64,000 nucleotides of DNA, taken from Stomorhina lunata (lineage: Eukaryota; Arthropoda; Insecta; Diptera; Rhiniidae). Position 1 is the first letter of the stretch; each line of letters starts with the position of its first letter. Both the position numbers and the translations under genes were made by a program. The stretch covers positions 1,149,346 to 1,213,345 of the forward strand of contig OW121745.1 of NCBI GenBank assembly GCA_933228675.1, written 5' to 3'. Below are positions 1-64,000 of this stretch, piece by piece. A model generated the notes under the pieces. That model did not search any database. It had not been told where the DNA came from and saw only the letters and a list, made by a program, of their open reading frames with translations.

Positions 1-2407
1 ATTTGAAAAGATCGGTGGGAGCCTATGATCGCTAGCAATCAGCCGGTTGGGGGGGTTCGTGATCTTTCAACCCAAAACTCATTGGATTACACATTTTTAT
101 AAAGACTCCCTTTGAAAATAAAAATTGATGTTCTATTGTTAACTTAAAAAGGACTGGTATAGCCATAGTCTTATAAGAAAAGCCCCTACTATGCTATGTT
201 GTGAAATGCAAAATTTTGACCTAAATTGAATAAAGTTGGTTTCTTAGATGTTATTAACAGAAACCCGAGCTTCTAAACCCTTCCCTTCCATGATTCTAAT
301 AGCTCTTAACTAAGTAATAGAATCCCAAACATGCAATATACATATTATGTATTTAGCAATTCATGTCGCTGAATTCATATATTTGATACGAAACTACTCC
401 TTAAAATTTTAACAATATAAAAGTATTCAAAACGATAATAAATTTGATAAGTTTAATATAAAGAAACACTTAATTCTATCACTAAATAATTTGAAATAGT
501 GTTTAACCATACTACAATAAAAAGGTTTATTGTAGAATTATCTTAACATATTGAAAGATAAAAATAAAAAATGAAATTCATGCAAAAATAGATTTTTTTA
601 AGAAAAATGTACACCAAATAAATTATAAAGAAAAAGAAAAATTTAGAACAAATAACGTTATCCAATTTCATTATGATTATCCATAAGATCAAATACACAG
701 TTTGGACTCTATGTGGATTTCATGTTTCATTGATTAGAATTTATTCATTCATGAAGTTGGATTTGCAAGAATAATCGTAAGAAATAGAAAAAATTGTAAA
801 ATAGTTTATTGACTCACCAAACAGACAGCGATGGACGTGGAGGCCTCTGCGTTCTCGTTGTGCTGGGTAATTTCTTTACCAAAATGAATATTTTATAGCT
901 ATTCTTGCAAAAATGTTTTTAAATGTGTGATTAATACATATATTAATTTAATTTTAAAATATACTTATTTAATTCTTATTTTATATGTGAGGTTCCGGGT
1001 TGTTCGATGTTTTATTTATAAACAAAATTGTTGAAATTTATATTGGCGAGATTAATTTTCTCAAATATTTGCCGTGTGTGAACTAGCGAAACAATAGACG
1101 ATGTCACTGAGGTCCCAAAGAGGATGTTTAGGGATGATATATGTTTTGATGTTTGCAAATAATAATTTTGTGGGTACTGTCACAAAATGCGATATACTTT
1201 TGGTGGCAAAAATAAATAAAATGTTGAAGCTATGGAGAGTGGCAGAATCTTAACTGGAGGACTGGTGTTATTCGGTGGTTATAAAATAGTTCTAAATATA
1301 TATATATATATATACATATATATGTTGGTAGATATTGGGTTTCATGCAGGTTTTGGGGAAGATACCTATTCGCGTATGAGCGTCGCTTTGCTACAGCATT
1401 CTATGGTCATAACAAGTGGTGATCTAACACTGTCCTGGTTGACGAGACTAACTACACACTTGTCCTTTCTCCGCTAATAAAACCAAGTTAGTGTTTAAAG
1501 CTTCGCGTGTTTGATACTGATAGATTATAATATATATGCCAGAATCTTCTTCTTCCTCTTGTATAGAAATATAATTTCTAGAAATATATCAAAAATGAAA
1601 TTGGCTTTTCCAAGTTGGAAGACACTTGGGACAAGCCGTTGTCTAAGACAGTCTCTTCGTGATCTAAAGAAGCCAAATAAATCGGGTCACTAATTTTATA
1701 AAGATTTGGTTATCTTTGGTTTTAGCTTACCAATAAGCACAAAATTAGCACTTTTGTAAAAAAAATGTTGAAAAATTAAGTGATAGTTTTAAATTTTTAA
1801 GTTCATTTAATATTAACTTTTTTTTTTCACTTCACTTTGAAATATTACTCAATTTAAGCAACTGTATCTGGCGATGTCTGATAGAAAAAGAAAGTTCGCA
1901 TCCAATTACTCAGTCTAAGTCACATTTGTGAAAATCTTGACAATACACTATCGTAGCTTGTTTTATCTGACAGCATTTTTGTTTTTTTTTTGTCGATAAT
2001 AGAGTTAAGCCTGTTGTCAAGATTTGACCGCCCGAATATTTTGTATAAAATATTTACAAGTTTTAGTATTCGTAAAATTTAGAAAAATTTTTGCTTGGAA
2101 AATTTTAAAGGTTTTATGAAATTTTGGATCTTCTATTTTGCGAAATAAATAAAAATTTTATACTGTTCCCATGGTCGTCAACATGTGTAAAAATTTACAT
2201 GTTAATGTTTATAAACATTTGGTTTTTAGCAACAAATGATTACAAAGTAAACATATGAAGTTGGCTTTACTGTTATAATATTTCTATCTTGGTTAAGGGA
2301 AAAAGTAATTTCCAGTAAAAATGTTAACTAAGAAAAAATTTAATTGGTTCAGTTCGTTTAAAATATAAATTATAAGAAAAAAAAATCTAGGATAAACGTT
2401 CACCACA
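1..2407 (-). repeat. 3' LTR of the minus-strand gypsy element (truncated by window)
   Basis: Nearly the same sequence as 8572-10999. The element-sense LTR begins TGTGGTGAACG (complement of 2407 downward). Compared with the other LTR it has an extra segment of about 46 bp near 258-303, lacks about 28 bp after position 340 and about 22 bp near 2330, and has a shorter (TA)n tract at 1298-1324. Short open frames inside it are non-coding LTR sequence. Confidence 0.9.
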
Positions 2408-2541
2408 AAACTGCATAACATTTACTCGTTGAGTGAAAATGTTAGGAAGAAAAAGGACGTGAGTAATATCGCTCAAAAAAAAAAAAAAATGTTGAATTTT
2501 TCAAAAAAAAAAATTTTAAAGAAAAATTGAAAGAAATATCA

Positions 2542-3768
2542 TCAGGTTCGAATATCTTTTGCATGATAGGTCCCTATAACTTTGTCACTAAAATCAGCCA
2601 AAATGTAATAGTGATTTCCTAGTTTTTCTTTAACTGTAGCCTTAACAAAAAGAGGAGCGAATTTTGCATTGAAACGCTTTTCCATACTACTTTGTACGAA
2701 ATTTCTACGAAGAACTTCTTGGCCTACTGTAAACTTTTCTGGTCTAGTTCTAAGATTGTACGTTTTCCGATTTTGTGCATAAGCTTTATTCAGATATTTT
2801 TGGATATCTTTTCTTATTAGCTGAAGCTGGTCGTCTCTGTACAACGAGCATGTAGGTTCATCTAGAACTTTAAGGTTTTTCAATAAAGAATATGAAGAAC
2901 CATAGGTTATCATATTGAAGCCGAAAAGAGCGTGATATGGGGACATATTGATCGATTGATGAAATCCATTTCGAAGAGCGCAGTTAATAGTGTTGAGATT
3001 TTCATCCCATTTAGTGTGGTCTTTTTTGAGAAACGTTCTTATTGCAGCAATTATCGAACGATTCACTCTTTCCGAGGCATTTGCTTGAGGCGAATATACA
3101 GCAGTATAGACATGTTTAATTCCAAGAGACGTGAAGTAAGCATTGAAATCGTTCGCTTTAAATTGAGACCCGTTATCACTAACAATAGTCTCTGGTATGC
3201 CATAAACATTGAAAATGTGGTTTTCTAAGAAATCTCTTATCACTGGTGCCGTAAACTTTTTAAGTGGATGAAGCCATTGGAACTTGGACAAGTGATCCAA
3301 TACTATAAGTATTCCAATATTTCCAGCTTTGCTGCGAGGGTAAGGACCTAACAAATCTATAAAGAGACGTTGAAATGGTCTTATGGTTATTGTTTGTTTT
3401 CCCATTTCTGGTTTCAGTACAAAATTAGGATGTTTTGTGGTTTTACAAATTTCACATTTTGAAACATAGTTTCGCACATCTTTAACCATTCCTGGCCAGT
3501 AAAAATTTCTTCTCAAAAGTTCCAGGGTTTTGAAAATACCTCCGTGGGATGCAGTAGGTGAATCATGAAATCGTGTTATTAAATATTTTCGCAGACCGTA
3601 AGGTATCCATAACTTCCACGCCTTATTTTCGTTATTTTCTATTCCATCGTAATGATCCATTCGTTTGTAAACATACTGATCCACAATTTTGGTATCTGGT
3701 AAATGGGCTTGATTTTCTTTTATCTTATTTTTTAAGTCAATGTAATCCGATTGTTCAAAACATGGTGA
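2542..3768 (-). pseudogene. Gypsy pol, integrase part (downstream of an in-frame TAG)
   Basis: Integrase of the minus-strand gypsy element, which would join element cDNA to nuclear chromosomal DNA. It continues pol in the same frame directly after a TAG at 3769-3771. The first ATG is at 3684, but homology starts upstream, so that ATG is not the original start. Counting from it, the HHCC zinc site is H40, H47, C77, C80 and the catalytic triad is D110, D170, E205 (D,D34E). The C-terminal part resembles the GPF/Y-type tail of gypsy integrases. It ends 134 bp before the 3' LTR, with poly-A tracts in between. A separate integrase gene is unlikely: the frame is shared and a single point change explains the break. 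Confidence 0.88.
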
Positions 3769-6053
3769 CTATAAATCTATCTCTGGTTCAGTAATTTCAA
3801 TGGAAGTAATCTCTTCAATTCTAGAAAGAGCATCGGGTACAATATTTTCTTTACCTTTACGATGACTAACCGTAAAATTATACGCTTGCAGCTTAAATGC
3901 CCATCTAGCTAATCTTCCACTAAGGTTGGGTTGCTTCATTAGCCAAACGAGGCTAGAGTGATCTGTAATCACTTCAAATTCCTGTAATTCTAGATAGCAT
4001 CGAAATCGGGTAATTGCTTCAATTGCTGCTAAACATTCGCGTTCCGTAACGCTACAATTCCTTTGAGCTTTTGAATTAAGCTTTTTGCTCATAAAAGCTA
4101 CAGGCTTTTCCTCATTGCCGTCATCTAACTGTACAAGTACAGTACCAATACCATAGTCGCTGGCATCGCAGTGAACAAAAAACTTTTTGTCGAAATTGGG
4201 ATTGCTTAAAATTGGAGCGGATGCTAGTAAATCTTTTATTTTATCGAAGGCTTTTTGGGCTTCTGGGGTCTGTGTACATTTTTTCTTTGTTGATAATGTT
4301 TCGGAAATTGGAAACGCTATACTTGAAAAATTGGAGATAAATCTTCGGTACCAGCCTGCAAGACCTAAAAATCCTCTTACTTGCTTAATATTCTTGGGTG
4401 TTGGCCAGTTTTTAATAGCACTCACTTTATCAGGATCTGTAACAATTCCACCATCACCTATAACGTATCCAAGGTATTTGACTTTAGTAACGCAAAATTT
4501 ACTTTTCGCGACGTTCAATGTTAAATTAGCTTTTTGAAATTGTCCAGCGATGCGAACTAAGATTCCTATATGTTGTTCAAATGTCTCAGATACAATTATC
4601 AGGTCATCGAGATATCCAAACACACAAGTCTTCAAATCCGGAGGAATAAGATTGTCCATTAACCTGCTCATAGTTTGAGGAGCGTTGCATAACCCGAAGG
4701 GCATTACAGTAAACTGGTATAATGGTCTACCCGGTACGGTAAAAGCTGTGATGGCGGCGGATTCTTCAGACAAAGCAATTTGCCAGTATGCGTCCTTCAA
4801 ATCTAACTTTGATATGATGTTGGCTTTTGGGAGACGAGCGAATATTCCTTCGATCGATGGTAAAGGATACGCATCCTTCTTGGTGACAGTGTTCACTTTC
4901 CTTGCATCCAAGCAGAGTCGTACTTTATTCGGTTTAATGACGAGTCTCATCGGAGAACTCCAGGGTGAGTTTGATGGTTCTATTACTCCGAGACTTAACA
5001 TTCTGTCAATTTTTTTGAACATTAACTTTTCAACGGCTGGGGAAACAGGGTAAAAACGTTGTTTAATGGGCTTAGCTTCACCAACGTCTATTGTGTGCTC
5101 AATTTGCTTCGTTCTTCCAAGTCCTTGGCGTTCAAAATTCGGGAATAAGGAGATTACTGCGTCTAATTGCTGTTGTTGATAAGTAGTAAGCAAAAATGTA
5201 TCTTCACATTGTTCCGCCTCAGATTTATCCACGCAAGTATCAGATAGAGTAGCCAATTTCATGGAATTAAATGAAACATTATTTAACAAAGAGCTGTCAA
5301 CTAAATAAGTTGATTCTAATATATTTGGAACTAATTTAAATTTATTCCAGAAGTCAATACCTAAAATGACTCTTTGGGTAATTGATGGTATTATAAAAAG
5401 ATTCATACTATGAGCTTTATCCTTAAAAGAAACGTCTACAGTGAGCCATCCGATGACTCGTTGTTGAGCTCCATCAGCTGTCTTAACAAAGTGTTTACAG
5501 CTGGTAAAAGTTGGAAGTTTTGAAAAATCTTTTTCAGCTAAAGTATGTCCAATACAACTAATACTGGCTCCAGTATCTAGTAAGTCATATTCGACATGAT
5601 TTAGAAATGAAACTTTGGCATAAAATCTATGATCTTTGGGATCACTAAGAATAGTTGAAATAAAAAGTTTCGAGCAAAGTCTACGTTTTCTATCATATTT
5701 TCTTAACCTAACAGTCGAACGTTTTGATTTATGTAACACAAGTTTATTAACTTGAAAGTCAACAAAAATCTCATTACGTTTAAGAATATATCGTTGCATT
5801 CTTTCATGATAAGGAGTTTTTGGATAAATAATCCTAGAATTATCTAAATTTTGGGCATTTGCAATAAGAAAATCAGGGCGTTTAAGAATTGAAAATGAAG
5901 TATTAGGGTGTTTATTTTGCATATTTGAGGTTTTAGTATCATCCTTGTTTGTCACACTCAAATTCGTTGGTATATTGGAAACATCTTGGCGTGCATTCGT
6001 TAAAGAACCATTAAATTCTATACAGTGTTTCTGGCTGGTAAATGGGTATTGAA
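3769..6053 (-). pseudogene. Gypsy pol: protease, reverse transcriptase, RNase H
   Basis: Polyprotein part of the minus-strand gypsy element. The frame opens at the frameshift heptamer (6054-6060) and contains an ATG at 5961. Counting from that ATG, the retropepsin DTG is at 129-131, the RT core runs about 310-500 with YLDD at 450-453, and RNase H has D599, E642 and D667. It ends at a TAG (3769-3771) right after RNase H, and the integrase continues in the same frame, so the stop looks like a late lesion. A readthrough stop is a less likely alternative. It lies in the -1 frame relative to gag, as expected for gag-pol frameshifting. The domain order PR-RT-RH-IN is typical of Ty3/gypsy. Confidence 0.9.
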
Positions 6054-6060
6054 GTTTTTT
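6054..6060 (-). promoter_or_regulatory. -1 ribosomal frameshift heptamer A AAA AAC (gag-pol)
   Basis: On the minus strand the bases read A AAA AAC with AAA and AAC in the gag frame. A -1 slip continues exactly in the pol frame, whose next codon starts at 6054. A AAA AAC is an established eukaryotic retroviral slip site. Gag now reaches it only through two stop codons (the TAG at 6144-6146 and a TAA further on), so the site is a relic in this copy. Confidence 0.75.
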
Positions 6061-6143
6061 GAAAATTTTCTGTCTTTACACTTGTGGCATTATATATGGC
6101 ATATATTTTTAAGCTCGCATCCATAACAAAAAACTGTACGTTC

Positions 6144-7340
6144 CTATAGGCAATCTTCCCAAACATGGCCTGTCTCATTACAGTTCAAACACCGGGGTGC
6201 TGACGGATTGTGATGGATAGCATCGACAGATGTCTCGGCAGTTTCAGGAGCTATAGGTTCCACAATATTCTGGTCCATATCAACTTCGGCAATCTGTCTT
6301 CTGGGAACATAAGCGTTACCATGACGAGTTGGCAGATTACGTCGCACATGCTCGTCTTCCAAAAAGGTTTCGCGCATTTGCACTAGTTTGCGTAGATGGG
6401 CTATGGAGTTGACTGGTATATATAAAAGGTCTTGACGAATTTCCGGTCTTAAGTTTCGTGTAATGATTTCTATAAGCTCCATTTCAGAAAAAGCAGAAGG
6501 TAATCGGTCCATAATTGCAGATATGGCATCATAGAAGGCATCAAAGGATTCCGAATGTTTTTGTCTTCTGTTCCGGATCTCTTCGCGGATATCAAAAGAT
6601 GATTTAAAGTCCTTATATTGAGAACGAATTGCACCGCAGAAATCTTCCCACACTATCACACCTCTTTCCTGTTTATGATAGCGCCAGAACCAGTCTCTTG
6701 CTTTGCCTGACAGCAGGATATGGAGATTCTTAGATATGAGATCAAAATCTCCCTGAAAGGTATCGTTGGTCAAAGAGATAACTCGGTATAGAAATTCTTC
6801 TACGTTTAAACCTGTACTAGAGCCATCAAACTTCAGACACCAATTTTGGATGATAGATGTTATTTTGTCTGTATTAAAAGTCGAAATTTGTGAGGTTCTG
6901 GTTGGTGGTCTAGAACTTGGCTGACGGTTATTATGTGGCGAGGAGTTCAAAACATTTTGGGAACGATTAAGCTGATTTACCGAAGGATTATTTCTGGTTG
7001 AAATAGGATCTTGATTATTCATTGTATGTTGGTTATTATTGTGCATCGCTTGTTGGACATTGGTCTCAATCATTTGATTTATTAAATTGGTATCAGATGC
7101 ATTCTGTTGTGGTGATGTTTGGGTTTGGTTGTTTAGATTTAAATTTCTCAAAGCTTGGGTAATATTAGTCTTAATCATTTGGCTTATCCGATTATAGTCA
7201 ATAGTAATCGGGGAAGCAAATGAAGGAAAATTCTGGTTATTAATATTAGATGGAAAAGAAATTGGATTATTTGGTCCTACGAAAACATTTGAATCAGTAC
7301 CGGATAAACTAACAACGGGAGTTGGAGGATCTGTAAACAA
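6144..7340 (-). pseudogene. Gypsy gag: capsid and zinc-knuckle nucleocapsid
   Basis: Structural Gag of the minus-strand gypsy element. The N-terminal third is low-complexity, rich in Asn and Gln; the capsid-like part follows (retrotransposon-gag-type, roughly residues 160-330). A CCHC knuckle of the form CX2CX4HX4C sits at the C-terminus, and a TAG follows two codons after its last Cys. Past the stop, the same frame still encodes remains of a second Cys-rich motif (CYGC ... CHKC) interrupted by a TAA, so Gag was once longer and ran to the slip site. The frame is broken relative to the RING segment upstream. The ATG at 7340 is only the first Met after the break. Confidence 0.85.
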
Positions 7341-7687
7341 ATTTTTATTAACGCTTCTAGTATTGTATTCGCAATCGCACCACGCGGTTTTCCTCTAGTA
7401 GCATTTGGTTTTAAGGGGAATGCCATTTTACGCAAATCTTCTAACTCACAAGGCAGATAACAAACTGAGCATTCTTTAGCAGACGACAGCGAATTTTCAA
7501 TGCATGCTCTATGTAAGACATGATTGCAACTATTAATAATCATACAAGGAATCTTTTCGTCCATTTTTTCATTGCAAATAGGGCATTTGGAATCTGTGTT
7601 TAGAACTGAAATATTAGATTCGGCTACTGGAGAACTAGGAGCAGCATTATTTGCTGAAAAACTAGTTGGTTTTCTTGGCAAGGACAT
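7277..7687 (-). CDS. RING-H2 finger segment at the start of gypsy gag
   Basis: This 136-codon frame carries a full RING-H2 pattern at about residues 35-79: CPIC, then Cys, His, His, Cys (the CNHVLHRAC stretch), then CSVC. RING-H2 fingers bind two zinc ions and usually act in ubiquitin E3 ligases. It lies just downstream of the 5' LTR leader and overlaps the next gag frame by 64 bp. Near 7350 the other frame continues plausibly into Gag, so I infer one original protein, RING plus capsid plus knuckle, now split by a one-base indel; the last 20 or so residues here would then be out-of-frame. The alternative is a separate small accessory ORF. The start is the first ATG in the frame. Confidence 0.7.
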   Translation of the reverse strand: MSLPRKPTSFSANNAAPSSPVAESNISVLNTDSKCPICNEKMDEKIPCMIINSCNHVLHRACIENSLSSAKECSVCYLPCELEDLRKMAFPLKPNATRGKPRGAIANTILEALIKICLQILQLPLLVYPVLIQMFS

Positions 7688-8392
7688 ATTGTTATAATAA
7701 ATTGATATGAAAAAAGCAGATAAAAAAGATGTTTTTATAATCTTCGTTCCGACTGAATTTTTTATAAGTTTTAAAACTTATCATTAGCAGTTGAAATTTA
7801 TAAGAAGAAATAAGCCACGACAAAGTTCAATCAAATATTTTGATTTTAAGTTTAAAAAAAATAATAAATTTTTGTTTGGTAATAATTAATTATTTTCAAT
7901 ACATTTGTTTTCATGTGAGGTATAAGCAATAGGGTATAAGCATATTCATCAAATTTTGATCAATAATGGCAACAATCTGGGTTATGAGTTCTCATAGAAA
8001 ATCTATATAAATTCTACCTATCGACGATAAATATCAGTGATCAATAAAAGCGGATATTATTTAGCAAACAGCCAAGTAATATATTCCAAACTAAACTCAA
8101 AGACTGAAATTTACCCATTAATAAATAAGGAGTTATATTATTTTCTAAAAAAAATTTAAGCAATGTCTAATGAATACAATGGTAACTTTCTAATTACAAA
8201 AACCATATCAAGGGGTTATCGGTTAGGTAACTCGAAATCATCAAGTTCCCAAAAATCCAGGAAAACATTGACATTTATTTAAGAAAAAGAAGTTATCACT
8301 ATACGACTTAGGCATACTTAATGCAAAATGAAATCTACGAAATTAGCAGTAAGTTTGGGAACCAAAATACGTAAGATGTTTTGGTATTTCGG
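7688..8392 (-). other. 5' leader of the gypsy element
   Basis: Untranslated stretch between the primer-binding site and the RING/gag start. It is AT-rich. I see no gene, tRNA or repeat in it. Confidence 0.6.
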
Positions 8393-8410
8393 GCCCCACG
8401 TTGGGCGCCA
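8393..8410 (-). promoter_or_regulatory. Primer-binding site, tRNA-Lys type
   Basis: In element orientation the 18 bases read TGGCGCCCAACGTGGGGC, the classical site complementary to the 3' end of tRNA-Lys(1,2). It follows the inferred LTR end (ACA at 8419-8421, minus sense) after an 8-base spacer. This fixes the element's polarity and the LTR border. Confidence 0.9.
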
Positions 8411-8418
8411 TTTATTAT

Positions 8419-9848
8419 GTAATGTTCTCACCATTTAATTATAAGGTAATAGAAATGTTAGGTTAAAAAGTTTAAATCGATACTAAAGGAAACAAAAATG
8501 CTAAATAGTTGTCTGCTCAAACAAGGTTCCACTATGATTCAATACAAACCTAACCATATGCAAAGTAATGAATTTGAAAAGATCGGTGGGAGCCTATGAT
8601 CGCTAGCAATCAGCCGGTTGGGGGGGGTTCGTGATCTTTCAACCCAAAACTCATTGGATTACACATTTTTATAAAGACTCCCTTCGAAAATAAAAATTGA
8701 TGTTCTATTGTTAACTTTAAAAGGACTGGTATAGCCATAGTCTTATAAGAAAAGCCCCTACTATGCTATGTTGTGAAATGCAAAATTTTGACCTAAATTG
8801 AATAAAGTTGGTTTCTTAGATGTTATTAATAGCTCTTAACTAAGTAATAGAATCCCAAACATGCAATATACCCTATACCCTTGTTCACATTGAAAACATA
8901 TTATGTATTTAGCAATTCATGTCGCTGAATTCATATATTTGATACGAAACTACTCCTTAAAATTTTAACAATATAAAAGTATTCAAAACGATAATAAATT
9001 TGATAAGTTTAATATAAAGAAACACTTAATTCAATCACTAAATAATTTGAAATAGTGTTTAACCATACTACAATAAAAAGGTTTATTATAGAATTATCTT
9101 AACATATTGAAAGATAAAAATCAAAAATGAAATTCATGCAAAAATAGATTTTTTTAAGAAAAATGTACACCAAATAAATTATAAAGAAAAAGAAAAATTT
9201 AGAACAAATAACGTTATCCAATTTCATTATGATTATCCATAAGATCAAACACACAGTTTGGACTCTATGTGGATTTCATGTTTCATTGATTAGAATTTAT
9301 TCATTCATGAAGTTGGATTTGCAAGAATAATCGTAAGAAATAGAAAAAATTGTAAAATAGTTTATTGACTCACCAAACAGACAGCGATGGACGTGGAGGC
9401 CTCTGCGTTCTCGTTGTGCTGGGTAATTTCGTTACCAAAATTAATATTTTTTAGCTATTCTTGCAAAAATGTTTTTAAATGTGTGATTAATACATATATT
9501 AATTTAATTTTAAAATATACTTATTTAATTCTTATTTTATATGTGAGGTTCCGGGTTGTTCGATGTTTTATTTATAAACAAAATTGTTGAAATTTATATT
9601 GGCGAGATTAATTTTCTCAAATATTTGCCGTGTGTGAACTAGCGAAACAATAGACGATGTCACTGAGGTCCCAAAGAGGATGTTTAGGGATGATATATGT
9701 TTTGATGTTTGCAAATAATAATTTTGTGGGTACTGTCACAAAATGCGATATACTTTTGGTGGCAAAAATAAATAAAATGTTGAAGCTATGGAGAGTGGCA
9801 GAATCTTAACTGGAGGACTGGTGTTATTCGGTGGTTATAAAATAGTTC

Positions 9849-9899
<51 letters not shown>

Positions 9900-10999
9900 G
9901 TAGATATTGGGTTTCATGCAGGTTTTGGGGAAGATATCTATTCGCGTATGAGCGTCGCTTTGCTGCAGCATTCTATGGTCATTACAAGTGGTGATCCAAC
10001 ACTGTCCTGGTTGACGAGACACACTTGTCCTTTCTCCGCTAATAAAACCAAGTTAGTGTTTAAAGCTTCGCGTTTTTGATACTAATAGATTATAATATAT
10101 ATGCCAGAATCTTCTTCTTCCTTTTGTATAGAAATATAATTTCTAGAAATATATCAAAAATGAAATTGGCTTTTCCAAGTTGGAAGACACGTGGGACAAG
10201 CCGTTGTCTAAGACAGTCTCTTCGTGATCTAAAGAAGCCAAATAAATCGGGTCACTAATTTTATAAAGATTTGGTTATCTTTGGTTTTAGCTTACCAATA
10301 AGCACAAAATTAGCACTTTTGTAAAAAAAAAATGTTGAAAAATTAAGTGATAGTTTTAAATTTTTAAGTTCATTTAATATTAACTTTTTTTTTTCACTTC
10401 ACTTTGAAATATTACTCAATTTAAGCAACTGTATCTGGCGATGTCTGAAAGAAAAAGGCAGTTCGCATCCAATTACTCAGTCTAAGTCACATTTGTGAAA
10501 ATCTTGACCATACACTATCGTAGCTTGTTTTATCTGACAGCATTTTTGTCTTGTTTTTTTGTCGATAATAGAGTTAAGCCTGTTGTCAAGATTTGACCGC
10601 CCGAATATTTTGTATAAAATATTTACAAGTTTTAGTATTCGTAAAATTTAGAAAAATTTTTGCTTGGAAAGTTTTAAAGGTTTTATGAAATTTTGGATCT
10701 TCTCTTTTGCGAAATAAATAAAAATTTTATACTGTTCCCATGGTCGTCAACATGTGTACAAATTTACATGTTAATGTTTATAAACATTTGGTTTTTAGCA
10801 ACAAATGATTACAAAGTAAACATATGAAGTTGGCTTTACTGTTATAATATTTCTATCTTGGTTAAGGGAAAAAGTAATTTCCAGTAAAAATGTTAACTAA
10901 GAATCGTTACCGATTTATTACAGAAAAAATTTAATTGGTTCAGTTCGTTTAAAATATAAATTATAAGAAAAAAAAAATCTAGGATAAACGTTCACCACA
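8419..10999 (-). repeat. 5' LTR of the minus-strand gypsy element (about 2.58 kb)
   Basis: Complete LTR. Its plus-strand left edge TG (8419) and right edge CA (10999) give TG...CA ends in either orientation. It contains an uninterrupted (TA)n run at about 9852-9895 and short open frames with no recognisable product. It matches 1-2407 apart from several indels. Confidence 0.88.
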
Positions 11000-11064
11000 A
11001 AGTGTCCCATTGTTTTTTCAGTATTCCTAAAATTTATTCATCTAATTTAAAAATCATAAATTAA

Positions 11065-12005
11065 AACAAGTAAGAAAGTGCTATAGTCGGTCAAGCCCGA
11101 CCATACGATACCTCCACCACTAAGGTCAAAGGTGTTATTTTTCCTGTGTAAAGACAAATATTTGCTAAATTTTGCCATCATGCAAACATTTTCTCAAAAC
11201 TTATATATTTAAGCTGTTTCCGTCATTTGGACTTATATGAGAGCTAGGGTCAAATGTGGGCCGATTATCTCGAAATTACCAAATTGATTACGGTTGTTAC
11301 AAAAATTATGTATGCAAATAAACTTAAAATTCTAATTATCTTTAGATTTACGAGCGTTTTAGTAATTTTTTTCTCATTTAGTGCGACATTTGGTACAGTG
11401 ATTTAACTTTACATAAGCAGTATTTGATTTAAATTTCATGAAAAAATATTGATATTTGAGGCCAATATATCAATGCCGGGAAATGGTACCTATGGGAAAA
11501 ATCTTTAGATTTATGAGCGTTTTAGTAATATTTTTATCATTTAGTGCGTTTTTAAAGAAAAGTTTGTATGGGAGCTATGGTCAAATGTGGACCGATTTTA
11601 ACGAAATTTGGTACAGTGATTTAAGATTACATAAGCAGTATTTGATTTAAATTTCATTAAAAAATATTGATATTTGAGGCCAATATATCAATTCCAGGAA
11701 ATGGGACCTATGGGAGGTACCACATGTAATGGACCGATTTTAACGAATTTCAATAGCCATGGTCCCATTGTCAAAAAAAAATGACCTGTGGCAAATTTCA
11801 TCAAACTATCTTAAGAATTGCGACCTGTAGTTTGATTACAAGGTTTACATGGGGGTCCAGCCAGCCAGATGGACGGACATCGCTAAATCGACTCAGAAAG
11901 TGATTCTAAGCCTATTGGTATACTAAGACAAATATTTTCATGCGTTATATACATCAGCACAAACTTATAATAACCTTTCCACCTATGGTGGTGAAGGGTA
12001 TAAAA
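11065..12005. mobile_element. mini-me/DINE-like dispersed repeat
   Basis: One end is a short imperfect hairpin ('ctatagtcggtcaagcccgacc'-like, near 11085-11110) followed by a 'cacc.ctaaggt' motif. The other end is the imperfect palindrome 'cacctatggtggtgaagggtata' near 11981-12003. Related copies start at 31271 and 48038. Inside are repeated 'gggagctatggtcaaatgtggaccgat' lines and a 'ggacggacatcgctaaatcgactcagaa' line typical of dipteran mini-me/DINE-1 repeats. No coding capacity. The family name is recalled from motif resemblance. Confidence 0.6.
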
Positions 12006-12399
12006 ATAATTTATGACATGAACCTAAGCCCGACTCGAACTCACGACCATCAACATTTAAAATAATATGTATATGTCTATATATATATCTATTTTTTTCA
12101 TATTTTTGTAATTACATTTCTTAAAATCTTTTTACTAACATTTTTTTAGGACACAACTTCTTTTTCCTTTTTCTGTCAAAACTATTATTGTTCTTTTTGA
12201 CAGATGTATTGGAAATTTCTAATAAAAACGGAATCAGTGTCGCTAGTTCTTACTTTGAGTTACAGAAACACTTTTTTCCAGGTCGAGAAACGGAATTTTT
12301 TGTTTCATACTTTTCGCTGTGATAACTTATCAGTTTGAGTTACAGAAATGACCTACAGGTTTGCCTCAATTTCAATTCTGTCAGCTTTTTCTGATACAA
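12006..12399. other. Spacer without a gene
   Basis: AT-rich sequence between the dispersed repeat and the long-inverted-repeat transposon. The only motif noted is a perfect pol III B-box-like GTTCGAGTC on the minus strand (12032-12040). Confidence 0.5.
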
Positions 12400-14410
12400 G
12401 CTCAAGACAAACCAAATCTGACTGTTTAAAAGAAGACTTATGAATTCAAAATATAACTTTATTTAAATTGTATACTAACACATGTAAAACCACAAACACA
12501 TAATTATTTTAAAATTTTCTCCCATTGAGTTGTACTGATTTTGAATATTTGACAAAATTTTTCTTCTATAATAGTTTTATTTTATAAAGAAGTTTTTTGA
12601 AACTTTATGTTTTATTTTAATTTCTGCCAAGCTCTTAGGGGAAATATGTGGAAACGAAAAACTCTACTATCTACGGTAACTCTTGCTTTACAAAAATCAC
12701 GTCTACACTTATATTTCGATTTTTTTTTATAAACAGATGTTAATGAACCATTTTATTCTTATTATTTCTCGAACTGACTGCCTAGTTACTATTATTTTTA
12801 ATGAATGATCACGACCATTCATCAAAACGAGTTGTTTTTGCATATTGCCCTTTTGATGATTTTGAAATAAGTGTGAAAATGAAATAAGCCCCAAAATATT
12901 TTTAGGGACTTATTTCATTTCAGAATTTTGGGGAGTTATTTTGTATGAAATAACTCCCAATATAAAAAATGAAATAAGTCCGAAAAAATGCCGCCCTTCA
13001 CGGCGGCATGAAATAACTCCCCACGAAATAAGTCCCCAAAACTAAAATGAAAAAACTCCCCAAAAAAATATATGAGTGGCAACAACAACGTTTTCTAGGG
13101 TTTTATTTCATTTTTTGGGGACTTATTTCATTTTTTATTTTAGGGAGTTATTTCACATTCTGAAATGAAATAAGTCCCTAAAAATATTTTGGGGACTTAT
13201 TTAATTTTCAAATTTATTTCAAAATCATCAAAAGTGCAACTTTTATATATGCAAACACAACTCGTTTTGATGAATAGTAGTGACCATTCATTAAAAATAA
13301 TAGTTACTAGGCAGTAAGTTTGAGAAATAATTTTGCTATGTAAGGTTCATTAACATTACAGAAAAAATAGCACATTGTTATATGTTGTAGATCAAAAAAT
13401 GATTTATAGGTATATATAAAATCTGTTTATAAAAAAATCTCCAATTACACTGTGTGTAATTTTTTAGGTCATGGAAAAATAACCACATACGGACACCACC
13501 ACGAGATAGAGGATCAAAAAAAAGAAGACACGTGTCTTTCAGTTTTGTCAAATGTCCTCCCCTTTTTTGTGGGCGGGGCCCTAAAGATTTTGGGCCTCTT
13601 TGCCTTTTTTGCAAAAAAGTGGTCATCTTCTCAGGCTCATATCTTCCAAACCGTTAGGAATTTCGATTTACTGTTTGAGGCAAAGTTGTAGCCATTGTCA
13701 TGAGGAATAAAAATTGTGAACGCATTAAATCAAAAAACGCCATCTTAGAAATCAAAATCGCAAAAAACTTAAAAAAAACGATTTTTTTAGGCTTTTTTTA
13801 CATGTTCAGGTTCATACGTAGCAAACCGTTCAAAATTTAAGAAAATAATATACTACAAAAATGTAGCTAAGACCTCACTTAACAACTTTTTAGAACATAC
13901 AAACATCCTAGGAATGATCCTTAACACAGTAAGGGTAGCGCTAAGGAAACCATAAAAATTAAAAATTTCCCAAAAAAATGATATTTTCAATGCTTATTTT
14001 TTTTTACTTCAACAATTAAAAATATAACCATATACAAATACAACTACGTGATAAAAGACAAAAAAGACCATATATTCTAGTTTTGCCCCAAGTCATGGAG
14101 TTTTTTCAGAGGCCCCCAAAGATTTGAGGTCTTGGTGTCATTAAAAAAGTAATCATTTTCTCAGGCGCATATTTTGCAAACCGAGTGGAATTTTCATTTT
14201 CTCTTTAAGGCAAAGATATTGTATAACCCTTGTAAAGAACAAAAATTGTGAACACATAAAATGAAAAAAACGTCATTTAAAAAAATCAATTTTTTTACCT
14301 TTTTTCCCATGTTTAAGTCCATACGTAGCAAACCGTTCTAAATTCAAGAAAACAATAAGCTACAAAAATGTACATAAGATCTAATTAAACAACTTTTTAG
14401 AACATTCAAT
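12400..14410 (+). repeat. Left inverted-repeat arm with internal tandem duplication
   Basis: Pairs with the right arm: the strings around 12600-12720, 13480-13700 and 13800-14090 recur inverted at 17115-17900. Within the arm, 14100-14410 is a diverged direct copy of about 13580-13900 (shared 'ctcaggc.catat.tt.caaacc' and 'catacgtagcaaaccgttc' lines). No coding function is credible here. Confidence 0.8.
12720..13438. mobile_element. Non-autonomous foldback element nested in the left arm
   Basis: Tips ATTTTTTTATAAACAGAT (left) and its reverse complement (right, 13421-13438). Inside, 12740-12960 folds back on 13090-13356: 'gttaatgaacc', 'ctgcctagt.actattattttt', 'catcaaaacgagttg' and 'ccaaaatatttttaggga' all recur inverted. 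The middle carries many short GAAATAAGTCCCC / GGGGACTTATTTC units in both orientations. The right arm of the host transposon lacks the block, so it is an insertion. No ORF. Confidence 0.75.
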
Positions 14411-14587
14411 TTCTAATACAAAAATAATTTAATTTCATTTGATTTAATTTCATTTCGTATGTGTAAAATTTTTTTATTTTAATTTTTTTTTGTTGTTATT
14501 TCAACATTAATATACAATGGCATATATCACAAAAATAAGATAAATAAATATGGAAATAAATAAAATAAATAAATATTTGTGTCATGT

Positions 14588-16583
14588 TTATAAAGTTGAT
14601 GGCCCTGGACTTGTAAATAGCACTCTCTTAAGTTGTGGATCCAATTCGTCGTCCGAATCATCCGAATCTGACTCTGATTCAGAACTTAGGGTGCGCACGG
14701 GTACGTTGCTTCCAGACTGCCCTCCATCATAAGCTTTTTCTTCTTGAAATACTTCATTGACATCATACAGGGTAATCTTGTGGCTCCACCAACATACCTG
14801 AAATAAAAACAAAAATCAAAAAAGGAATACAAAGCAATGCATCAATATATTTGATATTACCTCTCCAAGCAATGCGTCTAGTTTTTTGCCTTTGTACCGT
14901 TTTTCCATGGGCATTGTGGTTTGATGAAACCGTTCTCCTTGCTCATCGGATTCAGTAGACAGTTGCTTCATAAAATCGTCAAAATGAAAATGAAGAAAGT
15001 GCAGCTTTAATGTCATCGATGCGCCGATTTTCTCAAAATAATACAGCATTTCTTTCACCCATTCTCTTGCTTCCGGCTCAGCGTCTCGATCCCCTCCCAA
15101 GACTCTGGTGCATACACGTTGAAGATAAATCCATGCCATTGAATGATTTTCATCAAGCGCTGACTCAAAATTTGTCTTGAAAAGCTTTCTAATGTCTGGG
15201 CCATTAAGTACTCCTATCAAACGATAAAAAAAGAAACAGAAAAGAAAAGTAAATATACAATAAGGTGGAAAATATAGGATTTAGTTTACTACAATACATA
15301 CCTTTCTTAATTTTGTCATCGCTACGCTTTGAGAAAACACTTTTCAAATAGTCAAATGCATTTGGACAATTTATAACAGCCACTTCGATGAATTTTTTAA
15401 CAATTCCCAATTTAATGTGGAGCGGTGGCAGCAAGATATCATGAGTATTGTCAATCAAAGGTGCATTTTTCAGTCTATGTTCTTTCATTTGTTCCTCCAC
15501 ATTTCCTCTTGGTGTCCACGAATTACATTCGAATTGATTCAGAGATCGCGAATCCCAATTACAACGAAAACAAAAGAATTTGGGAAAGCCGCCTTTATCA
15601 ATGATCCCTTGCATAATGTTGATGACCTTCAAATCACAGCAAATCTTCCATTTATTTTCGTAGTATTTGATTTTTTCCATAATATTTTTCAATGTTTCGT
15701 AGTTTTCTTCCATGTTGACACCGATTGCTAGCGGAATGCAAGGTTTTCGGTTCGACATATGCAATAACACTGCCTTCAAGCTTGAAACAGAACTATCAAT
15801 AAATAATCTCCACTCACTAGCGATGTAGTTTATTCCCATTTTTACCACCAAAGCTTTTATATCGTTGCAGTAAGCGAACGAATTGTCATTATGTAGAGTG
15901 TAGAAGTTCTGAAATTCAGCTTGCCGTTTCCGGTATGCCGAAGAGTTAACGTTAGCAAGTGTTAATTTTCTTTGCTTTAAAAACGCTGTCAAAAATATGG
16001 GAAGCCGCTGCGATAATCCCAATATGGCCACAATGAAATCCATTTCCATTTGTGTTATTAGTTGTGGTCCATCTCTTCCTTGTTGAGGCTCATAATCGCC
16101 GTCAAACGGATCTTCATAAGTAACACCACCTTCAGTATTCATTCCTGTAAATTCTGTCCTGAGATCTGTACTTGGTGGCCTTGGCGGTACAAAATTTTCA
16201 GGTGCAAGCACTGGTAGTGTAGCTGTTGCAGTTGCTTTATAAATTTTATTCTTCTCACCATGTCGATTCATTCCACGTGTGTAATTTACGCATGCATAGC
16301 AAATGTTTACATCATGAGCACCTGGGCGATAAATCCAGTTTACCGGTTTACAATACTTCATACTAAATTTTGCTCCGCTCAACCATGCCATGAGATTGTT
16401 ATAGCATTGGCGACACACTATATTAGGTGTGTAATTTTCACTGGTCAAGTCTACTTCGTCGAAAAACAACGTATATGCTCTTCTGAATTCGCTAGTTAGA
16501 AGATTCTTTTCTTTTCCATATTTGTTTTTTCTAATTTGATGACCGCAAACGTAGCAAAATAAATTAATTTTTTCACACTGCAT
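14588..16583 (-). CDS. Putative transposase of an uncharacterised multicopy arthropod family (3 exons)
   Basis: Predicted spliced gene: exon 1 16583-15302, intron 15301-15214 (GTATGT...AG), exon 2 15213-14861, intron 14860-14798 (GTAATA...CAG), exon 3 14797-14588; 614 residues, phases 1 and 0. The N-terminus has zinc-binding Cys pairs C10/C13, C57/C60 and C95/C98. Later come FIDSS (D263), CCDLK (D317), CFRCNWDSR (338-346), LLPPLHIKLG and, in exon 2, LHFLHFHFDDF and DEQGERFHQ. The C-terminus is acidic, rich in Ser and Asp. I recall this motif set from many high-copy 'uncharacterized' arthropod proteins. The copy number, the long flanking inverted repeats and acidic residues placed like a DDE triad (D263, D317, E of GERFHQ) suggest a transposase, which is inference. 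The start is the first ATG of the frame, just before the zinc motif. Confidence 0.7.
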
Positions 16584-16689
16584 ATTGAAATCGTATAACT
16601 TTCACCGCTGAGCTCTCGTTTACGTCGTGTTTTGTAATGCCTCGGTGCGAACATCATATCACTTATATATTGCGTCCAGGGTTTCATGA

Positions 16690-18144
16690 TTGTTTCTTGA
16701 ATGAACGGTTTGCTACCTATGGACCTGGTTAGGTAAAAAATCGATTTTTGGTTTTTTATGGCAAGAGCTGATTTTTTTACTTTTTTAATTTTTCCTAAGC
16801 GCTACCTAGCCTAAAAAGTAGTTCACTTTTGCGGTTACCAAGGCGCTACCTAAACGATATTGAGGATCATTCATATAATGTTCGTATGAATGATTCAAAA
16901 AAGTTGTCCAATAAAAATGTATCTTTTCTAGGTGACTGTTTCTTGAATTTTTAACCTGTCCATAACCAGGTAAAAAATCAATTTTTAAAAATTTTGTGAT
17001 CTTGAAGATTAATTTTTTATATGTTGAGAATTTTTCTTTTTTATGACAAGAGCTAATTTTTGAATTTTTCACTTTTGTCGTTACTTAAGCGCTACCTAAA
17101 TGCTGTTAAATGGTGGTGAATTGGGCCAAAACTGGAAGATATGGGCTTTCTTGTCTTTCATCACGTAGCGGTATTTGTACTATATATGGTTATATTTTTT
17201 CTTGTTGAAGTAAAAAAAAACATTAAAAATAACATTTTTTCGGGAAATTTTTAATTTTTATGGTTACCTTAGCGCTACCTTTACTGTGTTAAGGATCATT
17301 CCTAGGATGTTTGTATGTTCTACAAAGTTTTTAAGTGAGGTCTTAGCTTTATTTTTGTTGTATATTGTTTTCTTAAATTTTGAACGGTTTGCTACGTAGG
17401 AACCTGAACATGTGAAAAAAGCCTAAAAAAAATCGATTTTTTTTAGTTTTTTTGCGATTTTGATATTCAAGATGGCGTTTTTTTGATTTTTTGTGTTCAC
17501 TATTTTTATTCCTCATGACAATAGCTACAACTTTGTTTCAAAAAAATCAAAATTCCTAACGGTTTGGAAGATATGAGCCTGAGAAGATGACCACTTTATT
17601 GCAAAAATGACAAAGAGGCCCAAATTTTTAAGGCCCCGCCCACAAAAAAGGGGAGGACATTTGACAAAACTGAAAGACACGTGTCTTCTTTTTTTTGATC
17701 CTCTATCTCGTGGTGGTGTCCGTATGTGGTTATTTTTTTTTATGTTGCACCGTGTTATAAGTGTAGACGTGATTTTTGTAAAGCAAGAGTTACCATAGAT
17801 AGTAGAGTTTTTCGTTTGCACATATTTCTCCTAAGAGCTTGGCAGAAATTAAACCTAAAATATAAAGTTTCAAAAAACTTCATCATAAAATAAAACTATT
17901 ATTGAAGAAAATTTTTTTCAGTGCAAATTATCAGAAAATTTAAAATTCGCGCGAATTTTTAATTTTCTGATAATTATAAGAACAATTTTTTTAAATATTC
18001 TAAATCAGTACAACTCAATGAGAGAAAATTTTAAAATAATTATGTGTTCGTGGTCTTACATGTGTTAGTTTACAATCTAAATAAAGTTATATTTTGAATT
18101 CATAAGTCTTCTTTTAAACCAGTCAGATTTGGTTTGTCTTGAGC
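16690..18144 (-). repeat. Right inverted-repeat arm
   Basis: Reverse complement of the left arm from 17115 outward. The inner part (16690-17115) consists of degenerate copies of the same unit, with repeated 'gcgctacct' and 'tttgctac.ta..gacctg' lines. It carries no nested insertion. The open frame at 17607-17798 is a shadow of the one in the left arm. Confidence 0.78.
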
Positions 18145-18553
18145 AGGGTTTAAATAAACTGCTATAGCATTTTTCAAATAGTCGGATATTTCATATAAAA
18201 TTGTGCCAACAATATGAAACAAAACCACCTTTCGCTTTTATAAAAACTAGAACCAAAAACTATTTCCAAAATTTCATATATAAATTTACTACTTCCTTCA
18301 CATATTTTCGTGGTGTGCGAAAATGATTTTAGGTTTTAGGAACTATTTTATACCACTGTAAAAAACAATAATATGCATTTTTTCATTTTAGCATTTAGTT
18401 TTATATTCTAAGTTATGAAAACGAAAATGTTACTCGCAGTAAAATTTATTCTCATAACTATTTTGAAAATATGAAAAATAAAAATTTGACTAAAATGAAC
18501 TAAAAAGGTCGACTGCCACTGACCAGAGACAAAAACTATCAAGAAATATAAAA
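18145..18553. other. Spacer without a recognisable gene
   Basis: AT-rich sequence between the long-inverted-repeat transposon and the BEL/Pao element. Nothing convincing on either strand. Confidence 0.5.
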
Positions 18554-18558
18554 CAAAG

Positions 18559-19008
18559 TGTTTAATGCTGTATGAAATATGACCAAGCACCCTGTTTTTT
18601 TAGTAACGGTCCTACAAGAATGTCATCATTATTTATTATTAATTTTCTCATTTTCTCCTTATTCTTATTTTAAAATCAAGCTGTAATTTGCCTTTACATA
18701 TTACTTTCAAGTCACTCTATTTTGAACTTTCAAGTCATAAAGCATAAATGTGACCCAACAAAAAAAGTGAACAAACATTGAAAAACATAAAAGTGAAAAA
18801 GAACAAAAATTGAATTATTAAAAAGAAAAAACATAAAATTAAACAAATAAGAAAAAACATACAATTAAACAAATAATAAAAACATAAAATTTGTAAACTT
18901 GAATATTTAAATAAAAAACAAAATCAAATACAAAAAAAACAATAAAAGAATTTTTATTAAAAAAGGAACCAAAAATAAAATACAGTCCACAGACTCTAAC
19001 AATAAACA
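18559..19008 (+). repeat. BEL/Pao 5' LTR
   Basis: 450 bp, TG...CA, by eye identical to 25738-26187. It is preceded by the CAAAG duplication. A TGG at 19011 probably opens the primer-binding site; the tRNA is not assigned. Confidence 0.95.
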
Positions 19009-19487
19009 TTTGGCCACTTCGAGCCGTATATAGTGGAAAACAAGTGTTTTGTGAAATAATTACAAAAAAATTTTGCTAATTTCTAGAAGAATTTTTTGTG
19101 TCAAAAAAAAAATAACGGGAGTTTAAAAAATTTTTTGAAACAACAAATAATCATCCAGCGCAATCGTTTTCAACAGACCCAAGCAGAGACCCAACAGCAG
19201 CGACTCAGAAGACCCAACAACAACAACAAATAAGTAAGTACGAAAATTTCTAAATAATAAATTGTTCTGCCGCTGTCCACAATAAAGAAGGAAGAAACCA
19301 TAGGGTTACCATCAGTGTGAGAACTCCTCTTCTACCGGGGAAATAAAAATTGCTTCAGTTTTATAAATTTTTGGAAATTTATTAATATTTTTCGATACTT
19401 TTTGTTGTTTAAATCGCTAGCAGGGACTTTTTTGTTTAATTTCGATTCTGTTTTTTCTCAATTCGTTTTCCGACCCAAAAATAAACA

Positions 19488-19730
19488 ATGGCAACCGAAA
19501 AATTTGCAAATTGTACAAATGATCTTTTGGATTTTGAAACCGTTTATTCAGAAGCTGGTGCGGAAGATAACATTCATGCGTTAGAAGTTCTTCGTATTGA
19601 ACTTGAATCACTTTGGACTCAAGTCAAAAGAGCTTATGAAGAATGCAGGGACAAAAAACAGGAACCTACTGAAAAATCGATCGACAAAACTAAGCTCAGA
19701 GATCGCTACAAAATGGCGTTAGCTGCTTAA
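19488..19730 (+). CDS. BEL/Pao gag N-terminus (split from pol by a frame break)
   Basis: First 80 codons of the gag-pol polyprotein, starting at the first ATG after the leader; charged and helical-looking. It stops at a TAA overlapping an A8 run (19729-19736). Skipping one base there continues into a frame reading ..CLGSINAEIQAL.. and then the long ORF, which has no ATG of its own in that stretch. So the two are one gene with a +1 break. Whether this is a true mutation, a homopolymer assembly error or programmed frameshifting cannot be told here. Confidence 0.75.
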   Translation: MATEKFANCTNDLLDFETVYSEAGAEDNIHALEVLRIELESLWTQVKRAYEECRDKKQEPTEKSIDKTKLRDRYKMALAA

Positions 19731-19731
19731 A

Positions 19732-22700
19732 AAAAAGTGTTTAGGATCAATTAATGCGGAGATTCAAGCGTTGTCGACTCCCATTAATGACTCTAGTAAA
19801 CAGGAACGTAGTTCGTCTGTTGAAACCCCAAACCTAGATAGTGACATTTCTTTTGTGCGACTCCCACCTTGCGACACAGATATATTCTATGGAGATTTTG
19901 TGACATGGCCAACATTCCGAGATCTTTTTACGGCGATCTACGTAAAAAACTCACGTCTTAGCAAAGTCGAGAAGCTTTTCCATTTACTACAAAAGACTGG
20001 AGGAGATGCTAAAAATATAGTCTCAACTGCCCCATTAACCAACGAAGGTTTTGACATCGCTTGGAAAAACCTTACAGCCCAATACGAAAACAGTCGGATC
20101 CAAGTCAACGAACAACTGAAAATTTTATTTGACCTTCCGAAAGTTACCGAAGACTCAGGGTCGTCCATTCACACTCTGCAACGAAAAGTTAACGGTTGTA
20201 TTCAGGCGCTAAATGCTTTAGGGGTAAAAACTGATTCTTGGGACCCTCTTTTGGTATATTTTTGCTCAACAAAACTTCCCCGAACCCTATTGAAAGAATT
20301 TGAAAATTCTCTTAAAGAAATTACAAAAGTTCCAACGTGGGAACATTTTAATAGTTTTCTTACTCATCATTCTAAGACGTTAGAATCAATTGCTGCCATA
20401 ACACAATCAACCACAAAATCTGTTCTGGCTCAAAACCATAATTCAAAATTTGTTCCAAAACAAAATCGAGTTCACACTTTCCAAACAAATACGACTCAGT
20501 CAGAAAATGGGTCTAAAAATAGAAGACATTTTGGATTAAGTAGGGCTCAGACAAATGACTCAGCACACATTTGCCAACATTGCAAAGAGTCTCATCATTT
20601 GCGATCTTGCCCCAAATTCTTAGAAAAAAATGTTAGTGATAGAATTCACATAGTAAGAGTCACAAATTCTTGTTATAATTGCCTCTCTGTCGACCATAGT
20701 GTCAAGGATTGTAAGAGTAAATTCAGTTGTAGATTATGTCATCAAAAACACCATACGTCATTACATAAGGGACCAGACACGCAGTCGAAAAACTCAGCTA
20801 GTGATGCAACAGGACCCAGTACAAGCTCCGCTGCACAAAGCCAATTTACACGACCGGAAATAGCTCCAAATGCTTCTGTCCCAAATTTTACATCTTTGAC
20901 CCTACAAGAGAGCAAACAGTTCAATCATTCTCCCAACGAGCGAGAAACCCTTCTATTTACTGCAGTTGTGCAAATAGAAACTAGAGGTGAAAGATACCAG
21001 GCAAGAGCAATCATCGACCCTGGATCTCAGTCAACATTTATATCGGAAAAATTAAAAAACCGACTAAATCTTCCTACCAAACGAAACTTAGTTCATGTCA
21101 CTGGTTTGAGTCAAACAGTAGCAGAAACCTCAAACAAAGCATGTCTATTTAACCTTTGTTCGAGGGTGGACCAACATTTTAAATTAGAGGTATGGGCTCC
21201 AGTCTTAAAAACCCTTCCATCTAATTTGCCGCCCCAAACGTTAGTTTCTCAATACTTCAGTGAGGCTGCTAAACTAGAACTAGCAGACCCTCATTTCAAT
21301 CGAAGCCGACCCATCGACCTGCTAATAGGCCTCGACTTAGGCCCCTATATATATTGCATGGAAACACCGATGCGGTCCATTGGATCCCTTATAGCGCAAA
21401 AAACAGTATTTGGCTGGATTGTGGGGGGGCCAATTTCTACAACTACACAACCAAAATCAACAGTATCGCTACTCAACACGTCGTCCCTTGACAAAATCCT
21501 TACACGCTTTTGGGAGGTGGAGGAGACCCCAAAAATGATTTTGAGGTCAGAAGAGGACACATTTTGCGAAAGTCATTTTCAGTCCACGACATATAGGAAT
21601 GACTCAGGAAGGTATATAGTTACCCTACCCTTTAAAAATGACATAGAAATAGGCGCATCTAGAAATATAGCCATGGCCCAGTTCTTACGAATGGAACGCA
21701 TGCTTAACCAAAAACCTGAACTCAAAAAGCAATACGACCAAGTTATTGTTGAGTACCTTGAGTTAGGACATATGAGAAAGGTTTCTCCCCTGGATATCAA
21801 CAAAACTCCAAATTATTACCTGCCGCATCACGCAGTAATAAAGCCCGACAGGTTGACAACGAAGGTTAGAGTAGTTTTCAACGCTTCGAGCCCGTCTTCA
21901 AATAAGAGAAGTTTGAACGACATTTTGTACCCAGGACCTATACTTCAGCAGGATTTAGTGATCCTTATATTGAAGTGGAGATTCTTTCGTTTTGTGTATA
22001 ACGCCGATATCACAAAAATGTATCGACAGATACTCATAGACCCTACTCAAACACAATATCAAAGGATATTGTTTCGAAAATCCGAGAACGATCCTATTAA
22101 GGATTACGAACTCCTTACAGTGACGTTTGGAGTCAACTGCGCCCCGTTTCTGGCCATAAAAACTCTTCTTCAATTAGCCGATGATGTTAAACGAAGTCAC
22201 CCCAAAGCATCCAATATTTTGCAACAAAATATGTACGTGGATGACGTCTTAGCAGGTGACCATACTTTAAACAACGCCATTGAATCTCGTAAAGAACTCA
22301 CTAATGTCTTAAAATCAGCAGGATTTGATCTGATGAAATGGACATCAAATGACCCACGAATAATCCAGGATTTGCCAAAAGAGACTCTACTACCGCTCGA
22401 TTGGTTAAACTTGTCAGAAAATGCTGGAACAAAAACTCTTGGGATCAAATGGAACATTTCCTCAGATTCATTTACATTCACAGCTCCAGATATTGAACAA
22501 AGAGAAATATATACCAAAAGAGAAGTTTTATCTGCAATTGCCAAATTCTTTGACCCTTGTGGATGGATAGCACCAGTTATTGTTGACGCAAAGTTAATAA
22601 TGCAACAGATTTGGTTAGATAAAATCAATTGGGATGACAACCTAAAACACATGACTTGTCTCAAATGGCAGAAATTTGTGAAAAACTGTACCAAAATCAA

Positions 22701-24786
22701 TAACCTAAAAATTCCACGCTGGATTCAATACATTCCAAACTGTAATATGGAAATTCATGGTTTCAGTGACGCTTCAGAAAAGGCCTATTCTGCGACTCTT
22801 TACGTCCGAATACGATCTGAAAACTCATCAGTGTTTACATTTCTTCTAGCTTCGAAGACCCGTGTTGCTCCTATTAAGCAAATATCTCTACCTCGTTTAG
22901 AACTCTGTGGATCCGTTTTATTAGCAAATCTAGCGCAAACAGTTATACCAAGTCTTCAAATTTCTGAAATCAACACATATTTTTGGACCGACTCAACAAT
23001 TGTGCTAGCTTGGTTAAAGAAACCCCCTTGCTCCTGGAACACTTTCGTTGGAAATCGTGTCTCAGAAATTGTAGATAAAATTGGGGCTGACAATTGGTCA
23101 CATGTCGAATCAAAGGAAAACCCTGCAGATATAGCCAGTCGAGGATGTACGCCTCAAGAATTAGAATCCAATCATCTATGGTGGTATGGACCCTCTTGGC
23201 TAAAACTTCCAAAAAATCAATGGCCGACAACAACAAGACCAGAAGACACAAATTTAGAAGCGAAAGCCATAAAATCATTTAACATCACAACATATGAAGA
23301 TCCTTTAAATCGCTTTTCAAAGTTATCTCGTGCCTATAGAGTCACATCATATGTCTTACGCTTCTGGAGAAATACTGGATCAAGAAGCCATCTTCGAGTT
23401 TCATCACCAGAAATCACCAAAGAAGAAATCGAATATGTCAAAACCCGTTTTATAATCTTGACACAACAGAATAATTTTCCAGAAGAATACAAGCATTTAA
23501 AACTCAAACAAAAAATCTCATCAACTAGTAGCCTTTTAACACTAAACCCATTCATGGATCGAAAGGGAATTATACGGGCTAATGGACGCCTTGCTCAATC
23601 ACCCGCTTTAACCTACAATGAACGCTACCCAATATTGCTGCCTTATGACTCAAAGCTGTCGCGTTTATTAGTTGAATTCACGCATAAAATGACCATACAT
23701 GGAGGTAACCAGCTTATGGTTCGAGTTTTACGCACAGAATATTGGATATTTAGATTGAAGCCCCTTGTAAAGAGCGTGATCCATAACTGCAAAACTTGCA
23801 TTTTATACAAGCAACATACACAGAATCAAATAATGTCTTCCTTACCGCCAGAACGCACAACACTTTCTCGACCCTTTGCCATAACTGGATTAGATTACGC
23901 CGGACCCTTTGACATCAGAAATTTCACGGGCAGAGCATGTCTAATCACAAAAGGGTACGTGTGCATTTTTGTATGCTTCGCCACTAAAGCCGTGCATTTA
24001 GAAGCAGCAAGCGACTTATCTTCCCAAGCATTTTTAGCCGCCTTCTCTCGATTCATTGGAAGACGTGGTTGTCCAGCTCTCATTATTTCAGATAATGGAA
24101 AAAATTTCGTCGGAGCAGCAGAACTCATCAAAAAAGATCGTCTAGAATTCATGAAATCTCTTCAGACTCAAGTAACTCAACATTATAGTCATCAAAACAT
24201 AGATTGGAAATTTATACCCCCAGGCGCCCCTCACATGGGTGGACTCTGGGAGGCAGGTGTAAAATCCTTTAAAACTCATTTGAAGAAGATGATACCAATT
24301 ACAAAATTCACGTTTGAAGAGCTGTCTACAATTCTTGCCCGCATAGAATCGTGTTTAAACTCTAGACCCTTAAGTCCTGCTAGCGATGACCCAAATGACC
24401 TAAACCCATTGACCCCTGGACACTTCCTCATTGGTACTCCAATACTGACTCCAGCCGAACCTGATGTCAGCAGCGAAAACATGACTCTCATCAACCGCTG
24501 GAAACGCCTGAGGGTCATCTACCAATCATTTTGCCAAAGATGGAAGTCCGAATATCTGGCCGAACTACATCGCAGATACAAATGGAAGTCTCAGAAGGAC
24601 AATGTCAAGGTCAACGACTTGGTAGTTATTAAAAATACCAACTTACCACCCAATGAATGGCAAATGGGAAGAATCACGAAGACGTATCTAGGACCTGACC
24701 AGAACTGTAGAGTTGTCGATGTCCAAACAAAAAATGGAGTCATCACCAGGCCTATAACAAAAATAGTAGTTTTGTTTAAAACATAA
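19732..24786 (+). CDS. BEL/Pao gag-pol polyprotein
   Basis: About 1671 residues from the TTG at 19771; the coding frame in fact enters from the A8 run upstream. Counting from 19771: DUF1759-type Gag at about 25-190; three zinc knuckles at about 266-335 (CX2C with His and Cys spacing); aspartyl protease with D416 in a DPG rather than the usual DSG/DTG; reverse transcriptase with YVDD 822-825; RNase H with D1000; integrase HHCC then D1375, D1441, E1494. The product would form particles, copy the RNA to cDNA and insert it. Apart from the break at its start the frame is open to a TAA just before the intergenic stretch, so this copy is nearly intact. Assignment to BEL/Pao is firm. Confidence 0.93.
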   Translation, partial: KKCLGSINAEIQALSTPINDSSKQERSSSVETPNLDSDISFVRLPPCDTDIFYGDFVTWPTFRDLFTAIYVKNSRLSKVEKLFHLLQKTGGDAKNIVSTAPLTNEGFDIAWKNLTAQYENSRIQVNEQLKILFDLPKVTEDSGSSIHTLQRKVNGCIQALNALGVKTDSWDPLLVYFCSTKLPRTLLKEFENSLKEITKVPTWEHFNSFLTHHSKTLESIAAITQSTTKSVLAQNHNSKFVPKQNRVHTFQTNTTQSENGSKNRRHFGLSRAQTNDSAHICQHCKESHHLRSCPKFLEKNVSDRIHIVRVTNSCYNCLSVDHSVKDCKSKFSCRLCHQKHHTSLHKGPDTQSKNSASDATGPSTSSAAQSQFTRPEIAPNASVPNFTSLTLQESKQFNHSPNERETLLFTAVVQIETRGERYQARAIIDPGSQSTFISEKLKNRLNLPTKRNLVHVTGLSQTVAETSNKACLFNLCSRVDQHFKLEVWAPVLKTLPSNLPPQTLVSQYFSEAAKLELADPHFNRSRPIDLLIGLDLGPYIYCMETPMRSIGSLIAQKTVFGWIVGGPISTTTQPKSTVSLLNTSSLDKILTRFWEVEETPKMILRSEEDTFCESHFQSTTYRNDSGRYIVTLPFKNDIEIGASRNIAMAQFLRMERMLNQKPELKKQYDQVIVEYLELGHMRKVSPLDINKTPNYYLPHHAVIKPDRLTTKVRVVFNASSPSSNKRSLNDILYPGPILQQDLVILILKWRFFRFVYNADITKMYRQILIDPTQTQYQRILFRKSENDPIKDYELLTVTFGVNCAPFLAIKTLLQLADDVKRSHPKASNILQQNMYVDDVLAGDHTLNNAIESRKELTNVLKSAGFDLMKWTSNDPRIIQDLPKETLLPLDWLNLSENAGTKTLGIKWNISSDSFTFTAPDIEQREIYTKREVLSAIAKFFDPCGWIAPVIVDAKLIMQQIWLDKINWDDNLKHMTCLKWQKFVKNCTKINNLKIPRWIQYIPNCNMEIHGFSDASEKAYSATLYVRIRSENSSVFTFLLASKTRVAPIKQISLPRLELCGSVLLANLAQTVIPSLQISEINTYFWTDSTIVLAWLKKPPCSWNTFVGNRVSEIVDKIGADNWSHVESKENPADIASRGCTPQELESNHLWWYGPSWLKLPKNQWPTTTRPEDTNLEAKAIKSFNITTYEDPLNRFSKLSRAYRVTSYVLRFWRNTGSRSHLRVSSPEITKEEIEYVKTRFIILTQQNNFPEEYKHLKLKQKISSTSSLLTLNPFMDRKGIIRANGRLAQSPALTYNERYPILLPYDSKLSRLLVEFTHKMTIHGGNQLMVRVLRTEYWIFRLKPLVKSVIHNCKTCILYKQHTQNQIMSSLPPERTTLSRPFAITGLDYAGPFDIRNFTGRACLITKGYVCIFVCFATKAVHLEAASDLSSQAFLAAFSRFIGRRGCPALIISDNGKNFVGAAELIKKDRLEFMKSLQTQVTQHYSHQNIDWKFIPPGAPHMGGLWEAGVKSFKTHLKKMIPITKFTFEELSTILARIESCLNSRPLSPASDDPNDLNPLTPGHFLIGTPILTPAEPDVSSENMTLINRWKRLRVIYQSFCQRWKSEYLAELHRRYKWKSQKDNVKVNDLVVIKNTNLPPNEWQMGRITKTYLGPDQNCRVVDVQTKNGVITRPITKIVVLFKT

Positions 24787-24847
24787 AACATGATTTATCT
24801 TATATATTTTCAACCACTAATTATACTTTCATTCACTATTTACAGAT

Positions 24848-25711
24848 ATGGCATCCCAACAATCGGAGAGACCAAAACACTGGCAGTTTTCTTGCGGAAT
24901 TTGTTTAAAAGACCATCCTCTACGTACATGTGAAAAATTCATACATTACACACCCAATGAACGTTACGAGTTAGTCCAGTTTAAAAAATATTGCCTTAAC
25001 TGTCTCGCACGATCCCACAAGACTGACGACTGTAAAAGTGCCTCCGGATGTCATATCTGCAAGAGACGTCACAACACCCTGCTCCATGATGCCGAACCGT
25101 TAAAAACCTGTCAAAGTACACAAGAACCAGAAACTCAAAACAGACGCTCATCTACAGAACCCAAAAAGCAAGGCAAACGTTCAACCTCAGACCCAAGACT
25201 CAATGACCCTAAAACTCCGTTTTTCAATTGGAACCTTGTGTTCATTCCAACCGCATCCGTCAGAATATCAGATGTCAATCTCAACACTTGGGTCAGCACC
25301 AGAGCCATCGTTAACAAGACTCTGACGGTGTCCAGAATCTCAAAGTCCTTCATCCAAAAATACAAAATCAAAACCACAATGAAGCATGCTCACGACTTTG
25401 CTGTAATCGACGTGCGTTCATATAACGATAAAAATAAGTGGTCTGCCAAAATCGTAGCATTGGTGACGGACGAACTACCAAAAAAACCATATTCTGGACC
25501 CATCAATATTGACCCAACCGAAGATTTTCCCAAGAACTCGTTAGCTGATATTGACCCACAGTCCAACACCACTGTTGAGTTGGAACTTGGTTGTGACGTG
25601 TATCCTTATCTACGCCGGGACGGAGCCATTGAGACCGAAGTTGGTAGCGTTGTAGCCGAAAAGTCTGCTTTAGGATATCTGTTTTGTGGTCCAGTACAGA
25701 ACTTGTGGTAA
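24848..25711 (+). CDS. BEL/Pao third ORF: zinc knuckles plus degenerate protease-like domain
   Basis: 287 codons between pol and the 3' LTR. It opens with three zinc motifs, CGICLKDHPLRTC, CLNCLARSHKTDDC and CHICKRRHNTLLH, in the same order and spacing as the three in pol. A region matching pol's protease follows, but the catalytic DPG position reads N-K-T; the C-terminal landmark (G..VAEKSALGYLFCGPV) is kept. It therefore looks like a duplicated nucleocapsid-protease segment with the enzyme disabled. A pyrimidine-rich stretch and TTTACAG end two bases before the ATG, and a GTAAGTA donor lies in the 5' leader (19234), so a spliced mRNA is plausible. It may bind RNA or partner Gag; the function is unknown. 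No signal peptide or membrane segment argues against an envelope. Confidence 0.8.
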   Translation: MASQQSERPKHWQFSCGICLKDHPLRTCEKFIHYTPNERYELVQFKKYCLNCLARSHKTDDCKSASGCHICKRRHNTLLHDAEPLKTCQSTQEPETQNRRSSTEPKKQGKRSTSDPRLNDPKTPFFNWNLVFIPTASVRISDVNLNTWVSTRAIVNKTLTVSRISKSFIQKYKIKTTMKHAHDFAVIDVRSYNDKNKWSAKIVALVTDELPKKPYSGPINIDPTEDFPKNSLADIDPQSNTTVELELGCDVYPYLRRDGAIETEVGSVVAEKSALGYLFCGPVQNLW

Positions 25712-25737
25712 ACTTCACCTAACTATGGGGGCCGGGA

Positions 25738-26187
25738 TGTTTAATGCTGTATGAAATATGACCAAGCACCCTGTTTTTTTAGTAACGGTCCTACAAGAAT
25801 GTCATCATTATTTATTATTAATTTTCTCATTTTCTCCTTATTCTTATTTTAAAATCAAGCTGTAATTTGCCTTTACATATTACTTTCAAGTCACTCTATT
25901 TTGAACTTTCAAGTCATAAAGCATAAATGTGACCCAACAAAAAAAGTGAACAAACATTGAAAAACATAAAAGTGAAAAAGAACAAAAATTGAATTATTAA
26001 AAAGAAAAAACATAAAATTAAACAAATAAGAAAAAACATACAATTAAACAAATAATAAAAACATAAAATTTGTAAACTTGAATATTTAAATAAAAAACAA
26101 AATCAAATACAAAAAAAACAATAAAAGAATTTTTATTAAAAAAGGAACCAAAAATAAAATACAGTCCACAGACTCTAACAATAAACA
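25738..26187 (+). repeat. BEL/Pao 3' LTR
   Basis: 450 bp, by eye identical to the 5' LTR, preceded by a purine-rich tract (25726-25737 region) and followed by CAAAG (26188-26192). Confidence 0.95.
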
Positions 26188-26192
26188 CAAAG

Positions 26193-27195
<1,003 letters not shown>

Positions 27196-27418
27196 ACAAA
27201 GGCTAGTGCATCATGAGTATGGTTTTTCTTTTCTCTTTAAACTTTGAAGGCTTTTTCTGTGTTATAAACTTTAAATAATTTAAATTTTTATACCCTTCAC
27301 CAATAGGTGGAAGGGTATTATAAGTTTGTGATTCCGTTTGGAATTTTTTTATTAGTGATCGTAGACCCCATAATTATACCGATCGGCTCAGAATCGGGAG
27401 GAGAATCGATTAAGCGAT

Positions 27419-27472
27419 GTCCGTCTGTCTGTCTGTCTGTCTGTCCGTCCGTCTGTCTGTCTGTCTGTCTGT
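27419..27472. repeat. (GTCY)n microsatellite
   Basis: GTCC/GTCT tetramers in a row. Related tracts lie at about 28235-28337, 28466-28516 and 29250-29343 in the same element. Confidence 0.9.
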
Positions 27473-28234
27473 TGAAATCAAGTTTCTGAAGCCCCTGGAG
27501 AATGGACCTACATAAATTATATACCAGATTTTAGGAAATTCTCCCGCAATGAACGCTATTAAATTTCATTAAAATCGGTTTATAAACACCGAAAATATCG
27601 AAAAAATACCAAAAATTAGACGAAATTTTTAAAATTTTTGATTGAAACACACTTTTAAATAACAAGAGAAAAAAGATACTCCTGGTGTACATGTGATAAT
27701 ATGTTATATATCAGATTGTAGGAAATAGTTTCCCAAAGCACTCTATCAAATTTTATCAAAATCGGTCCATAAACAACTGAGATATCGCCAAAACACTGAA
27801 TTTGATGTATCGCAAATTGCCCAAAGTTCGCATTAGAGAATGTTTGTTGAAAAAATGAAATGCAGAAATAGGGAAAACCATCCTCCTTTAGCACGGACCT
27901 ACATAAATTTTATATCAGATTTTAGGAAATTCCCCCGCCAAGCACGTTATTAAATTTTATCAAAAGCGGTCCATAAACAATTGAGATATCGCCATAACAC
28001 TACATTTGATGTACAGCAAATTGCCCAAAGTACGTGTCCAAGAAATTTTGTTTACATTTTGTAAGTATTGTTTTAGCGATATCTCAGGTGTTTATGGACC
28101 GATTGTGATGAAATTTTACATCGTTCTTTGTGTGAGGATTTTCTAAAATCTATACTCCACAAATCTGATTACAAATACCATTCAAATTGTACCGATCAAC
28201 TCAGAATCGGCAGGAGAATCGATTTCGCGACCTT

Positions 28235-28337
28235 CGTCCGTCCGTCTGTTTGTCTGTCTGTCCGTCTGTTTGTCTGTCTGTCCGTCTGTTTGTTTGTCCG
28301 TCCGTCTGTTTTTTTGTCCGTCCGTCTACCTGTCTGT
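28235..28337. repeat. (GTCY)n tract with GTTT variants
   Basis: Tetranucleotide array of GTCC, GTCT and GTTT at the end of the first 1-kb unit. It is diverged from the shorter tract at the unit's start. Confidence 0.85.
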
Positions 28338-29249
28338 AATTATACCCTTCACCAATAGGTGAAAGGGTATTATAAGTTTGTGATTCCGTTTGTAATTTTT
28401 TTATTAGTGATCCCATAAAATTATACCGATCGACTCAGAATCGGGAGGAGAATCGATTAAGCAATGTCCGTCTGTCTGTCTTTCTGTCTGTCTGTCCGTC
28501 CGTCTGTCTGTCTGTTGAAATCAAGTTTCTGAAGCCCCTGGAGGATGGACTTACATAAATTATATATCAGATTTTAGGAAATTCTCCCGCAATGAACGCT
28601 ATTAAATTTCATTAAAATCGGTTTATAAACACCGAAAATATCGGAAAAATACCAAAAATTAGACGAAAATTTAAAAATTTTTGATTGAAACACACTTTTA
28701 AATAACAAGAGAAAAAAGATACTCCTGGTGTACATGTGATAATATGTTATATATTGTAGGAAATAGTTTCCCAAAGGACTCTGTAAAATTTTATCAAAAT
28801 CGGTCCATAAACAACTGAGATATCGCCAAAACACTGAATTTGATGTATCGCAAATTGCCCAAAGTTCGCATTAGAGACAGTTTGTTGAAAAAATGAAATG
28901 CAGAAATAGGAAAAACCATCCTCCTTTAGCACGGACCTACATAAATTTGATATCAGATTTTAGGAAATTCCCCCGCCAAGCGCGTTATTAAATTTTATCA
29001 AAAGCGGTCCATAAACAATTGAGATACCGCCATAACACTACATTTGATGTACAGCAAATTGCCCAAAGTACGTGTCTAAGAAATTTTGTTTACATTTTGT
29101 AAGTATGTTTATGGATCGATTGTGATGAAATTGGACATCGTTCTTTGTGTGAGGATTTTCTAAAATCTATACTCCACAAATCTGATTACGAATACCATTC
29201 AAATTGTACCGATCAACTCAGAATCGGCAGGAGAATTGATTTCGCGACC

Positions 29250-29343
29250 TCCGTCCGTCCGTCTGTTTGTCTGTCTGTCCGTCCGTCTGTTTGTTTGTCC
29301 GTCCGTCCGTCTGTTTTTTTGTCCGTCCGTCTACCTGTCTGTA
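29250..29343. repeat. (GTCY)n tract closing the second unit
   Basis: Counterpart of 28235-28337 in the second tandem copy, slightly shorter. Confidence 0.85.
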
Positions 29344-30860
29344 ATTTTTTTGTTGTAGTCAAGTTTTTGGAGCTCCTGTTTTGTGGATATCTCAGGTGTT
29401 TATTTTGATGAAATTTAATAGCGTATTTCACAGGGGATTATCTAAATCCTGATGCATTCGGTAATTTGTGGTAGATATAATTTAGCGTTTAAGCGATGGT
29501 GTTTTCATCGACAATGATAAAATTCAGGGTGGGACAATATCCTAAAATTTTGTATAAAATCCAGGAGCTCCACAAATCTGATTTTAGCAGACAGACACTC
29601 TGCATTAATCTTAATTTTGTGTCTGACTTTTGAACATTATGATAACATTTGAGAATGTATTATATATCAAGTTATAGGTAATCTTCCTAGGAAGTACAAA
29701 AATGCAGCTAACTACATGATATCCGTTCAAAACCTACATATGTATGTAAGTATCTCACATATCAACGAAAATTTAAATTTTTTAATTGCAATTGGGAGAA
29801 ATCCGTTCACGTTTGACAATTGATCCCGTATAACTTCGTTGTACAATATTGATATTCAGGGCCTAAAATAAACTTTCTAGAGGGACAACATTTGACAAAA
29901 GTATTTCTGATCTCTTGAAAAGTTCGATATTGAAAATGGGCGAGCTCTATTCGCATTTAGTGAAATCTCCCATATAACCCCGACCGGGAATCGATTTAAT
30001 GCTGATAAATTAAATCACATTAAAATTGCACAAGGAACTAGAGCAAAACTTTCCAAACATCCATCGGACAGATCGAAAGAACAATACATCCCAAATATTA
30101 TTGATGAAGTGTTCATTTAAATTAATTAACTAACTTCAGATTAATAAGTAAATCTTTAATAACTTTTCCGACAAAGCTGATATCCATCCATTCAAAAGCT
30201 ATATATTTCACGTATGTATCTAAAACTAAGAGTGTATACCCTATAATTTTAAGGCTTATCATTGTTAAAGCTTTGACCTAAATCAGTCCGCTAACTTCAG
30301 AGTTTTACATAACTAATCAAGAACTTTTACTAGTTGGATAATTCGTACGAATTAAAGTGCACAACTGTTTTTGGGTTGGGCACTGTGTTTTTGGGTTGCA
30401 TGCCAGAATACTTAAACTTCATCAAATCGATGTGCTATTGCAAATGTAAGGGCATCTACATTTTGAAGCATCTTTTCTGCATGGTTTATCTGGTCTATCG
30501 AACTTTATTAAATGTTCGTAAAATATGTGTCTATTTTATTTCGAAGCTACTGGCTGGCATAAATATGCATTCTCTACTTGTAGTCTAGTATCATTATCTT
30601 TCACAAAGGGACCACTTTAGAACCCAAGTGAAGCTTCCCTAGACATTAGCCACCTGCCCAACCTAACCTTTGGGTTAGATGATTACGCCACCGAAAAGCT
30701 TTTCTTTTTCCGACTCTTAATTTTAAAGACTCTTTGCATATAATATTAGTATAACCAAATTTTGCTAGGAATTACATTAAGTAGTGTTGCAAAACACCAT
30801 TGGTGAAGGGTATCCAAGATTCGGCAAAGCCGAATATACCACTCTTACTTGTTTTCTTCT

Positions 30861-31270
30861 AATTCATTTAAAAATTTATCTGAAATCTCACAGTATTTTT
30901 AACAAAAATTTTTTGTTTTATCACTAATGATTTATAATCCAAAAAAAGCCAGAAGTCATGCCGAAGTCAGTACAGTACGCACTCAAAGGTTTTACATATC
31001 CGAGGTTGACAACTTTGCTCCACTTTAGAGCCCACAGACAGATGCGTCCTTAAATGGTATTCTAAAAGCCTATCTCCTCTTTTATCGATGTTCTAAGTTT
31101 CGTTCAAATCCCTCTAGTAGTTTAGAAACTGCAGAGCTAATACCAAAAAACCTCATTTGCACCAACTTTTAATGTTATTGTTCACAAATTTGGCAAAGTT
31201 TTTGCATTTTATTATTGTATAACAACTGTTTTTTCGTGTTTGATCAAAATATTTACCCAAATCAAAACTC
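30861..31270. other. Spacer without a recognisable gene
   Basis: AT-rich sequence between two dispersed repeats. No supported ORF or structure seen. Confidence 0.4.
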
Positions 31271-31505
31271 AACAAGTAAGAAAGTGCTATAGTCGGTCAA
31301 GCCCGACTATACGACACCCTTCACCACTAAGGTCAAGGATGCTCTTTTTCCTGTATAAAGACAAATATTTACTTAATTTTGCCTTCATACCAAAATTTTT
31401 TCAAAACTTATACATTTAAGCTGTTTCCGTCATTTGGGCTTATATGAGAGCTAGAGTCAAATGTGGATCGACTATCTCGAAGTTTCCATCTATGGTATAA
31501 AAAAC
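31271..31505. mobile_element. Short mini-me/DINE-like dispersed repeat
   Basis: Starts 'aacaagtaagaaagtgctatag' like the copies at 11065 and 48038 and ends 'ccatctatggtataaaaa' after only about 235 bp; an internally deleted copy. Confidence 0.6.
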
Positions 31506-32544
31506 GCTAGACTAGCCAGCTAGATTAGCAAAATCTTACACTGTGCACAGTGCGACTCACAGAAGTTCAATATATATAATAGTCCTTCTACATATCGCTA
31601 GCTTAGAGTGCAAAGGTGCCAAGTGCACATCTTTACAAAAATGATTTTTTTCATTCATTTCTAATTTCATCTTTATTTACATATACTTTTTACATATTTA
31701 CAATTTTGCGAGATTTATCTATAGATATTACAACGAATATAAATATACTTACACTCAACCAAAAAAAGTCAGTAATATTAACAAAAAAATTTCGTAGACC
31801 CTTAACGAAAAAAAATTGTTAAATCAACAGATTTTTATTCAATTCTAACAAAAAAAATATTCAGAAAAACTATTTTGTTTTCAAATCTACAGAAATTATT
31901 TGAGTTAAAATTTAACAGAAATAATTCGTTTTATTTAATAATATTCCCTTAAAAAGTGGCTAAAATTCCTTTAAAACAATGAAATTTTGTTAAAAGGGTA
32001 GTAACTTTTCTTAAAAAAATCTACATATAAAATTATTTAAATATACCTGCCTGTAGATGTTCAAATAAATAAATATTTTAGTTCATCCAACAAAAATTTT
32101 TCAATTTAAATAATCAAGTAAATAATCAAGTATCGATAGATAATATAATTTTTTCAATTAAAAAATTTTGTAATATTGATAATTTTTTTTAAATTTTGTT
32201 ATTGAAAAAAATAATGTGTATTCGAAAAGAGAGTTAACAAAAAATATAGATTCGTTAATTTAGTTAGAAAAATAATCCGGTGTAATATTAATGAAAAAAA
32301 TTGTTATTTTTACAATCAAAAAATAAAATAAAGACAACACGCTCAACAAAAGCAATAATTTGATTGGGGTTCGTAAAAACTTAAGAAGTGATATATAGAA
32401 AAACAGCGATGTTTATAAGAAAAATTAGAACATATACTTATGTATATGGGACTCAGGACTCAGGACAAAGGTAAGTTGGTTGAAAAATTAGAATCTTAGT
32501 TTAAAATAATTTTGCTGAAAAATTCATAAGCTTTTTTTACAATT

Positions 32545-35500
32545 TCTTACTTTTATAGGAAATTTTTAAAAAATTTCGTATTTTTAAAGAAAAATTTTCA
32601 AAAATTTCGTATTTTTATAGGAAAATTTTCAAAAATTTCCTATATTTATAGGAAATTTTTCAAAAATTTCCTATTTTTATAAGAAATTTTTCAAAAATTT
32701 CCTATTTGAAAATTTTTCAAAAATTTTATATTTTTATAGGAAATTTTTCAAAAATTTCCTATTTTTATGGGAAATTTTTCAAAAATTTCCTATTTTTATG
32801 GGAAATTTTTCAAAAATTTCCTATTTTTATGGGAAATTTTTCAAAAATTTCCTATTTTTATGGGAAATTTTTCAAAAATTTCCTATTTTTATGGGAAATT
32901 TTTCAAAAATTTCCTATTTTTATAGGAAGTTTTTCAAAAATTTAATATTTTTGTAGGAAATTTTTCAAAAATTTCCTATTTTTATAGGAAATTTTTCAAA
33001 AATTTCCTATTTTTATAGGAAATTTTTCAAAAATTTCCTATTTTTATAGGAAATTTTTCAAAAATTTCCTATTTTTATAGGAAATTTTTCAAAAATTTCC
33101 TATTTTTATAGGAAATTTTTCAAAAATTTCCTATTTTTATAGGAAATTTTTCAAAAATTTCCTATTTTTATAGGAAATTTTTCAAAAATTTCCTATTTTT
33201 ATAGGAAATTTTTCAAAAATTTCCTATTTTTATAGGAAATTTTTCAAAAATTTCCTATTTTTATAGGAAATTTTTCAAAAATTTCCTATTTTTATAGGAA
33301 ATTTTTCAAAAATTTCCTATTTTTATAGGAAATTTTTCAAAAATTTCCTATTTTTATAGGAAATTTTTCAAAAATTTCCTATTTTTATAGGAAATTTTTC
33401 AAAAATTTCCTATTTTTATAGGAAATTTTTCAAAAATTTCCTATTTTTATAGGAAATTTTTCAAAAATTTCCTATTTTTATAGGAAATTTTTCAAAAATT
33501 TCCTATTTTTATAGGAAAATTTTTCAAAAATTTCCTATTTTTATAGGAAATTTTTCAAAAATTTCCTATTTTTATAGGAAATTTTTCAAAAATTTCCTAT
33601 TTTTATAGGAAATTTTTCAAAAATTTCCTATTTTTAAAGGAAATTTTTCAAAAATTTCCTATTTTTAAAGAAAATTTTTCAAAAATTTCCTATTTTTATA
33701 GGAAATTTTTCAAAAATTTCCTATTTTTATAGGAAATTTTTCAAAAATTTCCTATTTTTATAGGAAATTTTTCAAAAATTTCCTATTTTTATAGGAAATT
33801 TTTCAAAAATTTCCTATTTTTATAGGAAATTTTTCAAAAATTTCCTATTTTTATAGGAAATTTTTCAAAAATTTCCTATTTTTATAGGAAATTTTTCAAA
33901 AATTTCCTATTTTTATAGGAAATTTTTCAAAAATTTTTATAGGAAATTTTTCAAAAATTTCCTATTTTTAAAGGAAATTTTTCAAAAATTTCCTATTTTT
34001 AAAGGGAATTTTTCAAAAATTTCCTATTTTTAAAGGGAATTTTTCAAAAATTTCCTATTTTTAAAGGGAATTTTTCAAAAATTTCATATTTTTATAGGAA
34101 ATTTTTCAAAAATTTCCTATTTTTATAGGAAATTTTTCAAAAATTTCCTATTTTTATAGGAAATTTTTCAAAAATTTTATAGGAAATTTTATTATTTTAT
34201 AGGAAATTTCCTATTTTTATAGGAAATTTTTCAAAAATTTCCTATTTTTATAGGAAATTTTTCAAAAATTTCCTATTTTTATAGGAAATTTTTCAAAAAT
34301 TTCCTATTTTTATAGGAAATTTTTCAAAAATTTCCTATTTTTATAGGAAATTTTTCAAAAATTTCCTATTTTTATAGGAAATTTTTCAAAAATTTCCTAT
34401 TTTTATAGGAAATTTTTCAAAAATTTCCTATTTTTATAGGAAATTTTTCAAAAATTTCCTATTTTTATAGGAAATTTTTCAAAAATTTATTATTTTTATA
34501 GGAAATTTTTCAAAAATTTCCTATTTTTATAGGAAATTTTTCAAAAAATTTCCTATTTTTATAGGAAATTTTTCAAAAATTTCCTATTTTTATAGGAAAT
34601 TTTACAAAAATTTCCTATTTTTATAGGAAATTTTTCAAAAATTTCCTATTTTTATAGGAAATTTTTCAAAAATTTCCTATTTTTATAGGAAATTTTTCAA
34701 AAATTTCCTATTTTTATGGGAAATTTTTCAAAAATTTCCTATTTTTATGGGAAATTTTTCAAAAATTCCTATTTTTATGGGAAATTTTTCAAAAATTTCC
34801 TATTTTTATAGGAAATTTTTCAAAAATTTAATATTTTTGTAGGAAATTTTTCAAAAATTTCCTATTTTTATAGGAAATTTTTCAAAAATTTCCTATTTTT
34901 ATAGGAAATTTTTCAAAAATTTCCTATTTTTATAGGAAATTTTTCAAAAATTTCCTATTTTTATAGGAAATTTTTCAAAAATTTCCTATTTTTATAGGAA
35001 ATTTTTCAAAAATTTCCTATTTTTATAGGAAATTTTTCAAAAATTTCCTATTTTTATAGGAAATTTTTCAAAAATTTCCTATTTTTATAGGAAATTTTTC
35101 AAAAATTTCCTATTTTTATAGGAAAATTTTTCAAAAATTTCCTATTTTTATAGGAAATTTTTCAAAAATTTCCTATTTTTATAGGAAATTTTTCAAAATT
35201 TCCTATTTTTAAAGGAAATTTTTCAAAAATTTCCTATTTTTAAAGAAAATTTTTCAAAAATTTCCTATTTTTATAGGAAATTTTTCAAAAATTTCCTATT
35301 TTTATAGGAAATTTTTCAAAAATTTCCTATTTTTATAGGAAATTTTTCAAAAATTTTTATAGGAAATTTTTCAAAAATTTTTATAGGAAATTTTTCAAAA
35401 ATTTCCTATTTTTAAAGGAAATTTTTCAAAAATTTCCTATTTTTAAAGGGAATTTTTCAAAAATTTCCTATTTTTAAAGGGAATTTTTCAAAAATTTCCT

Positions 35501-38500
35501 ATTTTTAAAGGGAATTTTTCAAAAATTTCATATTTTTTATAGGAAATTTTTCAAAAATTTCCTATTTTTATAGGAAATTTTTCAAAAATTTCCTATTTTT
35601 ATAGGAAATTTTTCAAAAATTTCCTATTTTTATAGGAAATTTTTCAAAAATTTCCTATTTTTATAGGAAATTTTTCAAAAATTTCCTATTTTTATAGGAA
35701 ATTTTTCAAAAATTTCCTATTTTTATAGGAAATTTTTCAAAAATTTCCTATTTTTATAGGAATTTTTCAAAAATTTCCTATTTTTATAGGAAATTTTTCA
35801 AAAATTTCCTATTTTTATAGGAAATTTTTCAAAAATTTCCTATTTTTATAGGAAATTTTTCAAAAATTTCCTATTTTTATAGGAAATTTTTCAAAAATTT
35901 CCTATTTTTATAGGAAATTTTTCAAAAATTTCCTATTTTTATAGGAAATTTTTCAAAAATTTCCTATTTTTATAGGAAATTTTTCAAAAATTTCCTATTT
36001 TTATAGGAAATTTTTCAAAAATTTCCTATTTTTATAGGAAATTTTTCAAAAATTTCCTATTTTTATAGGAAATTTTTCAAAAATTTCCTATTTTTATAGG
36101 AAATTTTTCAAAAATTTCCTATTTTTATAGGAAATTTTTCAAAAATTTCCTATTTTTATAGGAAATTTTTCAAAAATTTCCTATTTTTATAGGAAATTTT
36201 TCAAAAATTTCCTATTTTTATAGGAAATTTTTCAAAAATTTCCTATTTTTATAGGAAATTTTTCAAAAATTTCCTATTTTTATAGGAAATTTTTTCAAAA
36301 ATTTCCTATTTTTATAGGAAATTTTTCAAAAATTTCCTATTTTTATAGGAAATTTATCAAAAATTTCCTATTTTTATAGGAAATTTTTCAAAAATTTCCT
36401 ATTTTTATAGGAAATTTTTCAAAAATTTCCTATTTTTATAGGAAATTTTTCAAAAATTTCCTATTTTTATAGGAAATTTTTCAAAAATTTCCTATTTTTA
36501 TAGGAAATTTTTCAAAAATTTCCTATTTTTATAGGAAATTTTTCAAAAATTTCCTATTTTTATAGGAAATTTTTCAAAAATTTCCTATTTTTATAGGAAA
36601 TTTTTCAAAAATTTCCTATTTTTATAGGAAATTTTTCAAAAATTTCCTATTTTTATAGGAAATTTTTCAAAAATTTCCTATTTTTATAGGAAATTTTCAA
36701 AATTTATTATTTTTTTATAGGAAATTTTTCAAAAATTTCCTATTTTTATAGGAAATTTTTCAAAAATTTCCTATTTTTCAAAAATTTCCTATTTTTATAG
36801 GAAATTTTACAAAAATTTCCTATTTTTATAGGAAATTTTTCAAAAATTTCCTATTTTTTATAGGAAATTTTTCAAAAAATTTCCTATTTTTATAGGAAAT
36901 TTTTCAAAAATTTCCTATTTTTATAGGAAATTTTTCAAAAATTTCCTATTTTTATAGGAAATTTTTCAAAAATTTCCTATTTTTATAGGAAATTTTTCAA
37001 AAATTTCCTATTTTTATAGGAAATTTTTCAAAAATTTCCTATTTTTATAGGAAATTTTTCAAAAATTTCCTATTTTTATAGGAAATTTTTCAAAAATTTC
37101 CTATTTTTATAGGAAATTTTTCAAAAATTTCCTATTTTTATAGGAAATTTTTCAAAAATTTCCTATTTTTATAGGAAATTTTTCAAAAATTTCCTATTTT
37201 TATAGGAAATTTTTCAAAAATTTCCTATTTTTATAGGAAATTTTTCAAAAATTTCCTATTTTTATAGGAAATTTTTCAAAAATTTCCTATTTTTATAGGA
37301 AATTTTTCAAAAATTTCCTATTTTTATAGGAAATTTTTCAAAAATTTCCTATTTTTATAGGAAATTTTTCAAAAATTTCCTATTTTTATAGGAAATTTTT
37401 CAAAAATTTCCTATTTTTATAGGAAATTTTTCCTAAAATTTCCTATTTTTATAGGAAATTTTTCAAAAATTTCCTATTTTTATAGGAAATTTTTCAAAAA
37501 TTTCCTATTTTTATAGGAAATTTTTCAAAATTTCCTATTTTTATAGGAAATTATTCAAAAATTTCCTATTTTTATAGGAAATTTTTCAAAAATTTCCTAT
37601 TTTTATAGGAAATTTTTCAAAAATTTCCTATTTTTATAGGAAATTTTTCAAAAATTTCCTATTTTTATAGGAAATTTTTCAAAAATTTCCTATTTTTATA
37701 GGAAATTTTTCAAAAATTTCCTATTTTTATAGGAAATTTTTCAAAAATTTCCTATTTTTATAGGAAATTTTTCAAAAATTTCCTATTTTTATAGGAAATT
37801 TTTCAAAAATTTCCTATTTTTATAGGAAATTTTTCAAAAATTTCCTATTTTTATAGGAAATTTTTCAAAAAATTCCTATTTTTATAGGAAATTTTTCAAA
37901 AATTTCCTATTTTTATAGGAAATTTTTCAAAAATTTCCTATTTTTATAGGAAATTTTTCAAAAATTTCCTATTTTTATAGGAAATTTTTCAAAAATTTCC
38001 TATTTTTATAGGAAATTTTTCAAAAATTTCCTATTTTTATAGGAAATTTTTCAAAAATTTCCTATTTTTATAGGAAATTTTTCAAAAATTTCCTATTTTT
38101 ATAGGAAATTTTTCAAAAATTTCCTATTTTTATAGGAAATTTTTCAAAAATTTCCTATTTTTATAGGAAATTTTTCAAAAATTCCTATTTTTATAGGAAA
38201 TTTTTCAAAAATTTCCTATTTTTATAGGAAATTTTTCAAAAATTTCCTATTTTTATAGGAAATTTTTCAAAAATTTCCTATTTTTATAGGAAATTTTTCA
38301 AAAATTTCCTATTTTTATAGGAAATTTTTCAAAAATTTCCTATTTTTATAGGAAATTTTTCAAAAATTTCCTATTTTTATAGGAAATTTTTCAAAAATTT
38401 CCTATTTTTATAGGAAATTTTTCAAAAATTTCCTATTTTTATAGGAAATTTTTCAAAAATTTCCTATTTTTATAGGAAATTTTTCAAAAATTTCCTATTT

Positions 38501-41500
38501 TTATAGGAAATTTTTCAAAAATTTCCTATTTTTATAGGAAATTTTTCAAAAATTTCCTATTTTTATAGGAAATTTTTCAAAAATTTCCTATTTTTATAGG
38601 AAATTTTTCAAAAATTTCCTATTTTTATAGGAAATTTTTCAAAAATTTCCTATTTTTATAGGAAATTTTTCAAAAATTTCCTATTTTTATAGGAAATTTT
38701 TCAAAAATTTCCTATTTTTATAGGAAATTTTTCAAAAATTTCCTATTTTTATAGGAAATTTTTCAAAAATTTCCTATTTTTATAGGAAATTTTTCAAAAA
38801 TTTCCTATTTTTATAGGAAATTTTTCAAAAATTCCTATTTTTATAGGAAATTTTTCAAAAATTTCCTATTTTTATAGGAAATTTTTCAAAAATTTCCTAT
38901 TTTTATAGGAAATTTTTCAAAATTTTCCTATTTTTATAGGAAATTTTTCAAAATTTTCCTATTTTTATAGGAAATTTTTCAAAATTTCCTATTTTTATAG
39001 GAAATTTTTCAAAAATTTCCTATTTTTATAGGAAATTTTTCAAAAATTTCCTATTTTTATAGGAAATTTTTCAAAAATTTCCTATTTTTATAGGAAATTT
39101 TTTCAAAAATTTCCTATTTTTATAGGAAATTTTTCAAAAATTTCCTATTTTTATAGGAAATTTTTCAAAAATTTCCTATTTTTATAGGAAATTTTTCAAA
39201 AATTTCCTATTTTTATAGGAAATTTTTCAAAAATTTCCTATTTTTATAGGAAATTTTTCAAAAATTTCCTATTTTTATAGGAAATTTTTCAAAAATTTCC
39301 TATTTTTATAGGAAATTTTTCAAAAATTTCCTATTTTTATAGGAATTTTTCAAAATTTCCTATTTTTATAGGAAATTTTTCAAAAATTTCCTATTTTTAT
39401 AGGAAATTTTTCAAAAATTTCCTATTTTTATAGGAAATTTTTCAAAAATTTCCTATTTTTATAGGAAATTTTTCAAAAATTTCCTATTTTTATAGGAAAT
39501 TTTTCAAAAATTTCCTATTTTTATAGGAAATTTTTCAAAAATTTCCTATTTTTATAGGAAATTTTTCAAAAATTTCCTATTTTTATAGGAAATTTTTCAA
39601 AAATTTCCTATTTTTATAGGAAATTTTTCAAAAATTTCCTATTTTTATAGGAAATTTTTTCAAAAATTTCCTATTTTTATAGGAAATTTTTCAAAAATTT
39701 CCTATTTTTATAGGAAATTTTTTCAAAAATTTCCTATTTTTATAGGAAATTTTTCAAAAATTTCCTATTTTTATAGGAAATTTTTCAAAATTTCCTATTT
39801 TTATAGGAAATTTTTCAAAAATTTCCTATTTTTATAGGAAATTTTTCAAAAATTTCCTATTTTTATAGGAAATTTTTCAAAAATTTCCTATTTTTATAGG
39901 AAATTTTTCAAAAATTTCCTATTTTTATAGGAAATTTTTCAAAAATTTCCTATTTTTATAGGAAATTTTTCAAAAATTTCCTATTTTTATAGGAAATTTT
40001 TCAAAAATTTCCTATTTTTATAGGAAATTTTTCAAAAATTTCCTATTTTTATAGGAAATTTTTCAAAATTTCCTATTTTTATAGGAAATTTTTCAAAAAT
40101 TTCCTATTTTTATAGGAAATTTTTCAAAAATTTCCTATTTTTATAGGAAATTTTTCAAAAATTTCCTATTTTTATAGGAAATTTTTCAAAAATTTCCTAT
40201 TTTTATAGGAAATTTTTTCAAAAAATTTCCTATTTTTATAGGAAATTTTTCAAAATTTCCTATTTTTATAGGAAATTTTTCAAAAATTTCCTATTTTTAT
40301 AGGAAATTTTTCCAAAAATTTCTATTTTTATAGGAAATTTTTCAAAAATTTCCTATTTTTATAGGAAATTTTCAAAAATTTCCTATTTTTATAGGAAATT
40401 TTTCAAAAATTTCCTATTTTTATAGGAAATTTTTCAAAAAATTTCCTATTTTTATAGGAAATTTTTCAAAAATTTCCTATTTTTATAGGAAATTTTTCAA
40501 AAATTTCCTATTTTTATAGGAAATTTTTCAAAAATTTCCTATTTTTATAGGAAATTTTTCAAAAATTTCCTATTTTTATAGGAAATTTTTCAAAAATTTC
40601 CTATTTTTATAGGAAATTTTTCAAAAATTTCCTATTTTTATAGGAAATTTTTCAAAAATTTCCTATTTTTATAGGAAATTTTTCAAAAATTTCCTATTTT
40701 TATAGGAAATTTTTCAAAAATTTCCTATTTTTATAGGAAATTTTTCAAAAATTTCCTATTTTTATAGGAAATTTTTCAAAAATTTCCTATTTTTATAGGA
40801 AATTTTTCAAAAATTTCCTATTTTTATAGGAAATTTTTCAAAAATTTCCTATTTTTATAGGAAATTTTTCAAAAATTTCCTATTTTTATAGGAAATTTTT
40901 CAAAAATTTCCTATTTTTATAGGAAATTTTTCAAAAATTTCCTATTTTTATAGGAAATTTTTCAAAAATTTCCTATTTTTATAGGAAATTTTTCAAAAAT
41001 TTCCTATTTTTATAGGAAATTTTTCAAAAATTTCCTATTTTTATAGGAAATTTTTCAAAAATTTCCTATTTTTATAGGAAATTTTTCAAAAATTTCCTAT
41101 TTTTATAGGAAATTTTTCAAAAATTTCCTATTTTTATAGGAAATTTTTCAAAAATTTCCTATTTTTATAGGAAATTTTTCAAAAATTTCCTATTTTTATA
41201 GGAAATTTTTCAAAAATTTCCTATTTTTATAGGAAATTTTTCAAAAATTTCCTATTTTTATAGGAAATTTTTCAAAAATTTCCTATTTTTATAGGAAATT
41301 TTTCAAAAATTTCCTATTTTTATAGGAAATTTTTCAAAAATTTCCTATTTTTATAGGAAATTTTTCAAAAATTTCCTATTTTTATAGGAAATTTTTCAAA
41401 AATTTCCTATTTTTATAGAAATTTTTCAAAAATTTCCTATTTTTATAGGAAATTTTTCAAAAATTTCCTATTTTTATAGGAAATTTTTCAAAAATTTCCT

Positions 41501-42010
41501 ATTTTTATAGGAAATTTTTCAAAAATTTCCTATTTTTATAGGAAATTTTTCAAAAATTTCCTATTTTTATAGGAAATTTTTCAAAAATTTCCTATTTTTA
41601 TAGGAAATTTTTCAAAAATTTCCTATTTTTATAGGAAATTTTTCAAAAATTTCCTATTTTTATAGGAAATTTTTCAAAAATTTCCTATTTTTATAGGAAT
41701 TTTTCAAAAATTTCTATTTTATAGGAAATTTTCAAAAATTTCCTATTTTTATAGGAAATTTTTCAAAAATTTCCTATTTTTATAGGAAATTTTTCAAAAA
41801 TTTCCTATTTTTATAGGAAATTTTTCAAAAATTTCCTATTTTTATAGGAAATTTTTCAAAAATTTCCTATTTTTATAGGAAATTTTTCAAAAATTTCCTA
41901 TTTTTATAGGAAATTTTTCAAAAATTTCCTATTTTTATAGGAAATTTTTCAAAAATTTCCTATTTTTATAGGAAATTTTTCAAAAATTTCCTATTTTTAT
42001 AGGAAATTTT
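32545..42010. repeat. 31-bp palindromic satellite array (over 9.4 kb)
   Basis: Unit of 31 bp: arms AGGAAATTTTT and AAAAATTTCCT around a single C, then ATTTTTAT. The 8-base linker is itself framed by CCTAT/ATAGG, so almost every base lies in an inverted repeat. About 300 units are visible. The first 3 kb contain variant units (GGGAAA, AAAGGG, truncated units); from about 35530 on the array is very homogeneous. The open frames in it are artefacts. Confidence 0.98.
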
Positions 42011-42210
42011 NNNNNNNNNNNNNNNNNNNNNNNNNNNNNNNNNNNNNNNNNNNNNNNNNNNNNNNNNNNNNNNNNNNNNNNNNNNNNNNNNNNNNNNNNN
42101 NNNNNNNNNNNNNNNNNNNNNNNNNNNNNNNNNNNNNNNNNNNNNNNNNNNNNNNNNNNNNNNNNNNNNNNNNNNNNNNNNNNNNNNNNNNNNNNNNNNN
42201 NNNNNNNNNN
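42011..42210. other. Assembly gap (200 N)
   Basis: Exactly 200 N, a conventional placeholder. The satellite runs into it from the left and unique sequence resumes on the right, so the true array is probably longer. Confidence 0.99.
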
Positions 42211-42686
42211 CGTTAGCATTTTGTGGTTAGTTTGAAGAAAATTCTTCAACATAAATAAAATATAACGAACATTTTTTTGTATATTCAACCGTATTTTTCT
42301 TAAGCTTAACAAAATTTTGTAAAAATTATCTTTAACAAATAACAAATTTGTTTAGTAGAAATAAATAAAATTTACTTAAAACAACAGATTTACTAAATTA
42401 AAAAAAAATCCATTAAATTAAATAAAAATTTTGTTAGCTGTATAATAACCTACTTTTCTTCAAAACTACGTGCCATTTTTCTGTATTTACGAAGTTTTTT
42501 GGTTGAGTGTATAGAGATTGGAAATTCATTATATTTTAATATATAAGAATGCTCATAATATTAGATAGAAAATAATAATAATAATAGAAAATTTCAAATA
42601 TAGTTAGAAAATATACAGGCATACAAATATGTTATATAAACATAACACATTGTATGCATATCGTTTTCAATTTGGTAATTTTAGTT

Positions 42687-45300
42687 TTAGGGATGATTTT
42701 CTCCCGACTCTCGATATTCTCTTATCATTTGATAAGGAGAATTTTCTATGGATTCATGATATTTATCATTGATTCTTTTTATGAAATCGATAATTTGTTC
42801 GTAGCCAGTTTCGTCATGAAGAAGTTGAGTAGAATATCTCCAGTGCTTATTGTTTATGATTTTAAGGCATTTGTTCTGAATAATTTGAAGTTTTTTCAGA
42901 TGTGTTTTTGCAGCTTTGCACCAAATTGGACATGCATATGTTAAAGTTGGTCTTATTACGCTTTTAAATATTAAATTTTTATTTTTTGTGTTGAGTTTTG
43001 AATGTTTGTTGAGTATTGGCCACATTGTTTTGAGTGTTTTCTTTCGAACTTCATCGATATGGTTTGCAAAGTTAAGTTTTTTATCTAGACACATGCCTAG
43101 ATATTTTACATTGCTTTGAACTGTTACGTTTTCATTTTGAAATTTCAGTTGACGATTGGGTAGTCGTTTTGGAGATTTGTTGTAAGGAAATATAATAGCT
43201 TGAGTTTTGTTGGGGTTTATTTTTATTTTCCATTTGTAAAAATATTTTCTACAAGCTTCAAAACTTTTTTCCATTTTCTTAAGTCATGCCTTTGTAAGTT
43301 TGCTAGACGTTAAAAGTGCGGTATCATCTGCATAGTAGGCAACATTTAAGTACGATGGATGAGAAAAATCGGAAGTATAAATGGAATATAATAGGGGAGA
43401 TAATATTGAACCTTGAGGTAAACCAGTTGTAATTAACTTTGGAGGAGATAATGTGTTATTAACAGCTACTGAAAAAGTTCTGTCAGTGAGGAAATCAGCC
43501 ACAAGCATACACAAATATTTGGGTATGTACGCTTGAATTAATTTGTATATAAGACCGTTGTGTCGGTGTCAAACGCCTTCTCTACGTCCAAAATTATCAT
43601 TCCCGTAGACTTTTTACTTCGCTTGTTGGCTTTAATTGAATTTACAATACTATGCATTTGATGTACTGCACTGTGTTGTTTTTTAAATCCAAATTGTTCT
43701 TTTGCTATTGCCGTTGTGTCTTCAATCACATTACATATTCTGTTTTGAATTATCTTTTCTAAAATTTTTCCAAGATTACTTAATAAGCTAATTGGCCGAT
43801 AACTATTAGGATTGTTTTTAGGTTTATTTGGTTTCGGAATAGCTACTAATTTGGCTTTTTTAAAATGTTTTGGGAAATAATTGAGTTTTAAACAGCTATT
43901 TAAAATAATCATTAATAATTGTATAGCCTTTGCAGGAAGATTTTTAATTAAAACATTGGGGACATCATCCAAACCAGGAGACTTGGGTGTTTTAAGCGAT
44001 GTAATTATTGAGTTGATTTAATTTAAAGATATCAAAGGTATATTTTCAGAACACGCATATGTTGACTTTAGTTGATTAACTTTGGAGTTGACAATTCTAT
44101 CATTTGAATGCTTATATGCGGACGTAAGATTGTTTGCAGAAGAAAATGTATCAGACAGAATTTGTGCTTTGTCTTCATCAGTTACAATTTTTAAATTTCC
44201 TTGAATAAAGTGTAGTATTTTTTATTTTGTTTGGCCCTTAAACAGCGGCTAATTCTCCAAAAAACTTATCTCCTGGCCTTAATTTAGATATTATTTTATT
44301 CCACTTTTCATTGCGGTAGATATTTATTTCCTTGTTTATCATTTTTGTCAGTAATTTTACACATTGTTCATAAAATTTTTCTTCAGATGGAAGTGAAGTA
44401 CGTTGTAATTTTCTTGTAAAAGTTTTTCTTGTTCTTATGAGATTAATGATATCGGAAGGTAAGTGAGTTTTTCCTGTATAACATAATATTGGGGTGCAAT
44501 CGTTCCGTGCTTCCAAAGTAATGTTAACGAATTTTTCCATCTCTAAGTCGATAGTGAATTTTGTACTATAATTGTTTGTATTTATGGTTATTTTGTTGTT
44601 AATTATAATCATAGTGACCAGTTTCTATTACACTTACTATGGCATCACCAATTTGACAAAGAACAGGTCTGTGATCTGTTGGAATATCATAATCAAGAAC
44701 TTCTAAATTTATGTTTAGCGAACTATTACTTAGCACCAAATCAATAACTGAGGGGTTTCTATTTCTTTGATAAGGATAAAAAGTAGGGCTAACTGGATAA
44801 TATATACAAATGTTGCTAGTTTGTTCAAGATTAAAAAGAGTATTTCCAGCTGTATTATTATTAATACAATTCCATGAGGAGTGTTTTGCATTAAAATCTC
44901 CTAATATAACAAAATCTACATTTAATGCTGTTAGATTTCTGATATCATTGGCAAAAATATTTTTATGCTGAGTTTTCGGTTGTTAATTTCAGTTTCAATT
45001 GAAAGATTTTCTATTACTGAGGTATTTGTAATAGCCAGTAATTTATGTTTGATAGATCTGTGGACAACTAAAGCAACTCCACCACCCCTCCTTGAATCTT
45101 GTCTATCGTTACGACATATAAAATAATTTTTAAAATAAGTTTCGTGGTTTTCATTAAGATAAGTTTCATTTAAAGAGCAAATATGAATATTTTCTCTTTC
45201 TAATAAATATTCAAATAGGTGAGAATATGTAGTACTGCCATTAGCATTCCAATGAATAATATTTAATCCATTGTAATTACCATAGACCATATGCATATTT
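42687..45300 (-). pseudogene. Jockey ORF2: endonuclease and reverse transcriptase, broken
   Basis: The pieces follow in order along the minus strand. Endonuclease: HWNANG and LNETYL near 45260-45160, RRGGGVALVV near 45095, GDFNAKH near 44910, SVIDLVL and TDHRPV near 44750-44670. A connector lies at 44612-44238. Reverse transcriptase: SYRPISLLS and a FGFKKQHSA stretch (43972-43538), GLPQGSILSPLLY and YADDTAL (43514-43284), then thumb and tail (43274-42687) with YLGMCLDKKLNF. Frame changes near 44930, 44620, 43975, 43530 and 43280 make it inactive. The motif set is that of the Jockey clade. In life this enzyme nicks the target and primes reverse transcription on it. Confidence 0.88.
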
Positions 45301-46053
45301 TACCATTGACATTACAACTTGTAAATGTGCAACAAAAGTGCAACAATTTTGAAGATCACACAAAGCTGTGGTGAAAATACTAAAAAGCTCATCTATATCA
45401 AATAGATCATTGTTTTGTCTCATACAGTCAGCATACGATAAAGTATTACGATGAGAGTTGTTGTTGTTGTGATTAATTGTTGGGGGGACAGTATTAATCA
45501 CCTGTGGTGAGTTTTGATTTCTGTTTCTGCGAGAGTTTTTGTTGGTTGCGTTGGCTCTCGTTTCCAAATAAAGATATCGTAATGAGCAATTAATATCATT
45601 TGCAGAGTGATCTGTGCGCTCTTTTCCATATATTTTACAATTAAAACACGAAAATACCGCTGGTATTTTATCTTGATTCCGTAATGGACAATCATTGGTA
45701 TGGTGTGAATTTGCACATATCATACATGGTGGACTACGATTGCAATGTTCCCCTCCGTGACCATAAATAAGGCAATTCCAGCATTGGGTTGGGTTATCGC
45801 CTCTTTTTGGTTTATATTTTTTCCACGATACGATCACTTTGCATATAGCAGTTACGTTACTCAATGATCTTGGGTTGAAGTTTTTTCTTACAACTAAAGG
45901 TGGAGGTTTAACTACTTACTCTTCAGTTATGTTAGATACTCGATCCATTTCCGTATCATTGAGATTAGCAAGAGCACTAAATCTCTTCCTTGAAGATGAT
46001 GGTACATTTGAGAACAAACTCATAGGCATTGGAGACACTTTCTGTCTCTTCAT
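45277..46053 (-). pseudogene. Jockey ORF1: zinc-knuckle nucleic-acid-binding protein
   Basis: From the ATG at 46053 the frame runs 45 codons to a TAA (45916-45918) and then continues in the same frame to 45277. Three Cys/His knuckles follow in order: CWNCLIYGHGGEHC, CMICANSHHTNDC, and a third starting CFNC. This is the C-terminal arrangement of Jockey ORF1 proteins, which package the RNA. The C-terminal part is shorter than usual and overlaps the start of ORF2 by about 20 bp. Except for the single stop the reading frame is good. Confidence 0.75.
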
Positions 46054-46549
46054 GCTTGTTTTTTTTTAAATTAAGATTGTCACTTTTGGCCCCCGGGGCT
46101 ATGGTAGTGTTGCTATACCCGCCTGTGTATTGTAATTTGTCACACGCTGGTGTTCAATAAGAACTAAATATAACAAATTACAAGAAAAACAATTTTTTTT
46201 TACTTTAACTTTTATCAGTTTTAACTATCCGCTACTTATTGAGAGATTACCGAACTCTTCGAGATTACGTATCGAACTGATTTACAAAAATGAGATTTTA
46301 ACCCAGAACAAAAGATAATTAATAAATATACCGTTAAAAAAAAAAAACAAAATTATACCAACTATTTTTTTCAAATAGTTTTGTGTTTATGCGCAAAAGT
46401 GTTCTCTACATCACCCAGAATATATTGCTATAAAGATGCTCGAAAGAACCCAGAACCTTATGTAGTGGAATATTTGGATCACACTTTTTTTGAAACATTT
46501 AGGGACCATCAATTCGTAAAAAGCATTCGTCCTGGCCGGACAAAAGCCT

Positions 46550-47425
46550 TAAAGATATACAGTGTCTAAGTTGTTTTGTCGAATTCCGTTCGGGAGATTT
46601 TTCACAAAAAAATAAGCCAGGTACAGGTCGGCCAAGCGAAGCTGATGATGACGATATCAAAGCTTTAATCAAATCCGGTCATCATGTAGCGAGAGATTGG
46701 AGAGAAGTTAAATATACCAAAATCAACCGTTCATAACCATATACGACGTCTTAGACTCGTAAAAAACTTAATATTTGGGTACCATATGAATTGAAAGAAA
46801 TTCATTTAACAAACCGTTTCAACGCTTGTGATATGCATTTTAAACGTTATGCACATGATCGGTTTTTGAAGCAAATCATAACTGGAGAAGAAAAATTAAT
46901 TGTTTGCAATAACGTCAATCGAAAACTATCATGTCCAATTTAATGAATATCAGCCAAACTATTTCAAAGGCTGATATTCATCAAAAAAAGATTATACTTT
47001 CAGTTTGGTGGGATTGGAAGAGTGCGGTATATTTTGAGCTGCTTCCAAGGAACCAAACGATTTATTCGGATATCTACTGTGAACACATGAACGAGAAACA
47101 GCCAGAATTGGTAATCGTAAAGGTGTCATATTCCACCATGCAATGCTAGACCGCATACATCTTTGGGCACTCGCCAAAAACTGAGAGAGCTTGGGAACTT
47201 TTGATGCATCAACCATATAGTCATGAGCTGACCGTCTTTGCAAAACTCCTTGAATTGTAATACTTTCGAAGCTATAAAATCCCACTTGGTTCAGTTTTTT
47301 TGTAGATAAAGACCCAAAGTTCTATGAGCGTGGAATAATGATGTTACCGGAGAGATTGGGGAAGTCATCCAACAAAATGGAAAAATATATTTGATTAAAG
47401 TTTATTCTAAAATTTAAAAACAATG
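46550..47425 (+). pseudogene. mariner transposase, dead
   Basis: Recognisable stretches across shifting frames: FRSGDF and GTGRPSE (about 46580-46640), the helix-turn-helix part with STVHNHIRRL-like sequence (46730-46760), WVPYELKEIHLT, then ITGEEKL (near 46880), SKADIHQKK, VWWDWKSAVYFELLPRNQT, and the C-terminal YERGIMMLPER near 47320. The usual GDE carries Glu instead of the first catalytic Asp, the HQDNARPH box is damaged, and the third Asp region is deleted. It clearly belongs to mariner (DD34D); the subfamily is uncertain. The element's own inverted repeats were not identified. Confidence 0.8.
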
Positions 47426-47917
47426 TATTACTTTCTTATAAAAAATCAGTTTCTACAATGTATGTAGATGCAACACATTTTCTTTATTTTATTTTATAAA
47501 AGCAACAACGAAGTAAGACTGCAAACTTGATTTTATGTGATAAAAGCCTAAGAAAATATTTTTTTTTTATTAGATTAAGTTACAATAACGAAGTAAGAAA
47601 CGAACGAAGTACAAAAAATATTAAATGCAATCGGCATTAAAAACACAAATTAAGTTATACTATTTAAGTTAAACAAGAAAAATATTCATATTACTTCTTT
47701 TATGGAAAAGGTGCTAATTGACTTGCTGAAATCAAAAAATTGCAACAGAAAGAGTGCTAAGAGTTCTAATTTATCACAGAAACTGTAATTTTTTAATTTT
47801 TTACTTACTGTATATGTATGTAACAACAAAGCAAATTAAATTCTATTCAGAAAAATTTTAAAAACATTATGTACATTTTTTATACAGTTCTTTGTCTCTC
47901 CTGAAAAATTTCAAAAA
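47426..47917. other. Spacer without a recognisable gene
   Basis: AT-rich sequence between the mariner relic and the right 42-bp repeat, with two 'aacgaagtaaga' repeats near 47500 and 47590. Nothing else seen. Confidence 0.4.
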
Positions 47918-50019
47918 GTGCAGTTGACACCTTTGCACTCTAAGCTAGCGATATGTAGAGTTATTTGGTTATTTTATTTTAATAACAAATTATAACAAAA
48001 TAGATAAAAAAAAAGTTATATCAATTCATAATGAAAAACAAGTAAGAAAGCGCTATAATCGGTCAAGCCCGACCATACGATACCCTACACCACTAAGGTT
48101 ATTTTTCCTGTATAAAGGCAAATATTTGCTACATTCTGCCATCATAAAAACATTTTCTCAAAACTTATATATTTAACCTGTTTCCGTCATTTGGACTTAT
48201 ATGAGAGCTAGGGTCAAATGTGGACCGATTATCTCGAAATTTGGCAAATTGATTACTCATATATTAAAAATGACATATATAGATGATTGAACTGACCGAT
48301 TTTTCTGAAATTTTGACAGTATGGTAAGATGTGACCGGTGGTTAAAATAGGAAAGGTTTTTTCTGAAATCTCAAGTGGGCGGTGCCTCTCCCATATAACT
48401 CTTATATTAAAAATGACAAATATAGATGACCGATTTTTCTAAGATTTTAACAGTGTTTATATTAAGGTTTTAAAATAGGCCAAATTTTTTTAAATCTTAA
48501 GTGAGCGTAACACCCCCGCATATAAGTCAAATATTAAAAATGACAAACAGGAAGACCCTGAGGACGGTTTTTTCTTAAATTTTGACAGTATTTTAAGGTG
48601 TGACTGGCGAATAAAATAATCCAGGCTTTTTTTAAACCATCAAGTTGTGTTAAATTTAGAAACATATCTCATATATCTACGAGGGTGCAGCAAATTCAAA
48701 ACGTGGACCAAATTGGAAAAAAGTTGTTACTCTAGTTGGTATTGTTGGTAAAATACTTGGAATAACTTCGCTTTCAGTAGCTTTATAGTTCAACATTCAA
48801 AAGTGTGTAAGTGGTTTCCCTAGTATTTATTAACTTTGAAAAAAAATCGTTATCGTAACTGGGTATGGTTTTACATTAATAATACGACAGGTCCATATAT
48901 TTTGTTAGGAGTTCCTAATGCATCTACCATATACATAATCTTAATATGCTGCTTGTACCTCCGAATATTTTTGATTGAAGATATAAAAAAGGGGACGTAA
49001 TATATATAAAAGAATTATAGCCAAATGTTGATCTATTGTAACAAACACTGGCTGGTATTTATATAAAGCTTATTTTTGCAAAATTTAGTGGCAATAGCTG
49101 TCATAGTTTCTTATTAAATAGCTTTTAACTGGTCCTTGCTAAATATTTTTTGGTTTCCGGGAGTGTTTTTTATATGAAAACTATAGTCAAATATGGACAG
49201 ATTCCTATAAAATTTGATATACTGACCAATAGTTGCATAAAACTTCTCTATTATAAATTTAGTCGTCATAGCTATTACAATTGTACTCAATTTATCAGCA
49301 CTCATGTGTTTCCCTTGGAGGGGTTATATGGGAGCTCTAACTAAATATGAACCGATTTTTCCCATTTTCAGTACGCAACTTTTGTTACATATCAAAAATA
49401 CTTTTGTAAAATTTTGTCTCTCTAGCTTTTGTAGTTAAGGAGCTGTCGCGCTTTTATATGACGGACAGATGGACATAAATCTCCTTTTCTTTTTGTATTT
49501 TTGTGTTTCTGTAAGTTTTTTATATGGGAGCTATGGTCAAATGGTGACCGATTGTAACAAAATTTTGCACATTGGCTGGCATTCACATAAAACTTCCTTT
49601 TGTAAAATTTGTTTTATGTAGCTGTTATCATTTATTGGCATTTAAGTGAATTTCAGGTGGAATTTAAACTGTTTCCGTAGTTTTTTTATATGGGAGCTAT
49701 GGTTAAATGTGTACCGATTTCGATGAAATTTTATATGCTGCCTAGTGCTTCTTCTAGATGCCAAATTTTGTCATTGTTATAATTTATCATTTATTAGCAA
49801 ATAAGCGATTAGCCTAGACGAGGTTTTACGGGAGCTATGGTCAAATGTTAACCGATTTTGCCCAATTTCAAAACAAAAAATTTTTCATAGATGAAGAATG
49901 TTTTTACTAAGTTTCAGTGAGCAAGCTCCTTTCGTTTAGGCGTTATCGTGATTTTTATAGACAGACGGACATACGTACGTCGCTCAAACGTCTTAGATTT
50001 CACAAGGATTCAGAATATA

Positions 50020-50357
50020 TGTAGGGTTGGGCGTAGCCTGTGTTGCCAAGTAGTCTTATTGTTATCAAATCAGTAGTCCAGTTGTCATCCAATAAGCAGT
50101 TCAGTTGTCATTCAATCAGCAGTCCAGTTTCCAGTTGTAAAGATGAGAAGTTTCCAGTTGTCATCTGAGTCGTTTTGAGAAATAATGAAGAGAAGTCAGT
50201 CAGCCGTTGTTCGTTAAAGTTGTCAAGCCGGTCGAAAGCTGTCATTTATTTCTATCATTAATTTTCACTAAATATTACTTTATATTAATTATTATATTTA
50301 AATCATTTTGAATTAAACACAATTGAATAAAAACTATTAAACAATTATAATATTACA
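50020..50357 (+). repeat. 5' LTR of the intact gypsy element
   Basis: 338 bp, TG...CA, same as 54560-54897. It contains 'gtccagtt' and 'cagttgtcat' sub-repeats. Confidence 0.95.
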
Positions 50358-50359
50358 TT

Positions 50360-50377
50360 TGGGGGCTCAACCGCACC
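50360..50377 (+). promoter_or_regulatory. Probable primer-binding site
   Basis: TGGGGGCTCAACCGCACC, two bases after the LTR. The first nine bases match the tRNA-Pro site used by many retroviruses and elements, the rest does not, so the tRNA is uncertain. Confidence 0.5.
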
Positions 50378-50496
50378 TTTTAAAAAAAGAATTTAAAAAA
50401 CTAAAAACGAAAATTAAATCTGAATCGAACTACAAAACTACATTAATTTAAAAAAATAAGAAAGAATGCAATAAAAAAAGTTAACGGAACCCTTTT

Positions 50497-53400
50497 TTGC
50501 TAATGGGAAGTGAAACCAGAAAAGAACTAAATCAAATTAAAAACGGTGGAAAAAAGTATTTTACTCGTTCAGTTGCACGCGAATTTAAAACATCCGTAAA
50601 TTGTAAACATTTATCGTCTAATTTGGATTTGAGTGAATATATACCTAAAAATTGTGCAAACCTTAATATTTCAACTAATAAATGCTTAGAAATGCCGGAT
50701 GAAAAAAAGCCTAAAGTTGAATCGAGTGATTTAAGTGAAGTTTTAAAATTATTGGCCATGAAACTGAATAAAGACGATGGTAAAGACAATCAGGCATATG
50801 TTTCTATAGATGCTTTTAATAGAATTATACCGGAGTGTGATGGTACCTCTATACCCATTAAGCAGTGGTTTGAAAACTTTGATAAAAATGCCGAAGCATA
50901 CGAGCTAAATTTAAAGCAAAAATACGTACAGGCAAGAAATAAAATGACAAAAACAGCTCAATTGTTTCTGGAATCTGTAACAGTGAGTGATTATGAAAGT
51001 TTGCGAAAAACATTGATTGGTGAGTTTCATGTGGAGTATAGCAGTGCCGATTTGCATAAAAAGTTGAGTGAAAGAAAAAAGAAAGATTCAGAGAATATCC
51101 ATGAATATGTGCTCCAAATGAAAAAACTTGCCGCTCTCGGTTCTATTGAAGACATTTCGGTAATCCGTTATATAGTTGATGGACTTCCAATAAAAAATGA
51201 GCTTAAATACTCTCTTTATTCAGCAAAAAACTTTAAAGATCTAAGAGATCAATATGAAATTATAGAAAGAATAATTCAAAAAGAAAATTTTACTCGTACA
51301 TTTAAGCGAAATGAAAACAAAGATAATCGAAAGAAAAAAGAACATTGTTATAATTGCGGGTCAGTAGAACATAAGAGAGCAGAATGTAAAGCTCCAACTA
51401 AATGTTTTAAGTGCAACAACAATGGCCATATGGCAAGAGACTGTAATGTAAAAGACAAAAACATAAACAAACCCGCGAATGTGAATTTAGTAGTGGATAA
51501 GAAAAGATTGAAAAATATTTTTCTAAACAAAATTAAAGTTGAAGGTTTAGTAGATACCGGTTCAGATGTAACAATAATGCAAAAAAGTGTATATAATAAA
51601 CATTTTCAAGACGTTGAATTATTGAAAAGTGAAAAACTGTTATACGGGCTTGGTAATTCTGAAACAAAAGTTCTTGGTAGTATTAAGTGTGAAATAGCAG
51701 TTGATGAAGTTGAATTAGAACATGAAGTTTTAGTACTCGAAGACTATAATTTAAAGTATGCAGTTTTGCTCGGTTATGACTTTATTGAAAAGTGTCATTT
51801 TGCTTTCGGCTCCGATGGTTACACGTTTTATCAAGCAGAAAACTCTACAACTGGTGAGGAAGTGTCGTCTCAGCTAAAAGTTTACAACGTGGTAGACATC
51901 GAACAACAAATAGAAGTGCCGCAAGAACATAAAGAATCGATTAGAAAATTCGTAACAGAATACAATCCAAATAAAAGACATTTTGAATGTCCAGTAACGT
52001 TAACAATTATTCCGGACAATGCCGTTCCGTTTCGCCACTCGCCAAGTCGGTTACCACTACAGCAGCAAGAAATCGTTAGACATCAAGTTGAAGATTGGCT
52101 AGCAGAAGAAATAGTTAGACCTTCCACATCGGATTATGCAAGCAGAGTTGTTGTTACAAAAAAGAAAGATGGTTCGAGCAGAGTTTGTATTGATTTTCGT
52201 AAACTCAACTCAATGGTTTTAAAAGATTGTTTCCCAGTACCTCTAATAGACGATGTTCTAGAAAAACTCCAAGGTTCAAAATATTTCTGTGTTATGGACT
52301 TAGAAAACGGATTTTTTCACGTCCCTATAGAAGAAAGCAGCAAAAAATATACTGCGTTTGTTACTAAAGACGGAATGTATGAATTTAATCGCGCCCCATT
52401 TGGATTTTGTAATTCACCGGCCGTATTCATCAGGTATGTCAATTTTATTTTCCAATCTTTAATTAATGAGAATACAATGGAGTTGTATATGGATGATATA
52501 ATTGTGTTTGGAAGTACGTCAGAAGACTGTTTAGCTAAACTACAAAAAGTATTAAACACTGCCGCTCATTTTGGTCTTAAAATAAAATGGTCTAAATGCA
52601 AATTCATGCAAACAAAAATTAACTTTCTGGGACATACTGTGGAAAATGGTTACGTTTGGCCGGGTAGCGAAAAAACTAAAGCTGTCGAAAAATTTCCGAA
52701 GCCAACTAACATCAGAAGTATCCAGTCCTTTTTAGGTCTAACAGGCTATTTTAGAAAATTTATAAAAAATTACTCTATTATTGCACGCCCTTTAACAAAT
52801 CTTTTGAAGTCGAATGCCGTGTTTAGGGTGGAAGCAGAGGAAATAAAGGCAATAAATACTTTAAAGATGGAGTTAACCCGTGAGCCAGTCCTAAGAATTT
52901 ATAACAGAAGTGCACATACAGAAGTCCACACAGATGCATCTAAAGATGGTTTTGGAGCAGCTTTATTACAAATTCATGAAAATAAATTACATCCTGTTTT
53001 CTTTTGGAGCAAAAAGACATCACCCCAAGAAGCTGGCAAACACAGCTATATACTAGAGGTAAAGGCCGCTTACCTAGCGTTAAAGAAGTTTAGGCATTAT
53101 CTGTTGGGCATCGAGTTTAAACTTGTGACAGACTGCGCAGCATTCAAACAAACAACATCCAAAAAAGATCTCCCTCGTGATGTGGCACAATGGATTTTAT
53201 ATCTTCAGGATTTTAGCTATACAGTGGAACATCGTCCAGGTAACAGGATGAAGCACGTTGATTGTTTAAGCCGCCATCCCATTGCAGAAATAATGGTAAT
53301 TTCATCAGAACTTAGTACCCGTTTGGCAAAAGCTCAACAAAAAGATGAACATTTGCAAGCTATCACAAAAATTCTAAGCGAAGGTGCCTACAAAGACTAC

Positions 53401-54564
53401 AAGCTGAAAGGAGAGTTAATTTACAGAACTCTAAAAGGCAACGATTTACTTGTAGTCCCAAAGTTGATGGAGACTGAGATTATTCGCAACGCACACGATG
53501 CTGGACATTTTGCTGCACATAAGACTATACACGCTATTCAACAACATTACTTTATACCTCACTTAGAGCACAAGGTCAATCAATTTATCAATAATTGTAT
53601 TAAGTGTATCATCTGTAATAAAAGGTTGGGAAAGAAGGAAGGGTTTTTACACTGCATCGAGAAAGGCGACTCACCACTACACACCCTACACGTTGATCAT
53701 CTGGGCCCTATGGACAGTACGTCAAAACAATATAAATATATTTTCGCAGCAGTCGATGGGTTCACCAAATTTGTCTGGTTATTTCCTACAAAGTCAACAG
53801 GAACAGAGGAGGTTTTAAGGCGTCTAACTGAATGGTCTACTACATTTGGCAATCCATATAGAATAATCAGTGACAAAGGCTCTGCCTTTACTTCGGCAGC
53901 CTTCAGTGAATATTGTAACTGCAACAACATAGAACACGTTAAAATAACAACGGGTATTGCAAGAGGAAATGGGCAAGTAGAACGAGTTAATCGATCGATT
54001 TTATCTATATTATCAATATTGTCCAGTGATGATCCAACTAAATGGTACAAGTTTGTAAGCCGAGTCCAAACGGCTATAAACTCTCATATCCATTGCTCAA
54101 CCAAGTTTACCCCATTCGAAATTATGTTCGGGACAAAGATGAGAACTAGTGTCAACACTGATATTCTGCAGACATTAAAAGAAGAGCTTCTTCAAAACTA
54201 CAATGATAATAGAGATTCTTTGCGAAACGAAGCCAGATTGCAGTTAACAAAAGCTCAAGAAACATACAAAACAAATTACGACAAGAAGAGAAAAGCTGAA
54301 ACAGTTTACAAACTGGGCGATTTAGTCGCCATTAAAAGAACCCAGTTTGCAGCGGGTAAAAAATTAGCAGCGGAATACCTCGGTCCCTATAAAATTACCA
54401 AAGTAAAGAGAAACGGTCGCTATGAAGTGCAAAAAGCAGCAGATACAGAAGGTCCTAATAAAACGTCAACGTCTTGTGACAACATGAAATTATGGCGGTA
54501 TGCCGAGACCAATGATGACCTCTTATCATCTGGGTCAGATGAAGATCAGGATGACCGAATGTAG
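50497..54564 (+). CDS. Gypsy gag-pol polyprotein, single intact ORF
   Basis: 1355 residues with no break. Capsid-like Gag lies roughly at 100-265; two CCHC knuckles at 284-297 and 303-316; retropepsin DTG at 353-355; reverse transcriptase with YMDD 664-667; RNase H with D812, E853 and D879; integrase HHCC (H1004, H1008, C1037, C1040) and D1067, D1126, E1162 (D,D35E); a YLGPYKI-type C-terminal module. All catalytic residues expected for a working element are present. Gag and Pol share one frame without a frameshift, so their ratio must be set otherwise. The stop codon TAG (54562-54564) falls inside the 3' LTR, whose first base is 54560. ATG-Leu-Met at the start leaves two possible Met starts (50497, 50503). 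Lineage within gypsy not assigned. Confidence 0.95.
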   Translation: MLMGSETRKELNQIKNGGKKYFTRSVAREFKTSVNCKHLSSNLDLSEYIPKNCANLNISTNKCLEMPDEKKPKVESSDLSEVLKLLAMKLNKDDGKDNQAYVSIDAFNRIIPECDGTSIPIKQWFENFDKNAEAYELNLKQKYVQARNKMTKTAQLFLESVTVSDYESLRKTLIGEFHVEYSSADLHKKLSERKKKDSENIHEYVLQMKKLAALGSIEDISVIRYIVDGLPIKNELKYSLYSAKNFKDLRDQYEIIERIIQKENFTRTFKRNENKDNRKKKEHCYNCGSVEHKRAECKAPTKCFKCNNNGHMARDCNVKDKNINKPANVNLVVDKKRLKNIFLNKIKVEGLVDTGSDVTIMQKSVYNKHFQDVELLKSEKLLYGLGNSETKVLGSIKCEIAVDEVELEHEVLVLEDYNLKYAVLLGYDFIEKCHFAFGSDGYTFYQAENSTTGEEVSSQLKVYNVVDIEQQIEVPQEHKESIRKFVTEYNPNKRHFECPVTLTIIPDNAVPFRHSPSRLPLQQQEIVRHQVEDWLAEEIVRPSTSDYASRVVVTKKKDGSSRVCIDFRKLNSMVLKDCFPVPLIDDVLEKLQGSKYFCVMDLENGFFHVPIEESSKKYTAFVTKDGMYEFNRAPFGFCNSPAVFIRYVNFIFQSLINENTMELYMDDIIVFGSTSEDCLAKLQKVLNTAAHFGLKIKWSKCKFMQTKINFLGHTVENGYVWPGSEKTKAVEKFPKPTNIRSIQSFLGLTGYFRKFIKNYSIIARPLTNLLKSNAVFRVEAEEIKAINTLKMELTREPVLRIYNRSAHTEVHTDASKDGFGAALLQIHENKLHPVFFWSKKTSPQEAGKHSYILEVKAAYLALKKFRHYLLGIEFKLVTDCAAFKQTTSKKDLPRDVAQWILYLQDFSYTVEHRPGNRMKHVDCLSRHPIAEIMVISSELSTRLAKAQQKDEHLQAITKILSEGAYKDYKLKGELIYRTLKGNDLLVVPKLMETEIIRNAHDAGHFAAHKTIHAIQQHYFIPHLEHKVNQFINNCIKCIICNKRLGKKEGFLHCIEKGDSPLHTLHVDHLGPMDSTSKQYKYIFAAVDGFTKFVWLFPTKSTGTEEVLRRLTEWSTTFGNPYRIISDKGSAFTSAAFSEYCNCNNIEHVKITTGIARGNGQVERVNRSILSILSILSSDDPTKWYKFVSRVQTAINSHIHCSTKFTPFEIMFGTKMRTSVNTDILQTLKEELLQNYNDNRDSLRNEARLQLTKAQETYKTNYDKKRKAETVYKLGDLVAIKRTQFAAGKKLAAEYLGPYKITKVKRNGRYEVQKAADTEGPNKTSTSCDNMKLWRYAETNDDLLSSGSDEDQDDRM

Positions 54565-54897
54565 GGTTGGGCGTAGCCTGTGTTGCCAAGTAGTCTTATT
54601 GTTATCAAATCAGTAGTCCAGTTGTCATCCAATAAGCAGTTCAGTTGTCATTCAATCAGCAGTCCAGTTTCCAGTTGTAAAGATGAGAAGTTTCCAGTTG
54701 TCATCTGAGTCGTTTTGAGAAATAATGAAGAGAAGTCAGTCAGCCGTTGTTCGTTAAAGTTGTCAAGCCGGTCGAAAGCTGTCATTTATTTCTATCATTA
54801 ATTTTCACTAAATATTACTTTATATTAATTATTATATTTAAATCATTTTGAATTAAACACAATTGAATAAAAACTATTAAACAATTATAATATTACA
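54560..54897 (+). repeat. 3' LTR of the intact gypsy element
   Basis: 338 bp, by eye identical to the 5' LTR. It is preceded by a purine-rich stretch that also encodes the acidic C-terminus of Pol. Confidence 0.95.
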
Positions 54898-55107
54898 TAT
54901 ATATCGTTTTTGATTTTTGAGCCAACAGTAAGGAAATTACAAACGGAATGACAATCTCAATATACCCCCTATTCTTTTTGATGGTAGGTATAAAAAGGGG
55001 ATGTTGTATATACATATAAGAACTATAGACAAATGTTGACCGATTGTAACAAAATTTTGGTATTAATATAAAGTTTATTTGTACAAAATTTAGTGGCCAT
55101 AGCTGAC

Positions 55108-56071
55108 ATCTATATATATAAAACTCTAACGTGACTGACTGACTGATTGACTGACTCATCATCGCACAGCCCAAACGGCTAAAGCTAGAGAGCTGAAATT
55201 TTGACAGCGGGTACCTTTTTCAAAGTATAGATCCACTAAGACGGGATTTTTGGAAATTCGGACTCAAAGGGGGTAAAAAAGGGAAAAATTAGTAATGCTG
55301 TATCTCCGGAAGTAAACGTCATAGGCCCAAAATTGAAATTGCGTTGGGATCAGCTACAAAAATAAGTAGACACGTGCTTGGTACTTTTTAGCAGATGGGA
55401 CAAATATTGGGTAAAAAGGGTAAAAATGAAATGTTAGTACTTTTTTAAACCCATGTGTATCTTTTGAACCAATCAACAGAGTAACAAAATTCAAAACGGA
55501 GCCGGTAAACAAGAAAAAAATATTAGAAACGTGTTTGGTACTTTTTTGATTCAGGGTTCAAAAAGGGGGAAAAGCGGGGAAAAAAATTTAGGGTAGGTCC
55601 ATTTTTCTTTTTCTTTGTATTTGACTTGAACCAATAAAGCTACCAATAAAATTTATAGGGAGGTCGATTGTTCAGTACAAAATATTAAATACGTGTTTGG
55701 TACTTTTTTCAATTAAAAGGGTAAAAAAGGGAAAATCGGTAACATTAACATCCTTAACCAACAGCGATAGAAGCGAAAATTAAACTGGCTTGAGATTAGC
55801 ACTAAAAATTAAGGGACACGTGTTCGGTACTTTTTTGAAAATCGGCCGCCTAGCGGGCAAAACAGGGTAGAAAAGGGAGAAATTAGTAACATCATATCTC
55901 CGAAACCAACATAGACAGAAACAAAGTTGAAATTGTATTTGAATCGCCTACAAAAATAAGGGGACACGTGTTTGGTAAAAAGGGTAAAAACTATATTTTG
56001 GTACTTTTTTTAACCCATATGTATCTTTTGAACTAATGAACATAGAAAAACATTTTATATCGCAACCGATA
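55108..56071. repeat. Head of a degenerate tandem-repeat region
   Basis: Opens with (TA)n and a GACT-rich tract (55131-55158), then 'cgcacagcccaaacggctaaagc'. From about 55200 on, roughly 110-bp degenerate lines recur, each with 'gggtaaaaaaggg', 'cacgtgtt.ggtactttttt' and 'tatctccgaaa..aa'. It continues beyond the Transib insertion at 61599. Confidence 0.75.
56067..56071. repeat. Transib target-site duplication, left copy
   Basis: CGATA, repeated at 61599-61603 directly after the element's right end. A 5-bp duplication is characteristic of Transib elements. Confidence 0.9.
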
Positions 56072-57485
56072 CACAGTGGTTTACGGACGCTTTTTTTTGG
56101 AAATAATTCTGTAACTTTTGAACGACTGGAGATATTTGAATGAAATTTGACATGGTCGTAGTCAAGGAGTATTTGAGTTGGTTTTTAAAAGCACTGGTCC
56201 ATGAGGGGTCGGGAGAGTGATTGATGGACCTTCAAAGTTGGTCACCTCGGGTGTTCGATTTTTTTAAAAATTCGCCAAAAATCCATTTATGTATGGATTG
56301 AAAAGAAATTTTAAACTTAAGTTGTCATTGAGAAGATCTACAAAAAATATGCTTAAATGTGTAGGTTATCTCCTTTGGATTTCGAGATATTTGGGTAAAA
56401 AGGAATTTTTAGGTTGATTTTTTACCTCTTTTTTTAAGCTTTTTTTGATCTGGTGGACGCATCTGAGGACCAAAAATTTTTTAAGAATATTCTTTAAATT
56501 TGTAATAAAATTCTGAATAATTTTTGTGCAAGTTAGTTATAGAAATCTTCTTTTGTTTAAAAGTTAAAAATATTCAAAGTTGAAACTTACAAAAAATTTC
56601 GCTTTTTTTTTAGTTTTTCCCCAAAAGATAGCTATATTTTTTCACTAATAAAAAAATATTTTCTTAAGAAACATAAAAAGATTTTTAAAGTTTTTAAAAG
56701 AAAACATAATGAGAATGCGTATAAAACAAATTTCTTGCTAATTGGACTTTTGGTCCTCGCACATGTCCTCTCCAAAAAATGGCAATTTGTAAAAAAAAAA
56801 ATTAGTTTAAACAAAAATTTCTCAAAAGGCAAAGCACCGATTTGAAAAAAATTATAATGTTCATATTTTCTAATATATCTGTTATTGATTAGAAAAGTTT
56901 TTTCTGAAACGCGCTGCAAATAGAGACAGTGTTGCCATATTTGTAAAAAAACTCATTTTTTGAAACACCTTTTTCCCCAGTTGGGAATTGGGGAATTTTT
57001 AAGTTAAAATTGGGAATTTTTTTTAGTCTATTGCTTTTACATCTTATTGGTCTACATTACTACAAAATTTCATTGTAATATCTTTATCCATGTCATTTCC
57101 ACAGAATATCAAAGATTAAAAATATTTTCCTTAAAAAAGCAGAAAAACAATTTTTTTTTGTTTTACGATACAAAGTGTAAAAAAAGTAACGCACTTAAAA
57201 AAAACTTTTACTTAGTGCTAATCTCCTAGTCTTTCCCGATCTAATGATACTAAACATGTATATAAAGCATTAATACCGAGTCTTAAAAAACTCTGAAAAC
57301 TTTGGCCCCCGTAGCATTTTTACACTGTTTATTTAAATATAAGTGATGAATTTGTGCATATAAAATTAATAATCATACTCAAATATTTCACTATAAGATG
57401 ACAATGATCCTTCGATAACAAACAAATATTTTCTTCAAAAAGATATAAATAGTTTTTTATTTTTTTAAAGAAAACATTATAAGAA
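56072..57485 (+). repeat. Transib left inverted-repeat arm
   Basis: Begins CACAGTG GTTTACGGACGC followed by eight T. Inverted copy at 60210-61598. Within it, 56650-56900 resembles, as a diverged direct copy, the sequence at about 57425-57660. The open frames in the arm are mirrored in the other arm and show no known domain. Confidence 0.92.
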
Positions 57486-58040
57486 TGACTTAAAAAAATT
57501 TTATTCGATTTTGCCTTTTGTTCCAAGCTAAAAAATAAAATTTTAGTAAAAGATTCTAAATAAGTAAGTACGAGTAAGGCACCGATTTTGATAACAGTGT
57601 AAAGGTAATATATCCATAATTTGTAGCAAAAGTTTAATTAGAAGAGTACTTTTATAGTAACAGTGTGACAATTTATTTAAAATAAGATTTAAAGGCATTT
57701 TTCCGGTATTTAAAATTGGTGTATTTGAAAAAATTGCAAAATTATGTTAAGGTTATAAAATGTTTTTTAATGTGAAAGTTAATGCAATAGGTAAAAATTG
57801 TTACAACTTGGGTTTTTCATAATGGTCAGAAAGGATATGGTTACTCACCTCCATACAGGTAGGTTTTACGAGACGCACATATTGGTTGAGTTATATATGC
57901 ACCTATTTTTAGAGGTAAAAAATACATTAATTCATTGATTTCTTTATTATTCTTTGGATACAGGTATATATAAAAAATGTTTTTTTTTTAATATAAAAAA
58001 GAAAGTTTTAAATGTAACTGCTATTAACAGTTAAAACATC
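57486..58040 (+). promoter_or_regulatory. Upstream region of the Transib transposase gene
   Basis: AT-rich stretch between the left arm and the start codon, presumably holding the promoter and 5' UTR. No clear TATA/Inr pair can be singled out in such AT-rich sequence. A 'ttaacag' just before the start could be a splice acceptor. Confidence 0.35.
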
Positions 58041-60077
58041 ATGGCTATAACATTGGAATTTAAAGTGTTGTGCGATATTCTTTTTGAACAACCAAGCAGT
58101 TCGAGAGCAGAAAAAATTAAAATAATCATGCGATATGCTAAAAGTCAAACTAACTCCATGATTCTCAATAGTGAGGAAGACAAAGTCGTAAAATTTGTAA
58201 AGTTATTTGAACTTAAAATTAAGTCGGTTAATTACTGTTTAAAAAGATTTGAATCTAAATTTAAAGACTGGCTGAAGGACTCAATTGAGCTTAAAACTTC
58301 TGGTGCTGGAGCCCCTCTAAAAAACTATGATGATCTCGGAGAAAGATCTAAAAAGATGCGATTATCCGAAGTTCTTTCTACTCATTCGGATACTGAAATC
58401 AAAGATTCCTTTAAGGAAGTGCTCAAACGAAATAATCAACCAGCTGAAGCTAAACAAATAGCAGATATTCTCCCAGAGGCTTCTCCTAAACGTCTTAAGC
58501 GAATTATTAAGAGTATACCAACTCCTTCTTCTCAATCAGAATTTTCGGAGGAAGAAGCACTTGCTCTTATGCTCGAGTTGAAATTGAGTAAAAATAAATA
58601 TATTAAACTCTGTAAGGCATTACGAGACAAAGGACACTCAATTTTACCAGGATATAATGCGTTATTAAAAACCAAAAAAAACTTAATACCAACAAACGTG
58701 ATAGGAGACGAAAGTGCATCTGTGGATTTATCAAAATTATTGGAAAATACGGCATCAAGGCTGATATCTACTACATTGTCTGAAGAAGAAGCCAAGAAAC
58801 TTGACAACAAGGACTTAACTTTAATATGTAAATGGGGATGTGACGGTTTATCTGGATTACCGGAATACAAACAATCAACATCTCATCAGAACACAAATGA
58901 CTACAGAAGCGTTTTTATGGCATCCCTAGTACCACTAAGATTAAGAAAGAATCGTTCTGAACCATCCACATCAAAAGAGCGTACTGAATATGTGTGGGTT
59001 AACACATCTCCAGGATCAAAGGCATTTTGCAGACCGATCAGATTCGAATATTTAAAAGAAAATGCAGCAAGCACAAAAAATTGGGTTGATGATATCAAAT
59101 ATTCAATAGACAATTTGAGTCCAGTCTGCATAGACATACATGGATATTTGATTAATGTAAATTTTGAGCTTCAATTGACAATGATAGATGGAAAAGTAAG
59201 CAACGCTATAACGGAAACCCATTCAACTTGGAAATGCTCATTATGCGGAAAGAAGAAATCGGAATTTCTACAAACTTCAGAAGATGCATCAGCTAGTACT
59301 GCAATTAATCAAGAGGTTCTGGAATTTGGTATATCGCCCCTACATGCACGTATCCGATTTTTAGAATTTATGCTACATATAGCATATGATCTGAAATATA
59401 GGAATATACCTGATAATCAGCTAAAATCCGTGAGAAATAATAAGGAACTGATTGAAATGAGATCCAGTGAAAAAAAAAGGATTCAGGAAGAATTCAAAAC
59501 TATGACGGGTCTAAACATAGACAAACCACTTGTAGGATATGGCAGTACAAACGATGGTAATACGGCCAGGCGATTCTTTGAAAATTATGAAACAACTTCA
59601 AAGATTACTGGAATTGATGAGGAAGTTCTTCGTAAATGTTACGTAATATTATCGGCAATAAATAGCAAATATCAAATAAATGCTGAAAAATTTCATTGCT
59701 ATGCCCTCAACGCGTTAACTCGTATACGACATTTGTATCACTGGAAAGAAATTACACCAACAGTTCATAAAGTCCTTCAACATGGTCGTGAAATAATTGA
59801 ATCAAATCTTCTCCCACTTGGTGAACTGACAGAAGAGGCCCAGGAAGCGCGGAATTCAGATTTCAAGTATATCCAACTATTTAATACCAGAAAATGCTCA
59901 AGAAAATCGCAAAATCAGGATCTAATAAATTATCTCTTGTTGTCTTCTGATCCTGCTCTATCAACGATAAGAAAGAAATGGTGGAGCAGTTATACAAAAA
60001 CTTCTGAAAACGAACACCTGGAAGAGGTTCTTGATATAATAGATTGTACTGATTATTTTACTGAAAATAAAAATTAA
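58041..60077 (+). CDS. Transib transposase (RAG1-core-like)
   Basis: 678 residues, no intron, no break. It would cut at the CACAGTG-type ends by nicking and hairpin formation, as known for Transib and RAG1, and act in the nucleus. Landmarks: CKWGCDGLSG with the first Asp D268; D383 in MIDGK, matching RAG1 D708; the zinc pair C399/C402 (WKCSLCG, RAG1 C727/C730); GSTNDGNTARRFF (501-513), the conserved stretch before the C-terminal half; H576 and H581 (TVHKVLQHG, RAG1 H937/H942); E602 in EAQEARN, aligned with RAG1 E962. Residues 1-160 have no recognised domain and replace the RING/nonamer-binding part of RAG1. The start is the first ATG in frame. AATAAA-like signals follow at about 60103-60150. 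With all catalytic and zinc residues present, it may be functional. RAG1 residue matches are from memory of the alignment. Confidence 0.93.
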   Translation: MAITLEFKVLCDILFEQPSSSRAEKIKIIMRYAKSQTNSMILNSEEDKVVKFVKLFELKIKSVNYCLKRFESKFKDWLKDSIELKTSGAGAPLKNYDDLGERSKKMRLSEVLSTHSDTEIKDSFKEVLKRNNQPAEAKQIADILPEASPKRLKRIIKSIPTPSSQSEFSEEEALALMLELKLSKNKYIKLCKALRDKGHSILPGYNALLKTKKNLIPTNVIGDESASVDLSKLLENTASRLISTTLSEEEAKKLDNKDLTLICKWGCDGLSGLPEYKQSTSHQNTNDYRSVFMASLVPLRLRKNRSEPSTSKERTEYVWVNTSPGSKAFCRPIRFEYLKENAASTKNWVDDIKYSIDNLSPVCIDIHGYLINVNFELQLTMIDGKVSNAITETHSTWKCSLCGKKKSEFLQTSEDASASTAINQEVLEFGISPLHARIRFLEFMLHIAYDLKYRNIPDNQLKSVRNNKELIEMRSSEKKRIQEEFKTMTGLNIDKPLVGYGSTNDGNTARRFFENYETTSKITGIDEEVLRKCYVILSAINSKYQINAEKFHCYALNALTRIRHLYHWKEITPTVHKVLQHGREIIESNLLPLGELTEEAQEARNSDFKYIQLFNTRKCSRKSQNQDLINYLLLSSDPALSTIRKKWWSSYTKTSENEHLEEVLDIIDCTDYFTENKN

Positions 60078-60209
60078 GTAAATAACTACTTTTATATAAA
60101 TATGTAATAAAAACTGTAAGTTTAAACTTTAACTACAAATACTTCAATAAAATGTATTTCACCTTTTAATATAAGTACAAATTATTTACATTTTGATATT
60201 TCATAAATC
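60078..60209 (+). other. 3' UTR of the Transib gene
   Basis: Short AT-rich stretch with several AATAAA-like hexamers (near 60105 and 60147) between the stop codon and the right arm. Confidence 0.5.
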
Positions 60210-61598
60210 CTCATGATATTTTCTTTAAAAAAATAAAAAAATATTTGTTTGTTATCGAAGGATCATTGTCATCTTATAGTGAAATATTTGAGTATGATTA
60301 TTAATTTTATATGCACAAATTCATCACTTATATTTAAATAAACAGTGTAAAAATGCTACGGGGGCCAAAGTTTTCAGAGTTTTTTAAGACTCGGTATTAA
60401 TGCTTTATATACATGTTTAGTATCATTAGATCGGGAAAGACTAGGAGATTAGCACTAAGTAAAAGTTTTTTTTAAGTGCGTTACTTTTTTTACACTTTGT
60501 ATCGTAAAACAAAAAAAAATTGTTTTTCTGCTTTTTTAAGGAAAATATTTTTAATCTTTGATATTCTGTGGAAATGACATGGATAAAGATATTACAATGA
60601 AATTTTGTAGTAATGTAGACCAATAAGATGTAAAAGCAATAGACTAAAAAAAATTCCCAATTTTAACTTAAAAATTCCCCAATTCCCAACTGGGGAAAAA
60701 GGCGTTTCAAAAAATGAGTTTTTTTACAAATATGGCAACACTATCTCTATTTGCAGCGCGTTTCAGAAAAAACTTTTCTAATCAATAACAGATATATTGG
60801 AAAATATGAACATTATAATTTTTTTCAAATCGGTGCTTTGCCTTTTGAGAAATTTTTGTTTAAACTAATTTTTTTTTTTACAAATTGCCATTTTTTGGAG
60901 AGGACATGTGCGAGGACCAAAAGTCCAATTAGCAAGAAATTTGTTTTATACGCATTCTCATTATGTTTTCTTTTAAAAACTTTAAAAATCTTTTTATGTT
61001 TCTTAAGAAAATATTTTTTTATTAGTGAAAAAATATAGCTATCTTTTGGGGAAAAACTAAAAAAAAAGCGAAATTTTTTGTAAGTTTCAACTTTGAATAT
61101 TTTTAACTTTTAAACAAAAGAAGATTTCTATAACTAACTTGCACAAAAATTATTCAGAATTTTATTACAAATTTAAAGAATATTCTTAAAAAATTTTTGG
61201 TCCTCAGATGCGTCCACCAGATCAAAAAAAGCTTAAAAAAAGAGGTAAAAAATCAACCTAAAAATTCCTTTTTACCCAAATATCTCGAAATCCAAAGGAG
61301 ATAACCTACACATTTAAGCGTATTTTTTGTAGATCTTCTCAAGGACAACTTAAGTTTAAAATTTCTTTTCAATCCATACATAAATGGATTTTTGGCGAAT
61401 TTTTAAAAAAGTCGAACACCCGAGGTGACCAACTTTGAAGGTCCATCAATCACTCTCCCGACCCCTCATGGACCAGTGCTTTTAAAAACCAACTCGAATA
61501 CTCCTTGACTATCACCATGTTAAATTTCATTCAAATATCTCCAGTCGTTCAAAAGTTAAAGAATTATTTCCAAAAAAAAGCGTCCGTAAACCACTGTG
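60210..61598 (-). repeat. Transib right inverted-repeat arm
   Basis: Reverse complement of the left arm. It ends CACTGTG at 61592-61598 and is followed by CGATA. It lacks about 34 bp present near 57435 in the left arm. Confidence 0.92.
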
Positions 61599-64000
61599 CG
61601 ATAGATATTAAAGAAAAACTAAATACGCATTTGGTACTTTTGCAATTAATGGGGCACAAAAGGGTAAAAAAGGGAAAATATTCAAGGATAGGGTTTTTGG
61701 TTTTTAGCCATGGATATCTTTAAGGCTAATGAAGCCAGAAGTATAATTTATTGACTGGTCGATGGACATTGAAAAAAATAAACTACGAGTTTGGTACTTT
61801 TTTTAATTTTGGGGGTAAAAATCTGTAAAGTATATCTTCTAAACCAAAAGGGATAGAAACAAAAACTAAATTGGTCTGAGATCGGCACTTAAAACCAAGG
61901 GACACGTGTTCGGTACTTCTATGAAATTCAACCTCCTAGAAGGTAAAACAGGGTAGAAAAGGGAGAAATCATTAACATCATATCTCCGAAACCAATACAG
62001 ATAGAAACAAAGTTGAAATTGGATTTAAGTCGGCTAGAAAAATAAGGGGACACGTGTTTAGTACTTTTTTGAAAATGGCACCAATAAGGATAAAAAAGGG
62101 TAAAAACTATATTTTGGTACTTTTTTTAACCCATATGTATCTTTTGAACTAATAAACATAGAAACATAATTTATATCGCAACAGATAGATATTAAAAAAC
62201 AATTAAATACGTATTTGGTACTTTTGCGATTAATGGGATACAAAAGGGTAAAAAAGGGAAAATATTTAAGGGTAGGTTTTTTGTTTTTAGCTATGGATAT
62301 CTTTTAGGCTAATTAAGATAGAAGTATAATTTATTGACTGGTCGATTGAAAAAGAAAAAATAAAATACATTTTTGGTACTTTTTTTAATTTTGGGGGTAA
62401 AAATATATCTTCTAAATCAAAAGTGATAGAAACAAAAACTAAATTAGTCTGAGATCAGCACTAAAAATGAAGGGACACGTGTTCGGTACTTTTTTGAAAT
62501 TCGACCTTTTAAAGGGTAAAACTGGGTAGAAAAGGGAGAAATTAGTAACATCATATCTCCGAAACTAACACCGATGCAAACGAAGTTTAAATTGGATTTG
62601 AATCGGATAAAAAAATAAATGGCCACGTATTTGGTACTATTTCAAAAATGGTACTAATAAGAATAAAAAAGGGTAAAAACTATATTTTGGTACTTTTTTA
62701 ACCCATATATATCTTTTGAACTAATAAACATAGAAACATAATTTATATCGCAACTGATAGGCATTAAAAAACTATTAAACACGTATTTGGTACTTTTGCG
62801 ATTAATGTGGGACGAAAGGGTAAAAAAAAGGGAAAATATTCAAGAGTAGGTTTTTTGCTTTTTAGCTAAGAATATCTTTTCGGCTAATGAAGCCAGAAGC
62901 ATAATTTATTGGCTGGTAAATTGGCACTGAAAAAAGTAAAATAAGTGTCTGGTACTTTTTTTAATTTTGGGGGTAAAAATCAGTGAAAAATATATCTTCT
63001 TAGCCAAAAGTGATAGAAACAACAACTAAATCGGTCTAAAATCGGCACTTTAAATTAAGGGACATGTATTCGGTACTTTTTTCTTTAATTCGGCCGTTTT
63101 GGGGTTAAAACAGGGAAAAAATGGGAAATATTAGTAACGTCATATCTCCGAAATTCAAAACGATAGGAATAGAGTTGAAATTTGCTTCGGATGGACTGAA
63201 AAAAAACGAGAAATGTATTTGGTACTTTTTTGAATATGGTACTAATAAGGGTAAAAAAGGGCAAAAACTATATTTTGGTACTTTTTTTGAACCCATACGT
63301 ATCTTTTGAAATAACAAACATAGAGAAACAGTAAACGTCACAATTGATAAGTAACAAAGAATTATTAGACACGTATTTGGTACTTTTACGATAATTGAGG
63401 TAAAAAAGATAAAAACTGGGAAATATTCAAGGGTAGGTTTTTAACTAATGAAGCCAGAACTATAATTTACAGACGGGTGGATTCATATTGAAAAAGTAAA
63501 TTGAAAAAAATTGAAAAAGAAAATGGATAAATTAGTAACATCATATCTCCGAAATTTACATCGTTAGAAACAAAGTTGAAATTGGATTTGGATCATCTTG
63601 CAAAAAAAGGGGACACGAGTTTGGTACTTTTTTGGAAATGAAACTAATAAGGGAGAAAAGGGGAAAAAACTATATTTTGGTACTTTATTAACCCTATAAG
63701 TATCTCTTGAACTAATAAACATAAATACTCTATTTACATCACAATTGATAAGGACTAACAAAAATTAAGAAGGTGCTTCGCGCTTTTACGATAAATGAGG
63801 CACAAAAGAGTAAAAACTATGAATATCATTTTAACAAATAAAGCCAGAAGTATAATTTACAGACAGGTCTATTCACATTGCAGAAGTATAAGACACGCGA
63901 TTGATTCCTTTTTTTAATTTTTGGAGTAAAAAGGGGGAAAATCGGTAACGTAATGTCTCATAAATCAAAAGTGATAGAAACAAAGATTAAATTGGTCTAT
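61599..64000. repeat. Higher-order tandem repeat (about 570-590 bp period)
   Basis: The line 'gggacacgtgttcggtac' recurs near 61902, 62470 and 63057. Each period holds about five degenerate 110-120-bp sub-repeats, with 'gggtaaaaaaggg', 'ggtacttttt' and 'atatctccgaaa' or 'atcttttgaactaataaacata'. At least four periods run off the window edge. The repeat also lies left of the Transib insertion. No open frame is believable. Confidence 0.85.

Follow-up and report, generated by a model that had tools for sequence, protein, structure and literature searches.

A recently amplified Transib transposon with long inverted ends in the genome of the fly Stomorhina lunata

Transib transposons are single-gene relatives of the RAG recombinase, the enzyme that rearranges antibody genes. 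Their target-site duplications (TSDs) have the consensus CGNCG, and CACAGTG is the heptamer consensus of vertebrate recombination signal sequences (RSSs). HzTransib from Helicoverpa zea (PDB 6pqn/6pqx) has been reported as a 3,518-bp element with 'long TIRs' (PMC1852546), and the Transib TSD is tabled elsewhere as CNNNG (PMC7764229). Autonomous Transibs are described as typically single or low in copy number, for reasons not known (PMC4411706). For H. armigera, the tally given is 188 copies, 32 of them full-length, for all Transib families together (PMC7764229), and for the Drosophila melanogaster Transib hopper 533 insertion sites are reported, the target motif being given as CCANTGG (PMC3276498).

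The element described here lies in a 64,000-bp window of the Stomorhina lunata genome (C12:1149346-1213345), the whole stretch of DNA that was analysed. Its transposase is homologous to that of HzTransib over residues 162-657, and both elements have 5-bp TSDs. In contrast to HzTransib, the element is 5.5 kb long with 1.36-kb arms, and its protein extends about 160 residues further at the N terminus than the solved chain. Because HzTransib has already been credited with long TIRs (PMC1852546), such ends are not new in kind. Hopper shares a 5-bp TSD, a GC-rich target motif and many new insertions, whereas the family target here is C-G/A-N-C-G over 34 TSDs rather than CCANTGG (PMC3276498). RAG1/RAG2 and the RAGL transposons (PMC7204232, PMC8355894) share a RAG1-type fold, CAC-initiated ends and a 5-bp TSD, but in the window element no RAG2 gene was seen among uninterrupted ORFs of at least 80 aa, and the 12/23 nonamer layout is absent. 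Galileo, a Drosophila element of the P superfamily, is comparable in having long TIRs that exchange sequence between copies, with chimeras that lack TSDs. It differs by its superfamily and its 7-bp TSD, and the exchange seen here occurs between arms within a near-uniform family (PMC3573991).

Structure and abundance of the element

The Transib copy spans positions 56072-61598 of the window (5,527 bp), exactly as a preliminary description had placed it, beginning with CACAGTGG and terminating with CCACTGTG. CACAGTG is present at both extremities, and CGATA flanks the element on the left and right; when flank lengths of 3-9 were compared, a match was obtained at five bases only. The following features were assigned.

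55271..56071, + strand: host satellite (repeat unit about 575 bp), flanking the element on its left side (repeat alignment)
56067..56071, no strand: left TSD CGATA (flank match and empty-site repeats)
56072..57435, + strand: left TIR arm, 1,364 bp, starting CACAGTG (12 mismatches to the right arm, no gaps)
56072..56123, + strand: outermost 52 bp, likely the end recognized by the transposase (identical in L050, otherwise about 90.5% identical)
58041..60077, + strand: transposase open reading frame (ORF), 678 aa, RAG1-type DDE with ZnC2/ZnH2 residues (ORF scan, homology, alignment, model)
60106..60111, + strand: AATAAA, a candidate polyadenylation signal assigned by motif alone (further AATAAA at 60146 and 60232)
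60235..61598, - strand: right TIR arm, ending CACTGTG (inverted match to the left arm)
61599..61603, no strand: right TSD CGATA (flank match and empty-site repeats)
61604..63998, + strand: host satellite (repeat of about 575 bp), right of the element, holding unoccupied targets, e.g. 62157-62222 and 62729-62794 (repeat alignment)

The same description had proposed intact ends, the CGATA duplication and an intact 678-residue transposase. All three hold: the ends and the duplication are borne out by the flank comparison and by empty satellite repeats (see below), and the transposase is encoded by an unbroken ORF at 58041-60077. It overlooked two features, namely the 1,364-bp inverted arms and the genome-wide copy number. 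The arms align without gaps at 99.1% identity, and their outer 39 bp are the same at both ends. Eight of the 12 mismatches fall within the outer 280 bp, a clustering equalled in a fraction of 0.00055 of 20,000 random placements, with the 280-bp limit picked post hoc from data already seen. No second ORF was found: 58041-60077 is the sole ATG-started frame of at least 80 aa within 55500-62100, in a scan that covered uninterrupted ORFs.

Several other mobile or repetitive sequences occupy the window. A Gypsy-like element occupies 1-11001 and is bounded by direct repeats of 2.4 kb (1-2409 and 8572-11001; 94% identical). Its - strand carries ORFs for gag, RT, RNase H and integrase, and an extra 166-aa frame (7277-7777) overlaps gag and matches a RING finger (PF13639, E 1.5e-7). 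A BEL/Pao element at 18559-26187 contains a 1,687-aa frame, its 450-bp LTRs are 100% identical, and it is probably a very recent insertion. The Gypsy element at 50019-54898 likewise has 100% identical LTRs (340 bp) and an open 1,359-aa frame. At 12400-18144, inverted repeats of about 90% identity (parts of 12400-14095 versus 17117-18144) surround a 465-aa frame on the - strand (15204-16601) with no Pfam match, perhaps representing a second DNA transposon. Finally, 32541-42010 is a 31-bp satellite of about 307 copies (97%).

We searched the host genome (728,027,400 bp, 104 contigs) for further representatives. With a 329-bp end query there were 983 first-look candidates, and all 40 that were scored were 99-100% identical, 39 of them on contig C1. 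The terminal 38 bp, allowing up to 3 mismatches, gave 819 forward and 805 reverse matches (1,624 in total), and the reversed control gave 0. End pairing covered the first 100 of these places, all of them exact and situated within the initial 60.6 Mb of C1. Among these, 78 ends form 39 neighbouring pairs and 22 are unpaired, some owing to a mismatched partner (e.g. L027). The pairs comprise 29 of 5,360-5,540 bp, six of 3,867-3,975 bp, two of about 2.1 kb and two that are longer. Extrapolating from this part of C1 to all 1,624 ends would give roughly 470 to 600 full-length copies. At C1:32263932-32274985 (G000), two full-size copies follow each other with a 5-bp gap, an arrangement suggestive of insertion of one copy into the duplication of the other.

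A protein search yielded 2,026 candidates, of which 65 were scored; all 65 are stop-free and 100% identical over 678 aa. These places lie on C1, C2, C4, C7 and C10 and do not include the window copy on C12, such that the total of identical, unmutated transposase genes is at least 66 when that copy is counted.

Age, activity and mode of multiplication

We put at about 0.9 the probability that the window element is a complete autonomous Transib with near-identical long ends, very recently mobile and probably still so. Two samples of copies bear on this reading. The first comprises the 31 places, all on C1 and all fetched, that correspond to the 39 end-query matches outside the window, plus the window copy (32 in total); these places were chosen through one end haplotype. 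Both ends lie within the stretch in 28 of the 32 (L029, L033, L034 and L035 have one end only), and 13 of these 28 two-ended copies retain an intact 678-aa ORF. Six of the 13 proteins are identical, including that of the window. For the second sample, 10 places were picked from the 65 ORF matches, and both ends were found in nine (L043 is one short by the pattern used). Six of the nine carry the window ORF letter for letter, and the other three differ by 1-2 silent bases.

When 33 normal-length copies were aligned, pairs differed by a mean of 0.25%; 125 variants are confined to one copy and 19 are shared. The former correspond to 0.069% per copy, a figure to which assembly errors may contribute. 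Among the 13 intact ORFs, 12 nonsynonymous and 5 synonymous changes were observed, compared with an expected ratio of 3.7:1 without selection. This ratio is not far from neutral, which indicates that little time or selection has acted since insertion, as in a recent burst or in drift after insertion. Judged from sequence, the family was mobile very recently and is likely to be active at present, and the 'apparently active' label given earlier is strengthened by the at least 65 other places that encode the same protein in copies only about 0.25% apart.

An alternative that overlaps with this reading, and departs from it solely over present activity, is that the burst has ended and that a young family with intact sequence has been immobilized by host silencing. 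The frequency of singletons would permit an earlier end of activity, and the full frame is already missing in 15 of the 28 two-ended copies. However, the 65 or more other identical, unmutated ORFs and the star-like variation among copies argue against it, and we consider silencing possible but rather unlikely.

Far less probable is the proposal that many of the copies arose by segmental or satellite duplication or by assembly error, as might be suspected from a window copy that sits inside a satellite array and from two C1 copies separated by only 5 bp. Against this proposal, a perfect 5-bp duplication flanks 25 of the 28 two-ended copies in the first sample and 9 of 9 in the second, giving 34 of 37 on C1, C2, C4, C7, C10 and C12, and the 28 copies of the first sample have 28 distinct flank pairs. 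The exceptions L009, L021 and L039 have two ends and no matching TSD; recombination among copies or a local deletion may have produced them. The pooled TSDs have the consensus CGNCG: among the 34, position 1 is C in 28, position 2 is G (19) or A (10), position 3 is any base, position 4 is C in 25 and position 5 is G in 25.

The satellite also preserves the target site in its unoccupied form. When the flanks of the window copy are joined, they align unbroken through other repeats of the window, with the best alignments at 61773-62575 (82%) and 62355-63153 (78%). The junction reads CAACAGATAGATATT and CAACTGATAGGCATT in these two unoccupied repeats, and the joined flanks read CAACCGATA followed directly by GATATT. 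Of five insert-free repeats aligned across the site, four carry NGATA once, and the fifth (at 55477), which is more diverged, carries CGGTA. The window TSD is therefore real, and the target originally held a single copy of the five bases.

Transposase homology and family membership

The element represents a new, recently amplified family of the known Transib superfamily. In phmmer searches against the PDB, the window protein matched HzTransib (6pqn, E 9.8e-90, residues 162-657) and, far more weakly, amphioxus RAG1L (6b40, E 1.4e-4). Its nearest named relatives are from Stomoxys and Lucilia. D268, D383 and E602, together with the zinc residues C399, C402, H576 and H581, are found where the preliminary description had located them in the 678-aa protein, and all seven are invariant in 22 aligned rows (the window protein plus 21 of 93 homologues). 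The N-terminal segment of about 160 residues that is missing from the solved HzTransib chain is common to the aligned homologues. In a tree of 92 rows, from which the fusion-like matches P0075, P0091 and P0093 were excluded, P0001 and the window protein form a pair (62% identity, support 99). This pair is nested in a 29-row set that includes a Stomoxys calcitrans protein, and HzTransib is on a different branch.

An AlphaFold model built on the 22-row alignment (mean pLDDT 81.8, pTM 0.67) recovered HzTransib 6pqx with TMt 0.91 in a fold search. Mouse RAG1 chains (from E 8.5e-21, TMt 0.54-0.69) and BbRAGL were also matched. Transib identity, as originally proposed, is therefore supported by sequence, tree, fold, TSD and ends, and the description of the enzyme as a RAG1-like recombinase agrees with the fold match to mouse RAG1. 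The RAG1 half of the profile check suggested at the same time did not succeed: Pfam RAG1 (PF12940) is not among the matches of the window protein at E<=1, where three weak matches to other families lie below the cut-off. When four relatives were scanned, P0069 passed PF12940 (3.5e-7) and the other three had no match. An NCBIfam scan of the window transposase returned no family, and none of 35 pattern matches among viral contigs was confirmed as a relative.

These results combine with the structure of the element. It encodes a RAG1-like DDE transposase with ZnC2/ZnH2 residues that is nearest to known Transib proteins, its TIRs begin with a CAC heptamer (CACAGTG, present on either side in the window copy and in the 27 other two-ended copies of the first sample), and its 5-bp TSDs are GC-rich, with the window CGATA fitting the family consensus loosely. 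The element carries a single gene, and RAG2 is absent among uninterrupted ORFs of at least 80 aa. We also scanned both ends for ACAAAAACC, the RSS nonamer consensus; at a 12-bp spacing 0 of 9 positions match and at a 23-bp spacing 4 of 9, the same at each end. A RAG-like transposon (RAG1L/RAG2L, ProtoRAG-type) would account for the fold matches to mouse RAG1 and BbRAGL and for a heptamer identical to the vertebrate RSS consensus, but is hardly credible given the missing nonamer at either spacing, the lack of a further ORF of at least 80 aa and the much nearer sequence relationship to HzTransib than to RAG1L.

Arm haplotypes and exchange between ends

Two haplotypes, H1 and H2, are distinguished in the outer 280 bp (called from position 40). 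Relative to the ORF, the first sample contains 10 H1/H2, nine H1/H1 and eight H2/H1 arrangements among the 27 two-ended copies that have an interior (L039, which has no ORF, was set aside), and the nine ORF-chosen copies comprise three of each. H2/H2 was found in neither sample; the first excludes it by selection, and the nine copies of the second are too few for its absence to carry weight. Among 23 copies, inner-arm markers mostly keep their side of the ORF and the outer haplotypes switch sides. A crossover between inverted arms that flips the interior, or conversion, would yield this pattern. In addition, the 5' inner arm of the window copy is of the 3' type and the 3' arm of L038 is of the 5' type, with partial cases in L011, L014 and L023, and these swaps point to conversion as well.

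The window copy, with one haplotype per end, made a left/right rule for the ends look possible, but this was dropped because H1/H1 copies carry perfect TSDs: eight of 10 in the first sample (exceptions L009 and L039) and all three in the second. Two differing end haplotypes therefore seem unnecessary, unless homogenization came after insertion. We think it somewhat better than an even bet that this Transib is in mid-burst and currently mobile, that its 1.36-kb ends are interchangeable, that recombination between the arms flips and homogenizes the interior, and that transposition is therefore supported whichever haplotype stands at which end, including one haplotype at both.

The non-autonomous relative L050 (3,948 bp, TSD TGCCG), one of the six end pairs of about 3.9 kb, has a foldback-like structure whose arms are perfect inverted repeats of each other across 1,579 bp. 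These arms are about 90.5% identical to the TIR of the autonomous family over 1,299 bp, and the middle is unrelated to the autonomous element and has no ORF of more than 76 aa. In L039, one arm belongs to the same diverged class, with 91.5% identity across 1,299 bp, and the other arm is 98.4% identical over 557 bp. The outer 52 bp of L050 are identical to those of the autonomous element, which suggests that the transposase recognizes this segment. The divergence of the L050 arms indicates a lineage older in the host genome than the present burst; a very recent first arrival of the family was also considered, and is disfavoured by the presence of this relative in the same genome.

By analogy with HzTransib and RAG, the product of the single ORF is predicted to act as a RAG1-like DDE transposase that pairs two CACAGTG ends, presumably recognized within their outer 52 bp. 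It would nick the ends and form hairpins on the flanking DNA, a cut-and-paste catalysis modelled on HzTransib structures, and the element would then be joined into CGNCG-like sites to leave 5-bp duplications. Recombination between the arms may flip the interior.

What is unusual in this family is the number of identical intact genes together with the apparently interchangeable ends. Among the open-access reports surveyed, none was found to describe a Transib whose intact copies number in the hundreds, although this does not establish absence in print. If the reading of the ends is true, a fixed left/right (12/23-like) asymmetry would be dispensable in this Transib lineage, and one natural genome would offer a direct test of end pairing in the RAG family. 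With its 1,624 ends and at least 66 identical transposase genes, the genome provides a natural system for the limits on Transib spread, the role of end asymmetry and recombination between long inverted ends.
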